Shown piece after piece: positions 1-64,000 of a DNA stretch of 64,000 bases. Source of the DNA: Litoditis marina (Eukaryota; Nematoda; Chromadorea; Rhabditida; Rhabditidae); the NCBI GenBank assembly GCA_964036275.1, contig CAXIWQ010000402.1, positions 1 to 64,000 of the forward strand, in the 5' to 3' direction. Both the position numbers and the translations under genes were made by a program. The stretch's first letter is position 1. Every line of letters begins with the position of its first letter. The notes beneath the pieces were generated by a model, which was not told the origin of the DNA, did not search any database, and saw only the letters and a program-made list of their open reading frames with translations.

Positions 1-721
1 ACATTTTCCCACGCCTCTCCTGATCGTCTAAATGATCGGAACGACTTGAAACTCATAGGACAGGACCAGTATTGAATAAAGATTGTACTGCCAAAGCATT
101 AAGGTCAAAGGTCAACTATTGATTTTTTTAGCGCATTAAATATGATTTTGGCCTAAAATTGCTATGGAAATAGATGTAACTTCAAACTTAGTGTTACTGT
201 ATTCCACTACTCATGAACAACTCAAAAAATCAAACACGGGATACATCGGAGAAAAATGAAACAAGTTACAGTAGTTTTAAGTTTCAAGATCAAACCATCA
301 ATTGATGACGTCACATACCAAGCATTTCACTAGCAAAAAAGTCAAGTTCTTTTTAATAGTTCCTCTTGGGCTCCAAGCTACTTCAAACCGTAGATCATAC
401 TCATAGGTGAAGACTATATGAATTCTAAGTAACGACGAGTAATATTCAGAAGGCTAGAAGACGTCAAATACAAACAATGCCATAGAGTGTTGAAACTCTC
501 AGAACAAGTACCATAAGTGACAAAGATGTCATGACGACAATGTTTCACGATGTAACGTCAACGGCACATAGGATTCTGAAGACCAGAAGACGTCACAACC
601 CAAGTTGTCATGGAACCAAAAAAGTTAATCTAAATAACTCTAAATGACTACACGCGTGGGGGGTCTGGGGGGTCTCCCCCCAGCTAGACGGGCACGCGGC
701 GTGAGCCGCGTGACCGGCTAG
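1..721 (+). mobile_element. Partial Helitron-like unit (3' part)
   Basis: This is the 3' end of a unit whose 5' part lies before the window. It carries the G-rich variant of the region before the terminal hairpin, with the CTGGGGGG-TCT-CCCCCCAG palindrome at 665-683, and ends at CTAG 718-721. Confidence 0.7.
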
Positions 722-2529
722 TCACCACCCTATAGATAATCGTGCTAAATGACGTAACGGTACGGTACGTGATCCATTTTTCAACGATAGACACTAACCA
801 GTATGACCATCAATTATGTCACTAAAATCTAAGGTCGTGGTGTCTAAGGAAAATCAATGCTATCGATTTATTGATTTTTAAGGCCTTAAGATGGAGAGCG
901 AATTTTCGGAGATACTCCATATGAAAGCCTGTATTCTGAAGCCAAATGTTTCCATCGAGCGCTTTTTGCCGAAACGTTCCCGGAAAGAGTTACATGAATT
1001 AGAAAAAAGTACAATATTTTGCTACTTTCATTCCTCATACCGCGTATGTTGTAGATATGACCGTAAAATTTTTGGCTGGTTGAACTCTCCAAAAGTCCCT
1101 TCTTTTGGATCAAAATCGTGGAAAATTTCGCAACTTCCTCCGGATTTGAGAAATATCCGGAACTTTTTGAGATTTCCGAACTGTTTTAAAATGGTCCTCA
1201 TCTTTCTATATTGTGGCACAAGATGTGTCATGACCTACTGAGTATACATTTGTAATATGAAAGATCAAAGATCAAGTATCGATTTTTGGTGATCTCCGTT
1301 ATGAAACATAGTACCTCATAAATAAGGCTATAAAAGAAGGTTCCCATGAACTATTTGTCTTCTAATTTCTACAGTGTATAGAGTTGATTGTCAGGTACTT
1401 AACTTCTTGAGCAATAAAACAATATATCATAGAACGGGTATTCTGTAAGCGTTGATAAAAATCAACAAAAAATTTCATTCATTTTGGTGGGGCACATGTT
1501 CAAAATGTGATTGAATCTCTGAGATTTGTGTATAAGATGCGCATGAAGAATTAAAACAATTTGTATGTGACAGATTTTTGAATTTCTCAAAAATAATTTT
1601 TTAAGACGGTTTTTTAGAAAAAAGTGAAACAGCAAAACTCATGCAGTATGACCCAAATTTTGTCCATAAACGAAGGTCAATAGACCGGCAAACATTCTTG
1701 AAAATTAAGCAAAACCATCCAGCCGTTCTCGAGTTATTCAAGTTTTAAAAGTCCAACCCGTACTATATACGGCGCAAATAGGCTCACTTTTAAGCTACCT
1801 CGGACTCAACATTTTCCCACGCCTCTCCTGATCGTCTAAATGATCGGAACGACTTGAAACTCATAGGACAGAACCAGTATTGAATAAAGATTGTACTGCC
1901 AGAGCATTAAGATCAAAGGTCAACTATTGATTTTTTTAGCGCAATAAATACGATTTTGGCTTAAAATCGTTATGGAGATAGATGTTATTTCAAATTTAAT
2001 GTCATTGTCTTTCACTACTCATGAACAACTCAAAAAGTCAAACACGGGACACATCGGAAAAAAATGAACCAAGTTACAGTAGTTTTAAGTTTCAAGATCA
2101 AACCATCAATTGATGACGTCACATACCAAGCATTTCACTAGCAAAAAAGTCCAGTTCTTTTTAATAGTTCTTCTTGGGCTCCAAGCTATTGCAAACCGTA
2201 GATCATACTCATAGGTGAAGACTATATGAATTCTAAGTAACGACGAGTAATATTCAGAAGGCTAGAAGACGTCAAATACAAACAATGTCATAGAGTATTG
2301 AAACTCTCAGAAAAATTACCATTAGTGACAACGATGTCATGACTATAATGTTTTACGATGTAACGTCAACGACACATAGGATTCTGAAGGCCAGAAGACG
2401 TCACGACTCAAGTTGTCATGGAACCAAAAAAGTTGATCTAAATAACTCTAAATGACTACACGCGTGGGGGGTCTGGGGGGTCTCCCCCCAGCTAGACGGG
2501 CACGCGGCGTGAGCCGCGTGACCGGCTAG
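722..2529 (+). mobile_element. Helitron-like unit 1 (G-rich variant)
   Basis: Unit of 1808 bp from TCACC to CTAG. It holds an open minus-strand 67-codon ORF (1028-1231) that recurs in several units, and ends with the G-rich palindrome and the GC-rich hairpin. Confidence 0.72.
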
Positions 2530-4349
2530 TCACCACCCTATACATAACTCGACTAAATGACGTGACGGGACGGTACGAGACCATGACCTGAACGATGAGC
2601 ACTAACCAGTATGACCATCAATTATGTCACTAAAATCTAAGGTCGTGGTGTCTAAGGAAAATCAATGATATTGATTTATTGATTTTTTAAGGCCTTAAGT
2701 TGGAGAGTGAAATTTCGGAGATACTGCACATGAAAGCCTGTATTCTGAAGACAAATGTTTCTGTCGAGCGCTTTTTGCCGGAAACGTTTCCGGAAACAGT
2801 TACATGAATTAGAAAAAAGTACAATTTTTTGCTACTTTCATTCCTCATACCGCGTATGTTGATGATATGACCTCAACCTTTCTGGCTGGTTGAACTCTCC
2901 AGAAGTCCCTTCTTTTGGCTCAATATCGTGGAAAATTTCGCAACTTCCTCCGGATTTGAGAAATTTCCGGAACTTTTCGAGATTTCCGAACTGTTTTAAA
3001 ATGGTCCTCATCTGTTCATATTGTGACACAAGATGTGTCATGACCTACTGAGTATAAGTCTGTAATATGAAAGATCAAAGATCAAGTATCGATTTTTGGT
3101 GATCTCCGTTATGAAACGTAGTACCTCATAAATGAGGCTACAAAAGAAGGTTCCCATGAACTATTTGTCCTCTAATTTTCATATTGTATAGAGTTGATTG
3201 TCAGGTATTTAACTCTATGAGCAGTAAACATTTCATCATATGATGGGTGTTCTGTGAGCATTGATAGAAGTCAACAAAAAATTTCATTCATTTCGGTGGG
3301 GCACATGTTCAAAATGTGATTGAATCTCTGAGATTTGTGAATAAGATGCGCATAAAAAATTGAAACAATTTGTATGTGACAGATTTTTGAATTTCTCAAA
3401 ATTAATTTTTTAAGACGTTTTTTTAGAAAAAAGTGAAACAACCAAACTCATGCAGTATGACCCAAATTTTGTCCATAGACGAAGGTCAGTAGACCGGCAA
3501 ACACTGTGTAAAATAAAGCAAAACCATTCAGCCGTTCTCGAGTTATTCAAGTTTTAAAAGTCCAACCCGTACTATATACGGCGCAAATAGGCTCACTTTT
3601 AAGCTACCTCGAACTCAACATTTTCCCACGCCTCCCCTGACCGTCTAAATGATGGGAACGACTTGAAACTTATAGGACAGGACCAGTATTGGATAAATAT
3701 TGTACTGCCAAAGCATCAAGGTCAAAGGTCAACTATTGATTTTTTTAGCGCAATAAATATGATTTTGGCCTAAAATTGCTATGGAAATAGATGTAACTTC
3801 AAACTTAGTGTCATTGTATTCCACTACTCATGAACAACTCAAAAAATGAAACACGGGATACATCGGAAAAAAATGAACCAAGTTACAGTAGTTTTAAAAT
3901 TCAAGATCAAACCATCAATTGATGACGTCACATACCAAGCATTTCACTAGCAAAAAAAGTCAAGTTCTTTTGAATTGTTCATTTCAAGCTTCAAGCTATT
4001 GTAAACCGTAGATCATATTCATACGTGAAGACTGTATGAATTCTAAGCAACGACGAGTAATATTCAGAATGTCAGAAGACGTCAGAAATGAACTTCGTTC
4101 AAACTTTCTGAAACTCTCAGAACAAGTAGGAAAGAATCCAAAAGTGTTACGATTACATTGTTTCACGAAGTGACGATCACGTCAGATAAGATTCTGAAGG
4201 CCAGAAGACGTCAAGTCGTCAAACTACTCGAAGCTGTTTGAAACGTTCAAAAAAAGTAAGTAACAAGGTAACAACTTTAAATAAAGGTGCAAAACATAGC
4301 TAACATGCACGCTAGACGGGCACGCGGCGTGAGCCGCGTGACCGGCTAG
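2530..4349 (+). mobile_element. Helitron-like unit 2 (AT-rich variant)
   Basis: Unit of 1820 bp. Instead of the G-rich palindrome, the 200 bases before the terminal hairpin have a different sequence (runs such as TTCAAAAAAAGTAAG, then ACATAGCTAACATGCACG). The recurring 67-codon minus-strand ORF is open at 2838-3041. Confidence 0.72.
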
Positions 4350-6158
4350 TCACCACCCTATACATAATTCGACTAACTGACGTGACGTAACGGTACGAGA
4401 CCCTGACCTGAACGATGATCACTAACTAGCATGACCATCAATTATGTCACTAAAATCTAAGGTCGCGGTGTCTAAGGAAAATCAATGTTATCGATTTATT
4501 GATTTTTTAAGGCCTTAAGTTGGAGAGCAAAATTTCGGAGATACTGCACATGAAAGCCTGTATTCTGAAGACAAATGTTTCCATCGAGCGCTTTTTGCCG
4601 GAAACGTTTCCGGAAACAGTTACATGAATTAGAAAAAAGTATAATTTTTTGCTATTTTCATTCCTCATACCGTCCATGTTGATGATATGACCTTAAAATT
4701 TCTGGCTGGTTGAACTCTCCAGAAGTCCCTTCTTTTGGCTCAATATCGTGGAAAATTTCGCAACTTCCTCCGGATTTGAGAAATTTCCGGAACTTTTTGA
4801 GATTTCCGAACTGTTTTAAAATGGTCCTCATCTGTTTATATTGTGGCACAAGATGTGTCATGACCTACTGAGTATACATTCGCAATATGAGAGATCAAAG
4901 ATCGAGTATCGATTTTTGGTGATCTCCGTCATGAAACATAGTACCTCATAAATAGGGCTACAAAAGAAGGTTCCCGTGAACTATTTGTTTTCTTATTGTT
5001 ATATTGTGTAGAATCGATTGTCAGGTACTCAACTTCATGAGCAATAAACATTCTATCATATACCGAGTGTTCTGTGAGCGTTGATAAAAATTAACAGAAA
5101 ATTTCATTCATTTCGGTGGGGCACATGTTCAAATTGTGATTGAATCTCTGAGATTTGAGTATAAGATGCGCATAAAGAATTGAAAAAGTTTGTATGTGAC
5201 AGATTTTTGAATTTCTCAAAAATAATTTTTTAAGACGTTTTTTTAGAAAAAAGTGAAACAGCCAAACTCATGCAGTATGACCCAAATTTTGTCCATAGAC
5301 GAAGGTCAATAGACCGGCAAATATTCTGAAAAAATAAGCAAAACCATCCAGCCGTTCTCGAGTTATTCAAGTTTTAAAAGTCCAACCCGTACTATATACG
5401 GCGCAAATAGGCTCACTTTTAAGCTACCTCGGACTCAACATTTTCCCACGCTTCTCCTGACCGTCTAAATGATCGGAACGACTTGAAACTCATAGGACAG
5501 GACCAGTATTGAATAAAGATTGTACTGCCAGAGCATTAAGGTCAAAGGTCAACTATTGATTTTTTTAGCGCAATAAACATGATTTTGTGCTAAAATTGCT
5601 ATGGAAATAGATGTAACTTCAAACTTAGTGTCATTGTATTTTACTACTCATGAACAACTCAAAAAATCAAACACGGGATACATCGGAGCAAAATGAACCA
5701 AGTTACAGTAGTTTTAAGTTTCAAGATCAAACCATCAATTGATGACGTCACATACCAAGCATTTCACTAGCAAAAAAGTCAAGTTCTTTTTAATAGTTCT
5801 TCTTGGGCTCCAAGCTATTGCAAACCGTAGATCATACTCATAGGTGAAGACTATATGAATTCTAAGTAACGACGAGTAATATTCAGAAGGCTAGAAGACG
5901 TCAAATACAAACAATGCCATAGAGTATTGAAACTCTCAGAACAGGTACCATTAGTGACAACGATGTCATGACAAGATTGTTCTATGATGTAACGTCAAAG
6001 ACACATAGGATTCTGAAGGCCAGAAGACGTCACGACCCAAGTTGTCATGGAACCAAAAAAAGTTATCTAAATAACTTGAAATGACTACACGCGTGGGGGG
6101 TCTGGGGGGTCTCCCCCCAGCTAGACGGGCACGCGGCGTGAGCCGCGTGACCGGCTAG
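4350..6158 (+). mobile_element. Helitron-like unit 3 (G-rich variant)
   Basis: Unit of 1809 bp with the G-rich palindrome before the terminal hairpin. The recurring minus-strand ORF is open at 4658-4861. Confidence 0.72.
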
Positions 6159-7975
6159 TCACCACCCTATAGATAACTCGACTAAATAACGTGACGGTAC
6201 GGTACATAACGGGATCCATTTTTCAAAGATAACGACTAACCATCATGACCATCAATTATGTCACTAAAATCTAAGGTCGCGGTGTCTAAGGAAAATCAAT
6301 GCTATCGATTTATTGATTTTTTAAGGCCTTAAGTTGGACAGTGAAATTCCGGAGATACTTCACATGAAAGCCTGTATTCTGAAGTTGATTGTTTCTGTCG
6401 AGCACTTTTTGCCGGAAACGTTTCCGGAAAGAGTTACATTAATTAGAAAAAAGTACAATTTTTTAATACTCTCATTCCTCATACCGCGTATGTTGTAGAT
6501 ATGACCGTGAAATTTTTGGCTGGTTGAACTCTCCAAAAGTCCCTTCTACTGGCTCAATATCGTGGAAAATTTCGCAACTTCCTCCGGAATTGAGAAATTT
6601 CCGGAACTTTTCGAGATTTCCGAACTGTTTTAAAATGGTCCTCATCTGTTCATATTGTGACACAAGACTCATGACCTACTGAGTATACATCTGCAATATG
6701 AAAGATCAAAGATTAAGTATCGATTTTTGGTGATCTCCGTTATGAAACGTAGTACCTCATAAACGAGGCTACAAAAGAAGGTTACCGTGAACTATTTGTC
6801 TTCTAATTTTCATAGTGTATAGTGTTGATTGTCAGGTACTCTACATCTCGAGCAATAAACATTATATCATAGAACGGACATTCTGTGAGCGTTGATAAAA
6901 ATCAACAAAAAATTTCATTCATTTTGGTGGGGCACATGTTCAAAATGTGATTGAATCTCTGAGATTTGTGTATAGGATGCGCATAAATAATTAAAACAGT
7001 TTGTATGTGACAGATTTTTGAATTTCTCAAAAATAATTTTTTAAGAAGTTTTTTTAGAAAAAAGTGAAACAGCCAAATGCATGCAGTATGACCCAAATTC
7101 ATCCATAGACGAAGGTTAACAGACCGGCAAATATTGTGGAAAATTAGGCAAAACCATTCAGCCGTTCTCGAGTTATTCAAGATTTAAAAGTCCAACCCGT
7201 ACTATATACGACGCAAATAGGCTCACTTTTAAGCTACTTCGGACTCAACATTTTCCCACGCCTCTCCTGACCGTCTAAATGATCGGAATGACTTGAAACT
7301 CATAGGGCAGGACCAGTATTGGATAAAGATTGTACTGCCGAAGCATCAAGGTCAAAGGTCAATTATTGATTTTTTAGCGCAATAAATATGATTTTGGCCT
7401 AAAACTGCTATGGAAATAGATGTAACTCAAAATTTAGTGTCGTTGTATTCCACTACTTATGAACAACGCAAAAAGTCAAACACGGGGTACATCGGGAAAA
7501 AATGAACCAAGTTACAGTAGTTTTAAGTTTCAAGATCAAACCATCAATTGATGACGTCACATACCAAGCATTTCACTAGCAAAAAAATCAATTCTTCTGA
7601 TTAGTTTCGCTCAGCTTTTAACTACTGCAACACGTTATGTATACTTAAACGTGAAGACTGTTTGAATTCTAAGCAACGACGAGTAATATTCAGAATGTCA
7701 GAAGACGTCAGAAATGAACTTCGTTCAAACTTTCTGAAACTCTCAGAACAAGTAGGAAAGAGTCAAAAATGTTACGACTGCATTGTTTCACGAAGTGACG
7801 ATCACGTTAGATAAGATTCTGAGGGCCAGAAGACGTCAAGTCGTCAAACTACTCAAAGCAGTTTGAAACGTTCAAAAAAAGTAAGAAACGTGATAACAAC
7901 CCTAAATTAAGGTGCAAAACATAGCTAACATGCACGCTAGGACGGGCACGCGGCGTGAGCCGCGTGACCGGCTAG
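6159..7975 (+). mobile_element. Helitron-like unit 4 (AT-rich variant)
   Basis: Unit of 1817 bp with the AT-rich variant end. The recurring minus-strand ORF is open at 6472-6672, one codon shorter. An extra G precedes the terminal hairpin (CTAGGACGGGC rather than CTAGACGGGC). Confidence 0.72.
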
Positions 7976-9785
7976 TCACCACCCTATACATAACTCGACT
8001 AAATGACGTGACGGTACGGTACGGTACGTGACTTTGAGTTGACGATGAGCACTAACCAGTATGACCATTAATTGTGTCACTAAAATCTAAGGTCGCGGTG
8101 TCTAAGGAAAATCAATGCTATCGATTTATTGATTTTTTAAGGCCTTAAGTTGGAGAGTGAAATTTCGGAGATACTCCATATGAAAGCCTGTTTTCAGAAG
8201 ACAAATGTTTCTGTCGAGCGCTTTTTACCGGAAACGTTTCCGGAAACAGTTACATGAATTAGAAAAAAGTACAATTTTTTGCTACTTTCATTCCTCATAC
8301 CGCCCATGTTGATGATATGACCTCAAATTTTCTGGCTGGTTGAACTCTCCAGAAGTCCCTTCTATTGGCTCAATATCGTGGAAAATTCGCAACTTCCTCC
8401 GGATTTGAGAAATTTCCGGAACTTTTTAAGATTTCCGAACTGTTTTAAAATGGTCCTCATCTGTTCATATTGTGACACAAGATGTGTCATGACCTACCGA
8501 GTATACATTCGCAATATGAAAGATCAAAGATCAAGTATCGATTTTTGGTGATCTCCAGTATGAAATGTAGTACCTCATAAATGAGGCTACAAAAGAAGGT
8601 TCCCATAAACCATTTGTCTTCAAATTCCTATACTGTATAGGGTTGATTGTCAGGTACTCAACTTTATAAGCAATAAACATTATATCATATGACGGGTGTT
8701 CTGTAAGCGTTGATAAAAATCAACAAAAAAATTCATTCATTTCGATGGGGCACATGTTCAAAATGTGATTGAATCTCTGAGATTTGTGTATAAGATGCGC
8801 ATAAGAATTAAAACAATTTGTATGTGACAGATTTTTGAATTTCTCAAAAATAATTTTTTAATATGTTTTTTAGAAAAAAGTGAAACAGCCAAACTCATGC
8901 AGTATGACCCAAATTTTGTCCATAGACGAAGGTCGATAGACCGGCAAATATTGTGAAAAATTAAGCAAAACCATTTAGCCGTTCTCGAGTTATTCAAGTT
9001 TTAAAAGTCCAACCCGTACTATATACGGCGCAAATAGGCTCACTTTTAAGCTACCTCGGACTCAACATTTTCCCACGCCTCTCCTGACCGTCTAAATGAT
9101 GGGAACGACTTGAAACTCATAGGACAGGACCAATATTGGATAAAGATTGTACTGCCAGAACATTAAGGTCAAAGGTCAATTATTGATTTTTTTTAGCGCA
9201 TTAAATACAATTTTGACCTAAAATCGTTGTGAAGATGAATGTAACTTCAAATTTAGTGTCGTTGTGTTCCACTACTCATGAACAACTCAAAAAATCAAAC
9301 ACGGGATACATCGGAGCAAAATGAACCAAGTTACAATAGTTTTAAGTTTCAAGATCAAACCATCAATTGATGACGTCACATACCAAGCATTTCACTAGCA
9401 AAAAAGTCAGGTTCTTTTAATAAGTATCTCTCGGGCTTCAAACTATCGCAACACGTAATGTATACTCATACGTGAAGACTATATGAATTCTAAGTAACGA
9501 CGAGTAATATTCAGAAGGCTAGAAGACGTCAAATACAAACAATGCCATAGAGTATGGAAACTCTCAGAACAAGTACCATTAGTGACAACGATGTCATGAC
9601 GATAATGTTTTACGATGTAACGTCAACGACACATAGGATTCTGAAGGCCAGAGGACGTCACAACCCAAGTTGTCATGAAGCCAAAAAAAGTCAATCTAAA
9701 TAACTTGAAATGACTACACGCGTGGGGGGTCTGGGGGTCTCCCCCCAGCTAGACGGGCACGCGCGAGAGCCGCGTGACCGGCTAG
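7976..9785 (+). mobile_element. Helitron-like unit 5 (G-rich variant, damaged hairpin)
   Basis: Unit of 1810 bp. The terminal hairpin is changed to GCGCGAGAGCCGCGTG, so the left arm no longer pairs fully. A one-base deletion breaks the recurring minus-strand ORF near 8388. The CTAG|TC junction is intact. Confidence 0.7.
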
Positions 9786-12178
9786 TCACCACCCTATAGA
9801 TAACTCGACTAAATGACGTGACGGTACGGTACGGTACGGTACGGTACGTGACTTTGACTTGAACGATGAGCACTAACCAGTATGACCATTAATTGTGTCA
9901 CTAAAATCTAAGGTCGCGGTGTCTAAGGAAAATCAATGCTATCGATTTATTGATTTTTTAAGGCCTTAAGTTGGACAGTGAAATTTCGGAGATACTCCAC
10001 ATGAAAGCCTGTATTCTGAAGCCAAATGTTTCCATCGAGCGCTTTTTGCCGGAAACGTTTCCGGAAACAGTTACATGAATTAGAAAAAAGTACAATTTTT
10101 ACTACTTTCATTCCTCATACCGCCCATGTTGATGATATGACCTCAAAATTTCTGGCTGGTTGAACTCTCCAGAAGTCCCTTCTGTTGGCTCAATATCGTG
10201 GAAAATTTTGCAACTTTCTCCGGATTTGAGAAATTTCCGGAACTTTTTGAGATTTCCGAACTGTTTTAAATGGTCCTCATCTGTTCAAATTGTGGCACAA
10301 GATGTGTCATGACCTACTGAGTATACATTCGCAATATGAGAGATCAAAGATCAAGTAACCACCCTATAGATAACTCGACTAAATGACGTGACGGTACGGT
10401 ACGGTACGGTACGGTACGTGACTTTGACTTGAACGATGAGCACTAACCAGTATGACCATTAATTGTGTCACTAAAATCTAGGTCGCGGTGTCTAAGGAAA
10501 ATCAATGCTATCGATTTATTGATTTTTTAAGGCCTTAAGTTGGACAGTGAAATTTCGGAGATACTCCACATGAAAGCCTGTATTCTGAAGCCAAATGTTT
10601 CCATCGAGCGCTTTTTGCCGGAAACGTTTCCGGAAACAGTTACATGAATTAGAAAAAAGTACAATTTTTTACTACTTTCATTCCTCATACCGCCCATGTT
10701 GATGATATGACCTCAAAATTTCTGGCTGGTTGAACTCTCCAGAAGTCCCTTCTGTTGGCTCAATATCGTGGAAAATTTTGCAACTTTCTCCGGATTTGAG
10801 AAATTTCCGGAACTTTTTGAGATTTCCGAACTGTTTTAAAATGGTCCTCATCTGTTCAAATTGTGGCACAAGATGTGTCATGACCTACTGAGTATACATT
10901 CGCAATATGAGAGATCAAAGATCAAGTATCGATTTTTGGTGATCTCCGTTATGAAACATAGTACCTCATAAATGAGGCTACAAAAGAAGGTTCCCATCAA
11001 TTATATGTCTTTATAGTTCTATACTGTATAGAGTTGATTGTCAGGTACTTAACTTTATAGGCAATAAACATTATATTATATGACGGGTGTTCTGTAAGCG
11101 TTGATAAAAATCAACAAAAAATTTCATTCATTTTGGTGGGGCACATGTTCAAAATGTGATTGAATCTCTGAGATTTGTGTATAAGATGCGCATAAAGAAT
11201 TAAAATAATTTGTATGTGACAGATTTTTGAATTTCTCAAAAATAATTTTTTAAGACGTTTTTTTAGAAAAAAGTGAAACAGCCAATTTCATGCAGTATGA
11301 CCCAAATTTTGTCCATAGACGAAGGTCAATAGACCGGCAAATATTGTGAAAAATTAAGCAAAACCATTCAGCCGTTCTCGAGTTATTCAAGTTTTAAAAG
11401 TCCAACCCGTACTATATACGGCGCAAATAGGCTCACTTTTAAGCTACCTCGGACTCAACATTTTCACACGCCTCTCCTGAACGTCTAAATGATCGGAACG
11501 ACTTGAAACTCATAGGACATGACCAGTATTGGATAAAGATTGTACTGCCAGAGCATTAAGGTCAAAGGTCAATTATTGATTTTTTTAGCGCATTAAATAT
11601 GATTTGGGCCTAACATTGCTATGGAAATAGATGTAACTTCAAACTTAGTGTCATTGTATTCCACTACTCATGAACAACTCAAAAAATCAAACACGGGATA
11701 CATCGGAAAAAAATGAACCAAGTTACAGTAGTTTTAAGTTTCAAGATCAAACCATCAATTGATGACGTCACATACCAAGCATTTCACTAGCAAAAAAGTC
11801 AAGTTCTTTTTAATAGTTCCTCTTGGGCTCCAAGCTATTGCAAACCGTAGATCATACTCATAGGTGAAGACTATATGAATTCTAAGTAACGACGAGTAAT
11901 ATTCAGAAGGCTAGAAGACGTCAAATACAAACAATGCCATGGAGTATTGAAACTCTCAGAACAAGTACCATTAGTGACAACGATGTCATGACGACAATGT
12001 TTCACGATGTAACGTCAACGACACATAGGATTCTGAAGGCCAGAAGACGTCACAACCCAAGTTGTCATGGAACCAAAAAAGTTAATCTAAATAACTCTAA
12101 ATGACTACACGCGTGGGGGGTCTGGGGGGTCTCCCCCCAGCTAGACGGGCACGCGGCGTGAGCCGCGTGACCGGCTAG
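9786..12178 (+). mobile_element. Helitron-like unit 6 (G-rich variant, internal 570-bp duplication)
   Basis: This unit is 2393 bp, longer than the others because its first 570 bases (9788-10357) are repeated directly at 10358-10927. The second copy begins ACCACCC without the terminal TC. It also has an expanded GGTAC microsatellite in both copies. The recurring minus-strand ORF is open at 10678-10881. Confidence 0.72.
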
Positions 12179-13918
12179 TCACCACCCTAGAGAAAATCGT
12201 GCTAAATGACGTGACGGGACGTGACTTTGACTTGAACGATGAGCACTAACCAGCATGACCATCAATTATGTCACCATGAACTAAACACTTTAGGCCCTAA
12301 GAAAATCAATGATATCGATTTATTGATTATTTAAGGCCTTAAGTTGGAGAGTGAAATTTCGGAGATAATGCACATGAAAGCCTGTATTCTGAAGACAAAT
12401 GTTTCCATCGAGCGCTTTTTGCCGGAAACGTTTCCTATGTTGTAGTTATGACCGTGAAATTTCCGGCTGGCTGAACTCTTCAGAAGTCGCTACTATTGGC
12501 TCAATATCGTGGAAAATTTCGCAACTTCCTCCGGATTTGAGAAATTTCCGGACATTTTGAGATTTCCGAACTGTTTTAAAATGGTCCTCACCTGTTCATA
12601 TTGTGGCACAAGATGTGTCATGACCTACTGAGTATACATTTGTAATATGAAAGATCAAAGATCAAGTATCGATTTTGGTGATCTCCGTTATGAAACATAG
12701 TACCTCATATATGACGCTACAAAAGAGGGTTCCCGTTAATTGTTTGTCTTCTACTTTTCATATTGTATAGAGTTGATTGTCAAGTACTTAACTTCATATG
12801 GAATAAACATTCTATCATATAATGGGTGTTCTGTAAGCGTTGATAAAAATTAACAAGAAATTTCATTCATTTTGGTGGGACACCTGTTCAAAATCTGATT
12901 GAATTCTTGAGATTTGTGTGTAAGATGCGCATAAAGAATTGAACAATTTGTAGGTGACAGATTTCTGAATTTCTCAAAATAATTTTTTAAGACGTATTTT
13001 TAGAAAAAAGTGAAACAGCCAAACTTATGCAGTATGTCCCAACTGTGAACATAGTCGAAGGTCAGTAGACCAGCAAATATTGTAAAAAATTAGGCAAAAC
13101 CATTCAGCAGTTCTCGAGTTATTCAAGTTTTAAAAATCCAACCCGTACTATATACGGCGCAAATAGGCTCACTTTTAAGCTACCTCGGACTCAACATTTT
13201 CCCACGCCTCTCCTGACCGTCTAAATGATTTGAACGACTTGAAACTCATAGGACAGGACCAGTATTGGATAAAGATTGTACTGCCAGAGCAATAAGGTCA
13301 AAGGTCAACTATTGACTTTTTTAGCGCATTAAATATGAGTTTGGCCTAAAATTGCTATGGAAATAGATGTAACTTCAAATTTGGTGTCATTGTATTCCAC
13401 TACTCATGAACAACTTAAAAATCAAACACGGGGTACATCGGAGAAAATGAACCAAGTTACAGTAGTTTTAAGTTTCAAGATCAAACCATCAATGATGACG
13501 TCACATACCAAGCATTTCACTAGCAAAAAAGTCAAGTTCTTTTTAATAGTTCCTCTTGGGCTCCAAGCTATTGCAAACCGTAAATCATACTCATAGGTGA
13601 AGACTATATGAATTCTCAGTAACGACGAGTATATTCAGAAGGCTAGAAGACGTCAGAAATGACTTCGTTCAAACTTTCTGCAACTCTCAGAACAAGTAGG
13701 AAAGAGTCCAAAATGTTACGATTACATTGTTTCACGAAGTGACGACCACGTCAGATAAGATTCTGAAGGCCAGAAGACGTCAAGTCGCCAAACTACTCGA
13801 AGCTGTTTGAAACGTTCAAAAAAAAGTAAGAAACGTGGTAACAACTGTAATAAAGTTGCAACAGATAGCTAACATGCACGCTAGACGGGCACGCGGCGTG
13901 AGCCGCGTGACCGGCTAG
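12179..13918 (+). mobile_element. Helitron-like unit 7 (AT-rich variant, array end)
   Basis: Terminal unit of 1740 bp, shorter because of several internal deletions, including loss of most of the recurring small ORF near 12430. It ends with an intact hairpin (13890-13909) and CTAG at 13915-13918. The flanking base is T and the following sequence is not part of the repeat. Confidence 0.72.
13890..13918 (+). terminator. Helitron 3' terminal hairpin and CTAG
   Basis: The palindrome CACGCGGC-GTGA-GCCGCGTG (perfect 8-bp arms, 4-base loop) is followed by ACCGG and CTAG. Arms extended outward (TAGACGGG against CCGGCTA) pair imperfectly to about 16 bp. In Helitrons such a hairpin acts as the rolling-circle stop signal. 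The same structure sits at every unit junction. Confidence 0.65.
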
Positions 13919-15517
13919 TTCAATAAGTAAATCTTGATAATAATTAAATTGCTGGAAAGTTTGAAAAAATACGGTGAATGTAGTAGAAAATACATTACAC
14001 TCGATGAACAGTTGAGATATCAGTTCCTACTGTTCGCAAAACTATCGCCGCAATTAGTTGTAGAGCTCAGCTTGTGACAAAGTCTCTCCCTTCATTCTAT
14101 TTCTATACACACGGGTGGACATAACGGTGATTGTCCAAACGGCTCATTATCTCCAATAGTGCTAGTGAGAGAGGGTGAAACATGTCTGGGTGGGATTGAG
14201 ACTTCAAAAGCCTACACTAGCACAAAGATGTTTGAATATATATCCCTATGCATATATGGATGGTCACAAATGTTTTCTATGTCTTATTAGGTGGGATGAC
14301 ATTTATGTCTATCCGCGGTGTTGCGAAGTGCGGCCGTTCACTGTACTCTGTGGTAGAAATCTGATCTACGAAGTGTCATTGGTTAGGGGCAACGTTCTAA
14401 CTGAACCGTCTTGACACTGGATAGCATTGTTGCATGCATGATCGAACTATTCGATTTTTGGTATAGAGTTACAAGAACGGGCAAACTCAAAACAGCGCAG
14501 AATTTATGTCTTATTACTATGTATTTTGTGACCGTCTAATGCATCCCTCTGTTTTCACACATGGCGCAGCCAACGTGCGTACATCTCATCCCAGCCAAAC
14601 ATGCCAATCCGGATGATCTCTTTACAAAACATATCTTCATTACAACGTCTATTTCAAGATAACTATTGTCCCACAATCATTTGGTTCAATCTTAGTCGTC
14701 CAGCACTGTTAAATTGCATGTAATATATGTGCGCGTAACAGGGTAACCATACCCTTTTTCTTTTCACTTTTCTTCTCCAATTACTCATTTTGGAGTGCCA
14801 CATTTTATGTGGAAGTCACGTGTTAAATCACGAATAAATCTATTCTATTCTATTCTAAGTTATCGAGTGGGGGGAAAAGTAGGTTTCAAGGTGAACTGTC
14901 AATCAGCTGATACTATTAATCAATGTTTAGCCCAGTTTCGAGAGCAAAACCGCTTAACAAGTAGTTTGTTGTGCGGAATCAATAAGTACTACATATCATC
15001 AACGAACATTCCTTCTTATTCATAGTGAGAGTGAAACATCGAGCTGCATATAAACTTTTTTCAACCATTCGGCTGTGTTCAGTTATTACCAGTCTACTGA
15101 CAAACACAAAATGTATTTATCTGCATATGCAATTCAGTATGTAATCTTTTTATTTCTCTCTCTCTTTTTTTTTCTCTTTTTCTCTCTTTCTCTCTTTCTC
15201 TCTTTCTCTCTTTCTCTCTTTCTCTCTCTCTACACTCTGTGAAATACCCATAGCTGACCTGTAGTTTAACTTGGTCACCCCATAGTCTAAGAATTCCGAC
15301 CAAAAGCACTGAGATCAAACTACAGACACGCGAAATGACATACTCCGTATACTCTTGGGTTGCAAAGACCAAATGTATAAGTTCCTTTTCATTGAAATCG
15401 TCACAGTGTTCCCAATAGTCCCATTTAATGTATTTCTATAACTATAAATATCGGGTTTTTATCAAGTAACCTCCTTGTGCATCCAGTCTTTCAAGAGTCG
15501 TTGTACAAAAAGATTCT
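13919..15517. other. Unique AT-rich DNA without a supported gene
   Basis: No exon set, RNA gene or transposon coding sequence could be supported here. The longest ORFs (76-92 codons) show no recognisable motif. The stretch ending AATAAATCTATTCTATTCTATTC near 14832-14856 could be the tail of an old non-LTR element, but nothing upstream confirms this. Confidence 0.5.
15150..15232. repeat. Pyrimidine microsatellite (TCTC/CTTT)n
   Basis: A run made almost only of C and T, mainly TCTCTCTTTC-type repeats. It produces a spurious Arg/Glu/Lys-rich minus-strand ORF. Confidence 0.9.
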
Positions 15518-16288
15518 AGTCATTTGCGAGTATTGCGAATACAAGTTTTATTTGCGAGTAATTGCGAATACAAAGTTTCATTTACGAGTAATTGCGAATA
15601 CGAAGTTTCATTTGCGAGTAATTGCGAAGACGAAGTTTCATTTGCGAGTAATGCGAATACGAAGTTTCATTTGCGAGTAATTGCGAATACGATGTTTCAT
15701 TTGCAAGTAATTGTGACTAAGAATTTTCATATGCGAGAATTGCGAATGCGAAGTTTTATTTGCGAGTACTTGCGATACGAAGTTTCATTTGCGAGTAATT
15801 GCGAATAAGAAGTTTCATTTGCGAATAATTGCGAATACGAAGTTGCATTTGCGTATTCGCAATTACTCGCAAATGCAACTTCGTATTCGCAAGTACTTGC
15901 GAATAAAACTCCGTATTCGCAATTACTCGCAAATGAAACTTCGTATTCGCAATTACTCGCAAATAAACTTCGTATTCGCAATTACTCGCGAATGAAACTT
16001 CTTATTCGCAACTACTCGCGAATGAAACTTCGTATTCGCAATTACTCGCGAATGAACTCCGTATTCGCATTACTCGCAAATGAACTCCGTATTCGCAATT
16101 ACTCGCAAATGAAACTTCGTATTCGCAATTACTCGCAAATAAAACTTCGTATTCGCAATTACTCGCGAATGAAACTTCTTATTCGCAATTCCTCGCAAAT
16201 GAAACTTCGTGTTCGCAATTACTCGCAATGAAACTTCGTATTCGCAAGTACTCGCAAATAAAACTTCGTATTTGCAATTTCTCGCAAA
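15518..16288. repeat. 30-bp satellite, short block with an orientation flip
   Basis: About 25 diverged copies of the 30-bp unit GCGAGTAATTGCGAATACGA-AGTTTCATTT. Up to about 15845 the copies read in the plus direction; after a palindromic switch (16-bp arms CGAAGTTGCATTTGCG) centred near 15858 they read in the reverse direction. The right edge is cut by the DNA transposon starting at 16289. Confidence 0.92.
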
Positions 16289-16316
16289 CTGAGAAAGAAT
16301 CCTGCCGGGCGCGCGC
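16289..16316 (+). repeat. Left terminal inverted repeat of the CMC transposon
   Basis: Starts CTGAGAAAGAATCCTGCC at the satellite boundary. It aligns without gaps to the reverse complement of 27365-27392, which starts CTCTGATAGATTTCTGCC, and both continue into a GC-rich stretch (GGGCGCGCGC against GAGTGCGAGC). Confidence 0.65.
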
Positions 16317-17400
16317 ACGATTGCTGCGCGGTGCCAGACGGATAACTGGCGTTTTACAAATAAGCCCACCGCCGTCAACAAACAGGCTGGCAGCTGGCAA
16401 CATCGACATTTAGGTTGCGTTCAGAATCAAAATATCAAAAACCAGAATACAAAAACAAACCATAGAATTAGGTTTTCGGGTTTTAATTAATGTATAGTTC
16501 TCAATTCAATTGCATTCACGTTAATTCACGTTTATTCAAAATAACGGAAACGGTAACAAGGAATCGAGAACAACATATAAAAACATCAACAAAATGTCGA
16601 ACACATGAGTATCATAAAAATCATAGATTCTCGACGGCGTCCAGATTACGGTGTGAGCTGCAAATACGAAAAATTCGTGCTAGTAAGACTTGTGACCCAT
16701 TTATACGAATAGTACACAAAAGTAGGTGTCACTAAAGTACGGAAAGGGTTGTTATTTTATGTAATTACTGTCTCTTATGTAATGTAATGAGAGAACTTCG
16801 CGACAAGACGGTTTTCTACCGTTTTTGACAACTCTGTGGGAGGAGTATGACTTCTAACTTGTGTACTTGTGTTTATAGCTCTTGAAACCGCAATAGATGC
16901 TCAAGAATTGGTGAACGTTTAATTTTGAAGTTAAAACACTCACCCAGAAGCTCTCTGCTGAGGAGAGTTATGATCATATGCCGAAATTGTTCACGAGTCA
17001 GAGAAGCTGGCGAGTTGCTATAAAACGTTCATTTATTAGAGTTACAGAAACTGACGAGTTTCTATAAAACGGGCATTCAGTGGAGTAACAGAAGGTTGCG
17101 AGTTCCTACAAACGTTACATTAGTAATTACAAAAGCTGGCGAGTCCTATAAAATGTATATTTAGTAGTTCAGGAATAGGATTGACAAACAAACTCACCCA
17201 ATCAAAGAGACTGATTATAAAAACACTCACCCGGTATTGGCTCATGTAACTGAGGAACTCAGTATAGTGCTGAGCGATTGCTTCCGGATATGCTGGGCTG
17301 TAAAATACAAGTTTATATATTTACTACAATTCTACCTGTCTTCCCGTGAATACTTTAAGCCAAAGAGCAAGAGCTTTAAGCCAAGGAGCAAGATCATAAC
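16317..17400. other. Left subterminal, non-coding part of the transposon
   Basis: A GC-rich first 100 bases give way to AT-rich DNA. Apart from the tandem repeats at 17006-17170, no coding exon is supported. It lies downstream of the last exon of the second transposon gene. Confidence 0.5.
17006..17170. repeat. Subterminal tandem repeats, four copies of 41-44 bp
   Basis: Four diverged copies start at 17006, 17050, 17094 and 17135. Each begins with a variant of GCTGGCGAGTTGCTATAAAACG and ends near a variant of TTAGAGTTACAGAA. Repeated subterminal motifs are known transposase or accessory-protein binding sites in CACTA elements; that role here is inferred. Confidence 0.7.
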
Positions 17401-20400
17401 TCACTTTTCTTTAACATTCTGAAGCACAGTGAGCTGTTCCCCGGTGGAGGAAGAATATTGCATATTGTATGACTGGTTATCAGATGTCTCGCTGAAAACA
17501 GTAGTAGCTAGTCTTTGCTTACAACAGCAGAATTTCAAGCAGAATTCCAGTTGGAAAATAAGAGGCAATAGAAGCAATAGGAGCCAAGTAGACAGTGAAA
17601 CAAAACAGTCAAGTCACCGTTTGTTAAAAATTGAAACTAACTTGATCACTTCCTGAGCCGAAAACGTGTTTTCGTCCTGTTCAGGATCAATTTGAGACAG
17701 CAGCGCAGGTCTCCCCAGGGAGCCATTGTTTTCAGCATCGGCACTGGAAATAATACGACAATCAAAAACAAAACCATCATGATAAAGCGAGACGGGTTTA
17801 GATTTCTTTTCAAAAACCATCAAATGCTGAACAGAGGGTCTTAAACCCCAAATCAATTGCTAACTTGAGACTACCAAAAAAGAAAGCCGTTTTCAGACTC
17901 GAATGAGTGTTACGTCAAAATCAAATTTCCTCGTTATTTGCTACAGAGACTGTGTTCCTTTTGGCTCTGACGGTTTGAATCGATTTTCCGAGACAAGGTT
18001 AATGACTTACTTTCCTTGCACTCCTTGGACCTTAACTAAGACTTCTCTTTGCACGGCAAACTTGGGATGAACGAACTCAATGGGGACATCTGGATCCAAC
18101 TGGAGCTGAGACCTGTATTCATCTTCAGTCATTCCATCCCAACGAGACACAGTTCGACGGTTGGGACCAGCACCTCTGAAACATAAACTTGAAGTTAGAA
18201 GAAGTCTCCCTCACTCTTTCTCTCTCCATCTCACTTATGAACTTTTTTGACCCCGTTTTTTCGAAATTCCTCGATCTTTTTGAAACTTTTTTGACCCCGT
18301 TTTTTTTCGAAATTCCTCGATCTTTTTGAAACTTTTTTGACCCCGTTTTTTTCGAAATTCCTCGATCGTTTGGACATATTTATACAAAGAAGCCAGGTTG
18401 AGTACACCTTTAAAACAAGGTTTTCATGAGTTTTTACTTTTACAGATTAATAAAATTTGACATGTGCAGAAAAAATAACTCACAGAGTTTCGGATATAGA
18501 TTTTTTGACTACACCGAGCCAGTCAGATAGAGTGAGCTTTTTGGCATTCGGAAGTATTGCGATGTCATTCCTTCTGCCGATGTGAGCTGCGATAATACCT
18601 GATATTCGGAAAATTTCATGGGTTAAAGAAACACGTAGTCACGGAGTGCAGCTATGTTACTATTCGGAAAGGCAAAAAACATCATGAAGCAGGAAAACCA
18701 ACAACATGTGATTGTCTAATTTCAACGTAACGATAAGTATTCTAATCTTACTGATGAAAGTGTTCTACTAAAGGTGTTCTATCTAGTGTACATTCCATTC
18801 ATACTAATCTAGTCATACTGAACTGATCACAAACTTGTGTTGAATGAGGTAACTCACGCGCGATATCATTTGCGACGTTTTCCGGTAGTTCGGAATGTTT
18901 CTTCTTTCCCTTGAGCAGAGAGTAGGCGAGACCAACACCGCAACCACTCGGAATCATCTGAGAAAAAACACATACATCCACTGACCAATTTCACGGACAG
19001 AAACTGACAAGCTGAGACTATTCAAGTTTATTATTGGCCCCAAACGAGATCCTATGAAATAGCGTATTCAGAGACGCGCACCCGACATAAAAAGCTAGAA
19101 TTATATTCAAAAAGGAACAAAAATGTGATACCTGGGCAAGCACTTCGGTGAGCAGCAAAGATAGTTCTTTACTCAAAGTCCGTGACTGGATAGAACCCAG
19201 AGCCGCGCGAGTAGAGGAAAGGGCCGCTCTGATGTTCACGTTACGGAACGGGCTATCCACGCGAACAACGTAATCTTCTGGTTTGAGAGAACACTTCGGT
19301 TCTTCCTGTAATGAGAGTGGAAAAGATGATGCAAAAATGAATCCAAGTGAAGGAGGAAACTAGCTCTGAGAATTAAAATATAGCAACAACTTACTGAGAG
19401 GCGACTATTGACTACGTTGGAACAAAAATACGTAGTTTCACCGTTTTGATAAACCTCAGATTCATCGACAGAAAGTAGCCCGTTTTTGGACTAAAACACG
19501 TGAAAGTTGACGAATTTGCATAGAAATGAAATCAAAACAGTGGCGTCAGATCAAACCAACCTTGAGTTCGAAACAGTCTCCGCTAACAAGCAGGACTTCT
19601 CGGGCACTATGTTTTTCTTGTGAATGCGTCAGCTTGGAAAAGAGCACGTCGAGCTGGAAATACAGTATCAGATTTGGAGTGTTGCAGTATGAATGAATCT
19701 ACAACAATAGGATAAAACAACAAATTGAAATAAGTTAATTAATTGTTAAGAAGTTCTACTAATAGTGGAAGTTTGATAGTGATAGTAATAGTAATAGTGG
19801 AAATTATATTATCAGTGCGAGTGCACGTATATTAGGCACAACAACATGAAGTCGAGATGGCCTCACCGAGTGGTAGATTAAAGCCTGTTGAGCCTGCTGC
19901 AAGGGGTCGGCAACAACGGTTGAATGCATTGCGTCGTAGGCTAGAGTGGAGAAACTATCGACTCCAAAGCCAATCAGCACCTCCTGAAAAATGCCATTAT
20001 AAGGGGGTTTTGCCTCAGCCATTATAAGGGGGTTTTGCCTTTAATTTAGAGAATCGCTAAATCAGACAATTTTTGAGGGGGGGGGGGGTTCACCCAAATC
20101 TTTCGACCAAAAACAGGAGGGGGGGGGGGTTCTCTAAACGCTGAGCATTCAGGGTATGATGCGACGCCGTCTCTAGATTGAAATACGTAAACTTTGGTGA
20201 GATGAAAAACTGAGATTTAGCAACTAGTATGTTTTCCACGAGCTCAGCAACATGAAATAAAGCTGTCCGCTGTTTTTCAGCCAACATGAAACAAACTGAC
20301 ATTGAACTCCCGTGGTCCAAGGTCCTTGGATGCCATGATCGTTTTCAGCATGGTGTCCATCTTGTTTTGTGGGTCACACAGCAGCCCGAGCAAGCTTCCG

Positions 20401-20680
20401 GAAGTGGATGCTCTGTCCAATGAGTCAAACAATGGCTCAGACTTGGCAGCAAATTCTGAATACTCAATTCAAAGAAAACAATTCCCATTCAAATGAGCTT
20501 CAAAAAAAGGAAAAATGGTGTAGCAAAAAGGAACAATTGTTCAACCGGAAAAAAGAACAAATGAACAAACAATTGTTTAACCGAAAACTCACTGATGGCT
20601 TTTTGTTTTTTAGTCGGCAACGCCTCGACAGGCACCTTCGCATTTGCGAAACGGTTTTGAGTGTGACTTCTCTTGCTCAT
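17401..20680 (-). CDS. Second gene of the CMC transposon, 431-residue protein of unknown function (possible BEN-like domain)
   Basis: Eleven exons join in frame with canonical splice sites: 20680-20593, 20455-20301, 19983-19867, 19653-19561, 19490-19395, 19305-19132, 18957-18858, 18598-18484, 18175-18011, 17743-17642, 17491-17401. They total 1296 bases ending in TGA. The N-terminus is basic (SKRSHTQNR and PTKKQK, possible nuclear localisation signals). Residues about 185-310 form a helical block with SRTLSKELSLLLTEVLAQ and LPENVANDIARIIAAHIG, whose pattern recalls BEN domains; this is a weak match by eye. The tail is acidic and Ser/Gln-rich. If exon 10 is not spliced, a TGA at 17614 ends the protein 25 residues earlier. 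Position and strand suggest a partner of the transposase, comparable to TnpA of CACTA elements, but no homology to TnpA was seen. A captured host gene is the alternative. Confidence 0.6.
18236..18368. repeat. Intronic tandem repeat, about 56-58 bp x 2.3
   Basis: Lies between exons 8 and 9 of the second transposon gene. The unit contains TTTTTTGACCCCG, a T run, then CGAAATTCCTCGATC. Confidence 0.85.
19991..20131. repeat. Intronic duplicated 26-mer and long G runs
   Basis: Two direct copies of CCATTATAAGGGGGTTTTGCCT stand at about 19991 and 20019. They are followed by two runs of ten or more G near 20077 and 20118. This is in the intron after exon 2 of the second gene; the G runs are likely places for length errors. 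Confidence 0.8.
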
Positions 20681-20695
20681 ACCCTGTAATTCAAA
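20681..20695 (-). promoter_or_regulatory. Candidate trans-splice (SL) acceptor before the second transposon gene
   Basis: Reading on the minus strand, TTTTTGAATTACAG ends three bases before the ATG at 20680. With the upstream stop only about 175 bases away and an AATAAA over that stop, this fits an SL2-type acceptor of a nematode operon. A 5' UTR intron would look the same. Confidence 0.4.
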
Positions 20696-20853
20696 AATAT
20701 GCGAATCAAAACAATAACATTGAATTTCACAAAAGAGATATGTTTTACGTTTGAAACGTACAAAATAAGAACTGGTTCTCTACAGATGCAGCTTCATGCC
20801 AATATTCAATAACAACTAACATTAAAGCATTACATATATGTACAATCTCTTAT

Positions 20854-20859
20854 TTTATT
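20854..20859 (-). promoter_or_regulatory. AATAAA polyadenylation signal overlapping the transposase stop codon
   Basis: The transposase frame ends CAG TGG CAA TAA followed by AATAAG, so the hexamer AATAAA overlaps the TAA at 20855-20857. The 3' UTR would be very short. Confidence 0.5.
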
Positions 20860-23800
20860 GCCACTGCCGCCTGGAAGGCAGATGAACAAAATAATCGTGT
20901 CCGAAAAAATGGGGTACGCAACCTACGGAAACAATCTCATCGACGGTAAAACATTCATAAACAAAATCTGGAAGAGCGGGAGGTGCATTACCAACAAGGC
21001 CAGGGGCCACAATTCTACGAACATATTGATGAGGTACAACAAATGCATCGTATAACTGAAGGAGAGTGTGGAGATGAGGAGCAGGGTGATTCATTAGTTC
21101 TAATTGAACAGCATCTCTCAGGTCTGTGGTAATTGGGCAAGTATCGTAGAGTTGAACGAGAACGTGTGTGGTCCCATTGTGCTTAGCAATGAGCTTAACC
21201 GTCCCATAGACTGGATTTTCGCCGTGTCGCTGGCAGACGACATTATCTTGTCGAGACTTGCACGGTAGTTTCCAGAGTGGGTGAGCTGCCAGAAAATTAC
21301 CACGCACCCAAGCTCGAGAACTGAAACCAAGCCAACTCAAATAAAGACAGCTAAACTGCTTTCGCACAAAAATGAAATATTCGAAAGCCCACCAAACACG
21401 GGTAATCACAGCTGAGCTCGTGGAGTATTTGCGCTTCTGTAAGATAACCCGGGAAAACGTACTTAAACTCGTGCGCTCCCGGTAGAATTCGGACCAGTTC
21501 CTCGAAGAGAAAGGCCAATGGTTGCCCAGCTGGAACTCTTGCCTGTGGTTTTACAGGGAGACGAATATTGTCCCCTTGCTCAGTGTATCTTCTCATGCCT
21601 CGCGACCTGAAACTGGGAATCATTTCTGGGAACCTTACTCATTTCTAACGCATCTCTCTGCACCTAAATTTTTTTAAATTCCAATTATTGCGAAACCTCT
21701 TCTAACTTCTCATTCACGAAGTGCTCTAGAAACCGTGAGATAGCCGGCCTATAATGGAAAACGCACTTATTGTTCATAAGTCTTTCTCCGATTTTCTTCA
21801 GTCCGAGAATGTTCGTGTCCCCACTTCGTTCTTCCACCTCACACATAACACGATGACGAACGAGCATCCTACGAAGGAAAACCATCATAAAAAACCAGTT
21901 ATATAAAAAAAACTTAAATGGAATCTAGCACTACGTCTACAGATTAGTTTCGCATAACGTCTACAGATTAGATTCACAATAGTTTTACACACACAAGCTG
22001 AAGTTGTTAGCTATTTTCCATGGTACAGTCGAATGAGCGCGTATTGAGGGGGTCGAGGGGTTGCTTCCAGTTCAAGTTATTGTGCTCATAACTGGAGCAG
22101 TCCAATTCTATCGTGTTGTTGTGCGTGTACAGCTGATCGGGCAGGTGAGCACATATGAGCTGCAAAATAATGTTTTGGAAAAATCTGACGCAAAGTAAAC
22201 TTGAAACTTGAAACATTATCATTTCTGCCGGGGTACAATGCTTGAAATTCAACCTACGTGGTCAATTTACTAGAAAATAAAAACCGGAAACATCTGCACT
22301 AAGTCCACTCACGTGTAGTTTGTATGTGATGGTTTCTGTCCCAAAAATATCGTCCCATATGGTGCCAATGCTCTCAAAACCGTCGCCAACTTCGTCCAAG
22401 TCGTTTTTGGTGAGTCCCGAGGTAAGGAGGCGCCTCCAGACAGATACCACAACAAGAACAAACATAGCAGATACCGGGCACTCCGTCAATCCCAAGAGGC
22501 ACACAAGAGGAAATGTGACATGATGGTGCTGAAAACACGCTATAATTACGAGTATGCCCAGAAATGTGAATAATTACTCAGATAATTGCCCATGCCACAG
22601 TCGGAATTGAACAAAAATGAGCATATCGAAAAACGGGGTTATTTCACGTATGACAACAGGTTGAGATAAAGACGAATATAGCAAAACTGAGAGCTGAGAG
22701 AAATTATACACAACCAAAAACAGCACAAACCATTCGCAAGTCCTTGCCACAACTGAGATAGTTTAGCGATTGGTTTGAACCTGGAAGCGGAGACATGAGA
22801 TGAGATCGATAAGAACATCAGTTTAATACAAAAAGGCCAGTTCACTACCATATCAACTGGCACTGTGCCTCAGCACTGTTCACAATAGCCAAATAACTGC
22901 TTACAAAACGTTTCAACACTTCTGGAACGGCTTTTATGCACAACACCTGCCAGAACCACAAGGGAACTAATTCAAACTTGACTCACCGTCCCTGCCAATA
23001 GGTGGGTAGCTTAGTCGAGGATCCACATTTGTCTATTTGATCCAGAACAACCTGATTGACGCGGAGTCCGGCAACTTTTCCGTTTTTGATGCTTTCAAGA
23101 AACATCTTTCCGACGCCTTCGTCCCAGCCGTGAAGTAAATCAATGTCTACGCGCGGCTGCGGACAAATCTCGGTGAGAACGCTCAGGGCTGAAAATTGCA
23201 ATACCTGCCAGAACCACAAGGGAACTAATTCAAACCTGACTCTACTCGGGGACAGAATTTGTATTTAAAAACTGAGTCTGTTCGGGCAATTGGAAACAGA
23301 CCGAAACAGAACAAATAAAAGCCAACATGTATTGAATCATCTACTTATTGGAAAGAACTGTCACGAAACGTACATCCGAAATTTCCAGTAGAGTTGGGGG
23401 CATGCATCTGTACATAGGCTTCGTCCTTGAGAACTCGGCCGGGTTGCAGGGAATACCGATAAGCACCGGCGAGCCGCACCACATCAGGAACACAATGAAG
23501 GCAACTTCCGTGCAAATAGGTTCGATGATCATAGAGCTTGGGAAGGGCCTCAAAATTTACAATAAGAAAACTGGTCAGTTCCCCAGCTATCAATAAAACG
23601 TCGTACAGCTGCTTATACTTTCCATAACTCACAGTATCGAACCAACGATACAATTCTAAACCGGCACAATAATGATAATGGAAAGTTCAGTTGAAGGAGG
23701 ACGATTATGGGGACCAATTCCGTGTCAACGGTGTGATTGGAAAACATAATCGTCCTTATTCAAGTAAAAATTCCAAATTCACCTCATTATCAGCGGCCAC

Positions 23801-26800
23801 ATGTCTGACCGACCAGGTGATTGTATATTGCACGTTGCGAAACCCAACTTGAACTGAATCGTTCAACCTCAGCTGTGAGAGTAATCTTCGGAGCAGAGTG
23901 TTTAGGTCTTCTACCGTGGGATGAGATCTGCTTCTCAGCACGGATGCCGTGATGAGGTTCTTAGTGGAATAGCGTCTGCCCGGAGAAATATCAAGAATCG
24001 ATAGCACCACCGGCCACAAAGATCCACTGAACAAGCAAGTTTCGGGTCAATACTGTTGGAGCGGTGATCGGGAAACAACATAATGGGAGCATCAGAGACC
24101 TTTTCTTTGTGAGGTTTTTCATGAAAATGCGGATGTAGGTGTAAGAGCATTCATGTACGCTCCCTCTTACAACTCTAAACAGAATTGACTACAATATCTA
24201 AGCGCAAACAACTGAAAACTGCTGCAACGAGAAGATAATTGAAACTCACGTATAGTTAGCATTCGAGTATCCAAAGCCGTCCGTATTTAAAGCCAAAACA
24301 AGCTTGATGTGCCCTCCCCAAAATTCTGGAGTCGTCTCTATGCAGTCCTAAAAACAACAGTAAGTTCATACACCAGCAAGGTTGTCTAAATAGTCAGAAA
24401 AGTTTGAAAAACAAACTACTTTTCAGCCTGAAAGATAAAAATCGGTCTACCTTTGAGGAAAAATCCAAATTTTCACGTGTTTACACTTGAAAACGGATTA
24501 CTCATTGTCGCTTAGTCGGACCTTACGGGGGTATGAGTAAGTTAGCATTAAACATTTGAACTATAAATGTATACAACAACAGCAGTTTTGTTTCATACAA
24601 AAACTAATGCGAACCGGTAATTCATGGAAGAGCTAAACATCAAAGACACATTTTCATAACCAAATGTCTTACTTTATAATCGGAGCTGCATCTGTAGGTA
24701 TCATCGAATGGAAGATTCCCGCCATGAAGTTTTTCCCTCCAAGTGACAACTTCGTCCATCTCCCTTCGAATGATTTCCTCAATTTGCCCTTTTATGGAAA
24801 AGGACGAGAATCTCTTGTATTCAGATGTGGTTGTTCGTTTGTGCAGATCTCTGTAAAATTATCAATGTAAGACGTTACGTATTGCGTTTCATTTAAATCC
24901 CTGGGTTTCCGGTTGTTCACCCACAAGTACCTTCAAATTCGAGCGAACTGCAACTACCTCACACAGATGGCGAGTTTATCTACCATATTGCACACTCACC
25001 ATTATCCTGAGCGAAAAACAAAATATATATCTACCTAGCGCAGGATCGTCGTGGGCAAACGGCATTTTCTGTGCCTAGCTCCTGTCCGCAAGTACACTTG
25101 AAAAATACAGACGCCGCAAAGGGACGCAATATTTCGCGCTCGAGTTCCTCTGCCTGAAACGAATGCAAAATGGTTTCCAATTACATCAGTTCAGATACTA
25201 ATCCGATTTAATTTAAAGTAAGAAAGCAAACAAAAACACCCTCGATCTGAATGCATCCAATCCTGAATTTTTGGTTATAACATCAAAATAACTGACCTCT
25301 CGCTGAGAAACAAGAAATCTCCCATCCTTGAGACCTGCGGCGTCCTGGAATATACGTTCCACATCTGCGTCACAGAGGTTATCCAGATGTTTTCTCGCCA
25401 AGATGTACCAGAGTCGATCAAACCAGTCTCCTGGAACCACAAGTCAGGTCGAAGTCAAATATGCCAAATTCGAAGGATCTACACCACTAACCTAAGCCAT
25501 TCAGCCTCTGAAAACGTGTTGAAATTGTGATGACACACTTACACACACAAACTTCGCAGTTTGGTAGTCTAGTACGTGATTCAATGATTCATCAATGATT
25601 CACAATGCCGTACACGTCAACATATCACGATCCGTTACAAGTTCATTCCAACAGAACTTTGCTTAATTATTTTCAAGTAGAATCAAGGAACTCACGTGGA
25701 TTGACCAGTGGTGGGACCACAAGTCCACCAGCAGGACCGGGAGGACCTCCACCAGCAGGACCGGGAGGACCTCCACAGCAGGACCGGGAGCACCTCCACC
25801 AGCAGGACCGGAAGCACCTCCACCAGCGGACCGGGAGGACCTCCACCAGCAGGACCGGGAGGACCTCCACCAGCGGGACCGGGAGGACCTCCACCAGCAC
25901 CTGGAGGACCGCCAAAACCAGCACCTGGAGGACCGCCACCACCAGCTCCTGGAAGACCTCCACCAGCAGGGACCGGGAGGACCTCCACCAGCCGGACCGG
26001 AAGGACCTCCACCAGCAGGACCTTCACCACCAGGAACGCCGCCACCAGTATTAGCAGCACCTCCGCCACTACCACCAGCAGAACCTCCGCCATCACCACC
26101 GGATGAATTGCCACCAGCATCGGAAGCACCACCACTAGCACCGAAAGGTCCGCCACCAGCGGGAGCACTGGGAGAACCACCGACATCACCGGAAGGAGGA
26201 TCAGATCCCCCACAACTGCAAATAAACTGTTCTTTGTGTACTTTACGGCTATTTAGATTTTAATAGAGGTTAAACCCGTGGTTGAAGAAGTACCATTGAA
26301 ACCAACTGTCATTTCTTTTTATCTTATCACTCATAACACCCAGAAAACGACTGCAGAGAACAACTAACAACAATGACTTTAGTATATGCACCTGTCGTCA
26401 TCTCCTCCGAAATCACTGAGCTCTCTCGACGAAGAGTCTTCGTTCGCAACTGATCTGAGATCTTCATCCAGGAATATCCACGTTTTAGGAGGTGGAAAAG
26501 GGCGCAGAAGTTCAGTCCAACGTCTGTAAAATGTATATCCTCGTGCATTGCGTTTTCTTGAACCAGTTGTGAACAGGAAGAGAGTAGTGAAATGGGAGAA
26601 ATGTGAAAATCACCAAACGAAAACCCAAAATGTCGCAGAAAGCTTCTGCTACAATATTTTAGGTTAGGTCCTCAAAACCATTACTTCTTTTCTCATTTAT
26701 TTATAGAAAAAGGTATTCAACTATTTTTTTGTTAAAATCCATTTTTAACGTATAATATCTTGATTGTATTGTTTATTGATGTAATTCTACAAGTATATAC

Positions 26801-26968
26801 CGGATAAAAACTGTTCTCCATGGGCATTCAAACCTCAGTAGCGGTACCACTTGCGTCTCTACGGTTCAAAGAGAATAACTGTACAAGAGGTTAATAATAT
26901 AACGGAACAAGTGGAAAACTTGACTCATGATTGCGAAATTACCTCTTTCTTGGAGCAGACAGAAGCAT
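20855..26968 (-). CDS. tnp2-type (Transposase_21) transposase of the CMC element, possibly disrupted
   Basis: About seventeen exons encode roughly 1030 residues. By-eye model: 26968-26943, 26523-26392, 26215-25696, 25430-25297, 25153-25035, 24850-24673, 24347-24250, 24026-23783, 23655-23633, 23570-23374, 23188-22987, 22752-22710 (uncertain), 22528-22313, 22159-about 22027, 21868-21707, 21606-21400, 21320-20855. Order of parts: basic N-terminus; Gly/Pro repeat; zinc-ribbon-like CTCGQEL with CPRRSC; the tnp2 core with LALNTDGFGY and SLWPVVLSI; HGSCLHC; DLLHGWDEGVG; then a DUF4218-like HLPDQ region. These are the signposts of tnp2 transposases, which cut and paste CACTA-type elements. Two problems exist: three one-base length changes in the Gly/Pro exon (net -1), and no donor that keeps frame between the exons at 22159 and 21868. 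It may be inactive, or the sequence may contain errors. Confidence 0.7.
22946..23243. repeat. Direct repeat flanking one transposase exon
   Basis: The sequence CCTGCCAGAACCACAAGGGA and the following AACTAATTCAAAC occur nearly identically at about 22946-22984 and 23204-23243, on either side of the exon 23188-22987 that carries DLLHGWDEG. Confidence 0.85.
25727..26040 (-). repeat. 24-bp coding minisatellite (Gly/Pro-rich)
   Basis: About twelve units of 24 bases encode Gly-Gly-Pro-Pro-Gly-Pro-Ala-Gly on the minus strand inside transposase exon 3. Three units differ by one base in length, near 25775, 25828 and 25970, so the Gly/Pro frame shifts three times. The plus-strand Ser/Thr/Arg ORF here is its shadow. 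Confidence 0.9.
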
Positions 26969-27364
26969 GACCCGTTTCAGTAAACCGAAATTGAAGAAAG
27001 AGTTTATTGGATAGTCACTTGATAGATAATATCTGCAAATAATTGGTTAAGAAGTTGAATAAGATTTATGGCCTAAAATTTTGCTGATACAATCAATGTA
27101 TATCGCACTCAAGCGATTTCTGGAACAATGTATCATCAAAAACTAACATAGGAGCATAGGTACCATCCAACAAGTAAAGAAAACGAACCCAATGATTAAC
27201 ATACTACATCTAAACGATGAATAAATAAAAATTATCATTATCAAAATTTCCACAATTAAAGGTTGGTGATGCACGAATACGGTATACGCGGGGCAGATTT
27301 ACTGACGCCGTTTGGCCTGTCGGCGGAACGCCCGTTTGTGGCGCGCTGCCAGCCGGGACTCCCG
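26969..27364 (-). promoter_or_regulatory. 5' flank of the transposase gene and right subterminal region
   Basis: AT-rich, about 400 bases between the first ATG (26968) and the right terminus. It should contain the promoter. No clear TATA box, acceptor or repeated motif could be singled out; the last 130 bases are GC-rich like the left end. Confidence 0.4.
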
Positions 27365-27392
27365 GCTCGCACTCGGCAGAAATCTATCAGAG
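27365..27392 (-). repeat. Right terminal inverted repeat of the CMC transposon
   Basis: Partner of the left terminus. The reverse complement starts at the first non-satellite base. Subterminal DNA on both sides stays GC-rich for about 100 bases and shares short words such as GGCGTT and CTGGCAGC. Confidence 0.65.
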
Positions 27393-29262
27393 AATGAAAC
27401 GTCGTATTCGCAATTACTCGCAAATGAAACTTCGTATTCGCAATTATTCGCAAAGGAAACATCGTATTCGCAATTACTCGCAAATGCAACTTCGTATTTG
27501 CAATTATTCGCAAATGTAACTTCTTATTCGCAATTACTCGCAAATGAAACTTTGTATTCGCAAGTACTCGCAAATAAAACTTCGTATTCGCAATTACTCG
27601 CAAATGAAACTTCGTATTCGCAATTACTCGCAAATGAAACTTTGTATTCGCAATTACTCGCAAATGAAACTTCGTATTCGCAATTATTCGCAAAGGAAAC
27701 ATCGTATTCGCAATTACTTGCAAATGAAACTTCGTATTCGCAATTACTCGTAAATGAAACTTCGTATTCGCAATTAATCGCAAATGAAACTTTGTATTCG
27801 TAATTACTCGCAAATGAAACTGCGTATTCGCAATTACTCGTAAATGAAACTTCGTATTCGCAATTACTCGCAAATGAAACTTCGTTTTCGCAATTACTCG
27901 CAAATGAAACTTCGTGTTCGCAATTACTCGCAAATTAAACTTCGTATTCGCAAGTACTCGCAAATAAAACTTCGTATTTGCAATTTCTCGCAAATGAAAC
28001 GTCGTATTCGCAATTACTCGCAAATGAAACTTCGTATTCGCAATTATTCGCAAAGGAAACATCGTATTCGCAATTACTCGCAAATGCAACTTCGTATTTG
28101 CAATTATTCGCAAATGTAACTTTTTATTCGCAATTACTCGCAAATGAAACTTTGTATTCGCAAGTACTCGGAAATAAAACTTCGTATTCGCAATTACTCG
28201 CAAATGAAACTTCGTATTCGCAATTACTCGCAAATGAAACTTTGTATTCGCAATTACTCGCAAATGAAACTTCGTATTCGCAATTATTCGCAAAGGAAAC
28301 ATCGTATTCGCAATTACTCGCAAATGAAACTTCGTATTCGCAATTACTCGTAAATGAAACTTCGTATTCGCAATTAATCGCAAATGAAACTTTGTATTCG
28401 CAATTACTCGCAAATGAAACTGCGTATTCGCAATTACTCGTAAATGAAACTTCGTATTCGCAATTACTCGCAAATGAAACTTCGTATTCGCAATTACTCG
28501 CAAATGAAGCTCCGTATTCGCAATTACTCGCAATGAAACTTTGTATTCGCAATTACTCGTAAATGAAACTTTGTATTCGCAATTACTCGCAAATGAAACT
28601 TCGTATTCGCAATTACTCGCAAATGAAACTTCGTCTTCGCAATTACTCGCAAATGAAACTTTGTATTCGCAATTACTCGTAAATGAAACTCCGTATTCAC
28701 AACTACTCGCAAATGAAACTTCGTATTCGCAATTACTCGCAAATGAAACTTCGTATTCGCAATTACTCGCAAATGAAACTTCGTATTCGCAATTACTCGC
28801 AAATGAAACTCCGTATTCGCAATTACTCGCAAATGAAACTTCGTATTCGCAATTACTCGCAAATGAAACTTCGTATTCGCAATTACTCGCAAAGGAAACA
28901 TCGTATTCGCAATTACTCGCAAATGAAACTTCGTATTCGCAATTACTCGCAAATGAAACTTCGTTTTCGCAATTATTCGCAAAGGAAACATCGTATTCGC
29001 AATAACTCGCAAATGAAACTTCGTATTCGCAATTACTCGCAAATGAAGCTCCGTATTCGCAATTACTCGCAAATGAAACTTTGTATTCGCAATTACTCGT
29101 AAATGAAACTTTGTATTCACAACTACTCGCAAAGGAAACATCGTATTCGCAATTACTCGTAAATGAAACTTCGTATTCGCAATTACTCGCAAATGAAACT
29201 TCGTATTCGCAATTACTCGTAAATGAAACTTCGTATTCGCAATTACTCGCAAATGAAACTTT
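27393..29262 (-). repeat. 30-bp satellite array, reverse orientation
   Basis: About 62 copies of the unit in the orientation TTCGCAATTACTCGCAAATG. Period is strictly 30 with rare 29-mers. The left edge abuts the DNA transposon, and the same orientation continues on its far side at 15858-16288. The array flips at about 29262, where two GCGAGTGATT decamers sit at the switch. Confidence 0.95.
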
Positions 29263-32200
29263 GTATTGCGAGTGATTGCGAGTGATTGCGAATACGAAGT
29301 TTCATTTGCGAGTAATTGCGAATACGAAGTTTCATTTGCGAGTAATTGCGAATACGAAGTTTCATTTGCGAGTAATTGCGAATACGATGTTTCCTTTGCG
29401 AATAATTGCGAATACGAAGTTTCATTTGCGAGTAATTGCGAATAAGAAGTTTCATTCGCGAGTAATTGCGAATACGAAGTTTTATTTGCGAGTAATTGCA
29501 AATACGAAGTTTGATTTGCGAGTAATTGCAAATACAAAGTTTCATTCGCGAGTAATTGCGAATACGAAGTTTCATTTGCGAGTAATTGCGAATACGAAAA
29601 TTCATTTGCGAGTAATTGCGAATAAGAAGTTTCATTTGCGAATAATTGCAAATACGAAGTTGCATTTGCGAGTAATTGCGAATACGATGTTTCCTTTGCG
29701 ATTAATTGCGAATACGAAGTTTCATTTGCGAGTAATTGCGAATACGAAGTTTCATTTGCGAGTACTTGCGAATACGAAGTTTCATTTGCGAGTAATTGCG
29801 AATACGAAGTTTCATTTGCGACTACTTGCGAATACGAAGTTGCATTTGCGAGTAATTGCGAATACGATGTTTCCTTTGCGAATAATTGCGAATACGAAGT
29901 TTCATTTGCGAGTAATTGCGAATACGAAGTTTCATTTGCGAGTAATTGCGAATACGAAGTTTCATTGCGAGTTCTTGCGAATACGAAGTTTCATTTGCGA
30001 GTAATTGCGAATACGAAGTTTCATTTACGAGTAATTGCGAATACGAAGTTTTATTTGCGAGTAATTGTGAATAAGAGGTTTCATTTGCGAGTAATTGCGA
30101 ATACGAAGTTTCATTTACGAGTAATTGCGAATACGAAGTTTTATTTGCGAGTAATTGTGAATAAGAGGTTTCACTTGCGAGTAATTGCGAATACGAAGTT
30201 TCATTCGCGAGTAATTGCGAATACGAAGTTTCATTTGCGAGTAATTGCAAATACGAAGTTTTATTCGCGAGTAATTGCGAATAAGAAGTTTCATTTGCGA
30301 GTAATTGCGAAAACGACGTTTCATTTGCGAGTAATTGCGAATACGAAGTTTCATTTACGAGTAATTGCGAATACGAAGTTTCATTTGCGAGTAATTGTGA
30401 ATAAGAGGTTTCATTTGCGAGTAATTGCGAATACGAAGTTTCATTTACGAGTAATTGCGAATACGAAGTTTTATTTGCGAGTAATTGTGAATAAGAGGTT
30501 CCACTTGCGAGTAATTGCGAATACGAAGTTTCATTCGCGAGTAATTGCGAATACGAAGTTTCATTTGCGAGTAATTGCGAATACGAAGTTTCATTTGCGA
30601 GTAATTGCGAATAAGAAGTTTCATTTGCGAGTAATTGCGAAAACGACGTTTCATTTGCGAGTAATTGCGAATACGAAGTTTCATTTACGAGTAATTGCGA
30701 ATACGAAGTTTCATTTGCGAGTAATTGTGAATAAGAAGTTTCATTTGCGAGTAATTGCGAATACGAAGTTTCATGTGCGAGTAATTGTGAATAAGAAGTT
30801 TCATTTGCGAGTAATTGTGAATACGAAGTTTCATTTGCGAGTAATTGCGAATACGAAGTTTCATTCGCGAGTAATTGCGAATACGAAGTTTCATTCGCGA
30901 GTAATTGCGAATAAGAAGTTTCATTCGCGAGTAATTGCGAATACGAAGTTTTATTTGCGAGTAATTGCGAATACGGAGTTTGATTTGCGAGTAATTGCGA
31001 ATACGAAGTTTCATTTGCGAGTAATTGCGAATACGAAGTTTCATTTGCGAGTAATTGCGAATAAGAAGTTTCATTCGCGAGTAATTGCGAATACGAAGTT
31101 TTATTTGCAAGTAATTGCGAATACGAAGTTTGATTTGCGAGTAATTGCAAATACGAAGTTTCATTCGCGAGTAATTGCGAATACGAAGTTTCATTTGCGA
31201 GTAATTGCGAATACGAAGTTTGATTTGCAAGTACTTGCGAATACGAAGTTTGATTTGCGAGTAATTGCAAATACGAAGTTTCATTTGCGAGTAATTGCGA
31301 ATACGGAGTTTGATTTGCGAGTAATTGCGAATACGAAGTTTCATTTGCGAGTAATTGCGAATACGAAGTTTGATTTGCGAGTAATTGCGAATACGAAGTT
31401 TGATTTGCGAGTAATTGCAAATACGAAGTTTCATTTGCGAGTAATTGCGAATACGAAGTTTCATTTGCGAGTAATTGCGAATACGATGTTTCATTTGCGA
31501 GTAATTGTGAATAAGAAGTTTCATTTGTGAGTAATTGCGAATACGACGTTTCATTTGCGAGTAATTTCGAATACGAAGTTTTATTTGCGAGTACTTGCGA
31601 ATACGAAGTTTCATTTGAGAGTAATTGCGAATAAGAAGTTTCATTTGCGAGTAATTGCGAATCCGAAGTTTCATTTGCGAGTAATTGCGAATACGAAGTT
31701 TTATTTGCGAGTAATTGTGAATAAGAGGTTTCATTTGCGAGTAATTGCGAATACGAAGTTTCATTTACGAGTAATTGCGAATACGAAGTTTCATTTGCGA
31801 GTAATTGTGAATAAGAAGTTTCATTTGCGAGTAATTGCGAATACGAAGTTTCATTTGCGAGTAGTTGCGAATACGAACTTTCATTTGCGAGTAATTGCGA
31901 ATACGAAGTTTCATTTACGAGTAATTGCGAATACGAAGTTTTATTTGCGAGTAATTGTGAATAAGAGGTTTCATTTGCGAGTAATTGCGAATACGAAGTT
32001 TCATTTGCGAGTAATTGCGAAAACGAAGTTTCATTTGCGAGTAATTGCGAATACGAAGTTTCATTTGCGAGTAATTGCGAATACGAAGTTTCATTTGCGA
32101 GTAATTGCGAATACGAAGTTTTATTTGCGAGTAATTGTGAATAAGAGGTTTCATTTGCGAGTAATTGCGAATACGAAGTTTCATTTGCGAGTGATTGCGA

Positions 32201-35200
32201 ATACGAAGTTTCATTTACGAGTAATTGCGAATACGAAGTTTCATTTGCGAGTAATTGCGAATACGATGTTTCCTTTGCGAATAATTGCGAATACGAAGTT
32301 TCATTTGCGAGTAATTGCGAATACAAAGTTTCATTTGCGAGTAATTGCGAATACGAAGTTTCATTTACGAGTAATTGCGAATACGAAGTTTCATTTGCGA
32401 GTAATTGCGAATACGAAGTTTCATTTACGAGTAATTGCGAACACGATGTTTCCTTTGCGAGTAGTTGTGAATACAAAGTTTCGTTTACGAGTAATTGCGA
32501 ATACAAAGTTTCATTTGCGAGTAATTGCGAATACGAAGTTTCATTTGCGAGTAATTGCGAATAAGAAGTTTCATTCGCGAGTAATTGCGAATACGAAGTT
32601 TTATTTGCAAGTAATTGCGAATACGAAGTTTGATTTGCGAGTAATTGCAAATACGAAGTTTCATTCGCGAGTAATTGCGAATACGAAGTTTCATTTGCGA
32701 GTAATTGCGAATACGAAGTTTGATTTGCGAGTACTTGCGAATACGAAGTTTGATTTGCGAGTAATTGCAAATACGAAGTTTCATTTGCGAGTAATTGCGA
32801 ATACGGAGTTTGATTTGCGAGTAATTGCGAATACGAAGTTTCATTTGCGAGTAATTGCGAATACGAAGTTTGATTTGCGAGTAATTGCGAATACGAAGTT
32901 TGATTTGCGAGTAATTGCAAATACGAAGTTTCATTTGCAAGTAATTGCGAATACGAAGTTTCATTTGCGAGTAATTGCGAATACGATGTTTCATTTGCGA
33001 GTAATTGTGAATAAGAAGTTTCATTTGTGAGTAATTGCGAATACGACGTTTCATTTGCGAGTAATTTCGAATACGAAGTTTTATTTGCGAGTACTTGCGA
33101 ATACGAAGTTTCATTTGAGAGTAATTGCGAATAAGAAGTTTCATTTGCGAGTAATTGCGAATCCGAAGTTTCATTTGCGAGTAATTGCGAATACGAAGTT
33201 TTATTTGCGAGTAATTGTGAATAAGAGGTTTCATTTGCGAGTAATTGCGAATACGAAGTTTCATTTACGAGTAATTGCGAATACGAAGTTTCATTTGCGA
33301 GTAATTGTGAATAAGAAGTTTCATTTGCGAGTAATTGCGAATACGAAGTTTCATTTGCGAGTAGTTGCGAATACGAAGTTTCATTTGCGAGTAATTGCGA
33401 ATACGAAGTTTCATTTACGAGTAATTGCGAATACGAAGTTTTATTTGCGAGTAATTGTGAATACGAAGTTTCATTTGCGAGTACTTGCGAATACGAAGTT
33501 TCATTTGCGAGTAATTGTGAATAAGAAGTTTCATTTGTGAGTAATTGCGAATACGACGTTTCATTTGCGAGTAATTTCGAATACGAAGTTTTATTTGCGA
33601 GTACTTGCGAATCCGAAGTTTCATTTGCGAGTAATTGCGAATACGAAGTTTTATTTGCGAGTAATTGTGAATAAGAGGTTTCATTTGCGAGTAATTGCGA
33701 ATACGAAGTTTCATTTACGAGTAATTGCGAATACGAAGTTTCATTTGCGAGTAATTGTGAATAAGAAGTTTCATTTGCGAGTAATTGCGAATACGAAGTT
33801 TCATTTGCGAGTAGTTGCGAATACGAAGTTTCATTTGCGAGTAATTGCGAATACGAAGTTTCATTTACGAGTAATTGCGAATACGAAGTTTTATTTGCGA
33901 GTAATTGTGAATAAGAGGTTTCATTTGCGAGTAATTGCGAATACGAAGTTTCATTTGCGAGTAATTGCGAATACGAAGTTTCATTTGCGAGTAATTGCGA
34001 ATACGAAGTTTCATTTGCGAGTAATTGCGAATACGAAGTTTCATTTACGAGTAATTGCGAATACGAAGTTTCATTTGCGAGTAATTGTGAATAAGAAGTT
34101 TCATTTGCGAGTAATTGCGAATACGAAGTTTCATTTGCGAGTAATTGCGAATACGAAGTTTTATTTGCGAGTAATTGTGAATAAGAGGTTTCATTTGCGA
34201 GTAATTGCGAATACGAAGTTTCATTTGCGAGTGATTGCGAATACGAAGTTTCATTTACGAGTAATTGCGAATACGAAGTTTCATTTGCGAGTAATTGCGA
34301 ATACGATGTTTCCTTTGCGAATAATTGCGAATACGAAGTTTCATTTGCGAGTAATTGCGAATACAAAGTTTCATTTGCGAGTAATTGCGAATACGAAGTT
34401 TCATTTACGAGTAATTGCGAATACGAAGTTTCATTTGCGAGTAATTGCGAATACGAAGTTTCATTTACGAGTAATTGCGAATACGATGTTTCCTTTGCGA
34501 GTAGTTGTGAATACAAAGTTTCATTTACGAGTAATTGCGAATACAAAGTTTCATTTGCGAGTAATTGCGAATACGGAGCTTCATTTGCGAGTAATTGCGA
34601 ATACGAAGTTTCATTTGCGAGTTATTGCGAATACGATGTTTCCTTTGCGAATAATTGCGAAAACGAAGTTTCATCTGCGAGTAATTGCGAATACGAAGTT
34701 TCATTTGCGAGTAATTGCGAATACGATGTTTCCTTTGCGAATAATTGCGAATACGAAGTTTCATTTGCGAGTAATTGCGAATACGAAGTTTCATTTGCGA
34801 GTAATTGCGAATACGGAGTTTCATTTGCGAGTAATTGCGAATACGATGTTTCCTTTGCGAATAATTGCGAATACGGAGTTTCATTTGCGAGTAATTGCGA
34901 ATACGAAGTTTCATTTGCGAGTAATTGCGAATACGAAGTTTCATTTGCGAGTAATTGCGAATACGAAGTTTCATTTGCGAGTAGTTGTGAATACGGAGTT
35001 CATTTACGAGTAATTGCGAATACAAAGTTCATTTGCGAGTAATTGCGAATACGGAGCTTCATTTGCGAGTAATTGCGAATACGAAGTTTCATTTGCGAGT
35101 AATTGCGAATAAGAAGTTTCATTCGCGAGTAATTGCGAATACGAAGTTTTATTTGCGAGTAATTGCAAATACGAAGTTTGATTTGCGAGTAATTGCAAAT

Positions 35201-38200
35201 ACGAAGTTTCATTCGCGAGTAATTGCGAATACGAAGTTTCATTTGCGAGTAATTGCAAATACGAAAATTCATTTGCGAGTAATTGCGAATAAGAAGTTTC
35301 ATTTGCGAATAATTGCAAATACGAAGTTGCATTTGCGAGTAATTGCGAATACGATGTTTCCTTTGCGATTAATTGCGAATACGAAGTTTCATTTGCGAGT
35401 AATTGCGAATACGAAGTTTCATTTGCGACTACTTGCGAATACGAAGTTGCATTTGCGAGTAATTGCGAATACGATGTTTCCTTTGCGAACAATTGCGAAT
35501 ACGAAGTTTCATTTGCGAGTAATTGCGAATACGAAGTTTCATTTGCGAGTAATTGCGAATACGAAGTTTCATTTACGAGTAATTGCGAATACGAAGTTTT
35601 ATTTGCGAGTAATTGTGAATAAGAGGGTTTCATTTGCGAGTAATTGCGAATACGAAGTTTCATTTACGAGTAATTGCGAATACGAAGTTTTATTTGCGAG
35701 TAATTGTGAATAAGAGGTTTCACTTGCGAGTAATTGCGAATACGAAGTTTCATTCGCGAGTAATTGCGAATACGAAGTTTCATTTGCGAGTAATTGCAAA
35801 TACGAAGTTTTATTCGCGAGTAATTGCGAATACGAAGTTTCATTTGCGAGTAATTGCGAATACGAAGTTTCATTTGCGAGTAATTGCGAATAAGAAGTTT
35901 CATTTGCGAGTAATTGCGAAAACGACGTTTCATTTGCGAGTAATTGCGAATACGAAGTTTCATTTACGAGTAATTGCGAATACGAAGTTTCATTTGCGAG
36001 TAATTGCGAATACGAAGTTTCATTTGCGACTACTTGCGAATACGAAGTTGCATTTGCGAGTAATTGCGAATACGATGTTTCCTTTGCGAATAATTGCGAA
36101 TACGAAGTTTCATTTGCGAGTAATTGCGAATACGAAGTTTCATTTGCGAGTAATTGCGAATACGAAGTTTCATTGCGAGTTCTTGCGAATACGAAGTTTC
36201 ATTTGCGAGTAATTGCGAATACGAAGTTTCATTTACGAGTAATTGCGAATACGAAGTTTATTTGCGAGTAATTGTGAATAAGAGGTTTCATTTGCGAGTA
36301 ATTGCGAATACGAAGTTTCATTTACGAGTAATTGCGAATACGAAGTTTTATTTGCGAGTAATTGTGAATAAGAGGTTTCACTTGCGAGTAATTGCGAATA
36401 CGAAGTTTCATTCGCGAGTAATTGCGAATACGAAGTTTCATTTGCGAGTAATTGCAAATACGAAGTTTTATTCGCGAGTAATTGCGAATACGAAGTTTCA
36501 TTTGCGAGTAATTGCGAATACGAAGTTTCATTTGCGAGTAATTGCGAATAAGAAGTTTCATTTGCGAGTAATTGCGAAAACGACGTTTCATTTGCGAGTA
36601 ATTGCGAATACGAAGTTTTATTTACGAGTAATTGCGAATACGAAGTTTCATTTGCGAGTAATTGTGAATAAGAAGTTTCATTTGCGAGTAATTGCGAATA
36701 CGAAGTTTCATTTGCGAGTAATTGTGAATAAGAAGTTTCATTTGCGAGTAATTGTGAATACGAAGTTTCATTCGCGAGTAATTGCGAATACGAAGTTTCA
36801 TTCGCGAGTAATTGCGAATACGAAGTTTCATTCGCGAGTAATTGCGAATAAGAAGTTTCATTCGCGAGTAATTGCGAATACGAAGTTTTATTTGCGAGTA
36901 ATTGCGAATACGGAGTTTGATTTGCGAGTAATTGCGAATAAGAAGTTTCATTCGCGAGTAATTGCGAATACGAAGTTTCATTTGCGAGTAATTGCGAATA
37001 CGAAGTTTCATTTGCGAGTAATTGCGAATAAGAAGTTTCATTCGCGAGTAATTGCGAATACGAAGTTTTATTTGCAAGTAATTGCGAATACGAAGTTTGA
37101 TTTGCGAGTAATTGCAAATACGAAGTTTCATTCGCGAGTAATTGCGAATACGAAGTTTCATTTGCGAGTAATTGCGAATACGAAGTTTGATTTGCGAGTA
37201 CTTGCGAATACGAAGTTTGATTTGCGAGTAATTGCAAATACAAAGTTTCATTTGCGAGTAATTGCGAATACGGAGTTTGATTTGCGAGTAATTGCGAATA
37301 CGAAGTTTCATTTGCGAGTAATTACGAATACGAAGTTTGATTTGCGAGTAATTGCAAATACGAAGTTTCATTCGCGAGTAATTGCGAATACGAAGTTTGA
37401 TTTGCGAGTAATTGCGAATACGAAGTTTGATTTGCGAGTAATTGCAAATACGAAGTTTCATTCGCGAGTAATTGCGAATACGAAGTTTGATTTGCGAGTA
37501 ATTGCAAATACGAAGTTTCATTTGCGAGTAATTGCGAATACGATGTTTCATTTGCGAGTAATTGTGAATAAGAAGTTTCATTTGTGAGTAATTGCGAATA
37601 CGACGTTTCATTTGCGAGTAATTTCGAATACGAAGTTTTATTTGCGAGTACTTGCGAATACGAAGTTTCATTTGAGAGTAATTGCGAATAAGAAGTTTCA
37701 TTTGCGAGTAATTGCGAATCCGAAGTTTCATTTGCGAGTAATTGCGAATACGAAGTTTTATTTGCGAGTAATTGTGAATAAGAGGTTTCATTTGCGAGTA
37801 ATTGCGAATACGAAGTTTCATTTACGAGTAATTGCGAATACGAAGTTTCATTGCGAGTAATTGTGAATAAGAAGTTTCATTTGCGAGTAATTGCGAATAC
37901 GAAGTTTCATTTGCGAGTAGTTGCGAATACGAAGTTTCATTTGCGAGTAATTGCGAATACGAAGTTTCATTACGAGTAATTGCGAATACGAAGTTTTATT
38001 TGCGAGTAATTGTGAATAAGAGGTTTCATTTGCGAGTAATTGCGAATACGAAGTTTCATTTGCGAGTAATTGCGAATACGAAGTTTCATTTGCGAGTAAT
38101 TGCGAATACGAAGTTTCATTTACGAGTAATTGCGAATACGAAGTTTCATTTGCGAGTAATTGTGAATAAGAAGTTTCATTTGCGAGTAATTGCGAATACG

Positions 38201-41200
38201 AAGTTTCATTTGCGAGTAATTGCGAATACGAAGTTTTGTTTGCGAGTAATTGTGAATAAGAGGTTTCATTTGCGAGTAATTGCGAATACGAAGTTTCATT
38301 TGCGAGTGATTGCGAATACGAAGTTTTCATTTGCGAGTAATTGCGAATACGAAGTTTCATTTGCGAGTAATTGCGAATACGAAGTTTCATTTGCGAGTAA
38401 TTGCGAATACGATGTTTCCTTGCGAATAATTGCGAATACGAAGTTTCATTTGCAAGTAATTGCGAATAAGAAGTTTTATTCGCGAGTAATTGCGAATACG
38501 AAGTTTTATTTGCGAGTAATTGCAAATACGAAGTTTGATTTGCGAGTAATTGCAAATACGAAGTTTCATTCGCGAGTAATTGCGAATACGAAGTTTCATT
38601 TGCGAGTAATTGCGAATACGAAGTTTCATTTGCGAGTACTTGCGAATAAGAAGTTTCATTTGCGAATAATTGCAAATACGAAGTTGCATTTGCGAGTAAT
38701 TGCGAATACGATGTTTCCTTTGCGATTAATTGCGAATACGAAGTTTCATTTGCGAGTAATTGCGAATACGAAGTTTCATTTGCAAGTACTTGCGAATACG
38801 AAGTTTCATTTGCGAGTAATTGCGAATACGAAGTTTCATTTGCGACTACTTGCGAATACGAAGTTGCATTTGCGAGTAATTGCGAATACGATGTTTCCTT
38901 TGCGAATAATTGCGAATACGAAGTTTCATTTGCGAGTAATTGCGAATACGAAGTTCCATTTGCGAGTAATTGCGAATACGAAGTTTCATTTGCGAGTTCT
39001 TGCGAATACGAAGTTTCATTTGCGAGTAATTGCGAATACGGAGTTTCATTTGCGAGTAATTGCGAATACGAAGTTTCATTTGCGAGTAATTGCGAATACG
39101 AAGTTTCATTTGCGAGTAATTGCGAATAAGAAGTTTCATTTGCGAGTAATTGCGAATACGGAGCTTCATTTGCGAGTAATTGCAAGTACGAAGTTTCATT
39201 TGCGAGCACTTGCGAATACAAAGTTTCATTTGCGAGTAATTGCGAATACGCAGTTTCATTTGCGAGTAATTGCGAATACGAAGTTTCATTTGCGAGTAAT
39301 TGCGAATACAAAGTTTCATTTGCGAGTAATTGCGAATACGAAGTTTCATTTGCGAGTAATTGCGAATACGAAGTTTCATTTGCGAGTAATTGCGAATACG
39401 GAGCTTCATTTGCGAGTAATTGCGAATACGAAGTTTCATTTGCGAGTAATTGCGAATACGAAGTTTCATTTGCGAGTAATTGCGAATACGAAGTTTCATT
39501 TGCGAGTAATTGCGAATACGAAGTTTCATTTGCGAGTAATTGCGAATACGAAGTTTCATTTACGAGTAATTGCGAATACGAAGTTTCATTTGCGAGTAAT
39601 TGCGAATAAGAAGTTTCATTTGCGAGTAATTGCGAATACGGAGCTTCATTTGCGAGTGATTGCGAATACGAAGTTTCATTTGCGAGTACTTGCGAATACA
39701 AAGTTTCATTTGCGAGTAATTGCGAATACGCAGTTTCATTTGCGAGTAATTGCGAATACGAAGTTTCATTTGCGAGTAATTGCAAATACGAAGTTTCATT
39801 GCGAGTAATTGCGAATACGAAGTTTCATTTGCGAGTAATTGCGAATACGGAGTTTCATTTGCGAGTACTTGCGAATACAAAGTTTCATTTGCGAGTACTT
39901 GCGAATACAAAGTTTCATTTGCGAGTAATTGCGAATACGCAGTTTCATTTGCGAGTAATTGCGAATACGAAGTTTCATTTGCGAGTAATTGCGAATACAA
40001 AGTTTCATTTGCGAGTAATTGCGAATACGAAGTTTCATTTGCGAGTAATTGCGAATACGAAGTTTCATTTGCGAGTAATTGCGAATACGGAGCTTCATTT
40101 GCGAGTAATTGCGAATACGAAGTTTCATTTGCGAGTAATTGCGAATACGAAGTTTCATTTACGAGTAATTGCGAATACGCAGTTTCATTTGCGAGTAATT
40201 GTGAATAAGAAGTTTCATTTACGAGTAATTGCGAATACGAAGTTTCATTTGCGAGTAATTGCGAATACGAAGTTTCATTTACGAGTAATTGCGAATACGA
40301 AGTTTTATTTGCGAGTAATTGCTAATACGATGTTTCCTTTGCGAATAATTGCGAATACGAAGTTTCATTTGCGAGTAATTGCGAATACGAAGTTTCATTT
40401 GCGAGTAATTGCGAATACGAAGTTTCATTTACGAGTAATTGCGAATACGAAGTTTCATTTGCGAGTGATTGCGAATACGAAGTTTCATTTACGAGTAATT
40501 GCGAATACGGAGTTTCATTTGCGAGTAGTTGTGAATACGAAGTTTCATTTACGAGTAATTGCGAATACAAAGTTTCATTCACGAGTAATTGCAAATACGA
40601 AGTTTTATTTGCGAGTAATTGTGAATAAGAGGTTTCATTTGCGAGTAATTGCGAATACGAAGTTTCATTTGCGAGTAATTGCGAATACGAAGTTTCATTT
40701 GCAAGTAATTGCGAATACAAGTTTCATTTGCGAGTAATTGCGAATACGAAGTTTCATTTACGAGTAATTGCGAATACGAAGTTTCATTTGCGAGTAATTG
40801 TGAATAAGAAGTTTCATTTGCGAGTAATTGCGAATACGAAGTTTCATTTGCGAGTAATTGTGAATAAGAAGTTTCATTTGCGAGTAATTGCGAATACGAA
40901 GTTTCATTCGCGAGTAATTGCGAATACGAAGTTTCATTTACGAGTAATTGCGAATACGAAGTTTCATTTGCGAGTAATTGCGAATACGAAGTTTCATTTG
41001 CGAGTAATTGCGAATACGGAGCTTCATTTGCGAGTAATTGCGAATACGAAGTTTCATTTACGAGTACTTGCGAATACAAAGTTTCATTTGCGAGTAATTG
41101 CGAATACGAAGTTTCATTTGCGAGTAATTGCGAATACGGAGTTTCATTTGCGAGTAATTGCGAATACGGAGCTTCATTTGCGAGTAATTGCGAATACGAA

Positions 41201-44200
41201 GTTTCATTTGCGAGTAATTGCGAATACGAAGTTTCATTCACGAGTAATTGCGAATACGAAGTTTCATTTGCGAGTAATTGCAAATACGAAGTTTCATTTG
41301 CGAGTAATTGCGAATACGAAGTTTCATTTGCGAGTAATTGCAAATACGAAGTTTCATTTACGAGTAATTGCGAATACGGAGTTTCATTTGCGAGTAATTG
41401 CAAATACGAAGTTTCATTTACGAGTAATTGCGAATACGGAGTTTCATTTGCGAGTAGTTGTGAATACGAAGTTTCATTTACGAGTAATTGCGAATACAAA
41501 GTTTCATTTACGAGTAATTGCGAATACGGAGTTTCATTTGCGAGTAGTTGTGAATACGAAGTTTCATTTACGAGTAATTGCGAATACAAAGTTTCATTCA
41601 CGAGTAATTGCGAATACGAAGTTTTATTTGCGAGTAATTGTGAATACGAAGTTTCATTTACGAGTAATTGTGAATAAGAAGTTTCATTTGCGAGTAATTG
41701 CGAATACGAAGTTTCATTTGCGAGTAATTGCGAAAACGAAGTTTTATTTACGAGTAATTGCGAATACGAAGTTTCATTTGCGAGTAATTGTGAAAAAGAA
41801 GTTTCATTTGCGAGTAATTGCGAATACCAAGTTTCATTTGCGAGTAATTGCGAATACGAAGTTTCATTTGCGAGTAATTGCGAATACGAAGTTTCATTCG
41901 CGAGTAATTGCGAATACGAAGTTTCATTTACGAGTAATTGCAAATACAAAGTTTCATTTGCGAGTAGTTGTGAATAAGAAGTTTCATTTGCGAGTAATTG
42001 CGAATACGAAGTTTCATTTGCGAGTAATTGCGAATACGAAGTTTCATTTACGAGTAATTGCGAATACGAAGTTTCATTTGCGAGTAATTGCGAATACGAA
42101 GTTTCATTTGCGAGTAATTGCGAATACGAAGTTTTCATTTACGAGTAATTGCGAATACGCAGTTTCATTTGCGAGTAATTGTGAATAAGAAGTTTCATTT
42201 ACGAGTAATTGCGAATACGAAGTTTCATTTGCGAGTAATTGCGAATACGAAGTTTCATTACGAGTAATTGCGAATACGAAGTTTTATTTGCGAGTAATTG
42301 CTAATACGATGTTTCCTTTGCGAATAATTGCGAATACGAAGTTTCATTTGCGAGTAATTGCGAATACGAAGTTTCATTTGCGAGTAATTGTGAATAAGAA
42401 GTTTCATTTGCGAGTAATTGCGAATACGAAGTTTTATTTGCGAGTAATTGCGAATACGGAGTTTGATTCGCGAGTAATTGCAAATACGAAGTTTCATTTG
42501 CGAGTAATTGCGAATACGGAGCTTCATTTGCGAGTAATTGCGAATACGAAGTTTCATTTGCGAGTAATTGCGAATACGAAGTTTCATTTGCGAGTAATTG
42601 CGAATACGAAGTTTCATTTGCGAGTAATTGCGAATACGAAGTTTCATTTGCGAGTAATTGCGAATACGAAGTTTCATTTACGAGTAATTGCGAATACGAA
42701 GTTTCATTTGCGAGTAATTGCGAATAAGAAGTTTCATTTGCGAGTAATTGCGAATACGGAGCTTCATTTGCGAGTGATTGCGAATACGAAGTTTCATTTG
42801 CGAGTACTTGCGAATACAAAGTTTCATTTGCGAGTAATTGCGAATACGCAGTTTCATTTGCGAGTAATTGCGAATACGAAGTTTCATTTGCGAGTAATTG
42901 CAAATACGAAGTTTCATTTGCGAGTAATTGCGAATACGAAGTTTCATTTGCGAGTAATTGCGAATACGGAGTTTCATTTGCGAGTACTTGCGAATACAAA
43001 GTTTCATTTGCGAGTACTTGCGAATACAAAGTTTCATTTGCGAGTAATTGCGAATACGCAGTTTCATTTGCGAGTAATTGCGAATACGAAGTTTCATTTG
43101 CGAGTAATTGCGAATACAAAGTTTCATTTGCGAGTAATTGCGAATACGAAGTTTCATTTGCGAGTAATTGCGAATACGAAGTTTCATTTGCGAGTAATTG
43201 CGAATACGGAGCTTCATTTGCGAGTAATTGCGAATACGAAGTTTCATTTGCGAGTAATTGCGAATACGAAGTTTCATTTACGAGTAATTGCGAATACGCA
43301 GTTTCATTTGCGAGTAATTGTGAATAAGAAGTTTCATTTACGAGTAATTGCGAATACGAAGTTTCATTTGCGAGTAATTGCGAATACGAAGTTTCATTTA
43401 CGAGTAATTGCGAATACGAAGTTTTATTTGCGAGTAATTGCTAATACGATGTTTCCTTTGCGAATAATTGCGAATACGAAGTTTCATTTGCGAGTAATTG
43501 CGAATACGAAGTTTCATTTGCGAGTAATTGCGAATACGAAGTTTCATTTACGAGTAATTGCGAATACGAAGTTTCATTTGCGAGTGATTGCGAATACGAA
43601 GTTTCATTTACGAGTAATTGCGAATACGGAGTTTCATTTGCGAGTAGTTGTGAATACGAAGTTTCATTTACGAGTAATTGCGAATACAAAGTTTCATTCA
43701 CGAGTAATTGCAAATACGAAGTTTTATTTGCGAGTAATTGTGAATAAGAGGTTTCATTTGCGAGTAATTGCGAATACGAAGTTTCATTTGCGAGTAATTG
43801 CGAATACGAAGTTTCATTTGCAAGTAATTGCGAATACAAAGTTTCATTTGCGAGTAATTGCGAATACGAAGTTTCATTTACGAGTAATTGCGAATACGAA
43901 GTTTCATTTGCGAGTAATTGTGAATAAGAAGTTTCATTTGCGAGTAATTGCGAATACGAAGTTTCATTTGCGAGTAATTGTGAATAAGAAGTTTCATTTG
44001 CGAGTAATTGCGAATACGAAGTTTCATTCGCGAGTAATTGCGAATACGAAGTTTCATTTACGAGTAATTGCGAATACGAAGTTTCATTTGCGAGTAATTG
44101 CGAATACGAAGTTTCATTGCGAGTAATTGCGAATACGGAGCTTCATTTGCGAGTAATTGCGAATACGAAGTTTCATTTACGAGTACTTGCGAATACAAAG

Positions 44201-47200
44201 TTTCATTTGCGAGTAATTGCGAATACGAAGTTTCATTTGCGAGTAATTGCGAATACGGAGTTTCATTTGCGAGTAATTGCGAATACGGAGCTTCATTTGC
44301 GAGTAATTGCGAATACGAAGTTTCATTTGCGAGTAATTGCGAATACGAAGTTTCATTCACGAGTAATTGCGAATACGAAGTTTCATTTGCGAGTAATTGC
44401 AAATACGAAGTTTCATTTGCGAGTAATTGCGAATACGAAGTTTCATTTGCGAGTAATTGCAAATACGAAGTTTCATTTACGAGTAATTGCGAATACGGAG
44501 TTTCATTTGCGAGTAATTGCAAATACGAAGTTTCATTTACGAGTAATTGCGAATACGGAGTTTCATTTGCGAGTAGTTGTGAATACGAAGTTTCATTTAC
44601 GAGTAATTGCGAATACAAAGTTTCATTTACGAGTAATTGCGAATACGGAGTTTCATTTGCGAGTAGTTGTGAATACGAAGTTTCATTTACGAGTAATTGC
44701 GAATACAAAGTTTCATTCACGAGTAATTGCGAATACGAAGTTTTATTTGCGAGTAATTGTGAATACGAAGTTTCATTTACGAGTAATTGTGAATAAGAAG
44801 TTTCATTTGCGAGTAATTGCGAATACGAAGTTTCATTTGCGAGTAATTGCGAAAACGAAGTTTTATTTACGAGTAATTGCGAATACGAAGTTTCATTTGC
44901 GAGTAATTGTGAAAAAGAAGTTTCATTTGCGAGTAATTGCGAATACCAAGTTTCATTTGCGAGTAATTGCGAATACGAAGTTTCATTTGCGAGTAATTGC
45001 GAATACGAAGTTTCATTCGCGAGTAATTGCGAATACGAAGTTTCATTTACGAGTAATTGCAAATACAAAGTTTCATTTGCGAGTAGTTGTGAATAAGAAG
45101 TTTCATTTGCGAGTAATTGCGAATACGAAGTTTCATTTGCGAGTAATTGCGAATACGAAGTTTCATTTACGAGTAATTGCGAATACGAAGTTTCATTTGC
45201 GAGTAATTGTGAATACGAAGTTTCATTTGCGAGTAATTGCGAATACGAAGTTTCATTTGCGAGTAATTGCGAATACGAAGTTTCATTCGCGAGTAATTGC
45301 GAATACGAAGTTTCATTTACGAGTAATTGCAAATACAAAGTTTCATTTGCGAGTAGTTGTGAATAAGAAGTTTCATTTGCGAGTAATTGCGAATACGAAG
45401 TTTCATTTGCGAGTAATTGCGAATACGAAGTTTCATTTACGAGTAATTGCGAATACGAAGTTTTATTTGCGAGTAATTGCGAATACGAAGTTTCATTTGC
45501 GAGTAATTGCGAATACGAAGTTTCATTTGCGAGTAATTGCGAATACGAAGTTTCATTCGCGAGTAATTGCGAATACGAAGTTTCATTTACGAGTAATTGC
45601 GAATACGAAGTTTCATTTGCGAGTAATTGTGAATAAGAAATTTCATTTGCGAGTAATTGTGAATAAGAAGTTTCATTTGCGAGTAATTGCGAAAACGACG
45701 TTTCATTTGCGAATAATTGCAGAAACGAAGTTTTATTTGCAAGTACTTGCGAATACGAAGTTTTATTTGCGAGTAATTGCGAATACGGAGTTTGATTCGC
45801 GAGTAATTGCAAATACGAAGTTTCATTTGCGAGTAATTGCGAATACAAAGTTTCATTTGCGAGTAATTGCGAATACGACGTTTCATTTGCGAGTAATTGC
45901 AAATACGAAGTTTTATGTGCGAATACTTGCGAATACGAAGTTTCATTTGCGAGTAATTGCGAACGAGAAGTTTCATTTTTGAATAATTGCAAATACGAAG
46001 TTGCATTTGCGAGTAATTGCGAATACGATGTTTCCTTTGCGAATAATTGCGAATACGAAGTTTCATTTGCGAGTAATTGCGAATACGAAGTTTCATTTGC
46101 GAGTAATTGTGAATACGAAGTTTCATTTGCGAGTAATTGTGAATACGAAGTTTCATTTGCGAGTAATTGCGAATAAGAAGTTTCATTCGCGAGTAATTGC
46201 GAATATGAAGTTTTATTTGCGAGTAATTGCGAATACGAAGTTTCATTTACGAGTAATTGCGAATACGAAGTTTCATTTGCGAGTAATTGCGAATACGAAG
46301 TTTCATTTGCGAGTAATTGCGAATACGGAGCTTCATTTGCGAGTAATTGCGAATACGAAGTTTCATTTACGAGTACTTGCGAATACAAAGTTTCATTTGC
46401 GAGTAATTGCGAATACGAAGTTTCATTTGCGAGTAATTGCGAATACGGAGTTTCATTTGCGAGTAATTGCGAATACGGAGCTTCATTTGCGAGTAATTGC
46501 GAATACGAAGTTTCATTTGCGAGTAATTGCGAATACGAAGTTTCATTCACGAGTAATTGCGAATACGAAGTTTCATTTGCGAGTAATTGCAAATACGAAG
46601 TTTCATTTGCGAGTAATTGCGAATACGAAGTTTCATTTGCGAGTAATTGCAAATACGAAGTTTCATTTACGAGTAATTGCGAATACGGAGTTTCATTTGC
46701 GAGTAATTGCAAATACGAAGTTTCATTTACGAGTAATTGCGAATACGGAGTTTCATTTGCGAGTAGTTGTGAATACGAAGTTTCATTTACGAGTAATTGC
46801 GAATACAAAGTTTCATTTACGAGTAATTGCGAATACGGAGTTTCATTTGCGAGTAGTTGTGAATACGAAGTTTCATTTACGAGTAATTGCGAATACAAAG
46901 TTTCATTCACGAGTAATTGCGAATACGAAGTTTTATTTGCGAGTAATTGTGAATACGAAGTTTCATTTACGAGTAATTGTGAATAAGAAGTTTCATTTGC
47001 GAGTAATTGCGAATACGAAGTTTCATTTGCGAGTAATTGCGAAAACGAAGTTTTATTTACGAGTAATTGCGAATACGAAGTTTCATTTGCGAGTAATTGT
47101 GAAAAAGAAGTTTCATTTGCGAGTAATTGCGAATACCAAGTTTCATTTGCGAGTAATTGCGAATACGAAGTTTCATTTGCGAGTAATTGCGAATACGAAG

Positions 47201-49933
47201 TTTCATTCGCGAGTAATTGCGAATACGAAGTTTCATTTACGAGTAATTGCAAATACAAAGTTTCATTTGCGAGTAGTTGTGAATAAGAAGTTTCATTTGC
47301 GAGTAATTGCGAATACGAAGTTTCATTTGCGAGTAATTGCGAATACGAAGTTTCATTTACGAGTAATTGCGAATACGAAGTTTCATTTGCGAGTAATTGT
47401 GAAAAAGAAGTTTTATTTGCGAGTAATTGCGAATACGAAGTTTCATTTGCGAGTAATTGCGAATACGAAGTTTCATTTGCGAGTAATTGCGAATACGAAG
47501 TTTCATTCGCGAGTAATTGCGAATACGAAGTTTCATTTACGAGTAATTGCGAATACGAAGTTTCATTTGCGAGTAATTGTGAATAAGAAATTTCATTTGC
47601 GAGTAATTGTGAATAAGAAGTTTCATTTGCGAGTAATTGCGAAAACGACGTTTCATTTGCGAATAATTGCAGAAACGAAGTTTTATTTGCAAGTACTTGC
47701 GAATACGAAGTTTTATTTGCGAGTAATTGCGAATACGGAGTTTGATTCGCGAGTAATTGCAAATACGAAGTTTCATTTGCGAGTAATTGCGAATACAAAG
47801 TTTCATTTGCGAGTAATTGCGAATACGACGTTTCATTTGCGAGTAATTGCAAATACGAAGTTTTATGTGCGAATACTTGCGAATACGAAGTTTCATTTGC
47901 GAGTAATTGCGAACGAGAAGTTTCATTTTTGAATAATTGCAAATACGAAGTTGCATTTGCGAGTAATTGCGAATACGATGTTTCCTTTGCGAATAATTGC
48001 GAATACGAAGTTTCATTTGCGAGTAATTGCGAATACGAAGTTTCATTTGCGAGTAATTGTGAATACGAAGTTTCATTTGCGAGTAATTGTGAATACGAAG
48101 TTTCATTTGCGAGTAATTGCGAATAAGAAGTTTCATTCGCGAGTAATTGCGAATATGAAGTTTTATTTGCGAGTAATTGCGAATACGGAGTTTCATTTGC
48201 GAGTAATTGCGAATACAAAGTTTCATTTGCGAGTAATTGCGAATACGAAGTTTCATTTACGAGTAATTGCGAATACGAAGTTTCATTTGCGAGTAATTGC
48301 AAATACGAAGTTTCATTTACGAGTAATTGCGAATACGGAGTTTCATTTGCGAGTAGTTGTGAATACGAAGTTTCATTTACGAGTGATTGCGAATACAAAG
48401 TTTCATTTGCGAGTAATTGTGAAAAAGAAGTTTTATTTGCGAGTAATTGCGAATACGAAGTTTCATTTGCGAGTAATTGCGAATACGAAGTTTCATTTGC
48501 GAGTAATTGCGAATACGAAGTTTCATTCGCGAGTAATTGCGAATACGAAGTTTCATTTACGAGTAATTGCGAATACGAAGTTTCATTTGCGAGTAATTGT
48601 GAATAAGAAATTTCATTTGCGAGTAATTGTGAATAAGAAGTTTCATTTGCGATTAATTGCGAAAACGACGTTTCATTTGCGAGTAATTGCAGAAACGAAG
48701 TTTTATTTGCAAGTACTTGCGAATACGAAGTTTTATTTGCGAGTAATTGCGAATACGGAGTTTGATTCGCGAGTAGTTGCAAATACGAAGTTTCATTTGC
48801 GAGTAATTGCGAATACAAAGTTTCATTTGCGAGTAATTGCGAATACGACGTTTCATTTGCGAGTAATTGCAAATACGACGTTTTATGTGCGAGTACTTGC
48901 GAATACGAAGTTTCATTTGCGAGTAATTGCGAATAAGAAGTTTCATTTACGAGTAATTGCGAATACGAAGTTTTATTTGCGAGTAATTGTGAACAAGAAG
49001 TTTCATTCGCGAGTAATTGTGAATAAGAAGTTTCATTTGCGAGTAATTGCGAATACGAAGTTTCATTTGCGAGTAACTGCAAATACGAAGTTTCATTTAC
49101 GAGTAATTGCGAATACGAAGTTTCATTTGCGAGTAATTGTGAAAAAGAAGTTTCATTTGCGAGTAATTGCGAAAACGAAGTTTCATTTGCGAGTAATTGC
49201 GAATACGAAGTTTCATTTGCGAGTAATTGCGAATACGAAGTTTCATTCGCGAGTAATTGCGAATACGAAGTTTCATTTGCGAGTAATTGTGAATAAGAGG
49301 TTTCATTTGCGAGTAATTGCGAATACGAAGTTTCATTCGCGAGTAATTGCGAATACGAAGTTTCATTTGCGAGTAATTGTGAATAAGAGGTTTCATTTGC
49401 GAGTAATTGCGAATACGAAGTTTCATTTGCGAGTAATTGCGAATACGAAGTTTCATTTGCGAGTAATTGCGAATACGAAGTTTCATTTACGAGTAATTGC
49501 GAATACGAAGTTTTATTTGCGAGTAATTGTGAACAAGAAGTTTCATTCGCGAGTAATTGTGAATAAAAAGTTTCATTTGCGAGTAATTGCGAATACGAAG
49601 TTTCATTTGCGAGTAATTGCGAATACGAAGTTTCATTTACGAGTAATTGCGAATACGAAGTTTCATTTGCGAGTAATTGTGAAAAAGAAGTTTCATTGCG
49701 AGTAATTGCGAAAACGAAGTTTCATTCGCGAGTAATTGCGAATACGAAGTTTCATTTGCGAGTAATTGCGAATACGAAGTTTCATTCGCGAGTAATTGCG
49801 AATACGAAGTTTCATTTACGAGTAATTGCGAATACGAAGTTTCATTCGCGAGTAATTGTGAATAAGAAGTTTCATTTGCGAGTAATTGCTAATACGAAGT
49901 TTCATTTGCGAGTAATTGTGAATACGAAGTTTT
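29263..49933 (+). repeat. 30-bp satellite array, forward orientation (about 690 copies)
   Basis: Continuous 30-bp units with consensus GCGAGTAATTGCGAATACGA-AGTTTCATTT; common variants are TTTACGAG, AATTGTGAATAAG, AATACGGAG and AATTGCAAATAC. Occasional 29- and 31-base units shift the phase (for example near 29968, 35624, 38323, 42131, 44118). Larger blocks are themselves duplicated (see findings). Because 30 is a multiple of three, and four of the six frames of the consensus lack a stop, very long spurious ORFs arise. It ends precisely at the LTR at 49934. Confidence 0.97.
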
Positions 49934-50241
49934 GAAAGGTTAGCTCCTTTTAGCATCTAAAGCCCCGAGGAACTCCATGAAAGGTTAGAGGTGGGTCCGG
50001 TTTAGGACTCCTCGCCTTTACTGGTGAAACCCCCAAACTTGTGAGTAAACATCTCTTTTGGAGAGCAATTAGACAATATGTTGACATTGACAAAACTACA
50101 GCAGAGGTGCCGGTGGGAAAGTAGAGTCACTCTGAATGACTCTCGGCACCCTGCTTACCATTATGGGGTGTTTCTGGTGTAGCGGTAATATTTTATAATG
50201 TGCGGTACGTCCTTATAACAGTTACCAGGGTTGTATGCAAT

Positions 50242-50247
50242 TTTATT
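50242..50247 (-). promoter_or_regulatory. LTR polyadenylation signal
   Basis: AATAAA on the minus strand, about 840 bases into the LTR and downstream of the TATA box, as expected for the R region. Confidence 0.35.
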
Positions 50248-50980
50248 ATTATAAGCAATTGGACCGTTGTTGACACTCAAATAACAATGTAATATAATGT
50301 CTGTAATATTCAAATCATGACCTAAACATGGTAGCTCGTGCCTATGAAAGATAGATAGAATACTCTGTATGTGGGCGTCAAAGGACATAGACAAAGTTGG
50401 GTCATTAAAGATCAAGGCGAATATATAATAATACTGACGGAATGAAAGTGTGTTGACCCAGGATATGAGGGGGATTGATAGAGAGGATAGAGAGATGTAG
50501 AGAGTGCCCTACAGTGTTATAGATTGTAGAGTAGGCAGAAGGTCAGAGAAATATTACGTAGAGGGTGTCAATAACGGTCAGCTATCTATAGAGCAGACTA
50601 CGAATAAATATGTGGGATATATGATTTAAACTACGGGTTTTATAGTTGATACAATTATGATGACTACTGTGATAACAATTGTGATAACTATTGTAAATGC
50701 TTGTGATTTATATTGTACATAGACTAGATTGTGACATGTAATTTAAGTTAATATATGATTGTATGTTCTATGAAAGATGAATGTTATTATCTGAGTGTGA
50801 TGTGAATATCTAACCTAGAAGTGAAGCGAAGCGAACTATTAAAGCATGTTGAATCTAACAATTATATATGAAACGAGGGAGATGAAAGGTGAGATTAATA
50901 TAAAGTACAAACGAGATCAAAAGGTTAGTAAACAAGTGGGTAGCATGCCCAGACCGGTCCCGAGTTGTCGTTCCGTGCTG

Positions 50981-50987
50981 TTTTATA
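50981..50987 (-). promoter_or_regulatory. LTR TATA box
   Basis: TATAAAA on the minus strand, about 100 bases into the LTR, in the context CCAGTATAAAACAGC. It is a plausible U3 promoter element. Confidence 0.4.
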
Positions 50988-51085
50988 CTGGTAACTCGCA
51001 GCTGTTCCGGGGGCGAGTTGTTGACGCTTCTCGAATCTTCCTAGGTAGGCTATTTTGAGGTCACTCATGAGTCAGGAATCTCACA

Positions 51086-51097
51086 TCCCCCCTCTTC
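51086..51097 (-). promoter_or_regulatory. Polypurine tract
   Basis: On the minus strand GAAGAGGGGGGA runs directly into TGTGAG, the start of the LTR. A purine-only tract at this place primes plus-strand DNA synthesis in LTR retrotransposons. Confidence 0.6.
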
Positions 51098-51166
51098 GAC
51101 AAGCTGAGGTCTCCGAGGCCATAATTTCTATGTATTCTGATTCCTGACGTAGTTCCACTTTGTAAT

Positions 51167-51172
51167 TTTATT
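51167..51172 (-). promoter_or_regulatory. AATAAA signal after the 51280-51960 gene
   Basis: On the minus strand, AATAAA stands about 110 bases after the stop codon and before the polypurine tract. Confidence 0.35.
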
Positions 51173-51279
51173 TGTTTAATACCTTTCTGTTTTACTCGTC
51201 GTTGTACCAATTATTTACATAACTAAATAATCTTCATTCTTTCTAATTCTATTTCCTATTATGTTACACAAGTTTAATA

Positions 51280-51960
51280 TCAATATCCTTCTGGGCTGTT
51301 CTTGGTCCCTAGCTTTTTGACGTCTTTTCCTGGTCCTGCTTGTGCCGTTACTGATGGTTCCCAGAAGATGGGGGCGTTGCGCGGCGACTTCAGGTTTTCC
51401 TTGTCCTCTTCTCTAATTCTCAGTAGTAGTATACTCGTGGAAGTTGATCCTTCTATGGCTCTTTCGATTTGAAACGGTAGGTGGCGGTCCTTTGTGCTGC
51501 TTACCATTGAGATATCTCCCATTCTGAGAAAGTCGAGGTGTCCGATCTTAAATGCGTTGTGTCCTCTCTCCATCTCTTCTCCAATCATTTCCACATTAAC
51601 TCCGTTCTCGAATCCGTTGGTGTAGATTTCCAGGTATATTTTCTCTTTATACAACCGAAATACTGTTTTTCTTGCTCCTTTCTGGAGTAGTTGGCGTAAC
51701 ACTGCGTATTCCCATTGATGGTTCGTGAACGGACTTCTTAGTTTGCACGATTCGTAGATGGTGTCTGTTCTCATCATGTCCCTCAGACTTATGTGGTCCC
51801 ACAAGATTGCACGAATTGATTCCATTAAGTACGTCGTCTCTCCCGATATCATCGTGTAACCAAACGCGTATCGGAATGGTCCATGTGCTCGTTCGATTAT
51901 TTTTACATAATCTCCGGTAGTGGGATTCATTCCGATTTGGTCGGTTCCTGAAAAATTCAT
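51280..51960 (-). CDS. Accessory protein, sense copy 2 of a four-member unknown family (226 residues)
   Basis: An uninterrupted ORF that starts at ATG 51960 (MNFSGTDQIG) and ends at 51280; an AATAAA follows on the same strand at 51167-51172. No known family was recognised. Shared landmarks with the three other copies are a helical stretch (YAVLRQLLQKGARK), a strand pair KIYLEIYTNGFENGVNVEM, a Gly/Leu element IGHLDFLRMGDISMVS, a Pro a few residues later, and a C-terminal strand ILLLRI before IFWEP. The N-terminal 95 residues are specific to this copy. It sits between the sense copy at 52138-52772 and the LTR. The TTTTTCAG just after the ATG could instead be an acceptor of an upstream exon. Confidence 0.6.
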   Translation of the reverse strand: MNFSGTDQIGMNPTTGDYVKIIERAHGPFRYAFGYTMISGETTYLMESIRAILWDHISLRDMMRTDTIYESCKLRSPFTNHQWEYAVLRQLLQKGARKTVFRLYKEKIYLEIYTNGFENGVNVEMIGEEMERGHNAFKIGHLDFLRMGDISMVSSTKDRHLPFQIERAIEGSTSTSILLLRIREEDKENLKSPRNAPIFWEPSVTAQAGPGKDVKKLGTKNSPEGY

Positions 51961-52093
51961 GTTTCGAACCACTTATTTCTCATTCTGTTGTTGTTCCTCA
52001 CGCCGTGCGCGTATTCATGATTTTCTCTCATATAATTTCTGATCATGTTGTATTTTCCCATTCTTTTTGGACACTGTACAGCTCTATCTAATC

Positions 52094-52099
52094 TTTATT
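52094..52099 (-). promoter_or_regulatory. AATAAA signal after the 52138 stop
   Basis: Minus-strand AATAAA about 40 bases downstream of the stop. It implies that the copy at 51280-51960 is a separate transcription unit or is expressed from the LTR transcript. Confidence 0.35.
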
Positions 52100-52137
52100 C
52101 CATTTCCTAGTTAACATAACGTTTTTGTTGTCTTTTC

Positions 52138-53562
52138 TTATTTCCATCGTCTGTGCTGTGCGCCGCTTCCTAGTCCGACTCGAACCGCTGATGCCTTCTG
52201 GTTGCTTGCCAGTATCATCGGATGCCATATTGCTGCCGTCATCGTAGGATTTTTCCATAATTCTTCTTGTTGTGCTTTCTTGAATCCCAGAAGGGTTATT
52301 GATTCTATCTTCGCGATTCGAATTGTCTTCATGATAGCTGGTGGAATTTCATCGGTGAAAGTTGCTGCCGCGATCACAACGTCTCCCAGTCTTAGATGGC
52401 CTAAACCGCTGATAAGGAACTGGTGGAGGTGTTCGTGTTTTGTTACCGCACCGTTTCCACGCAGGGTGCACTGGATACCATTTGTAAAACGAGCATTGAA
52501 TAGCTCTACGTCGATCGTCTTCGTTCCGTTCACGTAGAACACCGTCTTCTTGTTGTTGTATAGCACCATTTCCCTCAAGAAGGCGTTTTCCCACGCACTT
52601 TTTCCATAGACACCTCGATTTTCTTCGGGTTTGCACAGTTGCTCTTGCTCCAACATAGTCAGCACGTCTGGACTGGCTACTATGGCCCTTCTAGTAGCCG
52701 CTTTTGCTGCTGCCAGTTCTGCCTCGGCGCAGCTCCATAGATGGAAAAATGGTTCTTCCGCTTGACTTCCCCCTGTAATTCTAGGTCGTTCTACTTCCTG
52801 TCAGTACTATTTTATTAATTCTATAACCTGTTGTATTTTGATTTTCGTACCACTGTCCGTTGTGTGTTGTACTCTGTTTTCTCTTTTTCTTCTGATAAAA
52901 CACTTTTGTCTAACTACAACCTTTATTCGTTCGAGACAATGATACATCATTACACAGTTCTACAATTTTAATCCCTTCTACTGTTCTATCATTTACCAAC
53001 CTAATTATCACCATTTTTGCTGGCATAGCGCTTCACAGTGGTTCGAGCGTTTGCAAAAGCTGCAGTATGCGTTTTGTCCACACTGATGGCCCGGTAAGTA
53101 TGGTTCTAGACATTTTGAACAACGTTTCAGTAAACCGACAATTCTATTTACTTTTTCCTCAAGCGTTCCTCCTTTTTGACAGAGGTTGGTGTTATGTTCT
53201 TGAGCGCATAGGAGACAAACTACACGATTCGCTGGTGGAGGAGCAATTTGCACAATTTGCGGAATTTGTACTCTGTGTGGAATGCGAAAGTTTGAATCAA
53301 AACGGGGTCGCTCTTGAAATTCTCTCAAGTTTTTGGCCTTCCAGTATTGTTTTCTGTCTTCACGTTCCTCTCGTTCTCTCTCCAGTCTTCTCTCTCTTCT
53401 TTCTTTTCTTTCACGTTCTTTTCTTTCCTCGCGTCTGCGTTCCTTTTCCTTTCTCCGCTCTTCTTCTGCTTCTGAGGTTGCTGCCCTTTTATTATGTTTT
53501 CTGACTTCCTCACCATCATTTTTCGGTAGTTCCTCATCTCCGTTCACTTGCTTCTGTCCCAT
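52138..53562 (-). CDS. Gag-like zinc-knuckle protein spliced towards sense copy 1 of the unknown family (frame break at the junction)
   Basis: Exon 53562-53012 starts MGQKQVNGDEE, has a long Arg/Glu/Lys-rich charged helix (about residues 30-85), then three knuckles: CLLCAQEHNTNLC, CSKCLEPYLPGHQC and CSFCKRSNHCEALC. This arrangement is typical of retrotransposon Gag nucleocapsid regions, especially of BEL/Pao type, and would bind nucleic acid. A donor (TG|GTGATAA) and an acceptor (AATTACAG at 52773) lead to exon 52772-52138 (211 residues), which carries the unknown domain (TKTIDVELFNARFTNG, ISGLGHLRLGDVVI, SITLLGF, AIWHP). The two reading frames differ by one base, next to a run of five G (769-773 in 52769-52773), so either the run length is wrong, or the gene is broken, or they are separate genes. 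AATAAA follows at 52094-52099. Confidence 0.5.
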
Positions 53563-53859
53563 GTTGGAGGCGCTTCCATTTTTCCCTGAAGAAAATATAT
53601 TAGCACTTCATACAGCCGACTTTAGTCTGTAATTTGCGTAATAATCTGTTTTCCTCAACGCCCTGTCCAAATTACAGTTTCACATTCCGTGTTTGATCTT
53701 TTTATCCAACGCCCTGACTCTGTTTACAGCCGATTTGTTTACGGATTTGAACTTTTATTTGTTGTTGTTGACTTGTGGCAAATAATTATCATGTTTCCTA
53801 TTTGTGTTATTTCTTCGTCTGACTGTATTTCTGATTTTTCCTTTTTCCAGTTTCCGGAG

Positions 53860-54483
53860 ATGAGGGTCGCCATTCATAAGTGTTCGGTTTTCAATTTCTG
53901 CTCCAATCGCGGATTGTGTTTCTACGAAGTTCTTCAAAATATTCTCTCGTGTGTCTGTCCTGATGGGTGGAGTGGTTCCTCCTGTGAAGTCGAAGCTTCC
54001 AGCCATCCTGCTGTTGTTGCCAGTTATTCTTGGTTTCACCTTCTTCTGGTGATTTTCGGTACGTCGATTTTCTGTTCAGTACATTTGTCTTGGCAGCTTT
54101 TATTTATGCGTATTTTGCTTAGATTTTGCGAAAGTTCTCCCTTTTTGGAGGCAAAATCGTATAATTTCTCTCATCACAACCGGTTTTCCCTTTTGTTCCG
54201 CTTGTCCTGTCTTTTCGCCGCTGTCCTCTGTCTAGTGTAGTTGGACCTTGGACATGTTATTGTGTTTGTCAGGAGTTCTACTTTCTTTTTTTCAGTGTGT
54301 TTTCTTTCAGGTATCTTACTGGTGGTCGCTATCCTCGCGTACTGGTACTTCTGTCGTAAGGTTCCTGGATCCGTGGTTCCTCTTGTTTTCCGAGACGGAT
54401 GGCGTGCACTTGGTACCTGCTTCCGCAAATCTTCTGACTCCTCGGTTCCCAAGGATCCTGAGGTGGGAACCGGTGTTCAGTGA
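53860..54483 (+). CDS. Small single-pass membrane protein with one EGF-like domain (antisense to the retrotransposon)
   Basis: Two exons, 53860-54058 and 54311-54483, join in phase 1 (donor G|GTACGT, acceptor TTTCTTTCAG) to give 123 residues. Residues about 8-38 hold six cysteines spaced C-x5-C-x5-C-x10-C-x-C-x8-C, including CVCPDGWSGSSC, a textbook EGF pattern. A hydrophobic segment (LLLVIFGILLVVAILAYWYF), split by the intron, is followed by CRK as a stop-transfer signal and a Ser/Pro-rich tail. No signal peptide follows the chosen ATG. The frame is open upstream to 53689 with a hydrophobic stretch, and an acceptor (TTTTTCCAG) lies at 53850, so a 5' exon may be missing. Codon choice looks like a real nematode gene. 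Weak alternative: a hydrophilic minus-strand reading is also open here. Confidence 0.55.
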
Positions 54484-54725
54484 TCAGACATGTTGTGTTC
54501 ATCGGTAGCTATGTGTCTTGTATTTCCTATTTTCTGAGTTCTCTCTCTGTCTGCTGTCTGGTCTCTTCAGCTTCCTTTGCTTCTCTTTTCTTCTATATTT
54601 CTTACCTTGTTCTGTCTTTGTGTTTTATTGTTTTTCTTGACGACCTCGTGTTGTTCGTATTTGTTGACTTGTATGTTGTACTTGTTGTTGATGTTGATTT
54701 ATTGAGCGTGAATTCGTGTTGCTGC

Positions 54726-54731
54726 AATAAA
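54726..54731 (+). promoter_or_regulatory. AATAAA signal of the EGF-like gene
   Basis: Plus-strand AATAAA about 240 bases after the TGA at 54481-54483. Confidence 0.4.
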
Positions 54732-55328
54732 CTGTATTCTTAACTTCTTGTGTGTGCCTTATCCCAGGTTTTCTACCTGTATTCTTACTTCTTCTTGTTT
54801 TTACTCTCTATTTTCGCGTGTTTTCCGACTTATTTAACGGCTTAACCTGCATTTTCTATTAGGTTTGATCAGCTTCACCAGGAACGGAGGATTTTCTTTC
54901 TATTTTCCTGTAATTCTTTTTGGTCTTCCGGGCTATTTTCAATTTTTATTTTGAAAATCGTCTGTGCCGCGAGATTCCTGCCTTTCTCCGTTTAACCAAC
55001 CTTTTGTTTTGCTGGAATGCGGTTGGTATGTGGTTTGAGGGGGACCCAGTGTGTCCGCCAGGTATGGTTCATCGCGGACTTGTGTCGATGTGTCGGATTC
55101 CTGCTGTTCTTCGTCTCGGTTGCTCATCTGTAATATCAGTCTTCTATACACGTCATGAATTATTCCTTTAAATACATAGGAAGTTCTTCCCAATAGTTTC
55201 TGTTCGTGCAGCTTATAGTTTCCCTGTTTCCGCTAGTCTTTGATTTGTTAGCGGCTCGCAATGCAACTGTTCCTGCGTTTGTTCCCTGCCTCTGGTGGGA
55301 TCTTTTTTCCTTGGTTTCTCCTAGTATT
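54732..55328. other. Spacer between antisense genes, with a possible minus-strand 5' exon
   Basis: T-rich on the plus strand. On the minus strand, 55127-55001 could encode a hydrophilic first exon (MSNRDEEQQESDTS..., donor AAAAG|GTTGG in phase 1) that would join in frame to the acceptor before 53590, upstream of the zinc-knuckle exon. That would place the EGF-like gene inside its intron. Support is only phase and composition. Confidence 0.25.
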
Positions 55329-56081
55329 ATGGCTGACGACACTGATTCCGATCTTCCCGACGTAGTTGCGGAGTTTCCTACTCCCAACTATCGTCAGCTT
55401 CATGTCAACCTACTGTTCTCCTTTCCTGCCATGAGGGAATTAGTATTTGATCGTCTTAATATGGACAGCAATCACGTGCGGGAACTTCTGTTCAACGCAT
55501 TCATAGGTAAATTTCTTCGCCCTTCGTTGTGTTTCGTTGTTTCGATGCCTTTGGTTCCCTTTATTGAGTTTTCGCTTATTCTAGCTCATGCTTGTCGTGA
55601 TGAAATTTCCTTGCTGGAGATCTACCTTCCGGATTATGATGCCCCATTCCTGGCGTATACAGTGGACAACAGGCGATATGTGATTTCATTTTTAAATATT
55701 AGTGGTAATGTCATGTTGATTGGTTCTTTTGCCGCGCGTTTTAGACCGGAGGGTGTTTGGTGTTTGGGTGCTGGCGTCATCTCTTGCCGTTTCCGTCAAG
55801 TAAATATTTATTGCCAGGACCGAGAGGTTCCTTGGCCAGTTTTTACTGCGTTAAGTCACCACACCGTTGAGGCCATGCGCCTCGAGGGCACGGAGTGGAC
55901 CCCCGAGTTGAGCGATGATTATCCATTGTTCACACCTGTAGTTGTACCCACTTGTCGTCGTCGTTTTACTGTGGCGTTCCAGACTCTGCACGTAAACTCG
56001 CACTCGACTTTTGTTCATGTTTCCCACGCTACTTCTGCCCTGATGTTTAGGTTATTGATCTTGGTTGTTTCCTTTTGGTGA
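55329..56081 (+). CDS. Antisense copy 1 of the unknown accessory family (224 residues)
   Basis: Exon 1 55329-55506 (178 bases, ATG to ATA G), donor G|GTAAATTTC, intron of 78 bases, acceptor TTATTCTAG, exon 2 55585-56081 ending TGA. The acidic start MADDTDSDLPDVVAEF is followed by a helical part (VRELLFNAFI), then LLEIYLPDYDAPFLAYTV, VWCLGAGVISCRFRQVNI, a Pro-containing loop (REVPWPVF) and a C-terminal hydrophobic end. The first intron has the same phase and exon 1 the same length as in the copy at 56459, which supports both models. The intron is a multiple of three without stops, so a retained-intron reading is also open. No function can be given. Confidence 0.6.
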   Translation: MADDTDSDLPDVVAEFPTPNYRQLHVNLLFSFPAMRELVFDRLNMDSNHVRELLFNAFIGKFLRPSLCFVVSMPLVPFIEFSLILAHACRDEISLLEIYLPDYDAPFLAYTVDNRRYVISFLNISGNVMLIGSFAARFRPEGVWCLGAGVISCRFRQVNIYCQDREVPWPVFTALSHHTVEAMRLEGTEWTPELSDDYPLFTPVVVPTCRRRFTVAFQTLHVNSHSTFVHVSHATSALMFRLLILVVSFW

Positions 56082-56458
56082 AATGAATGAATGTTACTGT
56101 TGTTCCGTGTTTTCCTTGGTTTGAAAAAACAAATGTATCCATTCACCTTGTGATATTCTACGAAGACGATAATTTTTGTCCGTTAACGCGTTTGGAATGT
56201 TGGAATGATTCTACTTCTCTGAACTTGCTGAGTTCCCGACAGATGCCAAAATCAGTGTTCTTTTTTATTTCCTAATCTTCTATCGTCTGTCGGTCTTGTT
56301 CTTATTTATGATGGAGAAGGTGTTACACCCGGTAATCTCTGGCACCGAGCTGCCTGCTCATTAATCTACCGTAATCCCGTGTTTTCCTCTGTTGATTTCT
56401 TCTTCGTAGGTTTTCCTTAACAGTTGTTTCTTTATTTCCACTTTCATCTTACCGGAGT
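56082..56458 (+). other. Spacer between the two antisense copies with possible family remnants
   Basis: Two short readings, around 56130-56220 (SIHLVIFYEDDNFCPLTRL) and 56290-56375 (VGLVLIYDGEGVTPGNLW), resemble each other and the C-terminal strand-plus-Trp part of the family. They may be relics of a further copy. No complete gene is supported. Confidence 0.3.
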
Positions 56459-57256
56459 ATGGGTGAACAGCTTCCTCGTCTTATTCCATCTCTTTGGCGA
56501 AACCCCCCAACTCAAATCTCGTTTTCGTCGACTGCTGTTATTAAATCTTTATTTCGGTCATTCCCTACTCTTGACGAGTATGCACCGAGCGAGCTTGAAG
56601 ATATCAATCTGGAGACGTTGAAAAATTGTTTTCTGGGTAATTTTTTTCCTTTGTTTCATGTACGGTTTGTGACACTTTTGTTTTCAAAGTCTCTTTACGT
56701 TTCGAACTCGTGTACTGAGTACTGCTTTACCCCTGGAAATTTCCTATTTTTTTCAACCGTTTCCTTCACTTCCTGATTCTGTAGGAGTTTTGTTGTAGGT
56801 GCGGTCGAGCGGAAACAGATTGTTCGTCTCGAGATATTTCTGCCACTCGGTGGTTATCCGTTCATGTCTTTTGTGATCTCTGGTGTTCGTTATTATTTGC
56901 CGCTGATGGCGGATGATGGACACGTGATGGACTGGAGGGGATCAGACGCCTTCTCTGAGCAGCCTTGGTGTTTAGGTTTGGGGGCCGGTCTTCTTGAATT
57001 TACCATTCCTCAGATTATTGTTCGATCTCAGGACTTTTCTGTTCCGGTACCCTTGTACCTTCTGTATAGTTTCCAATTTCTGCATTATGATAGTTTGATC
57101 TTTGAAAATGTGTATTTACCCCCCGAATGGGTCCGTCCCTTTGCTGATATTGCACCTGAAGTGCTCCCGTTATCGGATGATCGCTTCAGGCAATATCAGA
57201 CATCTTCAAGCATTGGTAACTTTTGCCGCTGGGCATTCTCATCGTATTTTCCTTGA
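56459..57256 (+). CDS. Antisense copy 2 of the unknown accessory family (211 residues)
   Basis: Exon 1 56459-56636 (178 bases), donor G|GTAATTTT, intron of 162 bases, acceptor TTGTTGTAG, exon 2 56799-57256 ending TGA. Landmarks: helical SELEDINLETLKNCFL, then RLEIFLPLGGYPFMSFVI, PWCLGLGAGLLEFTIPQIIV, FSVPVPLY and YLPPEWVRPF. It aligns along its length with the copy at 55329-56081 (for example WCLGLGAG against WCLGAGVI). An alternative splice at 57215 (G|GTAACTT) to 57313 would give another C-terminus; an AATAAA stands at 57396-57401. The gene converges on the integrase end of pol, 210 bases away. Confidence 0.6.
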
Positions 57257-57395
57257 GTGTTTCATTTACATGTATGGTTGCTGGTTGCTGGATCTGCTGT
57301 TTGTTTTGCTAGTTTATAACCTTCTTCCCTTATTTGCGTCTACATGTTATATGTTAGTTCTACCTCGACGCGTACTGCCAACTATATTGAATTTA

Positions 57396-57401
57396 AATAA
57401 A
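57396..57401 (+). promoter_or_regulatory. AATAAA signal of antisense copy 2
   Basis: Plus-strand AATAAA 140 bases after the TGA at 57254-57256, just before the convergent end of pol at 57466. Confidence 0.45.
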
Positions 57402-57465
57402 TGTTATATTTTCAAAGCTGACTAGGATTACTATCTCTTTACATTCTACGCTCTATCCTGTTTGA

Positions 57466-59916
57466 CTATACGATTTCGGAAAACTTACGCACTTGGTTAG
57501 AGTGCATTGTTTTGAGTTTTCCTTTTCCATCTCGTACGGTCAAGTTAGGATAGTCGGTTGCCATTACAATGTGTGGCTCGCTATAATGTGGCGATATCTT
57601 GTTGATTCTGTTCAATTTTATTACCACCTTCTCACCTACTGTGAACGTAGAGAATTTTGTACGATTTCGCGTGTCGTAGTATTTCTTTTGTACTACCTGT
57701 GCTTGCTCAATTCGTTCTCTAGTGTAGTCCCAAGCATGGTGTAAGTTGATTTTTAATTGCTCAAGATAGTCTTCTTCATTAAAGAATTTTCTTATAGGGA
57801 TGTCCAGGGCTATGGTGAATGGAGAATTTGGATGCCGTCCATGCATGAGGTAAAACGGTGAGTTGTTGGTTGAAGAATGTGTGGCTGAGTTGTATGCGTG
57901 TGTCAATAGTTGGATTTTTTCATCCCAATCATCGCGTCCTTTCTTTGCGTCATTTGCAATCAAATTTTCCAGTGTTTTGTTGAAACGTTCCACTAATCCA
58001 TTCGCTTGGTGATGATACGGCGTGCTCATGTCATGTCGAATGCCCAGTAGCGCCATTGATTTTTCAAATGTATCACTAGTGAAACATGGACCCATGTCAG
58101 TAACAATAATTTCTGGTGTGCCAAATCGTCCTACTAGTCTGTCCGCAATTAATTTCATAGTTGCTGGTGCTTTTTGGTCTGGCGATGGTTCTGCCATCGC
58201 AAATTTAGTGAAAGCATCTACCATAACCAAAATGTTCTTATTGCCTTTTAATGACTGTGGGAGTGGTCCAATATAATCCATGTGTACTCTTTGCATAGGT
58301 CTCGTAGGTACTTCAAAATGTTGAAGAGGCTCGCAATTTCTGTAAACCCCAGGGTCTTTTACAAGTTGACATGATTTGCAATTATTGATTACTACGCGTA
58401 CATCTTCCTTCATAATTCCCCATGTTATGAAATTTGCAAGGACGGATCTAGTCTTATTGATACCTAAATGTGCTGAACCAAATTTCGACTCATGGATATC
58501 TTGAATAATATCAAACTTTAGTTTTGAAGCGTCTGGCAAAACGATTTGATTCTTTTCCGTTCGTTTTTCTGGAATTTTGTACAAAATATCTTCTAGCACA
58601 ATGTATTCTTCGTCTTCGTCTATTTTCTGCTGCGTTTCTATTCGTGTTATTATTTCAGATATCCACTGGCAGTTCTTCTGTTCGCTACGGATGTCGTCTT
58701 TGGTTATTCCTGTGGAAAAGAAAGGGTCCGCCACAGTTATGGCCGCTACCAGAGTCAGAGGAGGAGTCTTTTCTGGTAAGTGTCTACTTAGAGCGTCACA
58801 AACTTGATTTGCTTTCCCTGGTCGGTATTGAATATCGATTTCGTATTCTTGTAGAACGAGTTGGTATCTGCTTAGGCGGGAATTTAGGTCTTTTCTGTAC
58901 ATTAACGATTTTAGTGGTGAGTGATCGGTGATCATTGTACACTTTGCTCCGTCTATGTATGGTCGAAATTTCTTAACTGCAAAGACCAAAGCTAACGCTT
59001 CTAGTTCTATAGCGGGGTACCTTGATTCATGTTTGTTTAGAGTTCTGCTAGCGTATGCAATAACTCGTAAATCTTTATCAGTCCCTTGCTTTAAAACTGC
59101 CGCCACGCCTAGTCCTGACGCGTCTGTTTCTATTACAAATGGTTCTCCCATTCTTGGTGCGGTCAAAATAGGTGCTGTAACTAGGGCCCTTTTTAATGCT
59201 CGGAATCCTTCTTCGCATTTCGGCGTCCAAACGAAAGGCGTGTTTTTCTTCGTTAGTTCTATAATTGGGGCTGCAAATTGGGCATAACCTGGTACAAATC
59301 TTCTAAAGAATGATGTAACTCCTAAAAATGCTCGCACATCTGTGACAGTTTTCGGTTCGGGATATAAATCAATAGCTTTTGTTTTCTCCGGGTTTGGTTG
59401 AATTCCCTTCTCACTTAGTACGAACCCTAGAAATTTCAATTTTTCCCGAATTCGCATTTGCTGGCTTTCAATTTCATTCCAATTCCTTCAATTTTCCCTA
59501 AAACTTTGTCAATGTCGGTCAAGTGATCCTCAGTAGTTTCTGATTGTTACTATTAAATCATCAATATAAATGAAAACTCGTGCCCGGATGGTTTTTGCTA
59601 ACGTGTTCATTATTTGTTGAAAACTTAGAGGGCTTCCTTTCAGACCCATAGGCATCATGTTGTACTCAAATTGTCCTAGGAAACATGCGAATGCTGTTCT
59701 CTCAATATGTTTCTCTTCAACTGGGATTTGATGAAAACCTGACTGGAAATCCATAGTTGCATATACTTTTTTATTTGCGCAGAGATCAACTATGTCCTGT
59801 ATGTTGGGAATTATTGATTGTGCACATCTTGTGATTAAATTCAGTGATCGAAAATCCGTAGTAAATCTCCATGACTTTTTATCCGCTTTACGAACTAACA
59901 CTATGGGTGCGCTGAA
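57466..59916 (-). pseudogene. pol: Ty3/Gypsy-type pol fragment: reverse transcriptase (5'-truncated), RNase H, integrase
   Basis: The minus-strand reading begins inside RT at the satellite edge with SAPIVLVRKADKKSW and goes through FTTDFRSLN, ATMDFQSGFHQ and the catalytic YIDD. RNase H shows TDASGLG, AIELEALALVFAV, TDHSPLKSL and CDALSR. The integrase has the His/Cys zinc region (IHESKFGSAHLG, NCKSCQ) and the D,D,E set in HMDYIGPL, VTDMGPCF and VERFNKTL, followed by a normal C-terminal part to 57466. There are two frame changes, near 59548 (just after YIDDLIVT) and near 59455 (after KCEF), of opposite sign; the 90 bases between remain readable in the third frame. Gag, protease and the first part of RT are missing. 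The domain order RT-RNaseH-IN is that of Ty3/Gypsy elements. It is not functional as it stands. Confidence 0.9.
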
Positions 59917-62900
59917 AATACGGAGTTTGATTTGCGAGTAATTGCGAATACGAAGTTTTATTTGCGAGTAATTGCGAATACGGAGTTTCATTTGCGAGTA
60001 ATTGCGAATAAGAAGTTTCATTCGCGAGTAATTGCAAATACGAAGTTTCATTTGCGAGTAATTGCGAATACAAAGTTTTATTTGCGAGTAATTGCGAATA
60101 CTGAGTTTGATTTGCGAGTAATTGCGAATACGAAGTTTCATTTGCGAGTAATTGCGAATTCGAAGTTTTATTTGCGAGTAATTGCGAATACGGAGTTTGA
60201 TTTCCGAGTAATTGCGAATACCAAATTTTATTTGCGAGTAATTGCGAATACGGAGTTTGATTTGCGAGTAATTGCGAATACGAAGTTTTATTTGCGAGTA
60301 ATTGCGAATACGGAGTTTCATTTGCGAGTAATTGCGAATAAGAAGTTTCATTCGCGAGTAATTGCAAATACGAAGTTTCATTTGCGAGTAATTGCGAATA
60401 CAAAGTTTTATTTGCGAGTAATTGCGAATACTGAGTTTGATTTGCGAGTAATTGCGAATACGAAGTTTCATTTGCGAGTAATTGCGAATACGAAGTTTTA
60501 TTTGCGAGTAATTGCGAATACGGAGTTTGATTTCCGAGTAATTGCGAATACCAAACTTTATTTGCGAGTAATTGCGAATACGGAGTTTGATTTGCGAGTA
60601 ATTGCGAATACGAAGTTTCATTCGCGAGTAATTGCAAATACTAAGTTTTATTTGCGAGTAATTGCGAATACGAAGTTTCATTTGCGAGTAATTGCGAATA
60701 CGAAGTTTCATTTGCGAGTAATTGCGAATAAGAAGTTTCATTCGCGAGTAATTGCAAATACGAAGTTTCATTTGCGAGTAATTGCGAATACGAAGTTTTA
60801 TTTGCGAGTAATTGCGAATACGGAGTTTGATTTGCGAGTAATTGCGAATACGAAGTTTCAATTGCGAGTAATTGCGGAAACGAAGTTTCATTTGCGAGTA
60901 ATTGCGAATAAGAAGTTTCATTCGCGAGTAATTGCGAATACGAAGTTTTATTTGCGAGTAATTGCGAAAACGACGTTTCATTTGCGAGTAATTGCAAAAA
61001 CGAAGTTTTATTTGCAAGTACTTGCGAATACGAAGTTTCATTTGCGAGTAATTGCGAATAAGAAGTTTCATTTGCGAGTTTCATTTGCGAGTAATTGCGA
61101 ATACGAAGTTTCATTTGCGAGTAATTGCGAATACGAAGTTTCATTTGCGAGTAATTGCGAATAAGAAGTTTCATTCGCGAGTAATTGCGAATACGAAGTT
61201 TTATTTGCGAGTAATTGCGAATACGAAGTTTTATTTGCGAGTAATTGCGAATACGGAGTTTCATTTGCGAGTAATTGCGAATAAGAAGTTTCATTCGCGA
61301 GTAATTGCGAATACGAAGTTTTATTTGCGAGTAATTGTGAATAAGAGGTTTCATTTGCGAGTAATTGCAAATACGAAGTTTCATTTGCGAGTAATTGCGA
61401 ATACGAAGTTTCATTTGCGAGTAATTGCGAATACGATGTTTCATTTGCGAGTAATTGTGAATAAGAAGTTTCATTTGCGAGTAATTGCGAATACGACGTT
61501 TCATTTGCGAGTAATTTCTAATACGAAGTTTTATTTGCGAGTACTTGCGAATACGAAGTTTCATTTGAGAGTAATTGCGAATAAGAAGTTTCATTTGCGA
61601 GTAATTGCGAATCCGAAGTTTCATTTGCGAGTAATTGCGAATACGAAGTTTTATTTGCGAGTAATTGTGAATAAGAGGTTTCATTTGCGAGTAATTGCGA
61701 ATACGAAGTTTCATTTACGAGTAATTGCGAATACGAAGTTTCATTTGCGAGTAATTGTGAATAAGAAGTTTCATTTGCGAGTAATTGCGAATACGAAGTT
61801 TCATTTGCGAGTAGTTGCGAATACGAAGTTTCATTTGCGAGTAATTGCGAATACGAAGTTTCATTTACGAGTAATTGCGAATACGAAGTTTTATTTGCGA
61901 GTAATTGTGAATAAGAGGTTTCATTTGCGAGTAATTGCGAATACGAAGTTTTATTCGCGAGTAATTGCGAATGAGAAGTTTCATTTGCGAGTAATTGCGA
62001 ATACGAACATTTATTCGCGAGTAATTGCGAAAACGACGTTTCATTTGCGAGTAATTGCAAATACGAAGTTTTATTCGCGAGTAATTGCGAATACGAAGTT
62101 TCATTTGCGAGTAATTGTGAAAAAGAAGTTTCATTCGCGAGTAATTGCGAATAAGAAGTTTCATTTGCGAGTAATTGTGAATAAGAAGTTTCATTTGCGA
62201 GTACTTGCGAATACGAAGTTTAATTTGCGAGTAATTGCGAATACGAAGTTTCATTTGCGAGTAATTGCGAATACGAAGTTTAATTTGCGAGTAATTGCGA
62301 ATACGAAGTTTCATTTGCGATTAATTGCGAATACGAAGTTTCATTTGCAAGTACTTGCGAATACGAAGTTTCATTTGCGAGTAATTGCGAATAAGAAGTT
62401 TCATTTGCGAGTTTCATTTGCGAGTAATTGCGAATACGAAGTTTCATTTGCGAGTAATTGCGAATAAGAAGTTTCATTCGCGAGTAATTGCGAATACGAA
62501 GTTTTATTTGCGAGTAATTGCGAAAACGACGTTTCATTTGCGAGTAATTGCAAAAACGAAGTTTTATTTGCAAGTACTTGCGAATACGAAGTTTCATTTG
62601 CGAGTAATTGCGAATAAGAAGTTTCATTTGCGAGTTTCATTTGCGAGTAATTGCGAATACGAAGTTTCATTTGCGAGTAATTGCGAATACGAAGTTTCAT
62701 TTGCGAGTAATTGCGAATAAGAAGTTTCATTCGCGAGTAATTGCGAATACGAAGTTTTATTCGCGAGTAATTGCGAATACGAAGTTTTATTTGCGAGTAA
62801 TTGCGAATACGGAGTTTCATTTGCGAGTAATTGCGAATAAGAAGTTTCATACGCGAGTAATTGCGAATACGAAGTTTTATTTGCAAGTAATTGTGAATAA

Positions 62901-64000
62901 GAGGTTTCATTTGCGAGTAATTGCAAATACGAAGTTTCATTTGCGAGTAATTGCGAATACGAAGTTTCATTTGCGAGTAATTGCGAATACGAAGTTTCAT
63001 TTACGAGTAATTGCGAATACGAAGTTTTATTTGCGAGTAATTGTGAATAAGAGGTTTCATTTGCGAGTAATTGCGAATACGAAGTTTTATTCGCGAGTAA
63101 TTGCGAATAAGAAGTTTCATTTGCGAGTAATTGCGAATACGAACATTTATTCGCGAGTAATTGCGAAAACGACGTTTCATTTGCGAGTAATTGCAAATAC
63201 GAAGTTTTATTCGCGAGTAATTGCGAATACGAAGTTTCATTTGCGAGTAATTGTGAAAAAGAAGTTTCATTCGCGAGTAATTGCGAATAAGAAGTTTCAT
63301 TTGCGAGTAATTGTGAATAAGAAGTTTCATTTGCGAGTACTTGCGAATACGAAGTTTCATTTGCGAGTAATTGCGAATACGAAGTTTCATTTGCGAGTAA
63401 TTGCGAATACGAAGTTTTATTTGCGAGTAATTGCGAATACGAAGTTTCATTTGCGAGTAATTGCGAATACGAAGTTTCATTTGCGATTAATTGCGAATAC
63501 GAAGTTTCATTTGCAAGTACTTGCGAATACGAAGTTTCATTTGCGAGTAATTGCGAATAAGAAGTTTCATTTGCGAGTTTCATTTGCGAGTAATTGCGAA
63601 TACGAAGTTTCATTTGCGAGTAATTGCGAATAAGAAGTTTCATTCGCGAGTAATTGCGAATACGAAGTTTTATTTGCGAGTAATTGCGAAAACGACGTTT
63701 CATTTGCGAGTAATTGCAAAAACGAAGTTTTATTTGCAAGTACTTGCGAATACGAAGTTTCATTTGCGAGTAATTGCGAATAAGAAGTTTCATTTGCGAG
63801 TTTCATTTGCGAGTAATTGCGAATACGAAGTTTCATTTGCGAGTAATTGCGAATACGAAGTTTCATTTGCGAGTAATTGCGAATAAGAAGTTTCATTCGC
63901 GAGTAATTGCGAATACGAAGTTTTATTTGCGAGTAATTGCGAATACGAAGTTTTATTTGCGAGTAATTGCGAATACGGAGTTTCATTTGCGAGTAATTGC
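59917..64000 (+). repeat. 30-bp satellite array, forward orientation, second block
   Basis: About 136 units of the same satellite as at 29263-49933, running off the window. It contains variant blocks also found in the first block. A 13-base truncated unit (GCGAGTTTCATTT) recurs near 61073, 62405, 62628, 63571 and 63794, and segments of about 1166 bases are duplicated. The first base joins directly to the truncated RT reading. Confidence 0.96.

Follow-up and report, generated by a model that had tools for sequence, protein, structure and literature searches.

Accessory genes on both strands of a Gypsy-lineage LTR element in the nematode Litoditis marina

An LTR element of the Gypsy lineage in the nematode Litoditis marina carries accessory genes on both strands, including two pairs of proteins (A1/A2 and B1/B2), a zinc-finger gene and a predicted EGF membrane protein (EGF-TM). 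The copy described here lies in the window, i.e. the whole analyzed stretch of 64,000 nucleotides of contig CAXIWQ010000402.1. As a whole explanation, an ambisense accessory region with spliced sense proteins resembling the CERV protein of Cer1 is assigned a probability of about 0.5; the anatomy of the region as described is highly probable, and a CERV-like function of the spliced sense proteins, argued by analogy, is tentative. No such gene set is described among the matches listed from titles and abstract starts of open-licence PMC papers.

The window region is a Ty3/Gypsy LTR element by its RNase H-integrase order, its TG..CA LTR and the adjoining polypurine tract. The 3' LTR (49933..51085, minus strand) is 1,153 bp long, with TG..CA ends and an outer end that adjoins a 30-bp satellite, and it is abutted by the polypurine tract GAAGAGGGGGGA (51086..51097, minus strand). 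The pol frame (57466..59487, minus strand) contains the end of the RT region followed by RNase H and integrase, and Pfam domains occur in this one ORF in the order RT_RNaseH (1.9e-35), Integrase_H2C2 (8.2e-12) and rve (1.6e-14). Its best named relatives in the protein database are nematode pol proteins, as judged from the best 120 of 1637 matches. A further RT fragment (59530..59914, minus strand) is severed by the 30-bp satellite, which starts at about 59915, inside RT, so that the 5' half of the element is absent from this copy; satellite stands in place of all sequence upstream of RT, including gag and the second LTR, and also makes up the remainder of the contig (64001-98666). The same LTR family occurs elsewhere in the genome, where a query of 49934-51087 finds 12 other matches of at least 480 bp each at 77-97% identity, and includes LTR pairs with gag. 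In two such pairs, at C3:14.38 and C18:5.40 Mb, the stretches read before the second LTR consist of gag and protease followed directly by the polypurine tract, without A or B genes. An Rfam search of 49900-59930 gave no match.

A spliced sense RNA of the element is recorded in a second copy at C4:21.07 Mb. This copy lacks three introns, with gaps exactly at GT-AG sites, and was therefore reverse-transcribed from spliced sense RNA. Its order is leader, acidic exon 2, exon 3, and then zinc-finger gene, A2, A1 and LTR; the 5' part corresponds to two exons at C21 (29924-30188 and 33535-33716) that lie 3.3 kb apart there; the splice sites bordering the joints are GTACGA and GTTAGT (donors) and TTCCAG (acceptor). 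Exon 2 starts with ATG at its first base, and at C21 its open frame, possibly that of gag, ends soon after the exon, at L049:416. In the window, exon 3 (55001..55127, minus strand) begins ATGAGC and ends in phase 1; it is followed by a sense intron of 1,415 bases (53586..55000, minus strand, GT..AG) that is missing from the C4 copy and contains the antisense EGF-TM gene. Splicing of 55127-55001 to 53585-53008 yields the zinc-finger gene, the exons 2-3-4 forming one continuous frame into a protein whose exon 4 (53008..53585, minus strand, acceptor TTTTCTTCAG) encodes a charged stretch resembling a coiled coil and, at the C terminus, a region rich in Cys and His. LTR-type reverse transcription is the most likely origin of the C4 copy, since it starts with 29 bases from the beginning of an LTR and ends in a complete 3' LTR; the greater part of the 5' LTR is absent, and no target-site duplication is seen. 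The copy is dead, with a stop inside A1 and frame changes that break the zinc-finger frame. The two remaining sense genes are A2 (52138..52797, minus strand), an exon after acceptor ACTGACAG in phase 0, which fits exon 2, and A1 (51280..51947, minus strand), an exon after acceptor TTTTTCAG in phase 1, which is the phase of exon 3.

On the opposite strand lie B1, B2 and EGF-TM, with introns predicted from splice sites and frames. B1 (55329..56081, plus strand, 224 aa) has exons 55329-55506 and 55585-56081 around a predicted intron of 78 bases, and CTCCTAG stands 4 bases upstream of its ATG; B2 (56459..57256, plus strand, 211 aa) has exons 56459-56636 and 56799-57256 around a predicted intron of 162 bases. 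The shared first-exon length of 178 bases and the shared intron phase, which is 1, bear out the first-pass annotation. The EGF-TM gene (53860..54483, plus strand, 123 aa) has exons 53860-54058 and 54311-54483 and a predicted intron 54059-54310; its predicted protein consists of an EGF domain (six cysteines, spacing 5,5,10,1,8), a TM helix and a tail. The window EGF domain scores 21.5 bits against PF00008, i.e. at the cut-off. An antisense EGF-TM gene with Cys spacing 5,5,8-10,1,8 is shared by six of the seven lineages read, window included, and is placed between the integrase and the zinc-finger gene, whose position is taken in L046 by a gene for a basic RGG-like protein. In these six the ATG is preceded by an acceptor-like site at 2-19 nt and followed by a donor candidate at 187-208 nt, the donors having been selected from several candidates. 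PF00008 is matched above its cut-off in L046 and only at E 0.91 in L044; L045, L047 and L050 give no PF00008 match, although their Cys spacing agrees. The most distant lineage, L052 (40% pol identity), has no EGF, zinc-finger or X gene (family X is considered below) in 3.8 kb scanned for ORFs of at least 70 aa and for shorter ones with the Cys pattern.

Acceptor-like sites, defined as a score of 4 or more of 7, are found within 20 nt of 17 of 20 accessory starts, as against 257 of 1069 among all ATGs of the same stretches; the site is missing at the B2 ATG and at one X start, and the B1 start scores 3 of 7. Selection was measured for A1, A2, B2 exon 2, the zinc-finger gene and the EGF exon, the 3' end of pol, with 7 codons aligned, being left out. 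Copies compared give Ka/Ks of 0.28 for A1, 0.37 for A2, 0.22 for the zinc-finger gene and 0.23 for B2 exon 2 (151 codons, antisense gene), all well below 1. Between L047 and L051 the values of 0.54 (EGF exon) and 0.74 (zinc-finger gene) come from few changes and are not clearly below 1.

By analogy with CERV, the zinc-finger, A2 and A1 proteins would act to help unspliced element RNA exit the nucleus, a model more specific than the open-ended roles offered earlier, which ranged from particle assembly and host evasion to expression in the germline. An acceptor-like site of its own precedes each of A2 and A1, with phases suited to exon 2 and exon 3, and alternative acceptor use may yield both proteins, the shared exons providing an acidic N terminus. 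B1, B2 and EGF-TM would be expressed by antisense transcription, B1/B2 being most likely a second regulator pair, acquired independently, which is the weakest step of the explanation. The EGF-TM protein may act at the cell or particle surface, its predicted layout being an EGF domain outside, the helix in the membrane and a cysteine/basic tail.

The layout has partial counterparts in several known systems. HBZ is the name of the HTLV antisense gene, and the antisense genes described here are like it in belonging to a reverse-transcribing element. In the available text of the Cer1 papers, the mRNA for CERV is spliced and ends in an exon that sits behind TTTCAG, between pol and the 3' LTR; the protein is needed for export of the genomic RNA (PMC10309623) and has a possible Cys finger (PMC10309623; PMC3315495). 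Like Cer1 of C. elegans (Gypsy/Ty3), the present element is a nematode Gypsy element with 5' exons spliced to a terminal exon in the interval from pol to the 3' LTR, and the spliced retrocopy indicates this CERV-type layout for the zinc-finger gene. Where one such protein is described for Cer1 in that text, three sense ORFs and three antisense genes are found here. No antisense gene is described for Cer1 in the same text, where the word "antisense" does not occur in PMC10309623 and occurs once, for a probe control, in PMC3315495. Antisense genes are noted for HTLV in the available part of PMC11963269, which also describes Retand and comparable Gypsy elements of plants, where a long pol-3' LTR region holds antisense coding regions in most copies. 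B1, B2 and EGF-TM share this position. The Retand antisense ORFs, as presented there, mostly have a TRP28 domain (PMC11963269), for which the window genes tested give no Pfam match; unlike in that account of Retand, sense and antisense genes alternate here, introns are predicted, and one gene is the EGF-TM gene.

The first-pass annotation had described four copies of one unrecognized protein family, two sense and two antisense, as genes of an LTR element. The genes are real, lie as described between a Gypsy integrase and the 3' LTR, and belong to the element; the single family was not supported. Absent from that annotation were the EGF-TM gene as a third antisense gene, the spliced zinc-finger gene and the loss of the 5' half of this copy. 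A1 and A2 are paralogous (E 4e-9), as are B1 and B2 (E 4e-7), and no link between A and B came from phmmer, hmmsearch, permuted hhalign comparisons or shuffled Smith-Waterman alignments, so that the tests run point to two families of two members each. That A and B are nonetheless one family, duplicated and partly inverted, with B as A-type genes flipped to the opposite strand, is considered unlikely. The AlphaFold models of A1+A2 and B1+B2, from the window sequences alone, were useless (pLDDT 31.9 and 33.7). The proteins do remain unrecognized: neither A nor B has a Pfam match above cut-off, A has no PDB match at E 5 or less and no protein database match at E 1e-3, and B has one PDB match at E 0.51.

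That these are genes of the element and not bystanders is seen from the LTR, A1, A2 and zinc-finger gene being colinear at C4:21.07 Mb at 91-94% DNA identity, and from B2 accompanying the integrase end, again antisense to pol, at C17:12.63 Mb. Retention of introns by the antisense genes, as had been proposed, fits the other copies: the C4 copy lost the sense introns, and the C17 copy still has the B2 intron sequence. The introns and the use of the opposite strand would also suit antisense genes of the host or of another mobile element into which the LTR element inserted, as would distant copies of A and the zinc-finger gene without pol nearby (C3:21.12 and C4:10.13 Mb, among the matches listed, 66 of 342 candidates scored). 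This is very improbable given the movement of B2 with the integrase end, the constant place of EGF-TM in six of seven lineages, and its position in the window entirely within a sense intron of the element. Opposition to host silencing (e.g. to small-RNA or nuclear RNAi factors), instead of movement of RNA, is an improbable role for the A and B proteins, one with which several paralogues per element, strong divergence among element lineages yet purifying selection between close copies, and scarcely any relatives beyond this genome (in the protein database none for A and one metagenome protein for X) agree; the sequences name no silencing target, however, and the Ka/Ks values are without positive selection. 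An extension of the RNA-export model, speculative and rather unlikely, is a truly ambisense retrovirus-like nematode lineage, in which unspliced sense RNA would encode gag-env-pol, spliced sense RNAs a CERV/Rev-like export set, and spliced antisense mRNAs the second regulator pair and an N-terminal-EGF single-pass surface protein without signal peptide; the latter, kept in place across the lineage, would be the element's cell-attachment or signalling ligand.

The gene set opens two questions to test: by what route unspliced RNA of nematode elements leaves the nucleus, with Cer1 as the comparison case, and whether LTR elements employ regular antisense genes with introns. A viral fusion glycoprotein seems to be present in the lineage as well, which together with the conserved antisense EGF membrane gene would bear on the question of present or recent infectious retroviruses in nematodes.

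Related elements contain a further family, X, for which a relation to A is weakly hinted (1 of 60 permutations). X has no Pfam match above cut-off, and F-box-associated and leucine-rich folds, suggested by eye, were dropped because Pfam gives them no support; in the protein database it matches one unnamed metagenome protein of 147 aa from a 592-base contig. L45X1, which alone has no significant match in the family comparison, and L050 ORF 717-1250 resemble X by eye only.

The window covers bases 1-64000 of contig C410, and the element occupies the only stretch of that contig (49901-59900) that is not a 30-bp satellite between ~27400 and the contig end at 98,666, in a searched genome of 261.8 Mb and 522 contigs. 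It runs on the minus strand, with a reverse transcriptase fragment cut at ~59915 by the satellite, RNase H and integrase found by domain search (57466-59487), an accessory region with genes on both strands, and a 3' LTR (49933-51085) that has TG..CA ends and an adjoining polypurine tract. Among 120 listed of 1637 matches to the pol protein, the best named relatives are nematodes: Oesophagostomum dentatum (51% identity), Heligmosomoides polygyrus (53%), Caenorhabditis japonica (44-46%) and Cylicocyclus nassatus (54-61% across 43-45% of the query), so the source is probably a nematode. The satellite abuts the element at both ends (49933 and ~59915) and recurs in a C146 element (L050, 3581-3801) after its zinc-finger gene; these contacts concern two different elements of one clade.

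The sense pair A1/A2 (51280-51947; 52138-52797) and the antisense pair B1/B2 (55329-56081; 56459-57256), four proteins that the first-pass annotation placed between integrase and the 3' LTR, are part of the element, as copies elsewhere in the genome show. At C4:21.069-21.073 Mb the LTR, A1, A2 and the zinc-finger gene are colinear with the window at 91-94% identity, and at C17:12.628 Mb the integrase end is found with B2, strands opposed as in the window and the B2 intron sequence retained. Zinc-finger sequences also adjoin more distant A genes at C3:21.12, C4:10.13 and C1:8.46 Mb. Close to the integrase-B2 piece, in opposite orientation, an A1-like gene is repeated six times in tandem as 835-bp copies (L032, C17:12620001-12630000, 559-5371), with protein identity of 70% in one frame and 63% in another, and with stops; beside one distant A/zinc-finger locus lie five near-identical ORFs (HFHEVFFFFYFS...), four of the five spaced ~920 bp (L038, C4:10122001-10132000, 726-5977).

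The C4 copy lacks window bases 53586-55000, whose minus-strand borders read G/GTTGG and TTTTCTTCAG/GG (slash at the border), and so joins zinc-finger exon 3 (55127-55001, minus strand, acceptor ATTACAG) to exon 4 (53585-53008). Upstream of exon 3 it carries two stretches that are separate exons 3.3 kb apart in a C21 element, with donors AAAAG/GTACGA and ATG/GTTAGT and acceptor TTCCAG/ATG. Three introns are thus absent, each at GT-AG sites, the sole irregularity being small differences where exon 3 meets exon 4, roughly one base inserted and one changed. Because its 3' LTR is complete and its own sequence opens with LTR bases 1-29, LTR-type reverse transcription of spliced RNA is the best account of the copy; most of the 5' LTR is gone, and no target-site duplication was seen.

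Combining exon 2 of the C21 element (180 bases, beginning with ATG) with the window's exons 3 and 4 gives a single frame into the zinc-finger protein. Phase 0 at the end of exon 2 fits the A2 acceptor and phase 1 at the end of exon 3 fits that of A1, suggesting that A2 would be made by splicing from exon 2 and A1 from exon 3. An acceptor-like site (at least 4/7 positions of TTTTCAG) lies within 20 nt of 17/20 accessory starts, a set that includes two near-duplicate X genes (described below) and some author-chosen start codons, versus 257/1069 of all ATGs in the same stretches. The B2 and L057 starts have no such site within 20 nt, and B1 scores 3. Spliced-leader addition or alternative cis-splicing would give this pattern; the spliced mRNA of the C. 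elegans Gypsy element Cer1 occurs both with and without SL1 (PMC3315495).

Within the window intron 53586-55000, one of those missing from the C4 copy, lies an antisense EGF-TM gene (plus strand, 53860-54058 and 54311-54483, with a predicted intron) whose 123-residue product has its helix completed across that intron and is predicted to sit in the membrane, EGF end outside. The region after integrase was read in seven lineages: the window, L044, L045, L046, L050 and L052 (pol identity to the window 63%, 62%, 55%, 58% and 40%) and L047 (63% and 47% in its two pieces; its family is also represented by another copy, L051). Six of the seven have an antisense gene with cysteine spacing 5,5,8-10,1,8, a methionine 6-9 residues ahead of the first cysteine, an acceptor-like site 2-19 nt ahead of the methionine and a donor candidate 187-208 nt past it; in the region read in L052 it is absent. 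The Pfam EGF cut-off is exceeded in L046, equalled in the window and reached in no other lineage. The zinc-finger gene comes next in five of the six, its place in L046 being taken by a basic RGG-like ORF.

L044 and L047 each hold two further sense ORFs, X1 and X2, mutually related at E 4e-5 to 1e-36. The L044 X2 query gave 39 matches at E <=10, 26 of them <=1e-3, counts that take in the query's own locus and multiple fragments of a single locus; ten stretches were retrieved. X genes directly follow integrase in both elements, the position of B, and one also follows the zinc-finger gene in L044, the position of A. In a permutation-tested comparison X could not be tied by sequence to A or to B; A-X gives the strongest hint, at 1/60 permutations, with 4/60 for B-X. 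In the protein database A has no relative and X a single match, an unnamed protein; this piece is near-identical to L062 (C1:7204300-7205200, 87-899, minus strand), where two X domains follow one another in one open frame. Neither A nor B has a Pfam match above cut-off or a significant match in the PDB.

Since the accessory region is the same in kind as that of Cer1, for which a spliced accessory protein is already known, the zinc-finger protein most likely would serve RNA export or handling, by analogy; with less confidence the same may be proposed for A1 and A2, and B1/B2 could be regulators by elimination only. Antisense ORFs between pol and the 3' LTR are already known from plant Retand elements (PMC11963269), and no description of spliced sense together with antisense accessory genes was present among the literature matches listed.

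An env-like part seemingly lies between gag and protease in three stretches, a gag-env-pol order that, if true, would be unusual. The L049 candidate (C21:33400-34900, 523-1500, plus strand) matches Pfam Monjiviricetes_fusion weakly over residues 8-60 (E 1.3e-4; 20.5 bits, short of the 27-bit cut-off). Beyond this match come a TM-like helix and a PTAPP motif, ahead of the protease. Those of L064 (C18, 1320-3023, plus) and L036 (C1, 8210-9043, minus) were recognized by eye from a signal-peptide-like stretch after gag-like sequence. The LTR family of the window element also forms two LTR pairs, at C3:14381503-14392837 and C18:5402033-5418027 (L063, L064). No pol or A/B match falls in them among the matches listed, and the stretches read ahead of their second LTRs run from gag and protease straight to the polypurine tract; they are apparently non-autonomous derivatives.
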